Assembly: GCA_002401155.1 (NCBI GenBank)
Contig: NVSG01000002.1
Location: 531,462 to 595,461, forward strand
Origin: Hyphomicrobiales bacterium
GTDB taxonomy: Bacteria > Pseudomonadota > Alphaproteobacteria > Rhizobiales > Rhizobiaceae
Direction of reading: 5' to 3'
Length of the DNA stretch: 64,000 bases
Shown: positions 1 through 64,000 of the stretch, in pieces
Layout of the letters: the number at the start of each line of letters is the position of its first letter
How positions within the stretch are numbered: position 1 is the first letter of the stretch
Translations under genes and position numbers: made by a program
The notes under the pieces: generated by a model
Told to the model about the DNA's origin: nothing
Seen by the model: the letters and a program-made list of their open reading frames with translations, nothing else
Database searches by the model: none

Positions 1-948
1 GCTGTCCAGTAAAAATCCGTTCTCGAATGCGCTCATCAGCATTGTTTCGAATTTCTCTTCAATGCCCGATGGTCCGGCAATCTCAATCAGGGTGAACCAG
101 TTATATTCGCCTTTGAACGGGTCTTGCTCCTGAGGGAAATGATTGGCCAGAACCTTCATGCCCTGAGCGCACATCAGTTCAAAAGCAGAAATCGTTTCGC
201 CCATTTCTTCGCGGCAAAATTTGAGCAGGGATATTGCGTGAGAAGGCGAGGGGATCGCACAAAATGCAGTTGCCGTATTTTGCGGGTTCGGAAAAAGTTT
301 CAGCGAAGCCGCCGTGATAATGCCCAAAGTGCCCTCGCTGCCGATCATCATATGACGCAGATCATATCCGGTATTGTCTTTGCGTAGCGGAGTGAGGCCG
401 TGATAAATCGAGCCATCGGGCAAAACCGCCTCAATACCCAGACAAAGATCGCGGGCATTGCCATAGCGAATAACCTGTATCCCGCCCGCATTGGTGGCCA
501 AATTCCCGCCAATCCGGCAACTGCCTTCCGATGCAAGGCTCAATGGAAACAGACGGTTTTCATCAAGGGCGGCGCTCTGGATATCGGCAAGGATACAACC
601 CGCCTCCACCAGCATGCTGTCGTTTTTAACGTCAACATTGCGTATCTTGTTCATCCGCTCCAGCGACAGAATAATTGAGTGATCATTTTCCAATGACAAT
701 TGCCCACTCACAAGGCCGGTGCCGCCGCCATAAGGGATGATTCCCACACGTGCAGTGGAACAGCGCTTCACGATTTCCGAGACTTCCTCAACATTAGCCG
801 GAAGCACGATGAGAGCGGCTTGCCCGCGAAAGTTTCCGCGTGGTTCCTCGAGATAACGGGCATCATCGCCTTCGCGCCAGCCGGTTGAACCAAGCAATTC
901 TTTCAGGGAATTCAGAAATTCTTCGGACGGTTTTTGTAATTCGGGCAT
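1..948 (-). CDS. FAD-binding oxidase (GlcD / D-2-hydroxyacid dehydrogenase family), C-terminus cut by window edge
   Basis: Minus strand open from ATG at 948 to the window edge (absent from ORF track because no stop is in the window). Motifs read: IIPYGGGTGLVSGQ, GGNLATNAGGIQVIRYGNARDL, MMIGSEGTLGIITAASLKLF. Confidence 0.9.
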   Translation of the reverse strand, partial: MPELQKPSEEFLNSLKELLGSTGWREGDDARYLEEPRGNFRGQAALIVLPANVEEVSEIVKRCSTARVGIIPYGGGTGLVSGQLSLENDHSIILSLERMNKIRNVDVKNDSMLVEAGCILADIQSAALDENRLFPLSLASEGSCRIGGNLATNAGGIQVIRYGNARDLCLGIEAVLPDGSIYHGLTPLRKDNTGYDLRHMMIGSEGTLGIITAASLKLFPNPQNTATAFCAIPSPSHAISLLKFCREEMGETISAFELMCAQGMKVLANHFPQEQDPFKGEYNWFTLIEIAGPSGIEEKFETMLMSAFENGFLLDS

Positions 949-1068
949 TTGGACTCCATACAATGATTATCTTTTCCTACCCCAATTATGACAGCCTTGA
1001 TAGCTCCGCTTTACGGGGCAATTTAAGTTTTGTACTCATATTACCAAGAGCATTTCGGGAGGTTTGTT

Positions 1069-2571
1069 ATGGGTTCATATATTCTGGCGATTGATCAGGG
1101 GACAACATCCTCGCGTGCGATCATTTTTGACCATCAGTTCCGGCCCGTGGCTTCGGATCAAATGGAATTCAAACAATATTTCCCAAGTGACGGGCAGGTT
1201 GAGCATGACGCCGAGGAGATTTGGCAATCGGTGCTAACGACCTGCCGCAATGCCATCGCCAAGAGCGGTATTGAAGCATCTGAAATCGCCGGTATTGGTA
1301 TCACCAACCAGCGCGAAACGACAATTATCTGGGATAGAAAAACCCATCAGGCCATAGCTCCGGCAATCGTATGGCAGGATCGCCGGACAGCAGATTATTG
1401 CAGCGATCTGAAAGGGCAGGGGCTGGAAAAGACCATCACCCAAAAGACCGGACTGTTGCTCGACCCATATTTTTCAGCCACCAAAATAAAATATCTGCTC
1501 GATAATGTAGAAGGCGCGAGAGCAAAGGCAGAAAATGGAGAGCTGGCTTTCGGCACGGTGGATAGCTACCTGCTTTGGCGATTAACCGGCGTCAAGGTTC
1601 ATAAGACTGACGCCACTAATGCATCACGCACCATGCTGTTCAATATTAGTGACAATCGATGGGATGCGGAATTACTCAAAATTTTCGATGTCCCCGCATC
1701 CTTACTGCCAGAAGTCGAAGACTGCGCCGCTGATTTCGGAGTATGTGACCCGGAATTATTCGGCGCTGCTATCCCGATTCTGGGTATCGCAGGCGACCAA
1801 CACGCCGCGACGCTTGGGCAGGCTTGCTTTGAACCGGGCATGATGAAATCGACTTATGGCACCGGGTGTTTCGCCATGCTGAACACCGGCGCGGAATTGG
1901 TGCCATCGACCAATCGATTACTCACCACCATCGCCTACAGACTGAACGGCAAAACCACCTATGCGCTGGAAGGATCAATTTTCATTGCCGGTGCAGCGGT
2001 GCAATGGTTGCGGGACGGATTAAAAATCATCTCGGAGGCTTCGGAAACTGGAGAATTAGCGCTAACAGCTGATGAAAGTCAGGAAATCATTGTGGTGCCG
2101 GCGTTCGCAGGGCTCGGCGCGCCCTATTGGGAACCCAATGCAAGGGGTGCAATTTTTGGCATCACCCGCGGCACAACCAATGCTGAACTTGCAAAAGCCA
2201 CACTGGAAGCCGTGTGCTTTCAAACTCGCGATTTGATCGAAGCAATGGAAAACGACTGGTCAGGAAACAGCGACGATATGGTGCTTCGGGTCGATGGGGG
2301 CATGGTGGAGAGCGACTGGACTATGCAGTTTCTGGCCGACATTCTGGACGCGCCGATTGATCGTCCCGATATTTTGGAAACAACAGCATTGGGTGCCGCA
2401 TGGCTTGCAGGCTTCAAAGCTGGCACATGGCCAAGTCAGAAGGAATTCGCCAAGCAGTGGCATTTGAACAAAAGGTTTGAGCCAACAATGAGCGAAGATA
2501 TTCGGACGTCAAAATATAAGGCATGGAAATCCGCTGTGGCGGCCACAATCAGCCACGCAACATCTGCTTAA
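1069..2571 (+). CDS. glpK: Glycerol kinase
   Basis: [21 protein letters not shown]...[13 protein letters not shown]...[12 protein letters not shown]; full-length FGGY kinase. Start set to the internal ATG at 1069. Confidence 0.95.
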
Positions 2572-3029
2572 GCGGCAGGAGCTACGGCTTCCATTTCTTC
2601 GATTCCAAGCAGGAAGTTGATATTTGGCCGCGCGGCAACCATATCCGCGATGGTGTATTTTCCGAGTACTTCAAAGAATGCGTTCAAAGCTTCGCGCAAT
2701 GCTGAGTTAAAGCCGCAGCTGTCAATCAACGGGCAATCGGAGTTCTCGTCGTCGAAGCATTCCGCCAGTGCAAAATTTTCTTCAGTCACCCGGACCACAT
2801 CAAATAGAGTGATATCGGCAGCATTTTTTGCCAGACGGATGCCACCATTGCGGCCCCTGACAGATTCAATAATTTTCACGTCCATCATAGGTTTGAGGAT
2901 TTTGAACAGATAGGCTTCGGACAGACCGTAGGCTTCTGCAATATCTGGAACACGGCTAAGTTTTCCATCATTTGCAGCGCAATACATCAAAATTCTAACG
3001 GCGTAATTTGTCTGTCTTGTCAGGCGCAT
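2568..3029 (-). CDS. rirA: Rrf2-family iron-responsive regulator RirA
   Basis: [47 protein letters not shown]...[12 protein letters not shown]...[19 protein letters not shown]; three Cys in the Fe-S position; divergent from an iron transporter. Confidence 0.88.
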
Positions 3030-3156
3030 GGACTGTTCCTTATTATTTTTAGCTGGATCAACGCAAACGTACTTTAGAACGACTCTAAGAACTTTACTAA
3101 AAAAGTCAAGATTTTTAAATCCCCATATTGACTTCAAATCATCCACCAATTAAACA

Positions 3157-3171
3157 TGATTAATACACTCA
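3157..3171 (+). promoter_or_regulatory. Candidate IRO box (TGA-N9-TCA) for RirA
   Basis: TGATTAATACACTCA, downstream of TTGACT(3128)-N17-TAAACA and upstream of the substrate-binding protein ATG at 3195. Confidence 0.5.
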
Positions 3172-3194
3172 GGTATATGATGCAAGGAAGCAAA

Positions 3195-4235
3195 ATGAAA
3201 ATTTTGACACCCACTATTTCCACATTCATGGCAGGCGCTGTTATTCTTGCTGCTTCATCTTCTTTGTCGGCCGCGGAAGTGAATATTTATTCCTATCGTC
3301 AGGCAGATTTGATCGCGCCTTTGCTGGAAGCCTTCACCAAGGAAACCGGCATCAAGACCAATGTATTGTTCTTAAATAAGGGTTTGGTCGACCGCGTTAA
3401 GGCCGAGGGCGAAAATTCGCCGGTGGATGTGATCTTCACTGTGGATATCGGGCGCTTAAGTGGCGCAAAAGACAACGGCGTTACCCAGACTGTAAAATCC
3501 GATGTTATCGAAGCAAATATTCCAACTGAATATCGTGATCCGGAAGGCCATTGGTTCGGTCTAACCACCCGTGGTCGAGTGATTTACGCCTCCGTTGACC
3601 GCGTGGCGCAGGACACAATCACCTATGAAGAATTGGCCGATCCAAAGTGGAAGGGCAAAATTTGCACCCGCTCGGGCCAGCATTCCTATAACGTCGCATT
3701 GTTCGCTTCAATGATTGCCCATCACGGGGAAGCGGAAGCTGAAAAATGGCTTATGGGTCTTAAGGAAAATCTTGCCCGCAAGCCCGCCGGCAATGATCGC
3801 GCGCAGGCAAAAGGTATTTTCTCCGGCGAATGTGATCTGGGATTGGGCAACACATATTATGTTGGCCTGATGCAGACCAATGAGAAAAAGCCTGAGCAAA
3901 AAGACTGGGCAAAATCCATGAAAATCCTGTTCCCTAACAGTGAGGGACGTGGAACTCACGTGAATATTTCCGGCATGGCCATGGCAAAACATGCGCCTCA
4001 TAAAGCAGACGCCATGAAGTTGATGGAATTCCTTTCCAGCGGTCCTGCACAGAAAATCTATGGCGAGCAGGTTTTCGAATATCCGATTAAACCAGGCGTA
4101 GAACCTTCAGCCATCGTCATGGGCTTTGGGGAAATTAAACCAGACACGCTTTCCCTTGATGAAATCGCAAAGCATCGCAAAAAAGCCTCTGAGCTAGTGG
4201 ATAAAGTTGGTTACAACGAAGGCCCACCAAGCTAA
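3195..4235 (+). CDS. fbpA: Fe(3+) ABC transporter substrate-binding protein
   Basis: Signal peptide, then AEVNIYSYRQADLIAPLLEAFTKETGIKTNVLFLNKGLVDRVKAEG...; iron-binding SBP family. ORF-track start at 3156 overlaps the candidate operator, so 3195 is preferred. Confidence 0.88.
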   Translation: MKILTPTISTFMAGAVILAASSSLSAAEVNIYSYRQADLIAPLLEAFTKETGIKTNVLFLNKGLVDRVKAEGENSPVDVIFTVDIGRLSGAKDNGVTQTVKSDVIEANIPTEYRDPEGHWFGLTTRGRVIYASVDRVAQDTITYEELADPKWKGKICTRSGQHSYNVALFASMIAHHGEAEAEKWLMGLKENLARKPAGNDRAQAKGIFSGECDLGLGNTYYVGLMQTNEKKPEQKDWAKSMKILFPNSEGRGTHVNISGMAMAKHAPHKADAMKLMEFLSSGPAQKIYGEQVFEYPIKPGVEPSAIVMGFGEIKPDTLSLDEIAKHRKKASELVDKVGYNEGPPS

Positions 4236-4283
4236 GACTGCTATATGCAGCAAAAGGCAGAGAAAAATACTAGAGTACTTATT

Positions 4284-4315
4284 CGGGGAGGATCGCGTAG
4301 ATCCTCCCCGTTTTC
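4284..4315 (+). terminator. Intrinsic terminator/attenuator between fbpA and fbpB
   Basis: CGGGGAGGATC-gcgta-GATCCTCCCCG followed by TTTTCT; perfect 11-bp stem. Confidence 0.8.
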
Positions 4316-4319
4316 TGTT

Positions 4320-5945
4320 ATGATGCGCCCGCTCAATATCGCGACCCTGTTGATTGCTTTAACCGTTGCTATGCCGCTGATTGCACTGATCGTAATCGCT
4401 GCATCGGGAACCACCGAAAGCATCACAAATATTGCAAATACGATTTTGCCGGTATCGACCAAAATCACTGTGTTACTTTTGCTTGGCGTCGGCCTGCTAA
4501 CCGCAATCATCGGCACAATGTGTGCATGGTTGGTGTCATTTTTTGAGTTTCCCGGCCGCAAAATATTTAGCTGGGCTTTGATGCTGCCGCTTGCGGTTCC
4601 AACCTATATTGCCGCCTATTCATTCGTGGAATTTTTCTCGTTCACCGGGCCGATACAGGAAATCATCCGGATGATTGGCGGCTACACCTCCATCAAACAA
4701 TATTGGTTCCCGGAAATCAGGACGCTTCCCGGCACCATATTCACCCTGTCGCTGGTGCTTTATCCCTATGTTTATATCTCGGTGCGGGCGTTGTTTCATT
4801 TTCAGAGCGCAAGGCTGATCGAAACCGCGCGGGTGTTGGGCGTCAAACAATTCCCGATTTTCCTACGTGTTTTGTTGCCGCTGGCCAGACCGGCCATCGT
4901 GCTCGGCGTAACGCTGGCAATGATGGAAACCATCAATGATATCGGCGCGATCGAATATTTAGGAATTCAAACCCTGACATTCTCGATCTTCTCAGTCTGG
5001 CTAAACCAAAACGATATTGCCGGTGCCGCCCAATTGGCGCTGATATTATTATTGATTGCCTTCTTGCTGATTTTATTTGAACGCTGGGCAAGGCGAGGGC
5101 GCTCTTTTGCGGAAAACCGTATGTCCTCTTCCAAAACCCGATACACAAGAATGAAACTCGAAGGCCAAAGTGGCCGCGTTGCAGCCTTTGCTTGCGTGCT
5201 GCCGATCGTTATCGGCTTTGGAATTCCACTTTCCGTTTTGGCCGATTACGCGATCTCTTATTACCCTTTTGGGCTAGACGGTGATTTGCTGGAAGCTTTG
5301 ATCACGAGCCTTGTCTTTGCAAGCCTTGCGGCGGTAATCACAGTTTTGCTGGCTTTGGTTTTGACCTATGCCGTGCGCAAAAGTGACAGCGGGCTGATTG
5401 CATTCGCGGTGCGTATTGCATCGGTTGGTTACGCGATTCCCGGCACCATCATCGCTCTGGGCATATTTCTGCCCATCGCCATGTTTGATAATTATATGGA
5501 CGGCGTTTTCCGTCAGACTTTCGGCATATCAACAGGATTATTGATCACCGGCTCCGGCGCTACCATCATCTACGCATATACCGTGCGTTTTATGGCCATG
5601 GCAGAAGGGTCTCTTGATGGTGGGTTTAAGAAAATACCAACCCAATTGGACAGCGCAGCCAGAAGTCTGGGACGTACATCTTCGGGAACATTATACGAAG
5701 TTCTCTTGCCTTTGATGAGGCCTGCCGTGGCAACAGCGGCCTTGCTGGTATTCGTCGACAGCATCAAAGAGCTCTCCGCCACCATCATGCTAAGGCCTTT
5801 CGGCATTAACACTCTTGCCACCCATGTTTATGATTTTGCATCACGCGCGCGCATTGAAGAAGCGGGATTTGCCTCGCTCATTATTGTAGCCGCAGGTATT
5901 ATCCCCGTGATATTGATCACAAAAACCGCTTTAGATGGCGATTAG
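4320..5945 (+). CDS. fbpB: Iron ABC transporter permease
   Basis: Two fused permease domains with EAA-like loops (ETARVLGVKQFPIFLRVLLPLARPA; DSAARSLGRTSSGTLYEVLLPLMRPA). Start placed after the terminator hairpin. Confidence 0.87.
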   Translation: MMRPLNIATLLIALTVAMPLIALIVIAASGTTESITNIANTILPVSTKITVLLLLGVGLLTAIIGTMCAWLVSFFEFPGRKIFSWALMLPLAVPTYIAAYSFVEFFSFTGPIQEIIRMIGGYTSIKQYWFPEIRTLPGTIFTLSLVLYPYVYISVRALFHFQSARLIETARVLGVKQFPIFLRVLLPLARPAIVLGVTLAMMETINDIGAIEYLGIQTLTFSIFSVWLNQNDIAGAAQLALILLLIAFLLILFERWARRGRSFAENRMSSSKTRYTRMKLEGQSGRVAAFACVLPIVIGFGIPLSVLADYAISYYPFGLDGDLLEALITSLVFASLAAVITVLLALVLTYAVRKSDSGLIAFAVRIASVGYAIPGTIIALGIFLPIAMFDNYMDGVFRQTFGISTGLLITGSGATIIYAYTVRFMAMAEGSLDGGFKKIPTQLDSAARSLGRTSSGTLYEVLLPLMRPAVATAALLVFVDSIKELSATIMLRPFGINTLATHVYDFASRARIEEAGFASLIIVAAGIIPVILITKTALDGD

Positions 5946-5977
5946 TCTCACATAAGGTTTATTTGCAAATGATGCTG

Positions 5978-5991
5978 TTGATGTGTGTCAA
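5978..5991. promoter_or_regulatory. FNR/FixK-type box upstream of hemA
   Basis: TTGATGTGTGTCAA = TTGA-N6-TCAA, 112 bp upstream of the hemA ATG. Confidence 0.6.
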
Positions 5992-6102
5992 TGACGTGAT
6001 ATATGCATAATGCTGAATGGGTGAGGTGTGCGGATTTGCACTTTTATTCGGCCAATTGGGTATGATATTAACGCATGATGCGGTTAATCGGAGAGACGAT
6101 CG

Positions 6103-7317
6103 ATGGATTTTGAGGCACATTTCACTGCCAAGGTAGAGGAACTTCACGAAGAAGGACGCTACCGTGTGTTTGCAGATTTGAAACGACACTCCGGTTCGTT
6201 TCCCCGCGCAACCCGCTTTATCGGCGACGAAACGCAAGAAGTAACCGTATGGTGCTCCAACGATTATCTTGGCATGGGGCAAAATACCAAAGTTGCCGAT
6301 GCCATGCACAAAGCCATTGACGAATGTGGCACAGGCGCTGGCGGCACACGCAATATTTCCGGCACAAACCATTATCACGTCTTGCTTGAAAACGAGTTGG
6401 CCGATCTGCACAACAAGCAATCTGCACTGATTTTCACCTCTGGTTATGTTTCAAACTGGGCATCCCTTGGCACATTGGGTGCCAATATTGAAAACTGCGT
6501 AATATTTTCCGATGCTTCAAACCACGCTTCGATGATTGAAGGCATTCGTCATTCCAGAGCCGAAAAGCGTATCTGGAAACACAATGATCCCGCTGATCTC
6601 GACAGAATTCTGTCAGAATATGGCGACGACATTCCGAAAATCATCGCGTTTGAATCCGTTTATTCAATGGATGGTGACATCGCGCCAATCAAGGAAATAT
6701 GCGACGTAGCCGATAAGCATGGCGCATTGACTTATCTTGATGAAGTTCATGCAGTTGGCCTATATGGCCCACGCGGCGGCGGCATTGCCGAGCGCGAAGG
6801 TTTAATGGATCGCCTCAGTGTCATTGAAGGCACATTGGGCAAAGCATTTGGCGTGATGGGCGGCTATATCGCTGCTTCTGATGCACTTTGTGATTTCATC
6901 CGCAGCTATTCCTCCGGCTTCATTTTCACGACAGCGCTGCCACCGGCAATTGCTGCCGGTGCGCTGGAAAGCATTATCTATTTGAAGGAAAACGATGCGG
7001 AACGTATCGCTCAAAAAGAGCGTGTTGCCCGCGTGCGCAAGCTTCTTGATGCCAAAGGCATTCCTCATATGGATAATGCAAGCCACATCATTCCGGTGAT
7101 GGTAGGGGATGCCGCAAAATGTAAATGGATCAGCGACTTATTGTTGGACAGCTACGGCATTTATGTGCAACCGATCAATTATCCAACGGTGCCAAAGGGT
7201 ACAGAGCGCCTGCGCATAACACCTTCGCCGGTGCATAGCGACGCTGATATTGCTCATCTGGTTTCGGCACTGTCTGATTTGTGGTCCCAATGCGCTTTGT
7301 CGCGAGCCGTTGCTTAA
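6103..7317 (+). CDS. hemA: 5-aminolevulinate synthase (Shemin pathway)
   Basis: [36 protein letters not shown]...[12 protein letters not shown]...[17 protein letters not shown]...[19 protein letters not shown]. Confidence 0.96.
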
Positions 7318-8231
7318 CCGATAAACTCGCGCATTTTGTCAGCGATTAAGTTGCTATGGGTGTGCAGCAACCAGTGCTCTGCATCGGCAATCTCGACTTC
7401 ACGAAAATCATCGCAGAATTCTGCAACTGCTTTTTTCGACGCTGGCAGCAATGCCTGATCCTTCATGCCCCAGAATAATAAATGCGGCATGGGCAGGCGA
7501 AACTTCGAGCGGTCAGCGCCATATAACGGCGCATCAATATCAGTTTCGCCCGGTTTTGGAATGATGATGGGTGATGAACTATACCAATGCAACATCGCTT
7601 CCAACCGCCCCGGTCTGCCCCATGCTTCGCGATAAGCATCACGGTCTTTGTCTGTAAGCCATGGGGTGGCGGAGAATTTTTCAAACATCGCAAGGGTACG
7701 ACGATAATTATCTTCGGCCATTAATTCCGGTGCATTTTCAGCACGAAGCACATGAAAATACTGACTGGCCGCAGCTTGCTCGGGGGTATCAAGTATTGCC
7801 TCCTGAAAACTCACGGGATGCACACCATTGGCGATAATCAGTTTGGATATTCGATCCGGCGCGGTCATTGCCAAGGCGTAGGCAATCGAAGCACCCCAAT
7901 CATGCCCGGCAACAACAAAAGACCGCTCGCCTAACAGTTGCTGGGTGAGTTCAAGCATGTCACCGACCAGTAGTTTTGCTTTGTAATTTTCAGCGCCCTC
8001 AGGTGCATCACTCAAATTATAACCGCGTTGGTCCGGTGCGATGATCAAATAATCATCTGCCAGTTTCTCAAACACCGATTGCCACGCGATCCAGAATTCC
8101 GGAAACCCATGCAGGAATAAAATCGGTGTTCGAGTATCGGTGAGGGGAGAATCACCGCCATTGCGCACCACGTGCAGGCTGATGCCATTGCACTGGACAT
8201 ATTCAGAAATAAAGCCGTCAGGTAAGTTCAT
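7314..8231 (-). CDS. Alpha/beta-fold hydrolase, epoxide hydrolase-like
   Basis: [14 protein letters not shown]...[13 protein letters not shown]...[16 protein letters not shown]...LHTHSN. Confidence 0.85.
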
Positions 8232-8287
8232 AATCAAATTCCGCTTCTGGTTCGTGTTGAGAACCTTAGCGAAATTTCAGTTCTTGG

Positions 8288-9670
8288 CTAGCTGGTTTGA
8301 TTGCGCTCAATCTGTAAATTTGGAAACGAACTGCCGTCAATAAGATCGCTCGTAACCGGCTCCTGCCAGCGATAGCCGATAATCGCGCCATCCGTGATTC
8401 CAGAGAACAGGTTCTGAGAAATTATAGCAGGGCCGGTTCCCTCGATGACCGTCACGTAAATTCCAGTTTTAGTATCGCGAATGACGTTTGAAGTGACAAT
8501 CACATTGCGCAGATATTCACCCCAGCCGAGCATCATGCCGAACCGAGCCGTATTCTCGATCACATTACCGGTAATGGTGGTTTCCGCTTCAGCAGAAATG
8601 CCCTCGCCAAAGAGATGATCTTTATCCTCGTAAGGCGGATTATCATGGATATTCCGAATGAGATTATTAGCACAAATCGCCATTCGACCATTGCGGTTGA
8701 AATTGGCAATCGAAATACCTCTGGCACCGCCATCAATCACATTATTGGTGATAATAGCACCGTTAAACTCAAACTCGGAATAAATCGCCGCTTCGCCAGA
8801 ACGAAGGCACTGATTGGCGGTGATCTGCACATTATTGCCGGAATTGGATCGAATCGCGGAAAAAGCGCAATCCTTCACCTGATTATTGGCAATCATCACC
8901 GAATCAGCCCTGTAAACATTAATTCCGTTACCCCATTGGCCGGTGCCGCCGTGAGCAGAACCAATGCGCTCAATACGATTGTTCGAGATAATTGTACCAT
9001 CGTCGCCGGTTTTCCAGCGATGGACTAAAATACCGCCATTGGCACAATCATGCACATGGTTATGAGCAATAAGAAGACCCTTGTTTTCAATGCCATAAAG
9101 GCCGCATTCACCCGCTGCACCGCTGATCTCGCAACGTTCGATACGTCCCTGAGAACGGTCAATCTGAACCCCTATTTCCAGACTTCCGGAAATCTGACAA
9201 TTTTCAATAACCAGATGAGAAGCATTATTGATACGCAGAGCTGCGCCGGCATAGGATTGCAGCCCACGATTGGCCCCATCCAACACCAGACCGGTGAGTT
9301 CAATATGGGAACCATTCTCCGACATGAGGAAATGTCCGCCGCCCGTATAAATCAACCGCGAAGCCCCTGGAACGCCCATCAGTCTTGTTCTGGAGGGCAA
9401 CACAATATTGGAAACAAAATAGTTCCCTGGTGGCAAAAACACCGGTTTATTGGCTTCAGCCGCTGAATTAAGGATTTTTTGCAGCAATTTACCCTGATCA
9501 TCGATGGCACCGGGACGAAGGCCTGATTGATTGGCGTTGAACGAGCCACGAATGTCCGCAAGCGTGATCCTGTCGGTGGCCTCAGCCGCGCCAAGCGCAG
9601 GCAAGCCAAGCGCTGCACCCGCTCCACCCAGTCCCAGTGATCCAAGAAAATTTCGTCTGTTCAACGTCAT
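8288..9670 (-). CDS. Tat-exported right-handed beta-helix protein (TIGR03808-like)
   Basis: Twin-arginine leader MTLNRRNFLGSLGLGGAGAALGLPALG followed by many NxI/NxV parallel beta-helix repeats. Confidence 0.78.
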   Translation of the reverse strand: MTLNRRNFLGSLGLGGAGAALGLPALGAAEATDRITLADIRGSFNANQSGLRPGAIDDQGKLLQKILNSAAEANKPVFLPPGNYFVSNIVLPSRTRLMGVPGASRLIYTGGGHFLMSENGSHIELTGLVLDGANRGLQSYAGAALRINNASHLVIENCQISGSLEIGVQIDRSQGRIERCEISGAAGECGLYGIENKGLLIAHNHVHDCANGGILVHRWKTGDDGTIISNNRIERIGSAHGGTGQWGNGINVYRADSVMIANNQVKDCAFSAIRSNSGNNVQITANQCLRSGEAAIYSEFEFNGAIITNNVIDGGARGISIANFNRNGRMAICANNLIRNIHDNPPYEDKDHLFGEGISAEAETTITGNVIENTARFGMMLGWGEYLRNVIVTSNVIRDTKTGIYVTVIEGTGPAIISQNLFSGITDGAIIGYRWQEPVTSDLIDGSSFPNLQIERNQTS

Positions 9671-9823
9671 AATTTGCTCCATCAAGCCCTATTGACGTAG
9701 AAAATGCATAAATCATGCCAATTATGCGTCCCGTATTGGGATTCTGAGCCGTTTGGTTTGCCTGAATCAGCAACGCTCGCTATAGAATCTTAAAAAGTTT
9801 GATGAATCTGTGAGGAGTTTCCA

Positions 9824-11413
9824 ATGAGTGAAGACGGCAAATTGTTTATCGGTGCCAGCCGAAAAACCGATGATTCCTTTCAACAGCACGAATTTTTGAA
9901 CCTGAAACTGGCAAACCGGCACGGCCTGATCACCGGCGCTACCGGAACAGGTAAAACGGTCACCCTGCAAATCCTGACCGAGGGTTTTTCTAACGCAGGC
10001 GTCCCGGTATTCTGCGCCGATGTGAAAGGCGATTTGTCAGGGCTTGCAGTCAGGGGAGAAGACAAGGATTTCCTGACCAAACGTGCCGAAGAAATTAAAT
10101 TTGACGATTATGATTTCCAGGAATTTCCAGTCATTTTTTGGGATTTATTTGGTGAAAAAGGTCATCCTATCCGCACCACCATGACTGAGATGGGGCCATT
10201 ATTGCTGTCGCGGCTGATGGATCTCAACGATACGCAGGAGGGTGTCCTGAATATTGCTTTCAAGATTGCTGATGATGAAGGTCTGGCGCTGCTTGATATG
10301 AAAGATATTCGTGCGCTCCTCTTTGAAATGGGCGAACGCGCTTCGGAAATTTCATCCACATACGGTTATGTCAGCAAATCCTCGATCGGCGCGATCCTGC
10401 GCCAGCTTCTTGTTCTGGAACAACAGGGCGGCGACAAATTCTTCGGAGAACCAGCCCTGCAAATAGCCGATATCATGCGCACCACCCGCGATGGACGCGG
10501 TGCCATCAGCATTTTAGCGGCAGACAAATTGATGAGCTCGCCAAAGCTTTATGCAACTTTCCTGCTGTGGCTGTTGTCCGAATTGTTTGAAGAACTGCCG
10601 GAAGTTGGCAATCCTGATCAGCCAAAACTGGTGTTCTTCTTTGACGAAGCGCATCTGTTGTTCAATGATGCACCAAAAATTCTGCTCCAAAAGGTAGAGC
10701 AGATGGTGAAGTTAATCCGCTCCAAGGGTGTCGGGGTTTATTTCGTAACGCAAAACCCGATGGATATTCCTGATGGCGTTCTGGCTCAGCTCGGCAACCG
10801 TCTGCAACACGCCCTTCGCGCCTATACTCCGCGCGAGCAAAAGGCTGTGAAAACGGCGGCGGACACTTTTCGCCCCAACCCAGATTTCAAGGCCAGCACC
10901 GTTATCACCCAATTGGGGATAGGCGAGGCGCTGGTTTCAACTTTGATGAAAAAAGGTGTGCCTTCTATCGTGCAACGCACGCTTGTTCGTCCGCCATCTT
11001 CGCGCCTTGGCCCGATAACCGATCGCGAGCGAAAAAATATTATGAGCGTCAGTCCTGTTGGTGCGCAATATGATAAAGCCATCGACCGGGAATCCGCCTC
11101 CGAAATTCTGCAAAAACGTGCCGCAAAATCCGCAAAACGCGAAGAAAAACAGCGTGAGCGTGAAGATCAGGAACGCGAAGAAACCGGTCGTATGAAACGT
11201 TCGCGGACAGGTTTTCAAATTCCAGGGTTTGGCTGGGATGATCGCCCCACAAGAAGCGCCAGAAAAAGAACAAAATCCACCCGCAAAAGAAGAAGCAGTG
11301 GCCGCCAGAGCGTGACAGAGGCTGCCGTCAAGTCGCTGGCCCGCTCATTGGCTTCAAGCCTCGGCAGGGCACTGGTACGGGGAATTTTGGGAAGCATTAA
11401 AAAGGGCTTCTAG
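9824..11413 (+). CDS. HerA-like ATPase / DUF853 (YjgR family)
   Basis: Walker A GATGTGKT, Walker [54 protein letters not shown]; basic C-terminal tail. Confidence 0.88.
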
Positions 11414-11436
11414 AACAAAGCCACTCAAAGAGGAAA

Positions 11437-11457
11437 CGGGCGCTGGGAGAGCGCCCG
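11437..11457. terminator. GC-rich hairpin between convergent genes
   Basis: CGGGCGCT-gggag-AGCGCCCG; no clear T-tract. Confidence 0.45.
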
Positions 11458-11471
11458 CCTCAATTTCAGAA

Positions 11472-11705
11472 CTACATGGAGTGGATTTCAGTCACCATTT
11501 TGGTGCTGTCATCATAGACAATTTTAACCTCTGCTCCGGCCTGGACACCGTCCACCGAAACACCTTCACCGATAGCAAGTGCAGTGCCGTTCTCCAGTAC
11601 GATTTTCGTCGCATCGACACTTTGAACTTTGCCTTCAACTTCGCCGGCAAAAGCTGCGCCAACGAATGCCAATGAGGCTACAAAGGTTACCAATAGAGTT
11701 TTCAT
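11472..11705 (-). CDS. DUF1344 small secreted protein
   Basis: MKTLLVTFVASLAFVGAAFAGEVEGKVQSVDATKIVLENGTALAIGEGVSVDGVQAGAEVKIVYDD. Confidence 0.8.
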   Translation of the reverse strand: MKTLLVTFVASLAFVGAAFAGEVEGKVQSVDATKIVLENGTALAIGEGVSVDGVQAGAEVKIVYDDSTKMVTEIHSM

Positions 11706-12010
11706 GGGTCGTCTCCTTAGTATAATCGACCGGCCACATTAAATTGCACAATCCGGTCGAACTGAAATAACTGCGGTGCTGCACACGTTTCTGGTGCCGC
11801 ATCACAGTTCGACGAATACCTTCTTTACGCCCCTCATAATGTGGAGGAGAGGTCATCCGTCGACAGGCAGAAGTTAGCGTTTTGGATTTGCAGTAGCAAC
11901 TCACGTTATATTAAAATATATAACTATATCAATGACTTAATTGGAACATATTCTGATTAACTTTGACAGGAATGCGGCAGACTACAGGCCATTTTGTGAT
12001 ATTGCTGCCT

Positions 12011-12667
12011 TTAATCCAGTAATCCATTGAGATCGGAAATGACGCGTTTTGGCGGCATGTCCTTATATTCATCGGGCTGATTGGTGCGGTTTATCCAGCA
12101 AACATCAAAGCCGAAATTGCTTGCAGCGGCAGCATCCCAACGGTTTGAGGATTGGAAACTCACCTGCGAGGGATCGATGTCATAAGCTTTCGTAATCATC
12201 GAATAGGTGGCAGAATTTGTTTTGAACACGCCTACATCATGGACGGAAAATGCATCATCCAAAACGTTACTAAGGCCAGCTGATTCTATCGCGCTATTGA
12301 GCATGTCGGGTGAGCCATTCGATAGGATGGCGGTTAGGTAACCCTGTTCCTTCAGCGCTTTCAAAACAGCGGGAACCTCTGAATAGCAATCAAGGGTTTT
12401 ATAGGCTTCAAGCAGTTGATCACGTGCATCCTGATTTACATCAGGAACAAATTCGAGAGCGAAATCCAATGCCTCGGTAGTAAGCGTCCAAAAATCTTTG
12501 TAGTTGCCCATGCCGGAGCGGGTCCACGTATATTCAAGCTGCTTGTTGCGCCAAATCTCTGACAAACGTGCAGAATTTTTTCCCACCAGTACGGCGTGGC
12601 GCGAAACTGCCGAATGCACATCAAACAATGTGCCATAGGCATCGAATACAAAAGCTTTATAAGACAT
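12011..12667 (-). CDS. Haloacid dehalogenase type II (HAD superfamily)
   Basis: MSYKAFVFDAYGTLFDVHSAV...ILSNGSPDMLNSA...FQSSNRWDAAAASNFGFDVCWINR. Confidence 0.88.
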   Translation of the reverse strand: MSYKAFVFDAYGTLFDVHSAVSRHAVLVGKNSARLSEIWRNKQLEYTWTRSGMGNYKDFWTLTTEALDFALEFVPDVNQDARDQLLEAYKTLDCYSEVPAVLKALKEQGYLTAILSNGSPDMLNSAIESAGLSNVLDDAFSVHDVGVFKTNSATYSMITKAYDIDPSQVSFQSSNRWDAAAASNFGFDVCWINRTNQPDEYKDMPPKRVISDLNGLLD

Positions 12668-12791
12668 GGAATTCCCCTCAATTTTTCGTTCAATTACATT
12701 TATACCATTGTGCCGCAAAGCGTAACGGCTTAATTGTTAACCGACGCGGCCCACGCCGTATATTCAAGAATTTTTGAAAAGGAGAGCCATA

Positions 12792-13394
12792 ATGGCATTC
12801 GAATTGCCCGATCTTCCCTATGGATACGATGCCCTCGGCCCATATATGTCCGCTGAAACTCTAGAGTTTCACCACGATAAACATCACATGGCCTATGTGA
12901 CCAACGGCAATAATCTGCTGAAGGATTCAGGCCTTGAAGGTAAAAGCCTTGAAGATGTGGTCAAAGAAAGCTTTGGCAAAAATGCCGGTCTGTTCAACAA
13001 TGCTGGTCAGCACTATAACCACATGCACTTCTGGAACTGGATGGCACCAAATGGCGGCGGCGGAGAAAGCAAAATCCCCGGCAAGCTTTTAGATGCAATC
13101 AATTCTGATCTCGGTGGATACGATAAATTCAAAGCCGATTTCATGGCCGCAGGCGCGACACAATTTGGTTCCGGCTGGTGCTGGATTACCGTCAAAGACG
13201 GCAAATTAGAAATCGCTAAAACACCAAACGGCGAAAACCCGCTGGTACACGGTGCGACACCAATTCTGGGTTGCGATGTCTGGGAGCATTCCTATTACAT
13301 CGACTATCGCAATGCGCGGCCAAAATATCTGGAAGCCTTCGTTGATAACCTAATCAACTGGGAATACGTAGCTGAGATGTTCGACAAAGCTTAA
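12792..13394 (+). CDS. sodB: Superoxide dismutase (Fe/Mn)
   Basis: MAFELPDLPYGYDALGPYMSAETLEFHHDKHHMAYV...FGSGWCWI...DVWEHSYYIDYRNARPKYLEAF. Confidence 0.95.
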   Translation: MAFELPDLPYGYDALGPYMSAETLEFHHDKHHMAYVTNGNNLLKDSGLEGKSLEDVVKESFGKNAGLFNNAGQHYNHMHFWNWMAPNGGGGESKIPGKLLDAINSDLGGYDKFKADFMAAGATQFGSGWCWITVKDGKLEIAKTPNGENPLVHGATPILGCDVWEHSYYIDYRNARPKYLEAFVDNLINWEYVAEMFDKA

Positions 13395-13420
13395 GTCGAA
13401 CAAATTTCGGAATAAGAATT

Positions 13421-13452
13421 AACCCCGGTCTCCATGAGGCCGGGGTTTTTTG
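13421..13452 (+). terminator. Rho-independent terminator after sodB
   Basis: AACCCCGG-tctccatgaggc-CGGGGTTTTTTTG. Confidence 0.85.
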
Positions 13453-13518
13453 TTGCTGTGATTCTTGAAGCAAAATATTGTTTGAGTTTTGCGAAATGTG
13501 CATGTTTTCGAAGATAGC

Positions 13519-14136
13519 TTAGTCGTTGCTAAGTTTGGCATCATGGATTGAAGAAGATGAATCGCTTACATCTCTTCCGGCCAGACGATCCGGGAGGGCG
13601 AAAGCAATCACTATGAAACCAAGTCCCAGAACCAAACCGACAACATCTCCTGGCAAGTCCATCAGGCCATCGAACTTTGATCCGGGAACGGTGCCTAATG
13701 TCACCTTACCCCCGGCAATGCTATCCAGCAGACCAGATGCCTTCCACGCAGGATAAGTTACCATATAGGCCGCAGCGCCCAATAGGCCGCCAGCAATAAA
13801 GAATATGGCATCCTTACGTCCAGCAGCGGCTGCACACACGCCTGTGCCGGGGCAAAAGCCTGAAATTGCCCATCCGGTTCCCAACAACAGCCCGCCGATA
13901 AACACACCGGCATAAGCAGCTTTCACACTCATATGACCGACATCTACCAAGCCCAACATCTGCCCCGCGAACATCAACACTGCCCCGGTGCCAATCGCCA
14001 GCAAAATGGTTTTCATAAGAGCTAGATTGGTTAGGCTCAGCATTCGGCCAATCCAGTTGGGATTGGTTGCGCCAACACGGTCAAGCACGGCACCAAAGGC
14101 GCCACCAATAACAATTGCGAGTAATAACTGGCTCAT
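13519..14136 (-). CDS. YeeE/YedE-family sulfur transport protein (DUF6691 half)
   Basis: MSQLLLAIVIGGAFGAVLDRVGATNPNWIGRMLSLTNLALMK...GWAISGFCPGTGVCAAAAGRKDAIFFIAGGLLGAAAY; overlaps 14133 ORF by 4 nt. Confidence 0.85.
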   Translation of the reverse strand: MSQLLLAIVIGGAFGAVLDRVGATNPNWIGRMLSLTNLALMKTILLAIGTGAVLMFAGQMLGLVDVGHMSVKAAYAGVFIGGLLLGTGWAISGFCPGTGVCAAAAGRKDAIFFIAGGLLGAAAYMVTYPAWKASGLLDSIAGGKVTLGTVPGSKFDGLMDLPGDVVGLVLGLGFIVIAFALPDRLAGRDVSDSSSSIHDAKLSND

Positions 14137-14690
14137 AATCTGGCCTCCTTCTTGAACATAATGCGTGCGACCGGAATGGCCGCGAGAAAAGCTCCAGCCG
14201 CAAAGATGTAACCTGATAGGGCGCTCTGCATCATGCCGGACATCATGTGTCCAGAAGTGCACCCCCCAGCCAATCTTGCGCCGTAAAGAACAATGAACCC
14301 ACCAAGAAAGGCAACCAGATAACGGGTCATCGGGTTGTCGCCAAAGTTGGCTCGCCAGAGCGCTGGCATGGTTCGCTCTTCTCGACTTAGGCCACCACGG
14401 GCCATCGTAGAGATAAAAGCTCCCCCCATCATCGCCAACACAAAGACAAAGCTATAGTTCATCGGATTAACAACGGATTTAGCATATTTTCCTTTGGATT
14501 TTGCCAAATAGGCGTTGGTCGAAGTATATCCCTCGTCGGTTTTAGTGACCAATTCTGCATTAACAGCATTGCCAATAATCCCGTCCAAAATAACAAACTG
14601 AGTCGATACACCAATAGGTTTGACCAGTAGTACCGCAAGAAAAAACACCAACCCGAGCAAAAGCCCACCGATTTTCCAATTCAAGATCAT
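14133..14690 (-). CDS. YeeE/YedE family protein
   Basis: ARLAGGCTSGHMMSGMMQSALSGYIFAAGAFLAAIPVARIMF; conserved Cys motif. Confidence 0.85.
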   Translation of the reverse strand: MILNWKIGGLLLGLVFFLAVLLVKPIGVSTQFVILDGIIGNAVNAELVTKTDEGYTSTNAYLAKSKGKYAKSVVNPMNYSFVFVLAMMGGAFISTMARGGLSREERTMPALWRANFGDNPMTRYLVAFLGGFIVLYGARLAGGCTSGHMMSGMMQSALSGYIFAAGAFLAAIPVARIMFKKEARL

Positions 14691-14703
14691 TTTCGTACCC
14701 TTT

Positions 14704-14731
14704 CTATATATTCATGAAATTGAATATATAG
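14704..14731. promoter_or_regulatory. 28-bp palindromic operator (ATTC-N8-GAAT core), SqrR/BigR-like
   Basis: CTATATATTCA-TGAAAT-TGAATATATAG, perfect 11-bp arms, 13 bp upstream of the YeeE start. Confidence 0.65.
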
Positions 14732-14949
14732 ATTGCTCATTTGGTTCCTTTGACCTGAATCAAATAGGCGAGATAAGTCGAATTCGCTTGGCGTATTGGG
14801 GTGAGGTTTCGTGCTTGCATCACTGGCCTGCCTCGCAGCAAGATAATCACTTGTGGTGCTTATCAACGGATCTATCTGAGTCGCAAATTGGATAATTCCC
14901 AAAACTCAAAATTATCACTTTGTCCGCATTGCCGATATTAGGTGCAGAT

Positions 14950-17046
14950 CTATTGCATCACACCAGCAGTCTTAATCGCAAAAGCATAGCTAAACGCCAC
15001 TTCTTCCAAACGCTGGAACCGTCCCGCTGAACCACCATGGCCCGCATCCATATTGGTTTTCAGTAGCACTGGATTATCATCGGTTTTGAGTTCACGTAAT
15101 TTTGCCACCCATTTTGCCGGTTCCCAATAAGTCACGCGCGGGTCGGTTAATCCGCCAATGGCAAGGATCGGCGGATAGGCCTGTGCACTCACCCTGTCAT
15201 AGGGCGAATAAGCGGCGATGGTCTCATAGTCCTCTTTGCTCTCAATCGGATTGCCCCATTCTGGCCATTCCGGCGGGGTGAGGGGGAGGGTGTCATCGAG
15301 CATTGTGGTGAGCACATCAACGAAGGGGACTTCGGCGATGATACTGGCGAATAGATCAGGCTGCATATTGGAGATGGCCCCCATCAACATGCCACCAGCG
15401 CTGCCGCCATGGGCAACGATCTTGCCTTTGGATGTGAATTTTTCCGAGATCAGATAATTGGCTGAGGATATGAAATCCTTAAACGTGTTGGTCTTGAGTT
15501 TGCGTTTCCCAGCTTCATACCACGCAAAACCCTTTTCCTTGCCGCCGCGAATATGGGCAATGGCGTAGACGAAGCCGCGATCCACCAGCGACAGGCAATT
15601 GGTGTTGAAGGCCGCAGGCATGCTCATGCCGTAGGAGCCATAGCCGTAAAGCAGGCACGGCGCGGAGCCATCAAGCGGCGTATCTTTACGATAAAGCAGG
15701 GTTACCGGTATCTGCTCGCCATCATGCGATGGGGCGAACACCCTTCTGGTGACATAGTCAGCCGCATCATGGCCGGAAGGAACTTCCTGCGTTTTGAGCA
15801 ATGTCCGCTCGCGCGTTTCCATATTAAAATCAAAAGTTTGGGAAGGGGTGGTCATCGATGAATAGGTGAAGCGGATGACATTGGTATCAAATTCATAAGC
15901 CCCCCCGAATCCAAGAGAATAAGCTTCCTCATCAAATTCAATGGAGAACTCTTCTCCGTCTTCAAGCTTGCGAACCACGATGCGGGGTAGACCATTTTCA
16001 CGCTCCAGCCAGACCAGATGGCGGGCAAAGATGCAATGATTGATAATCATGCGTCCCGGCTTGTGGGGAATAAGGTCTTGCCAATTCTCAGGGCCGGGAT
16101 TGTCCGCTGGTGCGGTAACAATCTCGAAGTCTTCAGCACCATCCTTATTGGTCAGGATATAAAGCGTGCCATTACCCTCATCAACGGAATATTCAACACC
16201 CGTTTCGCGGGCCGCGATCAGGCGCGGTTTGGTATCAGGCGCATCTGCCGGAATGAGCCAGCATTCGGATGTCTCGTGATCATGGATATCGATCATGAAG
16301 AAATTATCGGATTGGGTCTTGCCAATACCCATGAAGAAACCGGGGTCTTTTTCTTCATAAATGAGTTGGTCACCGGATTGGTTTGAACCCATTTTATGAT
16401 GGAAGATTTTCGATGGACGATGATTCTCATCTAACTTTCCGTAGAGGAATGATTCGCTATTACTGCTCCATACGCCGCCGCCGCCCGTATCTGAAAGTGT
16501 ATCGGAAAGGGCCGAGCCATCGGACATGCTCTTGAAATAGACGTCAAAATACTCTGAACCCTTGGTGTCGCATGACCAATAGAGCAATTCGTGGTTTGGC
16601 GCGTGGCCACAACCGCCAATCCTGAAATATCCTTTATCCTTGGAAGCTTCATCGCCATCGAACAGCATTTGTTGTTCACCGCCACCGGTAGGTTCGCGTA
16701 CAAAGCGGGGCTGTTCGCCGCCCTCCACATAGGAAACACCGTAGGCCCATTGTCCATCAGCCATCGGCACGGACGAATCATCTTGTTTGATGCGCCCTTT
16801 CATCTCCGCAAAAAGGTCTTCTTGCAGTGGCTTGGTATCTTCCATAAGGGCGGTTTGGTACTCATTTTCCGCCTCCAGATAATCTCGGATTTTTGCGTCC
16901 AGCACCTGCGGATCACGCATCACTTCTTGCCAGTTATCGGCACGAAGCCAGCCATAATTATCCGTGCGTTCAATACCGTGATGAGTATCCGATTTCGCAA
17001 TTTGTTCAGCAACAGGCGGGGTCAGATTGGAGGCGTCAAAAGTCAT
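14950..17046 (-). CDS. ptrB: S9 family peptidase, oligopeptidase B
   Basis: GYGSYGMSMPAAFNTNCLSLVDRGFVYAIAHIRGGKEKGFAWYEAGK...AHGGSAGGMLMGA...NMDAGHGGSAGRF. Confidence 0.93.
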   Translation of the reverse strand: MTFDASNLTPPVAEQIAKSDTHHGIERTDNYGWLRADNWQEVMRDPQVLDAKIRDYLEAENEYQTALMEDTKPLQEDLFAEMKGRIKQDDSSVPMADGQWAYGVSYVEGGEQPRFVREPTGGGEQQMLFDGDEASKDKGYFRIGGCGHAPNHELLYWSCDTKGSEYFDVYFKSMSDGSALSDTLSDTGGGGVWSSNSESFLYGKLDENHRPSKIFHHKMGSNQSGDQLIYEEKDPGFFMGIGKTQSDNFFMIDIHDHETSECWLIPADAPDTKPRLIAARETGVEYSVDEGNGTLYILTNKDGAEDFEIVTAPADNPGPENWQDLIPHKPGRMIINHCIFARHLVWLERENGLPRIVVRKLEDGEEFSIEFDEEAYSLGFGGAYEFDTNVIRFTYSSMTTPSQTFDFNMETRERTLLKTQEVPSGHDAADYVTRRVFAPSHDGEQIPVTLLYRKDTPLDGSAPCLLYGYGSYGMSMPAAFNTNCLSLVDRGFVYAIAHIRGGKEKGFAWYEAGKRKLKTNTFKDFISSANYLISEKFTSKGKIVAHGGSAGGMLMGAISNMQPDLFASIIAEVPFVDVLTTMLDDTLPLTPPEWPEWGNPIESKEDYETIAAYSPYDRVSAQAYPPILAIGGLTDPRVTYWEPAKWVAKLRELKTDDNPVLLKTNMDAGHGGSAGRFQRLEEVAFSYAFAIKTAGVMQ

Positions 17047-17087
17047 TTTTGGGTCCGAAATTATTAAGGGTAAAAAGGATATGGGGT

Positions 17088-17486
17088 CTATTCGTCAGGT
17101 TTAAAGTCAAATGCATGGCCATTCATGCAATAGCGTAATCCGGTGGGCTCGGGGCCATCATCGAACACATGGCCGAGATGGGCATCACAGTCCGCACACC
17201 GTATTTCAGTGCGAACAAATATCAGCATGGAGCGGTCTTTATGCTCCGAAACAGCTCCTGGTGATGCAGGTTGAAAATAACTGGGCCAGCCAGTACCCGA
17301 ATCAAATTTTGCATCCGTACGAAATAGCTTATTTCCGCAACACACGCAGTTGAAATCACCGGGGCGCTTTTCTTCCTGATGCGGGCCTTTGAAGGGAGGC
17401 TCCGTGCCGTGATCACGCGTTACGTGATATTGTTCAGCCGTGAGCAGTTTTCTCCATTCATCGTCTGTTTTTTCGATTTTTGTCAT
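17088..17486 (-). CDS. msrB: Peptide-methionine (R)-S-oxide reductase
   Basis: [32 protein letters not shown]...[37 protein letters not shown]. Confidence 0.95.
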
Positions 17487-17949
17487 CGCTATTCTCTAAA
17501 TGTTGCTGAAATAATTATTTGGTCGGCCAATCGTATAAGTCTGGCGGAGCAAAACAAGATAAATTTGTGGTCTCGCAACGCCAAAAAGCTTCTTGCCGGA
17601 GAAAATGCGAGAAACGTCATAAAAAACGCTTTGTTTTCAATGGATGAGGTGAAGTTTGGGTAAATATTTTTACATATTTGTTATATTCATCATCAGTTAT
17701 TGAACAAATATATCCTGTGTAGGTCGAATAAATATATTAGTATTGTGGTCAATATTTAACGGTTATGTAGGAATAATTTTACAAGTATAATATATAATAA
17801 GTTGGTAATACTAATATATCCCAAATTTTCTTGACTAAAACTTTTTTTATGTTTAGTTCAGCGTCGAAGACTCATCTGAATGGGTGAGAAATTCAAAGTT
17901 GTTTGCTAAGAGCAAACGGGGCGCATTACTATTTATAGAAAGACAAAAT

Positions 17950-18393
17950 ATGGAAAATGAACAACCCGATTCCATCGTGGAATCAGCGGAGATGGATGTT
18001 GTGTTGGAAATGACTGCTGAAGTTGTTGCAGCCTATGTCAGTAATAATCCTGTTTCATCTCTGGAGTTGCCAAATCTGATTGGTGATATTTACGGAGCAT
18101 TTTCGAAGTTGAGCGGTCCCGACGGAGCTGCTGCCGAAAAACCAAAACCTGCTGTTTCCATCAAGAAATCTTTGAATGATGAGTATTTGATTTGCCTTGA
18201 AGACGGAAAAAAATTCAAATCACTGAAACGGCATTTGCGGTCTCATTATGATATCTCTCCTGAAGAATATCGTGAAAAATGGGGACTACCATCAGACTAT
18301 CCAATGGTTGCACCAGCTTACGCAAAAGCCCGCTCTCGCCTTGCAAGAGAAATGGGCCTTGGTCGTAAACCAGGTACAAGAATCAAAAAGTAA
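17950..18393 (+). CDS. mucR: MucR/Ros family transcriptional regulator
   Basis: [71 protein letters not shown]. Confidence 0.95.
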
Positions 18394-18452
18394 CCGGCGG
18401 CAACACCTCCGGAACGCATCTGTTTTTACGGATGCACCAAGATGAGTAATTT

Positions 18453-18490
18453 AACCGGTGTTCGGCCATTGTGCTGAGCGCTGGTTTTTT
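18453..18490 (+). terminator. Intrinsic terminator after mucR
   Basis: AACCGGTGTTCGGC-cattgt-GCTGAGCGCTGGTT then TTTT; about 14-bp stem including G-U pairs. Confidence 0.6.
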
Positions 18491-18944
18491 ATTGTGCTTA
18501 AGGCAGACAATGCCGTAATCAGGGCGAGGTGGAGATTGAAATCATAAGCGGTGGAGCCGTTCGTTGATTTGATTTTTTGCCGAATGACTGCCTGTTGAAG
18601 TTTGCATTCTGCGAGAAACAGGCAGCGGCAATTTCCGTTCCGATGTTGGCCAATATCGATACCCGTTAGTCGGGAAATCAATTTGATTATCTGTCCTTTC
18701 TTGAAATTGATTCTGTCATAATTTTGGATGAAATGGTCCTGCCATTAAATAATAAAATATAGGAAAAAAAGCCGCATAATATTGTTGGTATGATTCGAAA
18801 TCATGGGGTACTTCATGTTTATGTGTATAAGTTTACGTTTCGTCACTTACAAGAATTTATGTAAATATTTGTAATGTAACAACTAATATTACGGCGGTAT
18901 AAATTTATGTGAAACTTATCCCCGAACGCTTCTTTGGTGTAGAA

Positions 18945-18964
18945 AATAGGAAAAATATCCTATT
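18945..18964. promoter_or_regulatory. Palindrome upstream of the gafY-like gene
   Basis: AATAGGA-aaaata-TCCTATT, 7-bp arms, 20 bp upstream of the 18985 ATG. Confidence 0.4.
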
Positions 18965-18984
18965 ACTTAACTAGGGAGCACAAT

Positions 18985-19494
18985 TTGACACATATTTCAG
19001 AGCAGGAATGGAGTCATGCCGGGACTCTATTTCCTAAACAATTTCAAAATATCCCCAGCCGACAGATTTCAGGTGGAAATAGTGCAGAAAGCTGTTTGGA
19101 GAATTATTTGAATGTCGAAGCACAACGGTCCCGTTATCAGTCCAAATGCTTTGTGTTGGTGGTTGAACTTGTATCGAGCTTTTTCGAGGTCTCGGTGGAA
19201 AGCTTGCAGGGGCGCACACGCGGGGTAGCCCCCATATGTCAGGCCCGGCAGGTTTGCATGTACTTACTTCATACATCCCTGTCGATCTCATATCCGGAAA
19301 TTGGGCAATTGTTCCGGCGGGATCGCACCACCATTTCGCACGCCTGTATGGTTGTAGAAGACCTTCGGGATGATTGCGATCTGGACCGAAATCTAACAAA
19401 GCTTGAATCAATTCTGGAGACCATCCGTTCCCTCCATGGGGGCCATGGGGGCCATGGGGGATTGGAAAATTCAGCTTTGGGTGAAGTGCAATGA
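18985..19494 (+). CDS. DnaA domain IV-like HTH protein; candidate GafY (N-terminal half of split GafA)
   Basis: SVESLQGRTRGVAPICQARQVCMYLLHTSLSISYPEIGQLFRRDRTTISHACMVVEDL resembles Bac_DnaA_C; ATGA overlap with the downstream DUF6456 gene. Confidence 0.65.
   Translation: MTHISEQEWSHAGTLFPKQFQNIPSRQISGGNSAESCLENYLNVEAQRSRYQSKCFVLVVELVSSFFEVSVESLQGRTRGVAPICQARQVCMYLLHTSLSISYPEIGQLFRRDRTTISHACMVVEDLRDDCDLDRNLTKLESILETIRSLHGGHGGHGGLENSALGEVQ
19435..19461 (+). repeat. 9-bp tandem repeat x3 (CATGGGGGC)
   Basis: CATGGGGGC CATGGGGGC CATGGGGGA, in frame, encoding HGG-HGG-HGG. Confidence 0.95.
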
Positions 19495-20321
19495 GTGAGG
19501 AACGCGTTCAGAAAAAACAACAAGCCAGGTTTTTAAAGCTGCTGATGAAAGCATCGGAAGGTGGATTACCGGTAGAAATTGGTAGTTCCAAAATCACCAT
19601 GTTATTCAAGGGCAGGGGTTTTTCGTTTCCCAAGGCCATTTATATTCAGGGCTTGATGGGAGAAACGATTGAGGAAAACGGCGGTTATCTTGAAATAACA
19701 GATGTTGGACTTGTTGTTGCAAGGCAGCTTCTTTATCCCGATATTGAATTTGAAACACCTTTGCAAAACAGAGGCAACGCGGCAATTTCTGCTGTTACTG
19801 AGCCAGCTTCAAAACTTCGCAATGTCGTTCTCAACCTATCAGAATCACCTCTCATGCGTCTTTATTCACGTAAGGATAAGGATGGGAAAAGCTATATAAA
19901 CAGCGAAGAACTGGCGGCGGGCGAAAAACTGCGATCTGATTTTGAAAAAGCCAATCTTCTACCATCAGTCTCTGTGAGCTGGGATGGGAACATTGCTGGA
20001 AAAAGCAGTTCACGTGCAGGCAATCATCAGGCCGAATTATCCGACTTTGCCATCGACAAGCGCAAATATGTGGAAAGGGCAATCGAGCGTCTTGGCCCAG
20101 AACTCTCGGGCATTGCCCTTGATATATGCTGTTTTTTGAAAGGTCTGGAACTGGTGGAACGTGAGCGGCGCTGGCCGCCTCGTTCCGCAAAGCTAATGCT
20201 CAAAACAGCCCTTTCGGTTCTTGCTCGCCATTACGGTTTTTCACAAAACACCGGAAGAGCGCCCGGTAAAATTGAACATTGGGGCGGAGACAATTATCGC
20301 CCAGAAATCAGAACAGGATAG
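19491..20321 (+). CDS. DUF6456 domain protein; candidate GafZ (C-terminal half of split GafA)
   Basis: C-terminal half YVERAIERLGPELSGIALDICCFLKGLELVERERRWPPRSAKLMLKTALSVLARHYGF is DUF6456-like; overlaps the upstream gene by 4 nt. Confidence 0.65.
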   Translation: MSEERVQKKQQARFLKLLMKASEGGLPVEIGSSKITMLFKGRGFSFPKAIYIQGLMGETIEENGGYLEITDVGLVVARQLLYPDIEFETPLQNRGNAAISAVTEPASKLRNVVLNLSESPLMRLYSRKDKDGKSYINSEELAAGEKLRSDFEKANLLPSVSVSWDGNIAGKSSSRAGNHQAELSDFAIDKRKYVERAIERLGPELSGIALDICCFLKGLELVERERRWPPRSAKLMLKTALSVLARHYGFSQNTGRAPGKIEHWGGDNYRPEIRTG

Positions 20322-20334
20322 GCGGCGATGACTG

Positions 20335-20751
20335 TTATTTTGCCAATGCAGTTTGCGCATCCAATTTTATCCGCGCCACAAGAGAGCGTAGCCCGTTCGA
20401 TCTTTGCGGGGTGATATGTTCAGACAGGCCAATCCTGTCGAACAGAGCTGTCTCGTCAGTTGACAGAATATCAGACGCAGATTTATCGGAAAAAATAGCA
20501 AGCGCGATAGCAACCAGCCCCCGCACAATATGGGCGTCTGAATCGCCCAGAATATTCACGACTGGATCGTCACCTTCGCCCACACGGGTAACAACCCAAA
20601 CTTGCGAAACGCACCCTTGAACCTTGTTATGGTCATGGCGTTCGCTCTCGGGAAATGGTTCGAGCTTATTGCCAAGCTCGATCAGGTATTTATAACGATC
20701 TTCCCAATCATCCAGGAATTCGAAATTCTCGATAATGTCTTCAATGTTCAT
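20335..20751 (-). CDS. sufE: SufE family protein
   Basis: MNIEDIIENFEFLDDWEDRYKYLIELGNKLEPFPESERHDHNKVQGCVSQVWV. Confidence 0.94.
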   Translation of the reverse strand: MNIEDIIENFEFLDDWEDRYKYLIELGNKLEPFPESERHDHNKVQGCVSQVWVVTRVGEGDDPVVNILGDSDAHIVRGLVAIALAIFSDKSASDILSTDETALFDRIGLSEHITPQRSNGLRSLVARIKLDAQTALAK

Positions 20752-20847
20752 GTGGGGTTCCAATTCTTGGTTAGTAATAGAATACCAGCCAGCCGATTAG
20801 AACCGCAACAATGGATTTTTACGCTTAATGGTCGTCAAATTCAGATT

Positions 20848-21186
20848 TTATTTTGAAACGGAACTGGTTGTGACCGTATCAATGTTCTCAACTTGATTCG
20901 CTGCCAGAGCTCCCACAGGGTCCGCCGTCTGTTTGCCTTCTTCAAGATAGGCCATAACCATGTTGGCGCCAGTGCGCGCCTTCTCTTTGAACTGAGCCAT
21001 GTAATGACGACCCGTATCGCAGGTTTGAGGGTTACGTACGCAGAACTGAGCAAAATCCCCATAAATGGTGTGCGCAGCAGCAAATGTCTCCTGAGTGGAA
21101 ACCTGTTGATTAGATAAATCCGTACCGCCCTTTGTGGTCGGAATGAACATGATTAGCAAACAAAGCCAAAATACCAGTCGTAACAT
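20848..21186 (-). CDS. DUF5330 domain-containing protein
   Basis: Signal/TM segment then TQETFAAAHTIYGDFAQFCVRNPQTCDTGRHYMAQFKEKARTGANMVMAYLEE. Confidence 0.75.
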   Translation of the reverse strand: MLRLVFWLCLLIMFIPTTKGGTDLSNQQVSTQETFAAAHTIYGDFAQFCVRNPQTCDTGRHYMAQFKEKARTGANMVMAYLEEGKQTADPVGALAANQVENIDTVTTSSVSK

Positions 21187-21376
21187 AATAGAAAACGTCC
21201 CCGTTAAATCCGTGGCCCAGCATCTACCTGTTTCCCATTAAAAGCGGCTTCCAAAAACTGTGAGGAATTATTTAAAATTTTACCCAAATCAGGTTTTCCG
21301 ATGAAAAAAATGCTCGCTTGCCAATGCCCGCCCCATTGAAAGACTTCGTTTACCATGTCCGATAAAATACGACGTT

Positions 21377-22834
21377 TTGACGAGTTATTCGTCAGGAATA
21401 GGCCTCCAAAATTTTGTTCTTAGCTTTCCATTAAATCACCTGTGCAAGTTTGGGAGCCATAAGAGTAAATCATTACAAGCTGATTTGGGTATTGCGTTGA
21501 AAGCTTCGTTTAAAAATTTGATTGCAAAAATATCGGGCAAGACAAAACCTGTGGCCCGCACTGGCAATGGCGTGAATGCAGTCGATGAGGTTGTACATGT
21601 GCCAGCCAATAACGTTGAGGATGCACTCAATCTGCTGGACCTTGCCGCAGATTGGGTAACGCTCCACGCTAAAAATGGGCTTACTACTAATCTTTCAGGA
21701 AAAACCCGGACCTTTTTTGGTGTGCCGGAAGCTGATCTGTTGGAAGACGGCTTTATAAAGCACGTTCATGTTCAGGACCGCGTTGCATTCTTGTCTTCTA
21801 TATCCGACTGTTTTGTCGATGGATGCGAAAGCACAATAACCATCCGTTTATTGCTTCCAAAGCTGGAACTTGAAGAGGTCAATTCCTTCTGGTGTGAATT
21901 GCAGTTTCGCCCATTCATCATCTCGGATCAGGGTCGTAGCCTGCGGCAGGTTTTGGCGATCGGCAGAGATGTCACAAGCCAGATGGAAGCCATGCAGCAA
22001 TTGGAGCAGGAAAACGATCAGGCCCAATCTACCAGCGATGCGAAAACGCAAATGCTGGCCAATATGAGCCATGAACTAAGAACACCGCTCAACGCTATCA
22101 TCGGCTTTTCAGATATGTTGCAGCTGGATAAATACGAAAATATCCGCGCAGAAAAGCAAGATGAATATGTGGGCATTATCAATAGTTCGGCAAACCATTT
22201 GTTAAGTGTGGTCAACGGCATTCTCGATATGTCGAAAATTGAAGCGGGAAAATACGAAATATGCCCCGAACCCTTCGACCTCGCCGGTACAATTCAATCC
22301 ACCATGTCCATGCTTCAGGTAGAAGCGGATAAGGGAGATGTGCGTTTCAGCGTGGGGTCTCTTGATCAATTGCCGGAAATGACGGCAGACCATCAGGCCG
22401 TCGTCCAGATTTTGACCAATGTCCTATCCAATGCAATCAAATTCACCAATGCAGGTGGTGCGGTTTGGCTGGATGTTGAACGGGTTGGCCGAAACATCAA
22501 ATTCAAAGTGAATGATAGCGGTATTGGAATATCGCAGCAGCATATCGAAAAGCTGGGCGAACCATTTTATCAGGCCGATAGTAAGTATGATCGCAAATAT
22601 GAAGGCACCGGTTTGGGTCTTTCCGTAGTCTTCGGGCTTGTCGAATTGCACGGTGGCTCGGTTCATATTCAAAGCCAGCCTGATGAGGGAACCACGGTTA
22701 GCATAACGTTGCCGGTTGTCGTCGATATGGCGCCACCTGTACCGGCTGATGCCGTAAGCGAAATTACCAGACTTAAGCCCCAGCTTAAAAATGGTACGGA
22801 AACAGATTTTAATATTGTAAGGAAAATTGCCTGA
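21377..22834 (+). CDS. PAS sensor histidine kinase
   Basis: MLANMSHELRTPLNAIIGFSDMLQLDKYENI (H box), NVLSNAIKFTNAGG (N box), GTGLGLSVVFGLVELHGG. Exact start uncertain. Confidence 0.9.
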   Translation: MTSYSSGIGLQNFVLSFPLNHLCKFGSHKSKSLQADLGIALKASFKNLIAKISGKTKPVARTGNGVNAVDEVVHVPANNVEDALNLLDLAADWVTLHAKNGLTTNLSGKTRTFFGVPEADLLEDGFIKHVHVQDRVAFLSSISDCFVDGCESTITIRLLLPKLELEEVNSFWCELQFRPFIISDQGRSLRQVLAIGRDVTSQMEAMQQLEQENDQAQSTSDAKTQMLANMSHELRTPLNAIIGFSDMLQLDKYENIRAEKQDEYVGIINSSANHLLSVVNGILDMSKIEAGKYEICPEPFDLAGTIQSTMSMLQVEADKGDVRFSVGSLDQLPEMTADHQAVVQILTNVLSNAIKFTNAGGAVWLDVERVGRNIKFKVNDSGIGISQQHIEKLGEPFYQADSKYDRKYEGTGLGLSVVFGLVELHGGSVHIQSQPDEGTTVSITLPVVVDMAPPVPADAVSEITRLKPQLKNGTETDFNIVRKIA

Positions 22835-22848
22835 GGGGGTAGATAGTC

Positions 22849-23556
22849 ATGTTCAAAAATACCATGCGCTCAGCCGCAAAAGTTATGGTGCAACACCCAA
22901 CTCAAGTCATGGGCAGTTTCGCTTTTTTACTGGGCTTTACGCTGATCAGCGCCAACGCTCTTTTTTCGCAATCGGGAAACCATCCCGGCCCAATCTGGAT
23001 GACCAGAGATAGCATGGTGGTAAAAGCGATACCAAGCGTCAATCTCAGAGGGCCTAAAGCACATTCTGTTTTTACCCAAAGAATCAGCATGCGGAATATT
23101 CCTGTTCCAACGACCAAGCCAAAATTGCTTTCATCCTATGATGCGTCTTCGTCTCTGCTTATGGAAATTCAAAAAGGGCTCACATCGACAGGTTTTTATA
23201 CCGGCGATATTGATGGCATTTATGGCAGGGAATCACGCGCGGCTATCTTGAAATATCAGGCCTCGCGCGATCTGCCGCAAACAGGTCAACCCGATCATGA
23301 ACTTCTGGGTTCGTTGAGAGTTAGAAGGTCAAATCAAACGGTTACAACCAGTGGCGATGAGCAATTGGTGAAGCTAATCCAGACTGGATTAATTGAATAT
23401 GGCAGTTTGGACCTAACCATTGATGGCATCTATGGCGATAAGACCAAGGACGCCATTAGCGCTTTCCAGAGCCGCTATAAATTATCGGTTGATGGTCAGC
23501 CAAGCCGTGCGGTGCTGGATAAATTGACCAGCATTGGTGCGATCAAAAAGAGCTAA
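22849..23556 (+). CDS. Peptidoglycan-binding domain protein (two PG_binding_1 repeats)
   Basis: LLMEIQKGLTSTGFYTGDIDGIYGRESRAAILKYQ and LVKLIQTGLIEYGSLDLTIDGIYGDKTKDAISAFQ. Confidence 0.88.
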   Translation: MFKNTMRSAAKVMVQHPTQVMGSFAFLLGFTLISANALFSQSGNHPGPIWMTRDSMVVKAIPSVNLRGPKAHSVFTQRISMRNIPVPTTKPKLLSSYDASSSLLMEIQKGLTSTGFYTGDIDGIYGRESRAAILKYQASRDLPQTGQPDHELLGSLRVRRSNQTVTTSGDEQLVKLIQTGLIEYGSLDLTIDGIYGDKTKDAISAFQSRYKLSVDGQPSRAVLDKLTSIGAIKKS

Positions 23557-23568
23557 AGCTTCAGAATT

Positions 23569-23907
23569 ATGAGACTGAAAAGCGACATATGGGTATCTGC
23601 ATTTTTGCGCACGGAGCAGGGGCGCGGGGCTTATGTCACTGTGTTGCAAAAGGGCGCCTTGGACGCGGGCGCAATATTCATCATTCAAAATCACCTCAAT
23701 GGCGAATTTTCGTTGTTCTCGCCCGCCCCACAATCCTTTTTTGAGGAAGAGGACGATGGCGGGCGCAAATTCGAACACATAGTCAGGCACTCGCACGAAG
23801 GCGACGTAACCGAATATCTGGAGCGACAAAAAAAGTTCGATTCTGATATCTGGATTATCGAAGTTGAGAGTAAATCTGACGAATTAAACTTGGAAATAGC
23901 CCAATAA
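23569..23907 (+). CDS. DUF1491 family protein
   Basis: MRLKSDIWVSAFLRTEQGRGAYVTVLQKGALDAGAIFIIQNHLNGEFSLFSPAPQ...FDSDIWIIEVE. Confidence 0.85.
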   Translation: MRLKSDIWVSAFLRTEQGRGAYVTVLQKGALDAGAIFIIQNHLNGEFSLFSPAPQSFFEEEDDGGRKFEHIVRHSHEGDVTEYLERQKKFDSDIWIIEVESKSDELNLEIAQ

Positions 23908-23926
23908 TCATCGTAGTGCGGATTAT

Positions 23927-25066
23927 CTAAGCGGCGGTGTATTGTTTGCGAACTCTATTGCCAAATGAGGGTGTTTGCACATGTTGACCCAGAGCCTGCT
24001 GGCGCGTGCGAAGCGCTCTTTCCAGCCGCGAAACATTGTCTTGTACATCCGCTGCATAGGCAGCTCTGCTCTGTGATGGCGTATTTTGATGCCCGCTCCC
24101 GAAATGCGCGCCCATCCGAATCAATTCTCCTCGGCATTTATCTGCGTCCAGTAAGTCATATTTGGCCATAATTGCCCGAAAAAGTTGAATACTGGTGCCA
24201 ATTTCCCGATTGAGAAGCAGCAAAATCTGAGATGCGCTGGAGGTCTGAATATGAAGTGCTTTCAGCAGTGAGCAAAGGGCTTCGGGGTTTGGTGATGTCA
24301 ATAATTCACTGATAAATTTCGGATTAAGCGATGCCGCCTTACCAACAATCATGCAAAAACTATCCTTATCCCGATGACGCGCAGCATGGATGAGGGTGTC
24401 GGAAACGCTTTCTGAAGGTGTCGAAAATTCGTCAGCAATGGTAGGCTTCTGCTTTCCCAACCGTCCACCGCGTGCTGCCATCGCCATCAATTCATCTTGA
24501 GGATTGGTGGTCGTTGAAACACCTGTTTTTGCCGATACTTTAGCGCTGATAGGAGGTTTTGGTTCCGCTTTTGGCACTGAGGCAGTTACCGCGAACTCAT
24601 CTGTCTGCAAAATTCTCGTCGCCATGATATCTTCGCGCTCTTTAATCGCGTTCTTGAGGCGTAAACTTAATCCATCACGGCGTGCCAGCACTCGCAGCCC
24701 GGCAATCGTGCATTTTGCAGCAATCGCAATCAGATCCACTTCTTTCAAGACTGGAGAAAATAGCAGAATGGGAGTGCTTCCAGAGACTTCACCCAAAGCA
24801 AGGAAAATTGCAACGGTGCGCGGCGTATAGTAATTTCGCGCCAGAGCAATCGATATTTCACGTTTTTCGACAGGGGTAGTCTGATCAATCAGAGAATAGA
24901 AAAACTCTTTATATTGCCGAATATCTGATTGGCCCGGTCGCTCAAACCTACAAAACGCATAGGTCGCATCCAGTAAAATTTTTACCGGTCTCCCCTTGTT
25001 GTATTTAATGGTTTGCGTGGCGACGTGTGTTTGGGCCGGTGCTATATTCGCATGCTGAGTATTCAT
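23927..25066 (-). CDS. DUF2336 domain-containing protein
   Basis: LLDATYAFCRFERPGQSDIRQYKEFFYSLIDQTTPVEKREISIALARNYYTPRTVAIFLALGEVSGSTPILLFSPVL. Confidence 0.8.
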   Translation of the reverse strand: MNTQHANIAPAQTHVATQTIKYNKGRPVKILLDATYAFCRFERPGQSDIRQYKEFFYSLIDQTTPVEKREISIALARNYYTPRTVAIFLALGEVSGSTPILLFSPVLKEVDLIAIAAKCTIAGLRVLARRDGLSLRLKNAIKEREDIMATRILQTDEFAVTASVPKAEPKPPISAKVSAKTGVSTTTNPQDELMAMAARGGRLGKQKPTIADEFSTPSESVSDTLIHAARHRDKDSFCMIVGKAASLNPKFISELLTSPNPEALCSLLKALHIQTSSASQILLLLNREIGTSIQLFRAIMAKYDLLDADKCRGELIRMGAHFGSGHQNTPSQSRAAYAADVQDNVSRLERALRTRQQALGQHVQTPSFGNRVRKQYTAA

Positions 25067-25207
25067 GTGATCCTCGTAGTTTATTTATAAGGAGGATATT
25101 TGCCTAAAATTATTAGCACTTCGTTAACCATAATGATTTTATTTAGGGTTATCGAAATATAGTTCTGATGCGTACCGAAAAACCTTCATACATATCGGAG
25201 AATTGTT

Positions 25208-25375
25208 ATGGGAACGGTTGTAAGACTGCCCAGACCATCTGAAACCAAGATCAGGTCAACACATACACAGAAACAAGAACCTAGAAGAGAAGCAAAAATT
25301 TTGTTCTTTTCCGGCGTTCGCTATTCAAGATATTACGAGACACCGGAAAAGGTGTCCGCTGGCAAACACGATTAG
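25208..25375 (+). CDS. Small protein (55 aa) with FFSGVRYxR motif
   Basis: MGTVVRLPRPSETKIRSTHTQKQEPRREAKILFFSGVRYSRYYETPEKVSAGKHD; below the ORF-track length cutoff. Confidence 0.6.
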   Translation: MGTVVRLPRPSETKIRSTHTQKQEPRREAKILFFSGVRYSRYYETPEKVSAGKHD

Positions 25376-25387
25376 GTCGCAGCTATA

Positions 25388-25936
25388 TTAATTAGCGGCA
25401 TACCTGTTGCATTGAATGCTACCCAAAAATGCATCTACGCCGGGTTTCCAGCTTTCGTCCGGCGATAGCACTCTCAAAACCACAAAGCCTTTATTATTGC
25501 GCGATTCGATCAGAATTGAAGTTTCGATTTCTTCCGGCTGTATCTCGCGCAAGTTCGACATCTGAATAGCGTTAACAACAAGAATGCTCAATTTTCCTTC
25601 AATGGCGGTGCGCTTGTTCATGCTGTAGAGAATTTTTCCATCTTCCGTGAACACGGATGCAGACCAGAACGCATCGGTTTCGGGGCCGGTAATCAATAGA
25701 GAATCGATATTCAAATCAAACCTGCACGCGCCGATTTCAAAGAATGGATCAACATCGGCTATGTTGGCAGCCCCCTCACTGGAGAGTGTAACAAAGTCCC
25801 ATACCTCATTGTTCTGGGATAATTGATCGGACGCATCCTTGGTCCCGAATGTCGGGATCAGCAGAATGATCATGATGTGAATTATCCCGGCAAGAACAAG
25901 TCCGCAAATGATAATATAGGTGGCGCGTTTGGTCAC
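25388..25936 (-). CDS. DUF1254-type membrane-anchored protein
   Basis: N-terminal TM then VDPFFEIGACRFDLNIDSLLITGPETDAFWSASVFTEDGKILYSMNKRTAI; coupled to a DUF1214-like gene. Confidence 0.65.
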   Translation of the reverse strand: MTKRATYIIICGLVLAGIIHIMIILLIPTFGTKDASDQLSQNNEVWDFVTLSSEGAANIADVDPFFEIGACRFDLNIDSLLITGPETDAFWSASVFTEDGKILYSMNKRTAIEGKLSILVVNAIQMSNLREIQPEEIETSILIESRNNKGFVVLRVLSPDESWKPGVDAFLGSIQCNRYAAN

Positions 25937-26514
25937 GATTCACACCCCGTCTGCAAAATTTTAGGCATGACCGGTTCGATCAATCCAGATGAACTGGTCA
26001 CGGGCGTATCATAAAGGCGCAAAACCAGCTTGAAATTTCCGGTGCCCTGAATGGATATCCAGTTTCCTGCCATGGGGCTTCTGCCGATATTGATAACGAA
26101 GGAAGCATCTGGAAAGCGCATCAAATTTCCTGAATATTTGGCGGACGTGCCACCCGGGCTTGGCGTTACCGCAGCACCATCAGGGGTATAGGCAACCAGT
26201 GTCCATAATTTTGCCGGCGGAGTGATGCCTTCGAGACGATATGAACACTCCAGTCGAAGGAGCGTTCCCTCTTCATCTTTGACGGCTTCAAATGCCAGCC
26301 CTTCGGCAGCACCCAATGGTAGTGATCCATCCGCTACCACCTTCGCGCCCGTATAAGGATCGACCGCAGAACCTCCCACAAAGGGCCATGCAGACCACTG
26401 CCCAATATTAATGGCACCAAGACCATGAGATTTTTGAATGGAATACCACGCGGTAGCCGAGCCGACCCCAAGCCCGATAAGAAAGATAAACAGTAGATTG
26501 AAGATACTACGCAA
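25933..26514 (-). CDS. DUF1214 domain-containing protein
   Basis: AWPFVGGSAVDPYTGAKVVADGSLPLGAAEGLAFEAVKDEEGTLLRLECSYRLEGITPPAKLWTLVAYTPDG. Confidence 0.75.
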   Translation of the reverse strand: MRSIFNLLFIFLIGLGVGSATAWYSIQKSHGLGAINIGQWSAWPFVGGSAVDPYTGAKVVADGSLPLGAAEGLAFEAVKDEEGTLLRLECSYRLEGITPPAKLWTLVAYTPDGAAVTPSPGGTSAKYSGNLMRFPDASFVINIGRSPMAGNWISIQGTGNFKLVLRLYDTPVTSSSGLIEPVMPKILQTGCES

Positions 26515-26563
26515 AGGATCATGCCCGCATATTTTTAAGCCGCTATGGAAGGTCTATTGAATC

Positions 26564-28753
26564 TCATTGGGTTGTCAACAGGGGCGGGGACTGGGCCGCC
26601 ACTTTGCCGTGGGCAGTTGTGGGTTTTGCCGAACGGAATGTTTTTTCCAACTCCCGCAAGTTTTCCTCTGAGGCTCGCGACAAGGTTTTGGGTCTTATCG
26701 CGGCAGCCTGTTCTTCGCCTGTATCCGTCTTGGCAATGGCCTTGGGTTCTTTCACTTCTGGTAGAGGATCATCCACATAAGGCACTGGAAGCAATTCAAT
26801 ATTTTGGTGTGCATAGGTCATAAACTTCTTCCACGTCATCGCAGGAAGACGTCCGCCAGTTAGGCGGTTGGTCGATGTATAATTATCATTGCCAAACCAG
26901 ACCGCAGCCACATAATTGCCGGTGAAACCAACAAACCATGCATCGCGGTAAGCCTGAGTCGTACCGGTTTTTCCCGCAGCACGAATGCCATCAAGGTGGG
27001 CGCGTCTGGCGGTTCCCCATTCAGGGATTTGCACCATCATCCGGTTCATCGCGGATACGGTTGATTCTTTTAAAATGCGCACGGGTTTTGGCTGGTCCTT
27101 GCGGATATCATAAAGGGTATTGCCCTGCGTATCCGTTATTTGAATAATGCCCTGCACATTCAATCTCGTGCCACCAGTCATGAACGAACCATAGCCGGTT
27201 GCCATTTCAAGCACGGTCAATCCGTTGGAACCAAGTACCATTGGCGGGTTCATCACCAGCTTTGAAGTGACGCCCATTTTGCGGGCGGTATCTACAATCC
27301 TTTGACCACCAAGGGGCTTCAAGCCATCACGCCCCAGATAAAGCTTCACCGGTATGGTGTTGATAGATTTAACCAAAGCAGTCGTAAAATCTGTAGGCCC
27401 ACGAAAATTGCCGCCATAGTTGCGGGGACACCACGACTTGCGGCCGGGCCGGTGCAGGCAAACACTGAGATCGAGTACTTTGGTCGTTTCATTATATCCA
27501 AAATTTTCAATCGACGAGGCGTAGACAAATGGTTTGAAGGACGAGCCGGGTTGGCGTTTTGCTTTGGTCGCGCGGTTAAACTGGCTGTGGCCATAATCGC
27601 GTCCGCCAACCATGGCGCGAACCGCACCTGAGCGATCAATCGCAATCATCGCTGCCTGTTTAACCCGGTAGGCTGCTCCGAACTGGCGCAAATGAGTCTC
27701 GATGGAATCTTCCGCGGCTTTTTGCAAATCAAGATCGATGGTGGTTTTTACAATCAGCGTTCTGGTGCCAAATTTAAGCGCGATGCGCCGAACTTCTTCA
27801 TAAGCCCAATCGAGAAAATAGTTGGGGCCTTCGGCATTATCCCGTTCGATGATTTCCGCAGGCTTGCGCCGTGCAGCAATCACTTGGCCCTCGGTCATAA
27901 ACCCGGCCTGCACCATATTGGTGAGAACTTCATTGGCACGCGCACGAGCCGCGGGCAGATTGATATGAGGCGCGTATTTTGTTGGTGCCTTGAAAAGCCC
28001 CGCCAACATGGCAGATTCTGCCAGAGTAATATCCGTGACTTCCTTGCCAAAATAATATTCAGCCGCCGCACCAACCCCATAATTACCGCCGCCCATATAG
28101 GCCCGATCGAGATAGAATTTCAGGATTTCTTTTTTGGAGAGATTGATCTCCAGCCAAAGAGACAGGAAAGCCTCTTTGATTTTACGGTCCAATGTCCGCT
28201 CATTGGTCAAAAACAGGTTCTTCGCCAATTGCTGGGTCAGCGTACTACCGCCCTGCACAACGGAATTTGCCCGGACGTTCTCAGCCATGGCACGGGTAAG
28301 GCCCAGAAAATCAATGCCCCAGTGGTCGAAAAACCGTCGGTCTTCGGTCGCCAGAACAGCCTTGATGAAATGATCCGGCATGGCATCCACCTGTACCGCA
28401 TCATCCTGCCTGATGCCGCGCCGTCCGATTTCTTTGCCATTGCGATCAAGGAAGAGAATCGAATAATCCCCCTGACTACGCCAATCTTTATGGGTTTCTT
28501 CAAAGGCCGGAATTGCGAGCGTAAAGAGCAGGATCAATCCGGCCACGCCAAAGGTAAAACCCTCGTCGAGCACCTCAACCAAAAGCTTCTTAAAGCCGGT
28601 AACACGAAAGCGTCTGAACCAGATATTGATGGTTTCCAGCCGCTCAGTACCGTTGCTGAACATAGCGTATAGGGAGGAATCGATCCACGAGTCAAAATCG
28701 AGCAGCCGGTTACGGCCTTTACCCTTATTGGAATTATTGAACGGATCGCGCAC
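26564..28753 (-). CDS. Class A penicillin-binding protein (PBP1A family)
   Basis: Glycosyltransferase 51 motif ATEDRRFFDHWGID...QGGSTLTQQLAKNLFLTNERTLDRKIKE; transpeptidase RQPGSSFKPF and AGKTGTTQ. Confidence 0.95.
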   Translation of the reverse strand: MRDPFNNSNKGKGRNRLLDFDSWIDSSLYAMFSNGTERLETINIWFRRFRVTGFKKLLVEVLDEGFTFGVAGLILLFTLAIPAFEETHKDWRSQGDYSILFLDRNGKEIGRRGIRQDDAVQVDAMPDHFIKAVLATEDRRFFDHWGIDFLGLTRAMAENVRANSVVQGGSTLTQQLAKNLFLTNERTLDRKIKEAFLSLWLEINLSKKEILKFYLDRAYMGGGNYGVGAAAEYYFGKEVTDITLAESAMLAGLFKAPTKYAPHINLPAARARANEVLTNMVQAGFMTEGQVIAARRKPAEIIERDNAEGPNYFLDWAYEEVRRIALKFGTRTLIVKTTIDLDLQKAAEDSIETHLRQFGAAYRVKQAAMIAIDRSGAVRAMVGGRDYGHSQFNRATKAKRQPGSSFKPFVYASSIENFGYNETTKVLDLSVCLHRPGRKSWCPRNYGGNFRGPTDFTTALVKSINTIPVKLYLGRDGLKPLGGQRIVDTARKMGVTSKLVMNPPMVLGSNGLTVLEMATGYGSFMTGGTRLNVQGIIQITDTQGNTLYDIRKDQPKPVRILKESTVSAMNRMMVQIPEWGTARRAHLDGIRAAGKTGTTQAYRDAWFVGFTGNYVAAVWFGNDNYTSTNRLTGGRLPAMTWKKFMTYAHQNIELLPVPYVDDPLPEVKEPKAIAKTDTGEEQAAAIRPKTLSRASEENLRELEKTFRSAKPTTAHGKVAAQSPPLLTTQ

Positions 28754-28929
28754 GGTTTCTCCAAAAATTGCCGAATATTTGAGGGCTGCTTCGTTTTATT
28801 TCATACAACAAAAACGCCTCGATGTTGTAGTAAAATAACTGTAATAATCAAATAAGGGTTCGATGTGGCTTTTGCCTGTGCCATAAAGCACTTTCAGCGC
28901 AAAAACCCCGAAAAATTTGTCTACACCCC

Positions 28930-29370
28930 ATGAAACAACCATTCTGGAAAACCAAAAAACTTACCGAGATGACGCCCAAAGAATGGGAATCTCTCTGCGA
29001 TGGCTGTGGGCGCTGCTGTTTGAACAAGCTGGAAGACTGGGACACAGGAAAAATTCACCTCACCAAGATCGCCTGCACCTTGCTGGATCACGGCACATGC
29101 CAGTGCAAGGATTATGAAAACCGCTTCGACACAGTGCCCGACTGCATCCAGCTAACGCCTGAAAAGCTAAATGAAATAAGCTGGCTACCCTCAAGCTGTG
29201 CCTACCGCATTGTCGAAGAGGGCAGGGAACTACACTGGTGGCATCCGCTAATTTCAGGCAATGCGGAAACCGTGCACGAAGCAGGCATAAGTGTGCGAGG
29301 CAACGTGGTCAGCGAAGATGGCCTGACGGCTACGGATTACGAAGACTATCTGATTGATGATTTCGAGTAG
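28930..29370 (+). CDS. YcgN family cysteine-cluster protein
   Basis: [59 protein letters not shown]. Confidence 0.93.
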
Positions 29371-29531
29371 TATGAAGAGATGCCAATCTATACGGCGGAT
29401 TAACGAAACCTCTTACGCCTAAGCAATGGGCAAAGGTTTTCAATAGAGGCAAGAAACAATGACTTGTGGAGTGCCAAGCACAAAGCAAGAACCTGCATTG
29501 AGTTAGCCCAGCGAATCACAGATAATAAAAA

Positions 29532-29558
29532 AGGTGACCGAGTTCGAATCGGTCACCT
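29532..29558. terminator. Perfect 10-bp hairpin, T-tract on the minus-strand side
   Basis: AGGTGACCGA-gttcgaa-TCGGTCACCT; + strand upstream is AATAAAAA (minus-strand T run), downstream TAATTTTAG. Confidence 0.55.
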
Positions 29559-29667
29559 AATTTTAGATAAGCCGCAGAAGGGCTTGTTTGTGATCACGAG
29601 ACAACCTTTTCAGTTTTCGAGATTCCCGTCAAGTCCTCCTGTTCAACACAACACAGGAGAATAAAAT

Positions 29668-29940
29668 ATGGATACATTTCAAGTAAACTGCCACAAGCCG
29701 GACAACGACGATCCTGATCGTCGCCTACAAGGGCTGGGCGGCAAAGGAAAAACTCAGTGGTACCGAGGCATAGACATGCTCATTGAGCTTATTGAATCCG
29801 GAGACAAGTTTTGGACGACGGATGAAAAAGGCAAATCGGTATGGATCGAAGTTCACAGCCGAAACGGTCGAAAGTATTTGAAAACCGAATCTGACGGAAT
29901 CGAGCCAAACAACCTCTTGGCACTCCCTCACTGTCCTTAG
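29668..29940 (+). CDS. DUF3892 domain-containing protein
   Basis: FQVNCHKPDNDDPDRRLQGLGGKGKTQWYRGIDMLIELIESGDKFWT...NGRKYLKTESDGIEPNNLLALPHCP; RBS AGGAGA. Confidence 0.85.
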   Translation: MDTFQVNCHKPDNDDPDRRLQGLGGKGKTQWYRGIDMLIELIESGDKFWTTDEKGKSVWIEVHSRNGRKYLKTESDGIEPNNLLALPHCP

Positions 29941-30073
29941 AGCCATCGGGAGCGCAGGGGGTATCTTTTGCGCTTCCATCTTTTGGCTTTGGAGGGGTTT
30001 TAAGCATCCGCTTTAAAACCTCATCACCTTTTTCTTGATCTAACTCTTTTTTGGTATGTGAAGCATGTAATCG

Positions 30074-30096
30074 GGAAAATATTCCTAAAATAGGAA
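30074..30096. promoter_or_regulatory. GGAA/TTCC half-site array upstream of the GTA promoter
   Basis: GGAAAATATTCCTAAAATAGGAA, containing GGAA-AATA-TTCC and TTCCTA-aaa-TAGGAA. Confidence 0.45.
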
Positions 30097-30104
30097 AATA
30101 ATCA

Positions 30105-30133
30105 TTGACACCGAACCGGTGTTCGGCTATACA
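30105..30133 (+). promoter_or_regulatory. Candidate GTA cluster promoter with palindromic spacer
   Basis: TTGACA (30105-30110) N17 TATACA (30128-30133); spacer is CCGAAC-CGGT-GTTCGG plus C. Confidence 0.6.
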
Positions 30134-30155
30134 TATGTCATGGTTAGAGAAGTGC

Positions 30156-30183
30156 GGGAAAACATCACGGTGTTTTCCTTTTT
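30156..30183 (+). terminator. Terminator-like hairpin in the GTA leader
   Basis: GGAAAACA-tcacgg-TGTTTTCC followed by TTTTT, between the promoter and the first GTA gene. Confidence 0.55.
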
Positions 30184-30220
30184 GTGTTTCTGGCCCTCTC
30201 AAAATGAAATTATTGAATTT

Positions 30221-30670
30221 ATGTACACTGCTAAAATTCGCTGGGCGGCGGCTCGACGTATTGTTGAATTGTGCCCGGGTGCGGTTGGTTATCTTGACCG
30301 TCTTATGAATTTAAAGCCGGGCAAGGTCTTTGAACGAGCCTCTCTGGAAAATTGGAATTTGCAGAAAGCGCCAGATAATGCGGATGGCGTTTCCCCCAAC
30401 AATCTGGCGCAAACATTTGTCAGCCTGATCGGCATCGCCCGGCAGGAAATTACGGAATTTGAACGTCCTCAAAAATCGGATGGCCCCTCGGACGGGCGCA
30501 TTCGCTCGCTGGCGACACTGGTGAAAACATTACAAGGGCTGGAAGAGATGCAAAAACGCATGGAAAAGGCGGCGGATGACAAAGTTGTCGACAGCGAAGA
30601 TATATTGGAAATCCACCGACGACTTGCTCGAAAAATTAAAAAAGTTATCCAGCGCGAGAAAAATAACTGA
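30221..30670 (+). CDS. GTA gp1 position; candidate small terminase subunit
   Basis: MYTAKIRWAAARRIVELCPGAVGYLDRLMNLKPGKVFERASLENWNL...RIRSLATLVKTLQGLEEMQKRME; immediately upstream of and overlapping the large terminase. Confidence 0.5.
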   Translation: MYTAKIRWAAARRIVELCPGAVGYLDRLMNLKPGKVFERASLENWNLQKAPDNADGVSPNNLAQTFVSLIGIARQEITEFERPQKSDGPSDGRIRSLATLVKTLQGLEEMQKRMEKAADDKVVDSEDILEIHRRLARKIKKVIQREKNN

Positions 30671-31937
30671 GTTTATTGGTTCGCTGGAAATCGACGATTT
30701 GCAATGGCTCGACAGGGCTTGGCATCTACAGGCACGAAGAAACCAGCGCCCCGAATTGAGCGATTGGCGCACATGGCTTTTACTCGGCGGCAGGGGATCG
30801 GGCAAGACCCGAACCGGCGCTGAATGGATCAAGGCGATTGTGGCAGGCAATAAATTATTTCCCGGCGATGGAGCCGGGCGTATTGCTCTTGTTGGCGGCT
30901 CATTTGCCGATGTGCGTGATGTAATGATCGAAGGGGAATCCGGCTTGCTGGCCATCCACGACAAAGCGGATAGGCCGAAGTGGTTGAGTTCCAAACGTCA
31001 ACTGGAATGGCCCAATGGCACCATTGGTTATGCATTTTCTTCGGAAGACCCGGAGCAATTGCGTGGCAGCCAATTCGGCGCGGCATGGTGCGATGAATTA
31101 GCCAAGTGGCCCTATCTGGATGCCACATGGAACATGCTGCAATTTTGCTTGAGGTTGGGTTCCAACCCGAGGCAGGTCGTGACCACCACGCCGCGCGCGC
31201 TGGAGATGTTGAAGAAACTGATCGCCGATCCTTCGACTGTGATTTCGCGGTCGAAAACCATCGACAATCAATCCCATCTGGCACCGGGATTTATCGACTA
31301 TCTGACCTCTCGATATGGAGGCACACGGTTGGGCCGTCAGGAACTGGATGGAGAACTGATCGAAGACCGCGACGATGCATTATGGACGCGCAAAATGATC
31401 GATGATCTGCGTGCCAAAAGACCGGAAGAACTGCAACGCATTGTGGTTGCAGTTGATCCGCCCGCATCGTCTGGCAAGAGTTCTGATGCCTGCGGTATCG
31501 TTGCCGTTGGACGTGATGGTGCTGGTAAATGTTATGTTCTGCGTGATGCAACTATTCAGCAGGCTAGCCCCATTGAGTGGGCAAACCGAGTGGTATCGAC
31601 CTTCCATGAATTGGAGGCCGACGCCATCATCGCGGAGGTCAATCAGGGGGGGGAAATGGTGAAAACCATTCTCCATACGGTCGACCCAACCGTGCCTGTA
31701 AAAACAGTCCATGCCAGCCGTGGAAAATGGCTGCGGGCAGAACCCGTGGCGCTGCTTTATGAACGAGGAACGGTGCATCACGTGGGCGCATTCGCACAAC
31801 TGGAAGACCAAATGTGCGACTTCGGCCCGAACGGATTATCCTCCGGGCGCTCGCCCGACAGGCTCGACGCGCTGGTATGGGCGATAGCCTCGCTGGCCCT
31901 GCAAAACAACAGCAGACCGCGCATTCGAACGGTCTGA
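30576..31937 (+). CDS. GTA gp2, terminase large subunit
   Basis: DWRTWLLLGGRGSGKTRTGAEWIKAIV...GSQFGAAWCDELAKWPYLDATWNMLQFCLRLG...VAVDPPASSGKSSDACGIVAVGRD. Start uncertain. Confidence 0.92.
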   Translation: MTKLSTAKIYWKSTDDLLEKLKKLSSARKITEFIGSLEIDDLQWLDRAWHLQARRNQRPELSDWRTWLLLGGRGSGKTRTGAEWIKAIVAGNKLFPGDGAGRIALVGGSFADVRDVMIEGESGLLAIHDKADRPKWLSSKRQLEWPNGTIGYAFSSEDPEQLRGSQFGAAWCDELAKWPYLDATWNMLQFCLRLGSNPRQVVTTTPRALEMLKKLIADPSTVISRSKTIDNQSHLAPGFIDYLTSRYGGTRLGRQELDGELIEDRDDALWTRKMIDDLRAKRPEELQRIVVAVDPPASSGKSSDACGIVAVGRDGAGKCYVLRDATIQQASPIEWANRVVSTFHELEADAIIAEVNQGGEMVKTILHTVDPTVPVKTVHASRGKWLRAEPVALLYERGTVHHVGAFAQLEDQMCDFGPNGLSSGRSPDRLDALVWAIASLALQNNSRPRIRTV

Positions 31938-31980
31938 TTTAACTGACTACATCTGATTTCTAACAAGTCTGGATTGGTAT

Positions 31981-33153
31981 ATGAACCGCCTGCTCCAATG
32001 GCTGACACCGTCTGCCAGCAAGCCCGCTCCGCTCGAGCGCAAGAATTATCTGAATTCGATGATCGCCTTTGAAAATGGTACCAGTGCAAACTGGTCGTCC
32101 TCGGACCCCGGGCGTCTTTCGCGAGAAGGATTCTTGAAAAATCCGATTGTCTATCGTTGTATCAGAATGATCGGGGATGCAGGCGCTTCCATTCCTTGGC
32201 AATTGGTTGAGGAAGGTGAAAAACTGGACCAGCATCCAATGCTGGAATTGCTATCAAAACCAAATATGCGGCAATCGGGTTCTGCTTTCATCGAGAAAAT
32301 ATATGGTCATCTTCTGGTCTTCGGTAATGCCTATTTGCATGTAGCAATGCTGGATGGAACGCCGCGTGAACTTCATGCACTGGCACCGGACTGTGTGAAG
32401 GTAATTGCCGGGACGGATGGTTATCCGGCCGCATACGAATATCAGGCAGGGCGCACCAAACAACGCTTTAATGTGGAAGATGATGAGCGACCAATTCTGC
32501 ATCTCGCTCTGGCTAATCCGGTTGACGAAATTTTCGGCCATTCTCCTTTGGCTGCAGCTCACATGGCGTTGGATATTCATAATGCCGCCAGCACATGGAA
32601 CAAGTCATTGCTTGATAATTCTGCGCGTCCTTCCGGCGCACTGATCTATTCGAGCGGTGCAGGTGACAATCTGACCGACGAACAATTTACCCGTCTGAAG
32701 CAAGAGTTGGAAGAAGGTTATGGTGGTGCAATTCGTGCTGGTCGTCCGATGGTTCTGGAAGGCGGGTTGGACTGGAAAGCTATGGGTTACAGCCCGCGTG
32801 ATATGGACTTTATGCAAGCGAAGAATGGAGCGTCGCGCGACATCGCACTGGCCTTCGGCATCCCGCCAATGCTGCTTGGAATTCCCGGTGACAATACCTA
32901 TTCGAACTATAAAGAAGCCAATCGAGCTTTCTGGACGCAAACTGTTTTGCCATTGGTAAAACGCACTGCTGCATCGCTCGGAAACTGGCTTGGTCCGCAA
33001 TTTGGCGACAACATCAAACTGGAATTCAACCGCGAAACCGTCGAAGCCATTGCTCCCGATATGGAGAAGCAATGGGCAAGAATTGGCAGCGCGGAATTCT
33101 TAACCGATAACGAAAAACGCGAAGCACTTGGCTATGGCCCGATTGATGATTGA
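31981..33153 (+). CDS. GTA gp3, HK97-family portal protein
   Basis: VYRCIRMIGDAGASIPWQLVEEGEKLDQHPMLELLSKPN...FGNAYLHVAML...AFGIPPMLLGIPGDNTYSNYKEANRAFW. Confidence 0.93.
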   Translation: MNRLLQWLTPSASKPAPLERKNYLNSMIAFENGTSANWSSSDPGRLSREGFLKNPIVYRCIRMIGDAGASIPWQLVEEGEKLDQHPMLELLSKPNMRQSGSAFIEKIYGHLLVFGNAYLHVAMLDGTPRELHALAPDCVKVIAGTDGYPAAYEYQAGRTKQRFNVEDDERPILHLALANPVDEIFGHSPLAAAHMALDIHNAASTWNKSLLDNSARPSGALIYSSGAGDNLTDEQFTRLKQELEEGYGGAIRAGRPMVLEGGLDWKAMGYSPRDMDFMQAKNGASRDIALAFGIPPMLLGIPGDNTYSNYKEANRAFWTQTVLPLVKRTAASLGNWLGPQFGDNIKLEFNRETVEAIAPDMEKQWARIGSAEFLTDNEKREALGYGPIDD

Positions 33154-33472
33154 TCCCGTACATGATTTGCCGGAAACCGCATGGATATTGTTTGCAAAAG
33201 CAATTGGCGCAGTGGCTGGGTCGGCGATTTCTATCGCCTATATTCTACCAAAAGGTCGGCGTGAAGCAGCGCTGAGGTTCTTGACCGGCGTAGTGATCGG
33301 ACTAATTTTTGGCACCAGTGTCGGTCTGAAACTTGCAACGGAACTGGACCTGTTGGAGCATTTGAGCATCTTTGAAATCTCCCTGACGGGTGCGGCCCTT
33401 GCCAGCCTGTTTGCGTGGTGGGGTCTCGGCATTTTGGCTCGTCTCGGCGAACGCTACAACCTAACCAGATAG
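33146..33472 (+). CDS. GTA gp3.5-like membrane protein (DUF6107-like)
   Basis: Start overlaps the end of gp3; PKGRREAALRFLTGVVIGLIFGTSVGLKLA...LTGAALASLFAWWGLGILAR between portal and protease. Confidence 0.7.
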   Translation: MIDPVHDLPETAWILFAKAIGAVAGSAISIAYILPKGRREAALRFLTGVVIGLIFGTSVGLKLATELDLLEHLSIFEISLTGAALASLFAWWGLGILARLGERYNLTR

Positions 33473-33495
33473 TTATTTTATTGCAGGAGCAATGC

Positions 33496-34185
33496 ATGAA
33501 AAACCATGGCAACCTTATGCTGCGGGAGACGAAGTTTGTCCCGGTCCAATTGAACAAAATACATCTGGATGGCAGCTTCAGCGGCTATGCCAGCGTGTTT
33601 GATGAAGTCGATCTGGGCAATGATATTGTTTTGCCCGGAGCCTTCAAAAATTCACTGAAAAATCGCACGCCATCCGATATCCGCATGTTGTTTCAGCATA
33701 ACCCTGATGAACCGATCGGGGTCTGGAATGAAATCCGCGAAGATCAACGGGGTCTGAAAGTTTCTGGACAAATCACAACCGGAATTTCCAGAGGCGCAGA
33801 GATATTGGAACTGATGCGGGCAGGGGCCATTGATGGTCTTTCCATCGGCTTTAAAACTGTGCGTTCTCGAAAGGACCTCATCCGCAAAATTCGAAAAATT
33901 ATCACTGCAGATTTGTGGGAAATATCGATTGTGACTTTCCCCATGCAATCGGGTGCCCGCATCGACGTGGTGAAATCCAGACACATAAATTCGCGCCCGA
34001 CAATTCGCGAATTTGAAAAGTGGCTCACGCAGGATGCTGGGCTGACACGGCGCGATGCAAGAGCCTTCATTCAAAAAGGCCACGCGCATATGGCAAGCAC
34101 GCGGGACGCTGCTTCGCAAGTGAACCCAAACTTGGCTGACCACATTCGTGCGGCCACCAAAACTATTAATCCAAGGAGCAGATAA
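33496..34185 (+). CDS. GTA gp4, HK97-family prohead protease
   Basis: LDGSFSGYASVFDEVDLGNDIVLPGAFKNSLK...MLFQHNPDEPIGVWNEIREDQRGLKVSGQI...GAIDGLSIGFKTVR. Confidence 0.92.
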   Translation: MKNHGNLMLRETKFVPVQLNKIHLDGSFSGYASVFDEVDLGNDIVLPGAFKNSLKNRTPSDIRMLFQHNPDEPIGVWNEIREDQRGLKVSGQITTGISRGAEILELMRAGAIDGLSIGFKTVRSRKDLIRKIRKIITADLWEISIVTFPMQSGARIDVVKSRHINSRPTIREFEKWLTQDAGLTRRDARAFIQKGHAHMASTRDAASQVNPNLADHIRAATKTINPRSR

Positions 34186-35438
34186 TGAAAAATGAGCAAG
34201 GCCAAATGGCCCCAGAAACAAAAGCAATCGGCGATGATGTCGCCAATGCGTTTGATGAATTCATGCAGGCGTTTGAAGCGTTCAAGGAAAGTAATGATGA
34301 TCGGCTGAGCCAACTGGAATCCGGCAATAGCGCTGATATAGTCACCACTCAGAAAATGAACCGCATTAACCGGTCGCTTGATGAACAAAAAGCGCGCATG
34401 GATGAACTGGCATTGAAAAATCAACGCCCGGCAATCAATGGCTCTCAGCCGCTGACAAATGTTCAGTTCGAACATAAAAACGCCTTTGCCGATTACATTC
34501 GAAGAGGCAATGAAAACGGTCTGCGTCTGTTCGAAGAAAAAGCCATGTCCTATGGTAGCAATCCGGATGGTGGCTATCTGGTGCCCGATGAAACGGCCAC
34601 TGAAATTGGTAAACGTCTGGCCGCAATTTCGCCAATTCGTTCTATCGCTTCAGTGAAGACCATTTCTTCGGCGCTTTATAAAAAGCCGTTCGCCATCACT
34701 GGACCGGCAACTGGCTGGGTTGCAGAAACCGATGCCCGTCCGCAAACCTCAACGGCTACTTTGAGCGAGTTGCAGTTTCCAACCATGGAGCTCTACGCAA
34801 TGCCTGCGGCGACCTCCATGTTGCTTGATGATGCTGCAGTGGATATCGACGCATGGATCGGCGAGGAAGTGGAAACCGTCTTTGCCGAACAGGAAGGAGC
34901 GGCCTTCATCAATGGTGATGGGGTGAACCGGCCCAAGGGCCTGTTGACCAACACAACGGTTGCAGAATCCAGTTGGTCTTGGGGTAAGCTTGGTTACGTC
35001 GTTACTGGCTCAGATGGTGCTTTTCCGGGGTCCGATGCATCCGACATTCTGATTGAAAATATCTATGCATTGAAAGCTGGATATCGTCAGAATGCGAACT
35101 GGGTGATGAACCGAAAAACGCAAGCGGAAATCAGAAAACTCAAAGATGCTGATGGCAATTATCTCTGGCAGGCTCCGGCAGGTGCTGGCGCCAGTGCATC
35201 CTTGATGGGGTTCCCATTGGTGGAAGCTGAAGACATGCCTGATATTGCCAGCGACTCGCTCTCGATTGCCTTTGGTGATTTCCGACGGGGCTATTTGATC
35301 GTGGACCGTTCGGGCGTGCGCGTGTTGCGCGATCCGTATTCCGCAAAACCCTATGTGCTGTTCTACACCACCAAACGTGTTGGCGGCGGAGTGCAGGATT
35401 TTGACGCGATCAAGCTTCTGAAATTCGGCACAGCGTAA
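34185..35438 (+). CDS. GTA gp5, HK97-family major capsid protein
   Basis: NPDGGYLVPDETATEIGKRLAAISPIRSIASVKTIS...EEVETVFAEQEGAAFINGDGVNRPKGLL...SVGVRVLRDPYSAKPYVLFYTTKRVGGGVQDFDAIKLLK (C-terminal capsid motif). Confidence 0.94.
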   Translation: MKNEQGQMAPETKAIGDDVANAFDEFMQAFEAFKESNDDRLSQLESGNSADIVTTQKMNRINRSLDEQKARMDELALKNQRPAINGSQPLTNVQFEHKNAFADYIRRGNENGLRLFEEKAMSYGSNPDGGYLVPDETATEIGKRLAAISPIRSIASVKTISSALYKKPFAITGPATGWVAETDARPQTSTATLSELQFPTMELYAMPAATSMLLDDAAVDIDAWIGEEVETVFAEQEGAAFINGDGVNRPKGLLTNTTVAESSWSWGKLGYVVTGSDGAFPGSDASDILIENIYALKAGYRQNANWVMNRKTQAEIRKLKDADGNYLWQAPAGAGASASLMGFPLVEAEDMPDIASDSLSIAFGDFRRGYLIVDRSGVRVLRDPYSAKPYVLFYTTKRVGGGVQDFDAIKLLKFGTA

Positions 35439-35534
35439 CGGTTTTCCTCCCGAACCGTTTTCCGTGAAAGCGGAAATTGCTGCCGTAGCGGCCTTGTTTT
35501 CTCAAAGTAAAATTTGAGCAGGCGAGGCCGTTTC
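35437..35534 (+). promoter_or_regulatory. Three consecutive hairpins between gp5 and gp6
   Basis: AACGGTT/AACCGTT; TTTCCG-tgaaag-CGGAAA; CGGCCT...CTCAAA-gtaaaa-TTTGAG...AGGCCG then TTTCTATTTG. Confidence 0.65.
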
Positions 35535-35559
35535 TATTTGCATAGATTGGAAATTTTGA

Positions 35560-36117
35560 ATGACGACATCCCTTGTTCAGCCGCCAGCTACAACGCCGGT
35601 TTCGCTTACTCAGGCCAAAACTCACTTGCGCGTAGATACCAGTGCCGAAGATGATTACATTTTGGATTTGATCAGCACCGCAACGACATTTGTGGAGCAG
35701 ACAATTAGCCGAAAACTCATCACCCAGACCTGGCGACAATATGTGGAAAAAATTGGTTCCGAGCGAACGGTTCTCTTGGAAATAAGGCCTCCCCAATCGA
35801 TTGTGGAAGTTACCGCTTATGATGAAGCAGGTACACCAACGGTGTTGAATGTGCAGGACTATTCGCTCAATCAATATGCTTCACCGCCAACGGTTACGCT
35901 CAATATTACTGCATCAACCGCGATGGTTGAACTCGATGTGATTGCAGGCTTTGGTGACACCGGCGCCGATGTGCCGGGAACTTTGCTAAGAGCAATTTTA
36001 GTGCTGGTGGGTCATTGGTATGAATTTCGCGGTGCAATCGATGTAGCCGAACAACCCGCTTCAATTCCTTCCGGATTCCAGATCCTGTTGGCACCCTATA
36101 TGGAGCCGAAAATCTGA
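35560..36117 (+). CDS. GTA gp6, head-tail connector
   Basis: VSLTQAKTHLRVDTSAEDDYILDLISTATTFVEQTISRKLITQTW...ILVLVGHWYEFRGAI. Confidence 0.9.
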   Translation: MTTSLVQPPATTPVSLTQAKTHLRVDTSAEDDYILDLISTATTFVEQTISRKLITQTWRQYVEKIGSERTVLLEIRPPQSIVEVTAYDEAGTPTVLNVQDYSLNQYASPPTVTLNITASTAMVELDVIAGFGDTGADVPGTLLRAILVLVGHWYEFRGAIDVAEQPASIPSGFQILLAPYMEPKI

Positions 36118-36452
36118 TGGTAAAACCAATCATTCAATCCGGTTCATTTCGCCGAAGGGTAACATTGCAGGAAGAAACCGAAACGCCGGACGGGTGTGGC
36201 GGTTTCACCACCGGTTGGGTTTCCGTATCCGATATCTGGGCGCAAATCACGCCGGTGGGAAGTGCCTCAATTTCGAGGGCAGACAACGTGGATCAGGAAG
36301 TCACCCACACGGTGATGGTTCGAAAAACAGGCAACTTGCAGCAAGGAATGCGCTTGTTATTTGGCAGCAGAATTTTCCTGATTAACTCGGTTTATGACCC
36401 GGATGAAACCGGCAGATACACCCAATGCGATGTACGCGAGCAAAGTTCATAA
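36117..36452 (+). CDS. GTA gp7, head-tail adaptor / head closure protein
   Basis: FRRRVTLQEETETPDGCGGFTTGWVSVSDIWAQITPVG...VTHTVMVRKTGNLQQGMRLLFGSRIFLINSVYDPDE. Confidence 0.9.
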   Translation: MVKPIIQSGSFRRRVTLQEETETPDGCGGFTTGWVSVSDIWAQITPVGSASISRADNVDQEVTHTVMVRKTGNLQQGMRLLFGSRIFLINSVYDPDETGRYTQCDVREQSS

Positions 36453-36474
36453 GTACTGATGATGGAGAGAGACT

Positions 36475-36879
36475 ATGCATCCCGCAATTGCCCTTCAGGC
36501 CGAAATTTTTACGACGCTGATAGCTTCCACAGATTTGGCTACCGCCCTTGGTGGGGCCTTCATTTATGACGATGTGCCAAATGGCCAAAAACCACCTTAC
36601 ATTATTTTTGGAACCGCCGTTTATTCCAACTGGTCGACCTCGACAGAGGACGGCACCGAGCACACCATTTTACTGGATATCTGGTCAACGGAAAATGGCA
36701 GAAAGCAGGTGTTGGAAATTTCCCAACACATCGTGGAGGCGCTCGATGCACTACCGAAAATTATCTCCGGCCATCACCTGATCAACATGACAAATGAGAG
36801 TCTTGAGGTCTCACACAATGCGCAAAGCGGTTACTTCCACGGCACGTTGAATTACCGCGCCATCACCGAACCTGCATAA
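36475..36879 (+). CDS. GTA gp8, DUF3168 tail completion protein
   Basis: ALQAEIFTTLIASTDLATALGGAFIYDDVPNGQKPPYIIFGTAVYSNWSTSTEDGTEHTILLDIWS. Confidence 0.9.
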   Translation: MHPAIALQAEIFTTLIASTDLATALGGAFIYDDVPNGQKPPYIIFGTAVYSNWSTSTEDGTEHTILLDIWSTENGRKQVLEISQHIVEALDALPKIISGHHLINMTNESLEVSHNAQSGYFHGTLNYRAITEPA

Positions 36880-36896
36880 ATTAGAGGAAAGAAATC

Positions 36897-37310
36897 ATGG
36901 CCGCCCAAAAAGGCAAAGACCTGTTGTTGAAAATTGATGTCGATAATGTCGGCAGCTTTGAAACCGTCGCAGGCATTCGCTCGCGCCAATTATCGTTCAA
37001 TGCAGAAACGGTGGATGCCACCGATTCAGAATCCGCCGGTCGCTGGCGTGAATTGCTCGGTGGCGCAGGATTACGCAGCGCGTCTCTATCGGGCGTCGGC
37101 ATCTTCAAAGATGCTTCGTCGGATGAAAAAATACGTCACCAATTTTTCGATGGATTGATCAGCCCATGGCAAATCGTAATCCCGAATTTCGGCGTGATGG
37201 AAGGATTGTTCCAGATCACGGCAATCGAATATTCCGGCGAACATAGCGGCGAAGTTGCATTTGAGATCGCCCTGCAGTCAGCCGGGCAAATCGCATTCAC
37301 GGGGGCCTGA
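36897..37310 (+). CDS. GTA gp9, TP901-1 family major tail protein
   Basis: MAAQKGKDLLLKIDVDNVGSFETVAGIRSRQLSFNAETVDATDSESAGRWRELLGGAGLRSASLSGVGIF. Confidence 0.93.
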   Translation: MAAQKGKDLLLKIDVDNVGSFETVAGIRSRQLSFNAETVDATDSESAGRWRELLGGAGLRSASLSGVGIFKDASSDEKIRHQFFDGLISPWQIVIPNFGVMEGLFQITAIEYSGEHSGEVAFEIALQSAGQIAFTGA

Positions 37311-37312
37311 AT

Positions 37313-37681
37313 ATGGTCAACAAATTACGCGGTGAAATTGCTGCCAGTCTCGATGGAAAGCCGTGGACCTTGTGTCTTACTCTTGGCGCTTTGGCCGAGT
37401 TGGAAGAGCAACTTGAAGCGGATGATTTGTCATCATTGGCAGCGAAATTTACCAGCGGAAAACTATCCGCAAAGCATTTGCTGGCGATCATCGGAGCGGG
37501 TCTGCGCGGTGGCGGTCACAATGTGAACGATAGCGAGGTCGCAGAAATGCGAGTTGAGGGTGGCATTACCGGCTATGCGCGGATCGCGGCAGAGCTTTTG
37601 AAAGCGACCTTCAATACGGAGCAACAACCCGCAAACCCGCTGCCGCCGCAGGAAGCCAATCCTTCCCCTGGAAACAGGTGA
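37313..37681 (+). CDS. GTA gp10, gene transfer agent family protein
   Basis: NKLRGEIAASLDGKPWTLCLTLGALAELEEQLEADDLSSLAAKFTSGKLSAKHLLAIIGAGLRGGG. Confidence 0.9.
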   Translation: MVNKLRGEIAASLDGKPWTLCLTLGALAELEEQLEADDLSSLAAKFTSGKLSAKHLLAIIGAGLRGGGHNVNDSEVAEMRVEGGITGYARIAAELLKATFNTEQQPANPLPPQEANPSPGNR

Positions 37682-37839
37682 TGGCTTATGGCCTCGGTTA
37701 CCTGCGGCTAAATCCGACCAGCTTTTGGCAACTGTCATTGCAGGAATTTCATGCAGCCGTTTCATACGATTCATCCACACGTGGTTTGATGTCTTCATCC
37801 GCGTTGGAAGAATTGATGCACCATTATCCCGATAATTGA
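37681..37839 (+). CDS. GTA gp10.1, tail assembly chaperone (52 aa)
   Basis: MAYGLGYLRLNPTSFWQLSLQEFHAAVSYDSSTRGLMSSSALEELMHHYPDN; starts on the gp10 stop (TGATG); not in the ORF track. Confidence 0.85.
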   Translation: MAYGLGYLRLNPTSFWQLSLQEFHAAVSYDSSTRGLMSSSALEELMHHYPDN

Positions 37840-37851
37840 GCGGAATTTCTT

Positions 37852-38286
37852 ATGCCTCATAACGACACCCATAGATTTGATATCGATACGTCCGGTTTTG
37901 AAAATGCTTTGAAAGACATGAGCCGATTGACCGAGGATTTTGGCAGGATATTTACCTCCACCATAAAATCTGCTGTGGTCTCTGGCAATTCTTTCGAAGA
38001 TAGCTTGCGCTCCATCGCGCTTAGAATCTCCGGACTGGCGTTGACTAAATCGCTTGCACCATTGGAGTCATTGGTCGGTTCCTTTGTCGGGAATCTGACA
38101 AATTCGGTTCTCGGCTCCTCATCCGGTGGCGGTGGTCCATTGGGAATTGGATTACAAAGTGGGGCCGCGCCAACAAACATCTCCTTCAATGTGAACGCCA
38201 CAAACGCAACAAGCTTTGCCCAATCTGAAGGACAGATTTCAGCCTTGCTTGCACGGGCTGTCGCACGCGGTCAACGCGGTCTTTAA
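37852..38286 (+). CDS. GTA gp11, short tape measure protein
   Basis: FDIDTSGFENALKDMSRLTEDFGRIFTSTIKSAVVSGNSFEDSLRSIALRISGLALTKSLAPLESLVGSFVGNL...TNATSFAQSEGQISALLARAVARGQRGL. Confidence 0.85.
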   Translation: MPHNDTHRFDIDTSGFENALKDMSRLTEDFGRIFTSTIKSAVVSGNSFEDSLRSIALRISGLALTKSLAPLESLVGSFVGNLTNSVLGSSSGGGGPLGIGLQSGAAPTNISFNVNATNATSFAQSEGQISALLARAVARGQRGL

Positions 38287-38307
38287 CTTTCAAAAATCGA
38301 GAAAATT

Positions 38308-38955
38308 ATGACAGATACAGGCTTTCACGAAGTCCGTTTCCCGACGGATATCGCACGCGGGGCCATCGGTGGTCCGCTGCGAAATACCCAGATTGTTGCG
38401 CTTGCCTCCGGGCATGAACAACGCAACACCCGATGGGCCCATTCCCGGCGCAAATATAATGTCGGTTATGGTATGAAAACCCTTGATGATCTCTATCAGG
38501 TGATCTCGTTTTTCGAACAACGCCGAGGAAAATTATACGGGTTCCGTTTTCGCGATGCCTTCGATTTTAAATCTTGCAGCCCGGGTGATACCATCTCGGC
38601 GCAAGATCAGGATATCGGAACCGGCGATGGAACAGCCACAAGTTTCGCTCTAAGAAAAACCTATGGCACGGGCATCAGTGCTTATGTGCGGATCATCGGC
38701 AAGCCAGTTGCTGGAACGGTTGAGATTGAGGTGGGTGGAGCGCCGCAGGTTCTGGATACGGACTTCACACTCGATCCGACATCAGGCGCAATCGAGTTTT
38801 TGCCGGGTAGCATACCGCCCGATGGAGAGACAATCAGCGCCGGCTTTGAGTTCGATGTAGCGGTGCGTTTTGACGTGGATGAAATTACCGTCAATCTTCG
38901 CGCGTTTCAGGCAGGCGACATACCTTCGATTCCCTTGGTGGAGGTGTTGCTGTGA
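38308..38955 (+). CDS. GTA gp12, DUF2460 protein
   Basis: GFHEVRFPTDIARGAIGGPLRNTQIVALASGHEQRNTRWAHSRRKYNVGYGMKTLDDLYQVISFFEQRRGKLYGFRFRDAFDFKSC. Confidence 0.95.
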   Translation: MTDTGFHEVRFPTDIARGAIGGPLRNTQIVALASGHEQRNTRWAHSRRKYNVGYGMKTLDDLYQVISFFEQRRGKLYGFRFRDAFDFKSCSPGDTISAQDQDIGTGDGTATSFALRKTYGTGISAYVRIIGKPVAGTVEIEVGGAPQVLDTDFTLDPTSGAIEFLPGSIPPDGETISAGFEFDVAVRFDVDEITVNLRAFQAGDIPSIPLVEVLL

Positions 38956-39842
38956 GAAACATCTCGTCTGCCATGCAATCCCATCTGGATTGCGAAGTAA
39001 CGACGCTTTGTCGATGCTGGATACTGACTCGCAAGGATGCCGTGGTGATGGGATTTACCGATCACGATGGCGATATTCTGCTTAACGATGTCGCCTGCCA
39101 GTCGATCAGCGGCATGGAGGCCAGTGCCATTGAAGCGAGCCTCGGATTTTCTGTCGATGGTCAGGAAGTTTCCGGTGCACTGAGTTCATCCGCCATCAGC
39201 GATGAGGACATTGAGGCAGGAAAACTTGATGGCGCAACGATCGAAGTCGTCGTTGTAAACTGGTCAAATGTAAATCAATATTTTCCAGAAAGCTCCCACA
39301 TCATCGGCGATATTATTCGCGAAGACGAACACTTCCGCGCCGAGCTTCGTAGTCACACCGCGTTGATGGACCAAAGCAAAGGGCGGCATTTTGTAAGGCA
39401 TTGTCAGGCCGATTTGGGCGATGGGCAATGCGGGGTGAGCATTGCAGATGCGGCATTCACCAAACCCGGTTCGGTTGTGTCGACGGATTCATCCGTCGTT
39501 CTGGTGGTTTCTGGTCTTGGCGGCCTGCCAGCAGGGTGGGCCAGAGGAGGGCTGCTTAAATGGGTATCAGGACAAAACATCGACCAGAATATTGAAATCG
39601 CCGAACACTATTTCGAGCAGGACCGGGTGTTCCTACACCTTTGGAAGCCAATGTCACATCTGCCGCAATTTGGTGACACGTTTCAAATCACCACCGGCTG
39701 CGACAAGACATTTGCTACCTGCAAAGCCAAGTTTCTGAATGGTTTAAATTTTCGCGGATTTCCCCATCTCCCCGGCAATGATTTTGCAGCAAGCTATGCC
39801 AGCAATTCCAAAAAAATGGACGGGGGCGCATTGATCAAATGA
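38952..39842 (+). CDS. GTA gp13, DUF2163 / phage BR0599 family protein
   Basis: TTLCRCWILTRKDAVVMGFTDHDGDILLNDVACQSISGMEASAIEASLGFSVDGQEVSGALSS...CDKTFATCKAKFLNGLNFRGFPHLPGNDF. Confidence 0.95.
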   Translation: MRNISSAMQSHLDCEVTTLCRCWILTRKDAVVMGFTDHDGDILLNDVACQSISGMEASAIEASLGFSVDGQEVSGALSSSAISDEDIEAGKLDGATIEVVVVNWSNVNQYFPESSHIIGDIIREDEHFRAELRSHTALMDQSKGRHFVRHCQADLGDGQCGVSIADAAFTKPGSVVSTDSSVVLVVSGLGGLPAGWARGGLLKWVSGQNIDQNIEIAEHYFEQDRVFLHLWKPMSHLPQFGDTFQITTGCDKTFATCKAKFLNGLNFRGFPHLPGNDFAASYASNSKKMDGGALIK

Positions 39843-40294
39843 CATCAAATCAAGATGCCCAACGCATCATAAATGAAGCGCGTGGCTGGATTGGTACGCC
39901 CTATATTCATCAGGCATCTGCCAAGGGGCAGGGGGCGGATTGCCTTGGTTTGATCCGGGGTGTTTGGCGTGCGATTTTTGGCGAGGAGCCGGAAACAATG
40001 CCAGCCTATTCCCCTGACTGGGGGGAAATTGACGGCGAAGAAACCATGTTGAACGCGGCAAAAAGGCATTTTCTTCCACTGGCGATAGATGACCTTGGTC
40101 CGGGGGATCTGGTCATCTTTCGATGGAAGCAGGTGGTGATTGCAAAACATGCTGGCATCCTGACTTCGGACCGGCATTTCATTCATGCATTTGAACGCGC
40201 AGGGGTTGTTGAAACCACCCTCGGCAATCCATGGCGCGCGCGCATCGCCGCTGGTTTCCGATTTCCCGATATCCCCCAGAAATCCCAAAGTTAG
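39839..40294 (+). CDS. GTA gp14, NlpC/P60 family peptidase
   Basis: IINEARGWIGTPYIHQASAKGQGADCLGLIRGVWRAIFGEEPE...KHAGILTSDRHFIHAFERAGVVE. Confidence 0.94.
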   Translation: MTSNQDAQRIINEARGWIGTPYIHQASAKGQGADCLGLIRGVWRAIFGEEPETMPAYSPDWGEIDGEETMLNAAKRHFLPLAIDDLGPGDLVIFRWKQVVIAKHAGILTSDRHFIHAFERAGVVETTLGNPWRARIAAGFRFPDIPQKSQS

Positions 40295-40303
40295 AGAAAT
40301 AAA

Positions 40304-43300
40304 ATGGCAACAATCCTGCTACAAGTTGTTGGCTCCGCCGTTGGCGGTGCAATTGGCGGACCGTTTGGGGCCGTATTGGGCCGGGCAATTGGCGGCATTG
40401 CAGGTGCCGCAATCGACCAGCAATTATTTTCCAAAGATCAGGTTATTCAAGGCCCTCGTTTGGACGCCGCTCGGTTTTTAACATCAAGCGAAGGGGCTGC
40501 CATTCCGAAGACTTACGGCCAGACGCGTTTAGGCGGACAGATCATCTGGGCCACCCGTTTCAAGGAAAACATCACGACAGAAACCAGCAGCGGCGGGGGA
40601 GGAGGAGGCAAAGGCGGCGGCAGTGGACCAAAAACCACGACCACAACTTACTCCTATTCTGCAAATTTTGCAGTTGGAATTTGTCAGGGGCCAATTTCAG
40701 GAATTCGCCGAATTTGGGCAGATGGAAGCGAACTCGATCTCACAACAATTGAATATCGATTGTACCGGGGAACAGAGGATCAGGAGCCCGACCCGTTGAT
40801 CGAGGCCAAGCAGGGCAGCAACAATGCACCAGCCTATCGCGGCACCGCCTATATTGTTTTCGAAGCGCTGCCTCTGGAAAAATATGGCAATCGGGTTCCG
40901 CAAATTTCGGTAGAAATTATCCGCCAGATTGATGGTCTCGGGCCAAAGATCAAATCAATCACTGTCATTCCGGGTGCCACAGAATTTGGTTATCTGCCGC
41001 AGGCCGCAAATTCGAGTGCGCCATCTTCAGAAGTATATAGAGTACGAAACCGGCATAACACGATTGCTTCGACCGACTGGCAAGCCTCAATTGATGAATT
41101 GCAGATGATGTGTCCAAACCTTGAAACGGTATCTTTGGTCATCGCATGGTTTGGAACCGATTTGCGCGCAGGCCAATGTGATATCCGTCCAAAGGTTGAA
41201 CATCAAAGCGATTCGTTGACCGCCGAAAAATGGCAGGTATCCGGCATCACTGCCGGCACGGCGCAGGAAGTGTCGCGTATTAGCGGCAACCCTGCCTTTG
41301 GAGGCACTCCATCTGACCACACAATTCTTGCAGCAATTGCCGATCTTAAATCGCGCGGCTTAAAGGTGATGCTATATCCCTTTATCCTGATGGATATTCA
41401 GGATGGAAATGCCAAGCAAGATCCATACGGTAATCCGGAACAAGCAGCTTTCCCGTGGCGTGGCATGGTCACTTGTAACCCCGCAATTGACCAGCCAGCA
41501 ACCGCTGATCAGACATCGCTGGCAGGAAGTCAAATAACAGATTTTTGCGGCAATGCTGCTGTTGGAAACTTTCCGATATCCGGCAATTCGGTTGGTTATT
41601 CAGGACCGGCCGAATGGTCTTTTCGCCGAATGATTTTGCACTATGCAAAAATTGGAGCACTGGCCGGAGGTTTGGATGGCTATATTATCGGCTCCGAAAT
41701 GCGCGGACTGACTTCGGTGCGCGATGATGTTGGAAATTTTCCATTCGTCTCACAATTGGTCGCCCTGTCTGATGATGTGAAATCGGTGCTGGGAAGCTCA
41801 TGCAACGTTACCTATGCCGCGGATTGGTCTGAGTATTTCGGCTATCATCCTCAGGATGGCAGCAACGATATCTACTTCAATCTGGACCCTCTCTGGGCCA
41901 ATGATTCTATCGATACAATTGGCATCGACAATTATATGCCCTTGTCTGATTTGCGCGATGGTAATGAATTCCAACCCGGTATTTCGGTCGAAAATTTGCA
42001 GCAGCAAATCAACAGCGCGGAGGGTTATGACTGGTTTTATGCCTCAAGCGAAGATCGGTTGAGTTCTACCCGAACGCCGATAACCGACGGTCTCAACGAA
42101 CCATGGGTTTGGCGCTACAAGGACTTGGTTTCGTGGTGGGAAAATGACCACCATGAGCGGGTGAATGATGTGCGCTCAGCCAGCCCCACCGCTTGGGTTC
42201 CACAAAGCAAACCATTGGTCTTCACAGAGATCGGTTGCCCGGCAATCGACAAAGGCTCCAACCAACCCAATGTGTTTTATGATGAGAAATCGGATCAATC
42301 CGACATCCCGTATTTTTCTACCGGTGGCAGAGATGATCTGGTACAGAACCGTTTTCTACAGGCGCATTTTGCCCATTGGGATTCAAACAATCCCGATTTT
42401 GATCCGCTGGATAATCCCTCTTCGTCGCAATATTCCGGACGTATGATTGATCCTTCTGATATTGCCATTTGGACGTGGGACGCGCGACCATTTCCGTGGT
42501 TTCCGCAACTCAGCAGTGTCTGGAGTGACGGGCCAAATTGGCAACGCGGTCATTGGCTAAACGGTCGGCTTGCCGGATGTCCGCTCGACAGTTTGATCTC
42601 GGTCATCATGCAAGATTTTGGCTATACGAATTTCAGATGTCAGGTCGATGGATTTGTCGATGGTTATCTGGTTCCAAACGCGATTTCCCTGCGTCTTGCT
42701 TTGGAACCGTTGGTAGCGCTGTTCGGTATTTTGATCAGCGAGGAAGACAGTATAATTGTTTTCCGCAGCAAGGCATATTGTCCACGCCCTGTAATTCTAC
42801 CATTGGATATTGTTCAGGAAAAAGACCAACCGGCATTCGTTTATAATCGAGAGCATGAAGCCGAATTGCCCCGCGAAGCCATCGTAAGTCACACTTCAAT
42901 TTCAGGAAATTACGAACAAACCAGCACAAAAACCCGGCGGCTTGTCACCAATAGCGAGCGGCAGGTCACCATGTCGCTTCCAATGGTGTTGCCGAGTGGG
43001 GCTGCCTCCGTCGCAGGGGAAGAACGCATTCGAGATTTTTGGGTTGCGCAGGATAAATTGCAATTTGCGCTGGGGCAGAAATACTCAATGCTCAGCCCTG
43101 GTGATATCATCACTTTCGACGAAGGCGACGATAGAAAATGGTTGGTGGAGCAGGCCGACACCGGCAACCACCGAATGTTTAAAACACGCGCTATCGCTGA
43201 TCTGCCAAAACCTGCGCGCAATCAGGGCGATTTCAGCTCAATCGAAAGCGCGTTGCAAATTGCCGGCCCGGCCTCGGTGGAACTGATGGACTTGCCCCTA

Positions 43301-44209
43301 TTGGCCAATGACGATGCCACCGGGCCGGTTTCCCATTGTGCCGTGTTTGCAAATCCATGGGTAGGGACACATCTGGCGCTTTCGTCACCCACAACCAGCG
43401 GCTTTCAGCTAAGGGCGCAAAACGAAATTCCTTCTACTATAGGAGAACTTTTGGAACCTTTGGGTGCTGGCCCCTCAGGGCGCTGGGATTTGGGGTCGCA
43501 ATTGCATGTGACCGTTTATTTCAATGCTCTGCAATCTGTCGCGGAAGATCTGGTGCTCAACGGAGCCAATGCACTCGCCGTTAAATGCAATAATGGCGGT
43601 TGGGAAATCATTCAGTTTACCGATGCGCTTCTGCAAGAGGATGGCAGCTGGATATTATCCAATTTGCTGCGGGGCCAGCTTGGGAGCGAGGAGGAGATGG
43701 CGTCAGGAGCGCTTGCGGGGAGCCGCATCGCCCTGCTCAATCAGGCAATTACCCCCATTCAGCTGGAGAGCTATGAAAAAGGGCTTGAATTGAATTGGCA
43801 AATAGGGCCGCTCAATGAACCTTATGGATCAGGCTCATATATCTCGCTGATCCACGCAAATAATGGTCGTTCAAAACAAGCATTCAGTCCGGTTCATCTA
43901 CGGAGCAACCAAGAAACTAACGGTGACATTTCGCTTAACTGGATCAGGCGTTCGCGGCTGGATGCCGATAGTTGGGAGGGGGTGGAAATTCCCTTGGGCG
44001 AAAGTTCCGAGCGCTACCAAATTCGAATTCTGGATGTCTCCGATACGGAGCTGCGGGTTCTAGAAACATCTATTGCCAACGCGACATATACCGACGCCAT
44101 GCGCATCGAAGATTTTGGCTCCGGCAGCGGCACGGTGAAGTTTTCCATTGCACAAATCGCCAGTTCCGGCCTGCCGGGAGCAGAGCGAAGCGTGAGTATT
44201 TCTTATTAA
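40304..44209 (+). CDS. GTA gp15, baseplate multidomain protein megatron
   Basis: 1301 aa; VVGSAVGGAIGGPFGAVLGRAIGGIAGAAIDQ...SSGGGGGGKGGGSGPKTTTTTYSYSANFAVGICQGPI...TIM-barrel-like KPLVFTEIGCPAIDKGSNQPNVFYD. Confidence 0.95.
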   Translation: MATILLQVVGSAVGGAIGGPFGAVLGRAIGGIAGAAIDQQLFSKDQVIQGPRLDAARFLTSSEGAAIPKTYGQTRLGGQIIWATRFKENITTETSSGGGGGGKGGGSGPKTTTTTYSYSANFAVGICQGPISGIRRIWADGSELDLTTIEYRLYRGTEDQEPDPLIEAKQGSNNAPAYRGTAYIVFEALPLEKYGNRVPQISVEIIRQIDGLGPKIKSITVIPGATEFGYLPQAANSSAPSSEVYRVRNRHNTIASTDWQASIDELQMMCPNLETVSLVIAWFGTDLRAGQCDIRPKVEHQSDSLTAEKWQVSGITAGTAQEVSRISGNPAFGGTPSDHTILAAIADLKSRGLKVMLYPFILMDIQDGNAKQDPYGNPEQAAFPWRGMVTCNPAIDQPATADQTSLAGSQITDFCGNAAVGNFPISGNSVGYSGPAEWSFRRMILHYAKIGALAGGLDGYIIGSEMRGLTSVRDDVGNFPFVSQLVALSDDVKSVLGSSCNVTYAADWSEYFGYHPQDGSNDIYFNLDPLWANDSIDTIGIDNYMPLSDLRDGNEFQPGISVENLQQQINSAEGYDWFYASSEDRLSSTRTPITDGLNEPWVWRYKDLVSWWENDHHERVNDVRSASPTAWVPQSKPLVFTEIGCPAIDKGSNQPNVFYDEKSDQSDIPYFSTGGRDDLVQNRFLQAHFAHWDSNNPDFDPLDNPSSSQYSGRMIDPSDIAIWTWDARPFPWFPQLSSVWSDGPNWQRGHWLNGRLAGCPLDSLISVIMQDFGYTNFRCQVDGFVDGYLVPNAISLRLALEPLVALFGILISEEDSIIVFRSKAYCPRPVILPLDIVQEKDQPAFVYNREHEAELPREAIVSHTSISGNYEQTSTKTRRLVTNSERQVTMSLPMVLPSGAASVAGEERIRDFWVAQDKLQFALGQKYSMLSPGDIITFDEGDDRKWLVEQADTGNHRMFKTRAIADLPKPARNQGDFSSIESALQIAGPASVELMDLPLLANDDATGPVSHCAVFANPWVGTHLALSSPTTSGFQLRAQNEIPSTIGELLEPLGAGPSGRWDLGSQLHVTVYFNALQSVAEDLVLNGANALAVKCNNGGWEIIQFTDALLQEDGSWILSNLLRGQLGSEEEMASGALAGSRIALLNQAITPIQLESYEKGLELNWQIGPLNEPYGSGSYISLIHANNGRSKQAFSPVHLRSNQETNGDISLNWIRRSRLDADSWEGVEIPLGESSERYQIRILDVSDTELRVLETSIANATYTDAMRIEDFGSGSGTVKFSIAQIASSGLPGAERSVSISY

Positions 44210-44234
44210 AATCACCATTCGAAAGGATAGAAAA

Positions 44235-44441
44235 ATGGTTAGTGAAAAATCATGGTTTGAATCGAAAACGATCTGGGGCGCATTGCTCGCGGTTGCGGCG
44301 GCAGTGGCCGGTGCATTTGGAGTTTCCATCGATGACAGCGCTCAACAGGGCATTGCCGATGCATTGGTACAACTTGCCGGTGCTGCAGGTGCGCTACTTG
44401 CAATTTATGGTCGTCTGACCGCCACCGATATGATCGATTAG
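44235..44441 (+). CDS. Small phage holin-like membrane protein
   Basis: KSWFESKTIWGALLAVAAAVAGAFGVSIDDSAQQGIADALVQLAGAAGALLAIYGRLTATDMID; two hydrophobic segments; 25 bp after gp15. Confidence 0.6.
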   Translation: MVSEKSWFESKTIWGALLAVAAAVAGAFGVSIDDSAQQGIADALVQLAGAAGALLAIYGRLTATDMID

Positions 44442-44445
44442 GAAC

Positions 44446-44679
44446 GTGGCCTTGATCAGGATGATCATAATTGTCGCCAAAGCACTGCATGCTCTGGTCG
44501 ACATATTGTCAAAAGCAGCGGCAAGGCAGCGTCAAAAGCTGGTAAAAATCACTGAAGCGCAAGCGCTCGGATTCCGAAAAATCAGGAAAGCAACCAATGC
44601 CCGGAATAAAGTGCGTCAGTCTTTTAATCATAATTCTGCTGCTGACATCCTGCCAGACGATCCCTACAAAAGAGACTAG
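44446..44679 (+). CDS. Putative i-spanin (Rz-like) small protein
   Basis: N-terminal hydrophobic stretch then charged helix ...KIRKATNARNKVRQSFNHNSAADILPDDPYKRD; overlapped out of frame by a lipoprotein ORF. Confidence 0.5.
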   Translation: MALIRMIIIVAKALHALVDILSKAAARQRQKLVKITEAQALGFRKIRKATNARNKVRQSFNHNSAADILPDDPYKRD

Positions 44680-44797
44680 CGGAACGGGTTGGGAATGCAC
44701 CGCATTTGAACCCATTCGTTGGTCCGATGAAGATACCCGAGAGACCACAGGTCAAATTATGGAGCACAATTCTGTCTGGCAGGCCCTATGCAGATGA
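44597..44797 (+). CDS. Putative o-spanin (Rz1-like) lipoprotein
   Basis: MPGIKCVSLLIIILLLTSCQTIPT (lipobox LTSC) then TAFEPIRWSDEDTRETTGQIMEHNSVWQALCR; different frame, starts inside the 44446 ORF. Confidence 0.6.
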   Translation: MPGIKCVSLLIIILLLTSCQTIPTKETSGTGWECTAFEPIRWSDEDTRETTGQIMEHNSVWQALCR

Positions 44798-44864
44798 TTT
44801 TGGGCTAATCCGGATTTTCAAATCGTTCATATACGGTTCAGTATTGATGGGGTATATTCTCCAC

Positions 44865-45107
44865 ATGATCAAGATATTCTACACAATTGCACTATTGGCG
44901 CTAGTAAGCGTAATTGGACCAGCCGCAAACGCTGCAAATTGCAGAGATGTTGCGGCTGCGCGTATTGATGTACGAAATGGCGCGCAGATTTTAGGTGTGC
45001 GTAGCGAAAAAGGTGCTTATGGCAAAACCATTTGTGTCGTGACGGTTCGTCAAAGAGGCAAACCGGGCATGAGGCCTCGTGTCGTGACACGAAAATTTAG
45101 ACCATAA
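44865..45107 (+). CDS. Small periplasmic protein, candidate FeuN-like
   Basis: Signal peptide MIKIFYTIALLALVSVIGPAANA then PepSY-like NGAQILGVRSEKGAYGKTICVVTVRQRGKPGMRPRVVTRKF; directly upstream of feuP. Confidence 0.5.
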   Translation: MIKIFYTIALLALVSVIGPAANAANCRDVAAARIDVRNGAQILGVRSEKGAYGKTICVVTVRQRGKPGMRPRVVTRKFRP

Positions 45108-45121
45108 TTTCGGGACCAGCC

Positions 45122-45799
45122 ATGCGCATATTAATTATCGAAGACGACAAGAACCTCAACCGGCAATTGCAGGAAGCCTGCGTTGATGCCGGTTATGTGG
45201 TTGATGTGGCTTTTGACGGTGAGGAGGGGCATTTCCTTGGCGATACTGAACCCTATGATGTGGTGGTTCTCGATATTGGTCTACCCGATAAAGACGGACT
45301 AACCATTCTTGAAGAATGGCGCCGCGACGGGCGTGATATGCCGGTTCTGATGCTAACCGCAAGGGATCGCTGGAGTGACAAGGTCTCCGGTATTGACGCT
45401 GGTGCCGATGATTATGTCACCAAGCCATTCCATATTGAAGAAGTTTTGGCCCGCTTGAGGGCGCTTATTCGCCGGTCCGCCGGCTTGTCTACTTCCGTCA
45501 TCGAGTGTGGTCCGGTCTCCCTTGATACCCGAACCTCTAAAGTCAGTTGTGAGGGGCGTCACATCAAGCTGACTTCCCACGAGTTTCGTCTCTTATCCTA
45601 TCTGATGCATCATCAGGAAAAAGTGATTTCGCGTACCGAACTGACCGAACATCTATACGATCAGGATTTCGATAAGGATTCCAACACAGTTGAAGTTTTC
45701 GTTGGCAGGATTCGCAAAAAACTCGATGTTAATTGTATTGAGACCGTAAGGGGGCTTGGCTATCGTCTTCTTGCTCCTTCGTCAGATAATGCCGAATGA
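45122..45799 (+). CDS. feuP: Response regulator FeuP (OmpR family)
   Basis: MRILIIEDDKNLNRQLQEACVDAGYVVDVAFDGEEGHFLGDTEPYDVVVLDIGLPDKDG...EHLYDQDFDKDSNTVEVFVGRIRKKL. Confidence 0.82.
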   Translation: MRILIIEDDKNLNRQLQEACVDAGYVVDVAFDGEEGHFLGDTEPYDVVVLDIGLPDKDGLTILEEWRRDGRDMPVLMLTARDRWSDKVSGIDAGADDYVTKPFHIEEVLARLRALIRRSAGLSTSVIECGPVSLDTRTSKVSCEGRHIKLTSHEFRLLSYLMHHQEKVISRTELTEHLYDQDFDKDSNTVEVFVGRIRKKLDVNCIETVRGLGYRLLAPSSDNAE

Positions 45800-47166
45800 G
45801 GGCCAGTACGCTTTCTGGACGACTGTTTCTGATTCTGTCCGCATGGACTGTGATTGCCGTGATGGTGATCGGATTTTTGATTACCGCAGATTACCGCAAC
45901 AGTGCTGAACAACGCTTTGAAAAAGTTCTCATCGCTAATGTTTTCGCCCTGATGGGTGCGATCCGTCAGGATGATGACGGCAAGTTGATTGGCTCCCCGA
46001 ATCTCGGTGACGCACGGTTCCAGCAATATGAATCTGGCTGGTATTGGTCGATAAGTTCGACCGTTTTCCCCGAAAACAAACTATCCTCTCTCTCCCTTTC
46101 CTCCCAATCTTTGATGGCTCCCGAAACCGTCAAATTCAACGAGGAATTTCAGCGGCAGTTTCCTAAAATGGGAGCCAATGGCACTGAACTGATCGTTCAT
46201 GAGGCGCAGGTGATTTTGGGTGAGGGGGATGAAGTTTTCAGTTTCAAAGTGGCCGGCAATAAAAGTGAAATCGACGATGATGTCGCAAATTTCGTGGCAC
46301 GATTGATCGTGATTTTGGGAGTATTTGGTTTTTCTCTGGTTCTGGCCTCTTATTTTCTGGTGCGGCTCGGTTTGCGTCCTCTTGCTGGGGCTACGAGGGC
46401 GCTGGAAGATATTCGCGATGGAAAATCAGAGCGCATTGATGGCATTTACCCCAGTGAAGTGCAGCCCCTGATAGATGAAACCAATGCGCTGCTGCGTTCA
46501 AACAAGGCGGTGATTGAACGGGCGCGGACGCAGGTCGGCAATCTCGCCCATTCGTTAAAAACGCCAATTGCCGTTATTCGTAACGAACTGACCCCCAATA
46601 AATTAAAAGATAAAACGATATCCCCGGATCTGCTATTAGAGCAGGTTGGGCAGATGCAGGATCAAATCCAGATTTATCTCGATCGGGCAAGAATCTCTGC
46701 ACGCCATGCCACCGTGACCTCCAGAACCGATGCAAACACTGCCATCAAAAAACTAGTCAGGGTCATTGGGAAGCTGAACCCGAATCTTGAAATTATTTTC
46801 GAAAACCAGCAGGTAGAACCGCTACTTTTTGCCGGGGAAGAAAGTGATTTTCAGGAAGTTATCGGAAACCTCCTTGAGAATGCTTCAAAATTCGCCACTT
46901 CCCAAATTACCATCACCGCTTCCACGCTAAACCAAAAAAATCTTGTAATCTCCATCGAGGATGATGGTCCCGGCCTGTCAGAAGCAGAAGCTAAAACTGT
47001 TCTTGGCAGGGGCAAACGGTTGGATGAAAGCAAACCCGGCTCCGGGCTTGGACTTTCCATCGTCAAAGATATTCTCAAGGAATATCGCGGCGAAATGCAA
47101 CTGACCAAATCGAGCCTTGGCGGCTTGAAAGTAGAACTAAGGCTGCCTTCCATAAAACCAAAATAA
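45796..47166 (+). CDS. feuQ: Sensor histidine kinase FeuQ
   Basis: HK with NLAHSLKTPIAVIRNEL and GSGLGLSIVKDILKEYRGEMQL; ATGA overlap with feuP. Confidence 0.8.
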   Translation: MRASTLSGRLFLILSAWTVIAVMVIGFLITADYRNSAEQRFEKVLIANVFALMGAIRQDDDGKLIGSPNLGDARFQQYESGWYWSISSTVFPENKLSSLSLSSQSLMAPETVKFNEEFQRQFPKMGANGTELIVHEAQVILGEGDEVFSFKVAGNKSEIDDDVANFVARLIVILGVFGFSLVLASYFLVRLGLRPLAGATRALEDIRDGKSERIDGIYPSEVQPLIDETNALLRSNKAVIERARTQVGNLAHSLKTPIAVIRNELTPNKLKDKTISPDLLLEQVGQMQDQIQIYLDRARISARHATVTSRTDANTAIKKLVRVIGKLNPNLEIIFENQQVEPLLFAGEESDFQEVIGNLLENASKFATSQITITASTLNQKNLVISIEDDGPGLSEAEAKTVLGRGKRLDESKPGSGLGLSIVKDILKEYRGEMQLTKSSLGGLKVELRLPSIKPK

Positions 47167-47230
47167 CTTGCTGCTAAAATCATCCAAATTTGCTATGGTC
47201 GGCGGGAAATTAATGATATTTGAGATGCCA

Positions 47231-47650
47231 ATGAAATTAGTTCCGATAGCCCATCTTCTGGTTTGCACCGTTCTTCTGATCGGGCTTGGTGGATGCGCAT
47301 CTACCAGAAAAATATCCGACCCTCTGACATTATCAAGCGTCAGTGCGCTTGCGCAGCCTTTGTCTGCTGGGATTCTTGGCGGTGATTTTGGGCAATCTTT
47401 GGACCGCACCTCTATGAACAGAGCCGTTCAGGCCGAGTATATCGCGCTTGAAAAAGGGCGAAGCGGCTCCCCTGTGAAGTGGAAAGGCCTGTCAGAAATT
47501 TCTGGAAAAGTCATTCCACAGCAACCATATCAGGTTGGATCATCTGATTGTCGCCGATATGAGCACATATTGCAGGATGGTGGGACCGAAAAACGAGCCA
47601 CCGGAACCGCATGTCGCAATGACAAGGGCAGTTGGGTGCCGTTAAAGTGA
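47231..47650 (+). CDS. RT0821/Lpp0805-type surface lipoprotein
   Basis: MKLVPIAHLLVCTVLLIGLGGCASTRKISDP...QPYQVGSSDCRRYEHILQDGGTEKRATGTACRNDKGSWVPLK. Confidence 0.75.
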   Translation: MKLVPIAHLLVCTVLLIGLGGCASTRKISDPLTLSSVSALAQPLSAGILGGDFGQSLDRTSMNRAVQAEYIALEKGRSGSPVKWKGLSEISGKVIPQQPYQVGSSDCRRYEHILQDGGTEKRATGTACRNDKGSWVPLK

Positions 47651-47755
47651 ATTCCAAGTGTGCGTGGTTCCTGTAACTTGCGACCAATTGCCCGATACGC
47701 TCTGGATGCACCATAAGCTGTTGGAATCGCAGGAAATGAAGGTTACTAGACAAGA

Positions 47756-48913
47756 ATGCTATTTTGGATCGTTGCTGCAATTATTACGTTTTTGGTGACC
47801 GCCGGTGTTCTGTACCCTTTGACCCGCGGTGGTGGTACGCTTGCGCTTGAATCCGATTATGATCGCGAAATCTATAAAGCTCGGATGGAAGAGATCGATA
47901 ATGATCTGTCCATCGATAGAATTTCCAGCGAAGAAGCCAATGCCGCCAAAGCCGAAGAAGGGCGTCGCCTGATTGCTTCCACGCAGTCTGGTTCTAGTTC
48001 AAAGGCAATTAAGGTGTCTGGCTCCAACAAATGGGCTGTTATTGGGTCGATCGCGTTCCTGCCCCTTTTTACCATCGTCATTTATCTGATGAGCGGTACA
48101 CCCGATCTGCCGGATCAGACCCTTGCCGCACGTTTGAGCGCTGATCCCGAACGCCAATCCATCACCAGTCTGCTGGAACGCGCCGAAGTGCAATTGGTAA
48201 GGAACCCCAATGATGGAAAAGGCTGGGCCGTAGTGGCTCCTGTCTACCTCCGTTTGGGGCGCATTGATGATGCCATCAACGCCTACCGCAATACGTTGCG
48301 ATTGCTGGGAGAGACCCCGGTAAGGCTTTCTTCTCTTGGTGAAGTGCTGGTGATTTCCTCACAAGGTGTGGTGACCGATGAGGCACTTGATCTGTTCAAA
48401 CGCGCAGCGGATGCTTCGCCCGAAGATGTGAAGTCCCGCTTTTTTCTGGCATTGGCTCTGGGCCAAAATGGCGAACCAGTTAAAGCTGTTGTCGCGTGGG
48501 AAAAACTGCTCACTAAAGCAACGGATCAGGCTCCATGGGTTCCCGTTGCTAAAGCCAATCTTAAAGCGCAGCAGGGCCTGCTCGGCATTAAACCGACGCC
48601 GCCTTCAACCACCGCAGAACTTCCTGGCCCCTCTCAGAGTGATATTCAAGCTGCCGGTCAAATGGATGCTACTGCCCGAACATCGATGATTGAGGGAATG
48701 GTTGCAAATCTGGCGGCAAAACTTGACGAAGATCCAACAAATGAAGCAGGCTGGCGTCGCCTCATCCGTTCTTACGGTGTACTTGGCAAGCCTGAAGAGG
48801 CGCGGCAGGCAATTGCCAAAGCGCGATTAGCACTGCCTGACAACGCAGAATTTCAAAAACATCTGAATGAAGCTGAGAAATCTGTTCAGAACAAAGATGG
48901 AGCAACCCAGTGA
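47756..48913 (+). CDS. ccmI: c-type cytochrome biogenesis protein CcmI/CycH
   Basis: N-terminal TM + RGGGTLALESDYDREIYKARMEEIDNDLSIDRISSEEANAAKAEEGRRLI, TPR region; first gene of the ccmI-E-F-H order. Confidence 0.92.
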   Translation: MLFWIVAAIITFLVTAGVLYPLTRGGGTLALESDYDREIYKARMEEIDNDLSIDRISSEEANAAKAEEGRRLIASTQSGSSSKAIKVSGSNKWAVIGSIAFLPLFTIVIYLMSGTPDLPDQTLAARLSADPERQSITSLLERAEVQLVRNPNDGKGWAVVAPVYLRLGRIDDAINAYRNTLRLLGETPVRLSSLGEVLVISSQGVVTDEALDLFKRAADASPEDVKSRFFLALALGQNGEPVKAVVAWEKLLTKATDQAPWVPVAKANLKAQQGLLGIKPTPPSTTAELPGPSQSDIQAAGQMDATARTSMIEGMVANLAAKLDEDPTNEAGWRRLIRSYGVLGKPEEARQAIAKARLALPDNAEFQKHLNEAEKSVQNKDGATQ

Positions 48914-49356
48914 CCAGAAAACAAAAGCGATTGCTTGGTATCGGTTCAATCGGCGCAGTGCTGGTGGCAGCAATTGCCCTTGTGGCAATTGCCCTGCAGG
49001 ATAAAATCGTTTTTTTCTATTCGCCCACAGACGTGATCGTGGAAAAGAAAGTTGCCTCCGGCCAAAGGTTCCGTATTGGCGGTCTGGTGAAAGAAGCCAG
49101 TCTGGTCAAGGATGGCAAGCGCGTATCTTTCATCGTCACAGATTTGAAAAACGAAGTGTCGGTAAAACATACGGGTATCCTGCCTGATCTGTTCCGCGAG
49201 GGGCAGGGGATCATCGCGGAAGGAATACTCGACAAAGATGGGGTGTTCACCGCAGATACGATTCTAGCAAAACACGATGAAAATTACATGCCAAAAGAGG
49301 TAGCCGCCGCTCTCAAAGAACAGGGGGTTTGGAAAGACCCCAAGGAAACCCAATGA
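48910..49356 (+). CDS. ccmE: Heme chaperone CcmE/CycJ
   Basis: MTRKQKRLLGIGSIGAVLVAAIALVAIALQDKIVFFYSPTDV...GQRFRIGGLVKEASL...ILAKHDENYMPKEV. Confidence 0.96.
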   Translation: MTRKQKRLLGIGSIGAVLVAAIALVAIALQDKIVFFYSPTDVIVEKKVASGQRFRIGGLVKEASLVKDGKRVSFIVTDLKNEVSVKHTGILPDLFREGQGIIAEGILDKDGVFTADTILAKHDENYMPKEVAAALKEQGVWKDPKETQ

Positions 49357-51332
49357 TCGTTGAACTTGGCCATTTTGCACTGATCCTATGCTTTTCGCTT
49401 TCGCTGTTGCAGTCGGTCATCCCGGTGGTTGGTGCACGGCAAGGCAATGCCGGCATGATGGCATCCGGCACATGGATTGCGATAGCCTCGTTTTTGATGT
49501 TGGCAGTGTCCTTTGCTAGCCTGACCTATGCTCATGTGGCATCGGATTTCTCGGTCGGTAATGTCTGGGAGAATTCCCATTCGCTCAAACCGCTATTGTA
49601 TAAATATTCCGGCGTTTGGGGCAATCACGAAGGCTCCATGCTGCTTTGGGTGCTGATCCTCGGTTTTTTTGCCGCGCTGGTCGCAGCGTTCGGGGTAAAC
49701 CTTCCGCCACAACTCAAAGCCAATGTTCTGGGAGTACAGGGCTGGATCATGACGGCGTTCTTGGCTTTCATCATCAAGACTTCCAACCCGTTTGATCGTC
49801 TGCAACCAGCGCCTTTTGAGGGCAAGGATTTGAACCCGGTCTTGCAAGATATAGGTTTGGCGATCCATCCGCCCATGCTTTATCTCGGATATGTGGGCTT
49901 TTCGATAACATTCTCATTTGCCGTTGCGGCCATGTTAAGCGGCAGGATTGATGCGGCATGGGCACGCTGGGTGCGTCCATGGGCGTTGATGGCGTGGATT
50001 TTTCTGACTGCCGGTATCGCCATGGGCTCGTACTGGGCCTATTACGAACTAGGTTGGGGCGGCTGGTGGTTCTGGGATCCGGTAGAAAACGCTTCCTTCA
50101 TTCCATGGCTGACAGGCACCGCATTATTGCACTCAGCATTGGTGATGGAAAAACGTGAAGCATTGAAAATCTGGACATTGCTTCTGGCGCTGGTGACATT
50201 CTCCATGTCCCTGCTCGGAACTTTCCTCGTACGTTCAGGTGTACTCACATCGGTACATGCCTTTGCCAGTGATCCTGAACGCGGCGTATTCATCCTTGCT
50301 ATTTTGGTGGTCTTTATCGGTGGTTCTCTGACGCTCTTTATATTCCGTTCGTCTGAGCTGCGTGGTGGTGGTCTGTTCGCGCCCGTATCGCGGGAAGGGG
50401 CATTGGTTTTCAATAATCTGTTTTTAGCCACTGCCGCCGCAAGCGTTCTCACCGGAACCCTTTATCCGCTCGTTCTGGAATCAATCAATGGTTCCAAGAT
50501 TTCGGTCGGTGCACCATTCTTCAACATGACATTCGGGCCATTGATGATGCCGCTGCTTCTGGCAATTCCAGTCGGTCCGCTTCTGTCATGGAAACGCGCT
50601 GATTTATGGTCGGCAATTCAAAAACTGTATTTTGCAGCAGGTAGCGCATTGGTGATCGGGATTCTGGCATTGGCCTTTGTTGAAGGTACTTCTGTATTGG
50701 CCGCGCTTGGCATCGGCGCCGCCGCGTGGGTGATGATCGGCGCATTCGCCGAAATATGGCTGCGCGCAGGCTTTGGAAAGGTCGAAGCCTCAACTGCTTA
50801 TCGACGGCTCAAAGGATTGCCCGGCTCCACATGGGGAACCGCGATGGCCCATTGCGGTGTCGGTTTGTTACTGCTGGGAATTGTCTCGGTTTCTGCTTTT
50901 CAGCAGGAACTGATCAAGCGGGTTGCCCCCGGAGAAGTTAATAATTTCGCTGGTTTTGAGATCACCTTTGAAGGCCTGACACCTGCTAAAGGTCCAAACT
51001 ATATTGAGGACGTTGCCCGGTTCAAAGTCTCTGGTCGCGGCGTTATCGATCTGGAAATGCTTCCAACCAAACGCCTGTACACCACCAGAAAAATGCCAAC
51101 CACAGAATCGGCGATTGAAACCTTCAAATTCTCACAACTGTACTTCTCGCTTGGTGACCCTGAGCCTGATGGCTCGATTACGCTGAGGGCATGGTGGAAA
51201 CCGCTAGTGACCTTCATCTGGTGGGGGCCGGTATTAATGGTATTGGGTGGCCTCACCTCTCTGGCTGATCGCAGGCTACGGGTTGGCGCTCCCAAACGGG
51301 CGGCATCCAGAAGGAAGCTCGTCAATGCGTAG
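49353..51332 (+). CDS. ccmF: Heme lyase CcmF/CycK
   Basis: YKYSGVWGNHEGSMLLWVLILG...YYELGWGGWWFWDPVENASFIPWLTGTALLHSALVMEKR. Confidence 0.96.
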   Translation: MIVELGHFALILCFSLSLLQSVIPVVGARQGNAGMMASGTWIAIASFLMLAVSFASLTYAHVASDFSVGNVWENSHSLKPLLYKYSGVWGNHEGSMLLWVLILGFFAALVAAFGVNLPPQLKANVLGVQGWIMTAFLAFIIKTSNPFDRLQPAPFEGKDLNPVLQDIGLAIHPPMLYLGYVGFSITFSFAVAAMLSGRIDAAWARWVRPWALMAWIFLTAGIAMGSYWAYYELGWGGWWFWDPVENASFIPWLTGTALLHSALVMEKREALKIWTLLLALVTFSMSLLGTFLVRSGVLTSVHAFASDPERGVFILAILVVFIGGSLTLFIFRSSELRGGGLFAPVSREGALVFNNLFLATAAASVLTGTLYPLVLESINGSKISVGAPFFNMTFGPLMMPLLLAIPVGPLLSWKRADLWSAIQKLYFAAGSALVIGILALAFVEGTSVLAALGIGAAAWVMIGAFAEIWLRAGFGKVEASTAYRRLKGLPGSTWGTAMAHCGVGLLLLGIVSVSAFQQELIKRVAPGEVNNFAGFEITFEGLTPAKGPNYIEDVARFKVSGRGVIDLEMLPTKRLYTTRKMPTTESAIETFKFSQLYFSLGDPEPDGSITLRAWWKPLVTFIWWGPVLMVLGGLTSLADRRLRVGAPKRAASRRKLVNA

Positions 51333-51783
51333 ATTTTCGATTTTGTTGTTTGTGGCATTCATCTTCGCAAGTCCGGCATTGGCGGTTAATCCCGATGAGG
51401 TGCTGGACAATCCGGTGTTGGAAGAACGCGCCCGCGATATTTCGTCAAAACTGCGTTGCCTCGTTTGCCAAAACCAATCAATCGACGCTTCGGACGCAGC
51501 CCTCGCCAAAGACTTGCGCGTGCTTGTACGCGAGCGTTTGACCGCTGGTGATACTGACAATCAGATATTTGATTACGTCGTTGATCGTTACGGTGAATTC
51601 GTTCTGCTGCAACCCAAAATGGGCACGCACACGCTGGTCCTGTGGTTCATGCCCATTGTGGTTTTGCTGGCAGGGATTGGCATCTTCATTGTAAAATTGC
51701 GCAATCGCAACGTGACAAAGACCGCGAGCCTGTCGGACGAAGAAAATGAACTGATTCTCAAAGCCCTGAAAAACGACGAGTGA
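51325..51783 (+). CDS. ccmH: Cytochrome c-type biogenesis protein CcmH/CycL
   Basis: RARDISSKLRCLVCQNQSIDASDAALAKDLRVLVRERLTAGDTDNQIFDYVVDRYGEFVLLQPK. Confidence 0.95.
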   Translation: MRRFSILLFVAFIFASPALAVNPDEVLDNPVLEERARDISSKLRCLVCQNQSIDASDAALAKDLRVLVRERLTAGDTDNQIFDYVVDRYGEFVLLQPKMGTHTLVLWFMPIVVLLAGIGIFIVKLRNRNVTKTASLSDEENELILKALKNDE

Positions 51784-51909
51784 TTTTATCCACTCCATTA
51801 CCAAAGTTTAACTCAGCGGTAAGGTGCATGTAACCTCGGAAATCCTATACACTGTTTCAGGATTTGCCGCCGTTCCGGTTTGGCAAGAAACAATATACAG
51901 GATCCAGAG

Positions 51910-53433
51910 ATGACGACCTCCAACAAATCTTTGACAATTCTCAAGCCTTTAAATCGCGTCCTTGCAGCAACAACAATCGCTGTGGGCATTGCCAGCATTG
52001 GTGCCTTAGGCGCTAGCCTGCTGCACACCAATCAGGCCAATGCCGAGCTTGTATCAGTCATTGCTCCTCAAACCCCAAGTTTTGCCGATGTGGTTGAAGC
52101 TGTTTCCCCCGCGGTTGTTAGTGTTCGGGTAGAAGCAAAACTTCAGCCTGCCAGCGATCACGGCAATTTCAGTTTTGACCGCCGCTTTGGTGAAGGTGGC
52201 AATCGTTACCGTGAATTCTTCCGTGACCGCGGTCAGGAGTTCGGTTTCAATCGGCCTAACAGACGTAACGACCGCCGTAATAAGCGTCCACGTCGTCGTT
52301 TCGGCATGTCTCAGGGCTCCGGCTTTTTTGTATCGGGCGATGGTTATATCGTCACCAATAATCACGTGATCGAAAATGGTGCAAAATTCACCATTGTGAT
52401 GAGTGACGGTACAGAAATGGAAGCGTCCCTCGTTGGCGCAGATGCCAGAACTGATCTTGCCGTATTAAAAGTCGAGAAGGCCGACAAGGAATACACCTTT
52501 GTGGAATTTGCTGCAAAACCTTCCCGCGTTGGCGACTGGGTTGTTGCTGTTGGTAACCCGTTCGGCCTTGGTGGCACAGTGACTGCAGGTATCATCTCGG
52601 CCAATGGTCGTGATATCGCCAGACGCCAATATGACGATTTCATCCAGATTGATGCAGCTGTCAATAAAGGTAATTCCGGCGGTCCGACTTTCAATCTCAG
52701 CGGGCAAGTCATTGGCGTGAACACCGCTATCTTCTCACCATCTGGCGGCAATGTGGGTATCGCATTTGCAATCCCTGCAAAAACAGCAAGCGTCATTGTT
52801 GATGATCTCATCGACGATGGCCACGTGGTTCGCGGTTGGCTCGGTGTGCGCATCCAGCCTGTAAGCAAGGATATCGCAGATTCCGTCGGGCTTGAAAAAG
52901 CCAGAGGCGCAATCGTTACCGATCCTCAGCCAGATAGCCCGGCTGAAAAAGCAGGCATTCGCTCCGGTGATATCATCACTGCGGTGGATGGGAAATCCGT
53001 AAAAGGCCCCAAGCAATTGGCCAAGTTGATCGGTTCCTTCACCCCCGACAGCAAGGTCAATCTTTCGATTTGGCGCGATGGCGAAGCAATGGAACTTGCC
53101 GTAACCCTCGGTAAATTGGCTGGTCCAAAAACCTTTGCGGCCGCCTCTGCACCAGATTTGAACGCTCTGGCAACACTCGGACTGGAACTTGAAACAGCGC
53201 CAGATGGTGCAGGTGTAGTTATCACTAACGTTGAACCCGGCAGCGATGCTGCACGCAAGGGCATGAAAACCGGAGATATCATCGCATCGGTAAACGGTGA
53301 AGATGTCACGCGCCCACAGGACGTTGTCAAAGTGGTCAAAGAAGCCAGTGATCTGGGCCGTAAAGCTGCCCTGTTTCAAGTGAAACGCGGCGACTCTTCG
53401 ACCTTCATCGCTGTGCCTATCACCAAAGGATAA
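51910..53433 (+). CDS. degP: Do-family serine endopeptidase
   Basis: Catalytic triad context NNHVIENG, DLAVLKV, NKGNSGGPTFN; two PDZ domains. Confidence 0.95.
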   Translation: MTTSNKSLTILKPLNRVLAATTIAVGIASIGALGASLLHTNQANAELVSVIAPQTPSFADVVEAVSPAVVSVRVEAKLQPASDHGNFSFDRRFGEGGNRYREFFRDRGQEFGFNRPNRRNDRRNKRPRRRFGMSQGSGFFVSGDGYIVTNNHVIENGAKFTIVMSDGTEMEASLVGADARTDLAVLKVEKADKEYTFVEFAAKPSRVGDWVVAVGNPFGLGGTVTAGIISANGRDIARRQYDDFIQIDAAVNKGNSGGPTFNLSGQVIGVNTAIFSPSGGNVGIAFAIPAKTASVIVDDLIDDGHVVRGWLGVRIQPVSKDIADSVGLEKARGAIVTDPQPDSPAEKAGIRSGDIITAVDGKSVKGPKQLAKLIGSFTPDSKVNLSIWRDGEAMELAVTLGKLAGPKTFAAASAPDLNALATLGLELETAPDGAGVVITNVEPGSDAARKGMKTGDIIASVNGEDVTRPQDVVKVVKEASDLGRKAALFQVKRGDSSTFIAVPITKG

Positions 53434-53477
53434 GCGATTTACTTAAATGTCACTCACGTGGCATGATGTGAATATGG

Positions 53478-53512
53478 AATCGGGCCTGTCTTTGCCGGGC
53501 CCGATTTCGTTT
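53478..53512 (+). terminator. Intrinsic terminator after degP
   Basis: AATCGGGCC-tgtctttgccg-GGCCCGATT then TCGTTT. Confidence 0.65.
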
Positions 53513-53537
53513 GCGCATATCCAGTAGGAAAAATTAC

Positions 53538-54218
53538 ATGAAAATCCTGATTGTTGAAGATGATGCCGATGCCGCGTCTTTTCTGGTAAAGGCACTGGGC
53601 GAATCCGGCCATACTTCCGACCATGCAGCCGATGGTGAAACCGGTTATCATCTGGCCGAAAGCGGCAGTTATGACGTGATGATTGTCGACCGCATGCTTC
53701 CCGAGTTGGACGGCCTCAGCATGTTGAAAAAAATACGTGCCAATGACGACCAGACCCCGGCATTAATTTTGTCCGCACTGGGGCAGGTCGATGACCGCGT
53801 CGAAGGCCTGCGTTCCGGCGGCGATGATTATCTTACAAAGCCCTACGCTTTTTCTGAATTGCTGGCCCGGGTGGAAATCCTTTCCCGCCGCAAAGTGTCC
53901 GATGATGCAAGTACCAGCCTGAAGGTTGCCGATCTCGAACTCGATCGTCTTTCCCATAAAGTTACACGGGCGCAAACCGCAATATTATTGCAGCCGAGAG
54001 AATATCGCCTGCTCGAATATTTGATGCAGAACGCCGAAAAAGTGGTCACCCGAACCATGCTTTTGGAAAAGGTATGGGACTATCATTTCGACCCTCAGAC
54101 CAACGTCATCGATGTGCACATTTCCCGGTTGCGGGCAAAAATCGATAAGGATTTCGATGTCCAACTGCTCCATACCATTCGCGGGTCGGGCTATATGCTG
54201 AGAGCTGAAAACGGTTAG
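53538..54218 (+). CDS. OmpR-family response regulator
   Basis: MKILIVEDDADAASFLVKALGESGHTSDHAADGETGYHLAESGSYDVMIVDRMLPELDGLSML. Confidence 0.93.
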   Translation: MKILIVEDDADAASFLVKALGESGHTSDHAADGETGYHLAESGSYDVMIVDRMLPELDGLSMLKKIRANDDQTPALILSALGQVDDRVEGLRSGGDDYLTKPYAFSELLARVEILSRRKVSDDASTSLKVADLELDRLSHKVTRAQTAILLQPREYRLLEYLMQNAEKVVTRTMLLEKVWDYHFDPQTNVIDVHISRLRAKIDKDFDVQLLHTIRGSGYMLRAENG

Positions 54219-54222
54219 TCGA

Positions 54223-55611
54223 ATGAAAGGCGTTCGTTCCCTTCTAAAAACCACAGCGATCAGGCTTTCCCTGATCTACGCCTCGATTTTTGGTCTGCTG
54301 GCGGTCGCCATAATTTTCTATATGACCGGCAGCACGATTAAGATTTTCGAAGCTCAGATTGAAACCTCCATCAATGCGGAAGTTCTCGAACTGGAGCAGG
54401 TATTCATTGCTGGTGGCGTCAACCGGTTGGTTGTTGAGATGGAGCGGAGGTCACGTGGACCCGGCGCAAATCTGTACATCGTTACAAACCCGGCAGGCGT
54501 GATCATTGCCGGCAATGTGGCAAATATTCAAAGCGGTGTTCTCGATCAGGTCGGCTGGACCGGTAAACCGTTTCAATATTCAAAATTCAACAATACCCAG
54601 AGCAACAAATACCTCGCAATCGCCCGTGTGGTGGAAATAAGCAACGGCATGCACTTTCTGATTGGTCGTGATATTTCCCAGAGCGAAACATTCGGCAAAG
54701 TCGTTAAGCGTGCCCTGATATTCTCCCTCGTTGCCATGGTCGTGCTTGGTTTGGCGACATGGTTCTTCGTCGGTAGACGCGCACTCAAACGCATCGATAT
54801 GGTTTCCAAATCCACCAACAGAATCTTGGCCGGTGACCGCAGCGAACGTCTCCCGCTGTCTGGTGGCGGCGATGAATTCGATCGGCTCTCCAGCGGCATG
54901 AACGATATGCTCGATCAAATCAATCATCTGGATAAAGGACTGAAGCAGGTCTCCGACAACATCGCCCATGATTTAAAAACACCGATCACCAGATTACGTA
55001 ATAAAGCAGAAACCGCTTTGACTGGCAAAATGACCGCCGCCAATGGTCGCAAAGCTTTGGCAAGCGTTGTTGAAGAATGCGACATTTTGATCAAAACCTT
55101 TGATGCATTGCTGATGATCGCGCGGGTGGAATCAGGTTCCACTACCGCGAAATTCACCCGGTTAAACCTCTCCAAAATTCTCGTAGATATAGTCGAGCTT
55201 TACGAGCCTCTTGCCGAGGAGAGCGTTCTCGATTTTAAGACCGATATCGCGGTCGATATCATGGTCTCGGGAAACCGGGAATTGCTCTCTCAGGCCATGG
55301 CGAATTTGATCGACAATGCGATGAAATATTCCACCAAGAAAAAGGGTGAGCAAACATCCATTCAAATCAGTTTGCAAAGAAATTCAAAAGGCGCGCTTAT
55401 TTCTGTTTCCGACAATGGCCCGGGCATCCCGGAAGATAAGCGCGACCATGTGATGAAACGCTTCACCCGTTTGGAAAAAAGCAGAACCAGACCCGGCAAT
55501 GGCTTGGGGCTAAGTCTCGTTAAAGCCGTGGTGCAATTGCACAAGGGAACGATTGTTCTGGGAGACAACCAGCCGGGCCTTGTGGTAACGATGAGTTTCC
55601 CTACCATCTAG
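54223..55611 (+). CDS. Sensor histidine kinase (HAMP)
   Basis: NIAHDLKTPITRLRNKAETAL, NLIDNAMKYS, GNGLGLSLVKAVVQLHKG. Confidence 0.93.
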   Translation: MKGVRSLLKTTAIRLSLIYASIFGLLAVAIIFYMTGSTIKIFEAQIETSINAEVLELEQVFIAGGVNRLVVEMERRSRGPGANLYIVTNPAGVIIAGNVANIQSGVLDQVGWTGKPFQYSKFNNTQSNKYLAIARVVEISNGMHFLIGRDISQSETFGKVVKRALIFSLVAMVVLGLATWFFVGRRALKRIDMVSKSTNRILAGDRSERLPLSGGGDEFDRLSSGMNDMLDQINHLDKGLKQVSDNIAHDLKTPITRLRNKAETALTGKMTAANGRKALASVVEECDILIKTFDALLMIARVESGSTTAKFTRLNLSKILVDIVELYEPLAEESVLDFKTDIAVDIMVSGNRELLSQAMANLIDNAMKYSTKKKGEQTSIQISLQRNSKGALISVSDNGPGIPEDKRDHVMKRFTRLEKSRTRPGNGLGLSLVKAVVQLHKGTIVLGDNQPGLVVTMSFPTI

Positions 55612-55620
55612 GAAGCCAAA

Positions 55621-58557
55621 ATGCCCGGCACCAGTGCTGAAATGATTGCCACGCTACCAAAGCAGATATTGCCGCTCAATGAGCAGCGTGCACAGGAATT
55701 GCTTGCCGAGTTTTTAGAATGTGCAAGTGAAGCCAATCTGGATGCTACGAAAGAAATCATTGAAAGCAACAAAGCGCTGGGAGAATTTTTCGGAGCGGTG
55801 TTTGACCTCTCGTCCTATTTGCGCGATTGCGCTTTTTCTAATCCGCTGCATCTGCAAAATTGCCTGACGCAATCATTTTCAAAAACCATCGATGACACTT
55901 TGTCCGCCACCAAAATTATGGGGGTAGGGGCGATCAATGAAGCCGAGTTGATGGCAGGTCTAAGGAACAATAAAAAACAGGTCGCGCTGTTATGCGGACT
56001 GGCAGATTTGGGAGGTTGGCTGCACCCTTCAAAAATCACCCGCATCCTTTCTCAATTTGCTGATGCAAGCTTGAACGCCACTTTGGATTTCATTCTTTTG
56101 CAGATGGAGAAATCGGGTAAGCTGGAACTATTCGATAGCACTCGTCCGCAATATCAATCGGGGTTGATCGTGTTAGCCATGGGCAAACACGGCGGCTGGG
56201 AACTGAACTATTCCAGCGACATCGATATCGTCCTTTTCTTTGATGATCGCGCAGAAATCAAAATCATTGGCACCGATCCAACTACGCTGTTCGGACGCCT
56301 GGCCCGCCAATTGGTGAAGATCATGCAGGAGCGCACGTCCGATGGCTATGTCTTCCGCACCGATCTCCGCCTGCGCCCTGATCCAGCCTCCACCCCGCCA
56401 GTAATTCCTCTGGAAGCGGCGCTGAATTATTACGAAGCCTACGGTCAGAACTGGGAGCGCGCTGCGTTCATCAAGGCGCGTCCCGCTGCTGGTGATATCG
56501 AGGCGGGGAAGGCTTTTTTGAAAGAACTTTCTCCCTTCATCTGGCGTAAATATCTGGATTACGCCGCGATACAAGATGTGCATTCGATCAAGCGACAAAT
56601 CCATTCCCATAAAGGCCACGGAAAAATCGCGGTCAATGGCCACAACATCAAACTGGGTCGTGGCGGCATTCGGGAAATTGAATTTTTCGTCCAGACTCAG
56701 CAATTGATCGCCGGTGGACGCATCACCGAATTGCGAGAATTGCAAACCCTTAGCGGCCTGAAAATTCTGGCTGACCTCGGCTGGATCACCGAAGAGGCGA
56801 GGGAAGAACTGGCCGAAGCATATTGGTATCTGCGCGATGTGGAACATCGCTTGCAAATGGTGTCCGACGAACAAACCCACACTCTGCCGGTTGAAGACGA
56901 TGAACTTCTGCGCATCGCATTGATGATGGGAAACAACACCTTGGGGGAGTTCTCCGACCAATTGCTCAAAACCATGCGCACCGTTGAACGACATTATTCC
57001 GAGCTGTTTGAAGGGGAGGAGAAGTTATCGGGCGAGGGAGGGAATCTCGTTTTTACCGGCGATGACGACGATCCCGGAACTGTAACGAGTTTGCAGAATT
57101 TGGGGTTTTCGCGACCATCCGACATTATCAGGATCATCCGCGCATGGCACACCGGACGCTATGCAGCGTTGCAGACAGTGCAGGCGCGTGAGCTTGTAAC
57201 GACGTTGCTCCCGGGGCTCCTGCGCCAACTGGCAGAAGGTGGGCGACCTGACGAAGCGCTGATCAGGTTTGATCGGTTCATCTCCGGTCTGCCGGCCGGA
57301 ATACAATTATTTTCGCTTTTAAATTCTAATCCTAAGTTGATGAGAATCCTGTTGCAAATTTTAGGCACGGCTCCGCGGCTGGCGGAAATCATTACTCGCA
57401 AACCCCATATATTTGACGGCCTACTTGATCCAAATTTTGGAGAGGTTTTACCGAACCGGGAGACTCTCTCCGAACAACTAACTTTGTCGTTGTTGCGAGC
57501 ACCCGGTTACGAAATGGCTCTGGATGCAGCACGCTTGTTTGCCGCAGAACAAAAATTTCTGATTGGTGTCTTGTTATTCGACGGGTCGATTTCCGCAACG
57601 GATGCTGGGCATGCTTTCACCGCCTTGGCCGAGGTGCTGATTGAAAAAATGGTTGATCTGGTCTCCCATGAGTTCCAGCAGAAACACGGCAAGGTGGCGA
57701 GCAGCTATATCTGTATTCTCGGCATGGGCAAGCTCGGCAGTGCTGAACTGACGACTGGTTCCGATCTCGATTTGATCCTACTCTATGATCACGATGAAAA
57801 GGTCGAGAAGTCAGACGGGCCAAAACCTTTATACGTGTCCGAATATTTTATCCGCTTCACCCAAAGACTGGTGACAGCCATGAGCGCCCCCACTGCGGAG
57901 GGCGTTCTCTATGAGCTGGATTTCCGCTTGCGTCCGTCAGGAAATGCCGGACCGTTGGCAACCCATATTAGTTCTTTCATCAAGTACCAGACCAACGATG
58001 CGTGGACATGGGAAGCACTGGCTTTGACCCGCGCCAGACCAATAGCAGGGGATGCAAAATTTTGCGACACAGTTGCAAAAGAGGTCACGGCACTCAATGG
58101 ACGCGACAGGGACAACAAGGCCGTTCGCGCCGATGTATTAAAGATGCGCGAAGCAATCGAAGCGGAAAAAGGCACGGACAATCCATGGAGCATAAAGGCT
58201 GCCAAGGGCGGTCTTATCGATATTGAGTTTCTTGCCCAATGGAGCATTTTGGCTCGTGATGGTGACATGGAAACCGATCTGCAATCCACCCAATCAATGC
58301 TCGAAACTGCGCCGGACGATCTGCTGCAAAGCGAAGACAGAACGACTTTAAAAGAGGCCCATCTGTTCTACGGCAAAGTGCAGCAATTAACACGCATCTG
58401 TCTGGCCGAGGAATTTGTTCCTGAAAATGCGCCGCCCGGTCTGGTAAAGGCAATCTGCGCCACATTGGATGTTCCCGACATTTCGATGGCGGAAGCGCAG
58501 TTGAATGAAACAAGATTACAAGTGCGCGCGATTTTTGAAAAGGTGCTATCCGTATAA
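55621..58557 (+). CDS. glnE: Bifunctional glutamine synthetase adenylyltransferase/deadenylyltransferase
   Basis: GKHGGWELNYSSDIDIVLFFDD and GKLGSAELTTGSDLDLILLYDHD (two nucleotidyltransferase domains). Confidence 0.96.
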   Translation: MPGTSAEMIATLPKQILPLNEQRAQELLAEFLECASEANLDATKEIIESNKALGEFFGAVFDLSSYLRDCAFSNPLHLQNCLTQSFSKTIDDTLSATKIMGVGAINEAELMAGLRNNKKQVALLCGLADLGGWLHPSKITRILSQFADASLNATLDFILLQMEKSGKLELFDSTRPQYQSGLIVLAMGKHGGWELNYSSDIDIVLFFDDRAEIKIIGTDPTTLFGRLARQLVKIMQERTSDGYVFRTDLRLRPDPASTPPVIPLEAALNYYEAYGQNWERAAFIKARPAAGDIEAGKAFLKELSPFIWRKYLDYAAIQDVHSIKRQIHSHKGHGKIAVNGHNIKLGRGGIREIEFFVQTQQLIAGGRITELRELQTLSGLKILADLGWITEEAREELAEAYWYLRDVEHRLQMVSDEQTHTLPVEDDELLRIALMMGNNTLGEFSDQLLKTMRTVERHYSELFEGEEKLSGEGGNLVFTGDDDDPGTVTSLQNLGFSRPSDIIRIIRAWHTGRYAALQTVQARELVTTLLPGLLRQLAEGGRPDEALIRFDRFISGLPAGIQLFSLLNSNPKLMRILLQILGTAPRLAEIITRKPHIFDGLLDPNFGEVLPNRETLSEQLTLSLLRAPGYEMALDAARLFAAEQKFLIGVLLFDGSISATDAGHAFTALAEVLIEKMVDLVSHEFQQKHGKVASSYICILGMGKLGSAELTTGSDLDLILLYDHDEKVEKSDGPKPLYVSEYFIRFTQRLVTAMSAPTAEGVLYELDFRLRPSGNAGPLATHISSFIKYQTNDAWTWEALALTRARPIAGDAKFCDTVAKEVTALNGRDRDNKAVRADVLKMREAIEAEKGTDNPWSIKAAKGGLIDIEFLAQWSILARDGDMETDLQSTQSMLETAPDDLLQSEDRTTLKEAHLFYGKVQQLTRICLAEEFVPENAPPGLVKAICATLDVPDISMAEAQLNETRLQVRAIFEKVLSV

Positions 58558-58572
58558 CTCCCTTGCGCAATT

Positions 58573-58747
58573 CCCTCCGTATCCACCACGCCGCAGGCGG
58601 GAGCGAAGAGCGACCGGCGCTAACGCGCCGTCCATGCGGAGGGCCCAAGCATCATATCGAAGATATGCAACAAGAAAGCTTGGATACGCCCGTGAGAACA
58701 AACAAAGCTCACCCGCAGGGTGAGTTATATGCCGTGAGAACAAACAA
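58573..58747. repeat. Structured intergenic element with nested hairpins and a 16-nt direct repeat
   Basis: CCCTCCGTAT/ATGCGGAGGG, CATATC-gaa-GATATG inside CCAAGC/GCTTGG, CTCACCC-gca-GGGTGAG; CCGTGAGAACAAACAA at 58690-58705 and 58732-58747. Confidence 0.75.
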
Positions 58748-58752
58748 TACCC

Positions 58753-58780
58753 AAAAAAATGCCCCGGTGTTAACCGGGGC
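58753..58780 (-). terminator. Intrinsic terminator of the minus-strand histidine kinase
   Basis: GCCCCGGT-gtta-ACCGGGGC; minus-strand downstream is ATTTTTTTGG. Confidence 0.85.
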
Positions 58781-58841
58781 GTTCAAGTTAGCAGGGTAGT
58801 GAAACCAGATATCTGGTAAAGAATATCTGGCAGGTCGACGC

Positions 58842-61217
58842 CTAGGCGTCACTTTCCTCGGGAGGAAACTCGTTGCCATTGCGAATGGCCGGATTAATTG
58901 GCATCCGTAACGATACGATTGTTCCCTTGCCCAGAACTGATCTGATTTTCATGGCTCCCCCATGTAACTCTGCCAGCGATCTGGAGATCGCCAGACCAAG
59001 CCCGGAGCCGGTATGACTTTTAGTAAACTGGTTTTGCACCTGTTCGAATGGGCGGCCCAGTTTCTTTAAATCCTCTTTTGAAATTCCAACGCCCTTATCT
59101 TCAATCGAAAGTACGACGCTGTTCGCCACGCGCCGCGCCCGAACCGTGATACGCCCGCCCGGATCGCTGAATTTCACCGCGTTGGAAAGTAGATTAAGCA
59201 GGATTTGCTTGAAGGCCCGTTTGTCCGCGATGAGGTCGAGTTTTGAAGAGATTTTATGGATGATTTCAATGTTCTTATCGGCGGATAATTGAGAAATAAT
59301 CGGTAAGGTTTCTTCAATCACTGTGTTTAAATTGAACTCTTCATAATCAAGCGTGATACGCCCGGCTTCAATTTTTGACATGTCCAGAACGTCATTGATC
59401 ATTTTCAAAAGAAACGATCCACTGCTATGAATATCGCGGCAATATTCAGAGTATTTATCCGAGCCAAGCGGGCCGAACATTTCCTCGTTCATGATCTCGG
59501 AAAAGCCAATAATCGCATTGAGGGGCGTGCGCAGTTCGTGTGAGATGTTTGCGAGAAATTCAGATTTCGTCTGGTTAGCAGCCTCGGCCCGATTTTTCTC
59601 CTTGGCATATTTCTCTGCCAATTCCACAAGCTGGCCGGCCTGAATTTCAAGTTTCTGACGCGATTTTTGCAAATCAGAAACAGTAGCCATCAGTCGCCGT
59701 TCAGACTCCATCAGCTTTGCTTCATGCAGCTTGATGCCGGTAATATCTGTACCAACAGAAACAAAGCCACCATCCTTGGTGCGCCGTTCGTTGATTTGCA
59801 ACCAGCGCCCATCTTCAAGCTGGGCTTCAATGGTTCTTGAGCCTTCTTTTGAGTTGAATCCCTGCACCATCTGATTGGCAATATTGGGCGAGCGTGCAGC
59901 ACTCATGACCTCGTCATAGCTCATGCCGGAGATTGTGGTTTCCGGGTTCAGCCCATGCAATTGTTGATATTTAGTGTTGCAGGTTACCAGATTTTTGGAT
60001 GAATCCCACAACACAAATGCCTCGGACAGACTCTCAATCGCATCATGTAGGCGCATGTCTTTTCTGCGCCCTTCGCTTTTAAGATCGTGCTGTTCAGTTG
60101 TATCGACAGCCAGTCCGATCAAATGCGGATCGCCATTGTCGTTGATAATCATTTCGGCGCGTGCCCGCATCCATATCCAGTATCCATCCGTATGACGCAT
60201 ACGGAATTCCTGATCGATGCTGGTCTGGTTGTTTTCCAACACCTGATTGGCGAGATAATAAAGGTCAAGATCTCCAGGGTGAATGAGCTGTGACACCTCG
60301 GAGAACCCCATCACATCATCGCGTGGATCCAACCCCAAAAGGATGTACATGGACGATGACCAATAGATGTTTCCCCGTGCCAAATCCCAGTCCCACAATC
60401 CGCCTCTGCCGCGCATCATCGCTGTATCAAAGCGGTTCTGGATGACATTGTTGAGCACATCAGCTTCGCGTGCCCGTGCACTCTGGGCAAAATAGGCATA
60501 AAGAATGATCAGCAAAATGCTGGAAGTGCCGACAAATAAAGTCACATTGATTGAAAGAGATTTACGCCATTTCGCCACCAGTTTTTCAATCGGCTGAACA
60601 ATCGTCACACCGCCCAACGGCAAATCCAGCACTCTGTGAACGCCGATGGCATCACTGCCATTGATGGATCTGATCGGCTGACTTTGCGCGACTTTCCCCA
60701 ATGTGATTAGAAGAGCAGCATCGCCAATCACTGTTTCCAGTGCTTTGGAATGGAGGTCCGGCGTATGGGGAGCGGTCGCAACGATAACGCCGTATCGGTC
60801 GGTAACTGTCACGAGCCTGTTGTCGCCGAGATAGCGCGATGGAACGATATCGGACAAAAGGTTTTGCAATTCATTCAGCGAAATTTTGTCAGAATGATCC
60901 TTCGTGGCCGTATGCAATTTTTCGTGCACCAGCTCGGAGATAAAATGCAATTCACTGTCAGCATTGCTCAACGCAACAGAATATTGCTCGCTAAGCGCCA
61001 TCCACCGGGCAACACCCAGCAGCACCAGAAACAATACGATCAACACAGGAACCAGACGCCGCAGAGGTGTCTCGGACTTTAACAGGCGCTCATAGGCGGG
61101 GTGGCTTAATTGCCGGGCATAGCCGACAATAGAACCAGACGAAATCGTACCGTCTTCTCCCGAAAACAGTGCAAACTTCCCTCGTGTCTCTTCGTGCGAT
61201 ACACTGGGTTGCCCCAT
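58842..61217 (-). CDS. PAS-domain sensor histidine kinase
   Basis: Two TMs, PAS/PAC domains, FLANISHELRTPLNAIIGFSEIMNEEMFGPLG, NLLSNAVKFSDPGG, GSGLGLAISRSLAELHGG. Confidence 0.93.
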   Translation of the reverse strand: MGQPSVSHEETRGKFALFSGEDGTISSGSIVGYARQLSHPAYERLLKSETPLRRLVPVLIVLFLVLLGVARWMALSEQYSVALSNADSELHFISELVHEKLHTATKDHSDKISLNELQNLLSDIVPSRYLGDNRLVTVTDRYGVIVATAPHTPDLHSKALETVIGDAALLITLGKVAQSQPIRSINGSDAIGVHRVLDLPLGGVTIVQPIEKLVAKWRKSLSINVTLFVGTSSILLIILYAYFAQSARAREADVLNNVIQNRFDTAMMRGRGGLWDWDLARGNIYWSSSMYILLGLDPRDDVMGFSEVSQLIHPGDLDLYYLANQVLENNQTSIDQEFRMRHTDGYWIWMRARAEMIINDNGDPHLIGLAVDTTEQHDLKSEGRRKDMRLHDAIESLSEAFVLWDSSKNLVTCNTKYQQLHGLNPETTISGMSYDEVMSAARSPNIANQMVQGFNSKEGSRTIEAQLEDGRWLQINERRTKDGGFVSVGTDITGIKLHEAKLMESERRLMATVSDLQKSRQKLEIQAGQLVELAEKYAKEKNRAEAANQTKSEFLANISHELRTPLNAIIGFSEIMNEEMFGPLGSDKYSEYCRDIHSSGSFLLKMINDVLDMSKIEAGRITLDYEEFNLNTVIEETLPIISQLSADKNIEIIHKISSKLDLIADKRAFKQILLNLLSNAVKFSDPGGRITVRARRVANSVVLSIEDKGVGISKEDLKKLGRPFEQVQNQFTKSHTGSGLGLAISRSLAELHGGAMKIRSVLGKGTIVSLRMPINPAIRNGNEFPPEESDA

Positions 61218-61414
61218 GCCTGATCTCCAAAAATGCCGCTTAATTGTGGTCGAACAGATGATCGAATCGCCACCATATGAATCCACGCGAATCGCCTTGT
61301 CCAGCGGTATTTTGAAAATTGTCGATTGTTAAAAAAACTTTTACACAAAAAATTTGGCGAACGAATTAAGTCTGTTTTTTGTTAGCCGACTTAAACCCTT
61401 GATACAGAATCGTT

Positions 61415-64000
61415 TTATCCCAAGGTGCGGCTCAAAATGTCCGAAACGTCTTTGGAAAGGGTCTTGGTTTTCGCCAAATCTTTTAAGGCAGTTTCGGCAA
61501 GTTTTCTGCGAACCGGCTCGAGTGATCGATATGAACGGAAAGCAGTTAGCATTCTTGCCGCCACTTGCGGGTTGATTTTGTCGAGTTTTTTCACCGTGTT
61601 AGCGACCAATGCGTAGCCCTTTCCCGATTGGGCATTGAACCCGGTTGGATTGGCTGACGCAAACACGCCTATGGTTGCACGCACCCGGTTCGGGTTGGTT
61701 ATGGAGAAGTCTTCGTGGCGGGTGAGGCGGGTCACAAGACGCTCGCTTTTTTCGCCCGGAACGCTCGCCTGCACCATGAACCATTTATCGAGCACGATGT
61801 GGTCGTTACTGAATTGCTTGTAAAAAACATCCAGTGCATTTTTGCTGTCAGGGGCGGAACCATGCAGATGCACAATTCGTTGCATGGCGGCATATTGATC
61901 GGTCATGTTGTCGGCGTTTTTGAACTGCCGCAGGCTTTCCTTTTCGGCGTTTTCGCTATCGGCAAAAACCCCAAGAGTTAGCAGCAGGTTTTTGAGTGAT
62001 CGTCGTCCCGCATCCCCGCTTTCTGGATTGAATATTTTTGCGGTGGCGAGGCCTTTAAAAATTTCTGCCCGGACCGGTTCAATCACTGTGCCAATTTCAG
62101 TCATAAGCGATTTACGCGCCCGGTGGATGGCATCAGGATTAACATTTTTGCCGATGATTTGAGCAAGGTCGCCCTCGCTCACAAGGCTCAACATGGCGGT
62201 ACGGAATGCTGGTTCGAGATTTTCATCGCCTGCGATTTCCACACAGACATCAAGAAGTTTCTTATCCCATTTCGGGGTTTTTCCCCGAGCAAGTGAGCGT
62301 GTCGCACCGATCAGCATATTTGAGGCATAAGTCTGGAACGCATTCCAGCGCGTGAAGAGATCATTGTCGTTCAGTGCCAGAAAAATCAAATCTGATTTCG
62401 GCAAGGTGTAGTCCACATTCACCGGGGCGCTAAAGCCACGGTTGATCGATAATACTGGCCGCGCTGTGACGCCCTCAAAGACAATTCTATGACGGCGCTT
62501 GCGCAGAAAATACACATCGCCATTGCTATCTGATCCGGTAATTTTGCCAGGCTTTAATTGTCGTCCGTCCGGGGAGAACAGTGCCATCGCTACAGGAATT
62601 TCCATCAACTTCTTGCGGACTTGTCCCGGCGTGGCACCAAGCGATTGTTCAATCTCAACACTAAAACGGCCCTTGGCTATATCGAATTGGCTGCTAACGC
62701 TGAGAGATGGCGTGCCCGCCTGCGAATACCAAAGCGAAAACTGTGAGAGATCGCGCTTGCTGACAAATTCAAAACAGGCAAGGAAATCTTCAATCGTTGC
62801 GGCATCCCCGTCATGCTTTTTCAAATAACGGCTCAACCCCTTGCGAAACATTTTGTCTCCCAAAGAGGTGTGCAGCATGCGAACAATCTCGGCACCTTTT
62901 TCATAGATCGTGGCGGTATAAAAATTGTTGATTTCCGAATAGCTCTCCGGGCGCACGCAATGGGCAAGGGGGCCTGCATCTTCGGGGAATTGGTTCGATT
63001 TCAGCAGCTTCACATCGGCGATCCGTTTCACCGCTCGTGAACGGGCATCGGACGAAAATTCCTGATCGCGGAAAACCGTAAGTCCTTCCTTCAGGCACAA
63101 TTGAAACCAGTCGCGGCAGGTGATGCGGTTGCCGGTCCAGTTGTGGAAATATTCATGTGCAATGATCGCTTCAATCCGGGCGTAATCATCGTCGGTTGCA
63201 GTCGTGGGATTGGCCAGAACATATTTGTCATTAAAGACATTCAAGCCTTTATTTTCCATCGCGCCCATGTTGAAATCGGACACCGCAACGATATTGAAAA
63301 CATCAAGGTCGTATTCGCAACCGAATACTTCTTCATCCCAAATCATCGAGCGCACCAGCGCATCCATGGCGTAGGCCGCGCGGGGTTCTTTGCCGTTTTC
63401 CACATAGATGCCAAGCTTCACTTTGCGTCCGCTACTGGTGGTGAAATTCTTTTTAACCAGCCCAAGGTCACCGGCCACCAAGGCGAAAAGATAACTCGGC
63501 TTAGGGTGTGGGTCGTGCCAAACCGCATAGTGACGACCATTGGCAAGTTTGCCCTTTTTGGTTGGGTTGCCATTGCCGAGCAAAACGGGATTGTCTGATT
63601 TGTTCGCTTCAATGCGCGTTGTGTAGACCGCAAGCACATCGGGACGATCAAGGAAGTAGGTAATGCGGCGGAACCCTTCCGCCTCACACTGGGTGCAATA
63701 ATTGCCGCCACTGCGATAAAGCCCCATCAATTTGGTATTGGCGGTCGGATTGATTTTGGTCGAAATTTCAATCGTGAATTTCTTCGCCTTCGGCAATTTT
63801 TTCAACGTCAGCAATTGCGGCGTGGCGCGATAGTCTTTGGCATCCAAATCCTTGCCATTGATGGAAACTGACACCAATTCCAACTCGTCACCGGCCAGTT
63901 CAAACTTCGTGCCGACAGCAGTCGATCCATTTCGCTCGATCAGAATTTTTGAATGAACCAGTGTTTCTTCCGGCTCAAGACAAAACCTCAAATCCACTTC
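61415..64000 (-). CDS. pepN: Aminopeptidase N, N-terminus cut by window edge
   Basis: DFNMGAMENKGLNVFN (GAMEN), AHEYFHNWTGNRITCRDWFQLCLKEGLTVFRDQEFS (HEXXH-X18-E). The ORF-track start at 63997 is internal. Confidence 0.95.
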   Translation of the reverse strand, partial: EVDLRFCLEPEETLVHSKILIERNGSTAVGTKFELAGDELELVSVSINGKDLDAKDYRATPQLLTLKKLPKAKKFTIEISTKINPTANTKLMGLYRSGGNYCTQCEAEGFRRITYFLDRPDVLAVYTTRIEANKSDNPVLLGNGNPTKKGKLANGRHYAVWHDPHPKPSYLFALVAGDLGLVKKNFTTSSGRKVKLGIYVENGKEPRAAYAMDALVRSMIWDEEVFGCEYDLDVFNIVAVSDFNMGAMENKGLNVFNDKYVLANPTTATDDDYARIEAIIAHEYFHNWTGNRITCRDWFQLCLKEGLTVFRDQEFSSDARSRAVKRIADVKLLKSNQFPEDAGPLAHCVRPESYSEINNFYTATIYEKGAEIVRMLHTSLGDKMFRKGLSRYLKKHDGDAATIEDFLACFEFVSKRDLSQFSLWYSQAGTPSLSVSSQFDIAKGRFSVEIEQSLGATPGQVRKKLMEIPVAMALFSPDGRQLKPGKITGSDSNGDVYFLRKRRHRIVFEGVTARPVLSINRGFSAPVNVDYTLPKSDLIFLALNDNDLFTRWNAFQTYASNMLIGATRSLARGKTPKWDKKLLDVCVEIAGDENLEPAFRTAMLSLVSEGDLAQIIGKNVNPDAIHRARKSLMTEIGTVIEPVRAEIFKGLATAKIFNPESGDAGRRSLKNLLLTLGVFADSENAEKESLRQFKNADNMTDQYAAMQRIVHLHGSAPDSKNALDVFYKQFSNDHIVLDKWFMVQASVPGEKSERLVTRLTRHEDFSITNPNRVRATIGVFASANPTGFNAQSGKGYALVANTVKKLDKINPQVAARMLTAFRSYRSLEPVRRKLAETALKDLAKTKTLSKDVSDILSRTLG

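Follow-up and report, generated by a model that had tools for sequence, protein, structure and literature searches.

A probable lysis module at the end of a GTA locus in Hyphomicrobiales, without a linked endolysin

Gene transfer agents (GTAs) are domesticated-phage gene clusters that carry bacterial DNA from cell to cell. Detailed knowledge of how their particles leave the host is limited to R. capsulatus, which uses an unlinked holin and endolysin, and Caulobacter, which uses LypABC. A locus on contig NVSG01000002.1 of a Hyphomicrobiales bacterium raises the question for another group: here three small genes lie directly after gp15 of an RcGTA-type cluster, ahead of feuNPQ. A preliminary description of the 64,000-nucleotide stretch of DNA analysed here (the window) had read them as a lysis-like cassette linked to gp15 and made up of a holin-like gene and an out-of-frame spanin pair. 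Profile matches, synteny and parallels in phages and prophages support that reading, with lytic function itself inferred. We conclude, without expression data, that the trio is most probably a lysis module that closes the RcGTA-type GTA of Hyphomicrobiales and, in this genome, has no endolysin linked to it.

Synteny from gp2 to gp15 at a conserved chromosomal site identifies the element as an RcGTA-type GTA (Table 1). A probable gp1/TerS lies just 5' of the gp2 cluster, gp14 is an NlpC/P60 protein, and tblastn revealed a syntenic cluster in L247, L248, L253 and L290, all of which share the YcgN-like left flank. Beyond gp15, which ends at 44209, the gene order is holin-like, Rz-like, Rz1-like, FeuN-like, feuP and feuQ, all on the plus strand. 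The assembly holding the window is 2.8 Mb in size and 66% complete, and the nearest named relative of the source genome is MAG NORP335 (called Rhizobiaceae). To the left of the GTA, at 25388-26514 of the window, two adjoining minus-strand genes encoding small proteins, membrane or secreted, sit beside a penicillin-binding-protein-like gene.

Table 1. Features of the GTA locus and its flanks, in window coordinates
Feature	Position	Strand	Basis
Gene for a YcgN-like CxxCxxCC protein, the conserved left neighbour of the GTA locus	28930..29370	+	PF03692, 1e-12
RcGTA-type structural cluster, gp2 (terminase) to gp15	30576..44209	+	ORF table; tblastn synteny; gp15 homologs
Holin-like gene (68 aa; ATG start, AAAGGA upstream)	44235..44441	+	phrog_34682; hydropathy; AlphaFold2; conservation after gp15
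i-Spanin-like (Rz) gene (77 aa from GTG)	44446..44679	+	start GTG 44446 or TTG 44452; hydropathy; profile-profile match
o-Spanin-like (Rz1) lipoprotein gene (66 aa; ATG start, AGGA upstream)	44597..44797	+	phrog_1275; alignments; frame relation
FeuP-box-like motif TTCA-N7-TTCA; probably opens the feuNPQ unit and bounds the GTA lysis cassette on its 3' side	44826..44840	+	exact match
FeuN-like small secreted protein gene (start approximate)	44849..45107	+	ORF; relatives carry a homolog immediately 5' of feuP
feuP and feuQ, two-component regulator genes beside the GTA locus	45122..47166	+	tblastn synteny

The first protein of the trio carries the motif K-x-W-[YF]-x-S-[KR]-T-I-W. Pfam and NCBIfam searches of the three proteins returned nothing usable, and tblastn against 50,697 phage records gave no match to the holin or Rz and only two weak matches to Rz1. 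Comparison with PHROGs revealed that the 68-aa protein matches phrog_34682 (holin) at 1.3e-12 and also phrog_4712. Its Kyte-Doolittle hydropathy peaks at residues 10-36 and 39-61, and AlphaFold2 places helices at 11-27 and 34-67 with moderate confidence (pLDDT 71, pTM 0.39); the membrane topology is a prediction only. Small, with two helices and with phage holin homologs, the protein has the attributes of a two-helix holin, and its PHROG match, hydrophobic helices and synteny bear out the two-TM holin-like protein first proposed to follow gp15. The formation of a timed membrane lesion is an inference.

The next two genes resemble a spanin pair. Taken as a single sequence, Rz scored only 0.14 against phrog_1026; a profile of nine GTA-linked Rz proteins, by contrast, matched a prophage/phage Rz profile, some members of which match PHROG Rz families, with 95.4% probability (E 1.7e-8) over nearly its whole length, including a C-terminal D-x-x-x-R-D-like end. 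By hydropathy alone, Rz has the N-terminal transmembrane segment of an i-spanin (Kyte-Doolittle maximum 2.0, residues 3-21), which is weaker in the Rz of L026 (maximum 1.1). The alternative start at TTG 44452 is better spaced from its AGGA than GTG 44446. For Rz1 the match is to phrog_1275 ('Rz-like spanin', 1e-12), and the protein has both the signal peptide, predicted from hydropathy, and the lipobox cysteine of an o-spanin: its signal segment ends in the lipobox LTSC (LLLTSC), whose Cys19 is invariant across GTA and prophage members. Columns kept between the GTA and prophage versions are the lipobox Cys, two further Cys, P39, D46, T50 and N58. Rz1 is read in the +1 frame of Rz, overlaps it by 83 nt and extends past its end, and this +1 overlap is kept in all 12 other loci inspected, GTA-linked and prophage alike. 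The conserved frame relation, together with the invariant or near-invariant Rz1 columns, rules out a chance overlap.

Thus, the 77-aa Rz-like protein of the preliminary description stands, by virtue of its family profile, as does the lipobox-bearing Rz1-like protein that begins inside it in another frame. Either of two outcomes would have refuted that description, an Rz frame without a transmembrane segment or an overlap that is not conserved, and neither was obtained. Its term 'nested' needs correction: nested or embedded pairs are lambda-like, while in overlapped, P2-like pairs the o-spanin runs past the i-spanin (PMC6139136), and because Rz1 runs past Rz the present pair is overlapped. Disruption of the outer membrane by Rz and Rz1 is inferred, without complementation data.

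Substitution rates could be judged from one informative close pair, L028/L029, in which dN/dS was 0.11 for the holin, 0.13 for Rz and 0.18 for Rz1 (0.18 also outside the overlap); L138 and L026 are too similar to tell, and the holin value against the nearest relative is 0.07 but with saturated dS. Low as they are, these ratios suggest purifying selection on all three genes, as far as a single informative pair allows.

In S. meliloti, a TTCA-N7-TTCA sequence ahead of feuN is the proposed site for FeuP (PMC3616915), and a box of this type lies 29 nt beyond Rz1. The motif is not rare alone, with three found in the window compared to 4.9 expected. It occurs within 500 nt 5' of feuP in 81 of 96 distinct regions (0.74 expected over 140 loci), and 8-57 nt 3' of the Rz1 stop in 10 of the 10 loci checked. 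The trio therefore precedes the feu promoter region and, at the gp15/feuNPQ junction, belongs with the GTA. (The name FeuN is taken from S. meliloti feuN (PMC3616915) and rests on gene position rather than on compared sequences.) A sigma-70/terminator scan, which performed at chance level, detected no terminator-like site separating Rz1 from feuN, and read-through is therefore possible. The trio could accordingly be imagined as part of the feuNPQ stress/envelope regulator unit and not of the GTA, given the shared strand and the lack of a detected terminator-like site; we find this scarcely tenable in view of the box after Rz1, the phage family matches, the linkage to gp15 and the persistence of the feu genes where the GTA has been deleted. 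L024 and L025 have lost the GTA from the interval that separates the YcgN-like gene from feuNPQ; what remains is Rz1 alone, or the C-terminus of the holin with Rz and Rz1. Transcription of the trio only with feuPQ, named at the outset as a further way to refute a GTA cassette, is argued against by the position of the box and is not disproved by it; co-transcription with gp15 is likewise an inference.

The linkage to gp15, which according to the preliminary description would be notable, is real and is not peculiar to the source genome. Homologs of gp15 occur in 153 of 200 same-family genomes and the holin domain in 149 of 200. Among the matches listed, 123 family genomes have the holin 3' of gp15 on the same strand (median gap, 71 bp); once four with more than 1.8 kb between the two genes are set aside, direct adjacency holds in about 120 of the 200. 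Seven other family genomes (L026, L027, L028, L029, L031, L032 and L033) have the complete order gp15-holin-Rz-Rz1-feuP. Most Rhizobiaceae are without spanins: Rz1 was detected in 15 of 200 genomes by a single-sequence scan and in 22 of 200 by a profile scan, the extra matches being mostly weaker and of unexamined locus context. Those spanin-less relatives that were read have the order gp15-holin-feuN-feuP. The nearest relative (L002/G001) retains gp15, the holin and feuNPQ and has no spanins, so even members of one genus differ in whether they have the pair. The absence of spanins from L002 and from most Rhizobiaceae indicates that the holin can do its work, whatever that is, without them.

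Across the order, gp15 occurs in 205 of 298 genomes, holin-domain matches in 76 and Rz1 matches in 47, with the holin within 10 kb 3' of gp15 in 56. Rz1 sits beside feuP in 21 of 29 other loci examined, in 21 genomes from eight other Hyphomicrobiales families; many of these loci also have the holin, and some gp15, within a 3-kb stretch. The association is thus widespread in Hyphomicrobiales GTAs, and the recurrence of holin and Rz1 at the GTA locus in both family and order excludes a lineage-specific oddity. A class-wide scan found the holin in 10 of 215 genomes, none of them with gp15 beside it outside the order, and 20 other gp15 loci located by name (19 from Rhodobacterales, one from Pseudaminobacter) gave no holin match, several having little sequence beyond gp15. 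In L235, L236, L242 and L245, from several families, a DUF2793-type gene lies between gp15 and the holin (PF10983 was tested in L235 only); it is possibly a tail or host-specificity gene.

The same proteins are found in phage-like settings. Most of 80 viral-contig loci with the holin are GTA clusters. Three phage-like contigs (L157, L158 and L163) have the order endolysin-like gene, holin, short Rz and overlapping Rz1; in cassettes of this type the endolysin-like gene matches phrog_894 at 9.5e-4 and Rz1 matches phrog_8971 at 2.3e-14. In L211 a GH108 endolysin gene precedes the holin, separated from it by one small ORF. Separately, a number of IMG/VR 'viral' contigs of about 14 kb (L164, L166, L170, L175, L179-L181, L188, L190 and others) are GTA clusters trimmed just 3' of the holin gene.

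Where, then, is the endolysin? None is visible in the trio or between gp15 and feuP, as had been pointed out from the start, and the linked endolysin that makes a phage lysis cassette complete is lacking here, whereas other families have it. Judged by the names of the Pfam families, the RcGTA genes rcc00555 and rcc00556 belong to PF05838 (GH108) and PF11351 (GTA_holin_3TM), respectively. Neither PF11351 nor GH108 was found in the source genome or the complete-trio relatives (25 genomes searched), and an RcGTA-type lysis locus with both families was accordingly not detected; GH108 appeared in only one related genome searched (G183), where the GTA itself is deleted. GH24 was not found in the complete-trio relatives (25 genomes searched), and the endolysin search in the trio genomes was limited to these two glycoside hydrolase families. 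A search of the source genome for an orphan endolysin recovered one GH24 muramidase, about 550 kb away on the same contig, which its location in a Mu-like prophage rules out as a GTA gene. This muramidase, in prophage L287 (G000:C3:16000-34000), has a C-terminal hydrophobic segment, and a neighbouring gene encodes a membrane protein that may be a holin. gp14 was set aside by analogy with R. capsulatus gp14, which is needed for entry, not release (PMC3423380). Because the source assembly is so incomplete, absence from it proves little, while absence from near-complete relatives means more. We infer that the endolysin serving the trio is encoded elsewhere, and it is unidentified.

In many genomes of the order, gp15 and the holin stand 1.1-1.6 kb apart, since the latter forms the C-terminal domain of a larger protein (loci including L238, L239, L240, L241, L246, L249, L250, L254 and L301-L316). 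Pfam detected a muralytic domain in 24 of 25 such proteins scanned (L237 has none): GH108, usually with a CHAP-like and/or PG_binding_3 region; GH19 with PG_binding_1; or GH24. Shortly 5' of the holin domain, 18 of 23 fusions have an in-frame ATG with a Shine-Dalgarno match of at least 5 nt, compared to 5 of 136 control internal Met codons of the same fusions (Fisher p about 4e-15, an overstatement because the fusions are related to one another and, where up to three Met codons lay close by, the best one was scored). On the simplest reading of these sequences, internal initiation would yield a free holin, and it is possible that one fusion gene gives rise to two products, an endolysin-holin and a free holin; if true, a single gene would supply two lysis proteins by an unusual route. 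The free holin of the window looks like the downstream half of such a two-protein lysis gene. A working hypothesis, about which we are slightly more doubtful than convinced, is that the slot between gp15 and feuNPQ is a dedicated Hyphomicrobiales GTA lysis locus, in which an endolysin with an in-frame embedded holin and an internal start is the ancestral or an alternative form; Rhizobiaceae would have lost the endolysin part and kept the holin, with or without the spanin pair, in a split or endolysin-free lysis programme distinct from those of R. capsulatus and Caulobacter.

The lack of a linked endolysin, the patchy spanins and an Rz that is short and unrecognised by its own sequence all weigh against a lysis module. 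The trio might instead be a decaying remnant of an ancestral prophage, no longer lytic, with losses proceeding piecewise, endolysin first and spanins after. Such decay could account for an endolysin present in other families and not here, for spanins missing from most Rhizobiaceae and the nearest relative, and for the orphan Rz1 or truncated-holin pieces that remain after GTA deletion. We nonetheless think it unlikely: the frames are intact, dN/dS is low, the holin is nearly universal beside gp15, arguing that it at least is kept by selection, and where the trio is present it is complete in seven relatives.

It is also conceivable that the two-helix protein is a membrane factor other than a holin, acting in assembly, release timing or anchoring (a freed endolysin anchor, for example), and that Rz and Rz1 are incidental. 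Its fusion to endolysins in other families could simply reflect a membrane anchor, and the PHROGs holin labels rest on annotation. Against this stand the phage contigs, which place the free protein between endolysin and spanins, and the internal Shine-Dalgarno and ATG of the fusions, which suggest that a free form is made; we consider a non-holin role quite unlikely.

If the trio is a lysis module, the holin would lesion the inner membrane as particle assembly finishes, and a peptidoglycan hydrolase encoded outside the module would then degrade the wall. Rz in the inner membrane and Rz1, as an outer-membrane lipoprotein, would subsequently join or disrupt both membranes, and the cell would open to let the GTA particles leave. 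Were a lysis module to sit within the GTA locus in many species of Hyphomicrobiales, release could be studied in tractable rhizobia by deleting named genes, and selection for host lysis would travel together with the particle genes.

We found no description of this module in the open-licence literature on GTA spanins, Rz1, feuP or Hyphomicrobiales holins, judged mostly by title and abstract, and this is not proof of novelty. The closest phage parallels are the P2-type overlapped spanins and the lambda S-R-Rz-Rz1 order, which share an N-terminally hydrophobic i-spanin and a lipobox o-spanin that starts inside it at +1 and passes it, both after a holin (PMC6139136); unlike in those cassettes, the module here has no endolysin, the i-spanin is short and the carrier is a GTA instead of a replicating phage. 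C. crescentus faces the same release problem with an RcGTA-type element and solves it by LypABC, with no canonical holin or endolysin (PMC13236601, PMC9632790). Given that precedent, the use of a phage-like module by a GTA cannot be assumed. VSH-1 represents an unrelated GTA lineage, in a spirochaete. This GTA of Brachyspira hyodysenteriae encodes a putative holin and a confirmed endolysin (PMC3423380), and is alike in having GTA-encoded lysis genes, without any sequence comparison. RcGTA of Rhodobacter capsulatus, with its endolysin (rcc00555) and holin (rcc00556), is of the same GTA lineage and shares holin-type lysis release (PMC3423380, PMC6209664). There, however, holin and endolysin are encoded away from the structural cluster (PMC6209664, PMC8601537) and no spanin has been reported, while here the lysis genes are linked to the cluster and include a spanin pair. 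Thus, the textbook GTA keeps its lysis genes elsewhere, whereas its Hyphomicrobiales relatives appear to keep theirs at the end of the GTA.
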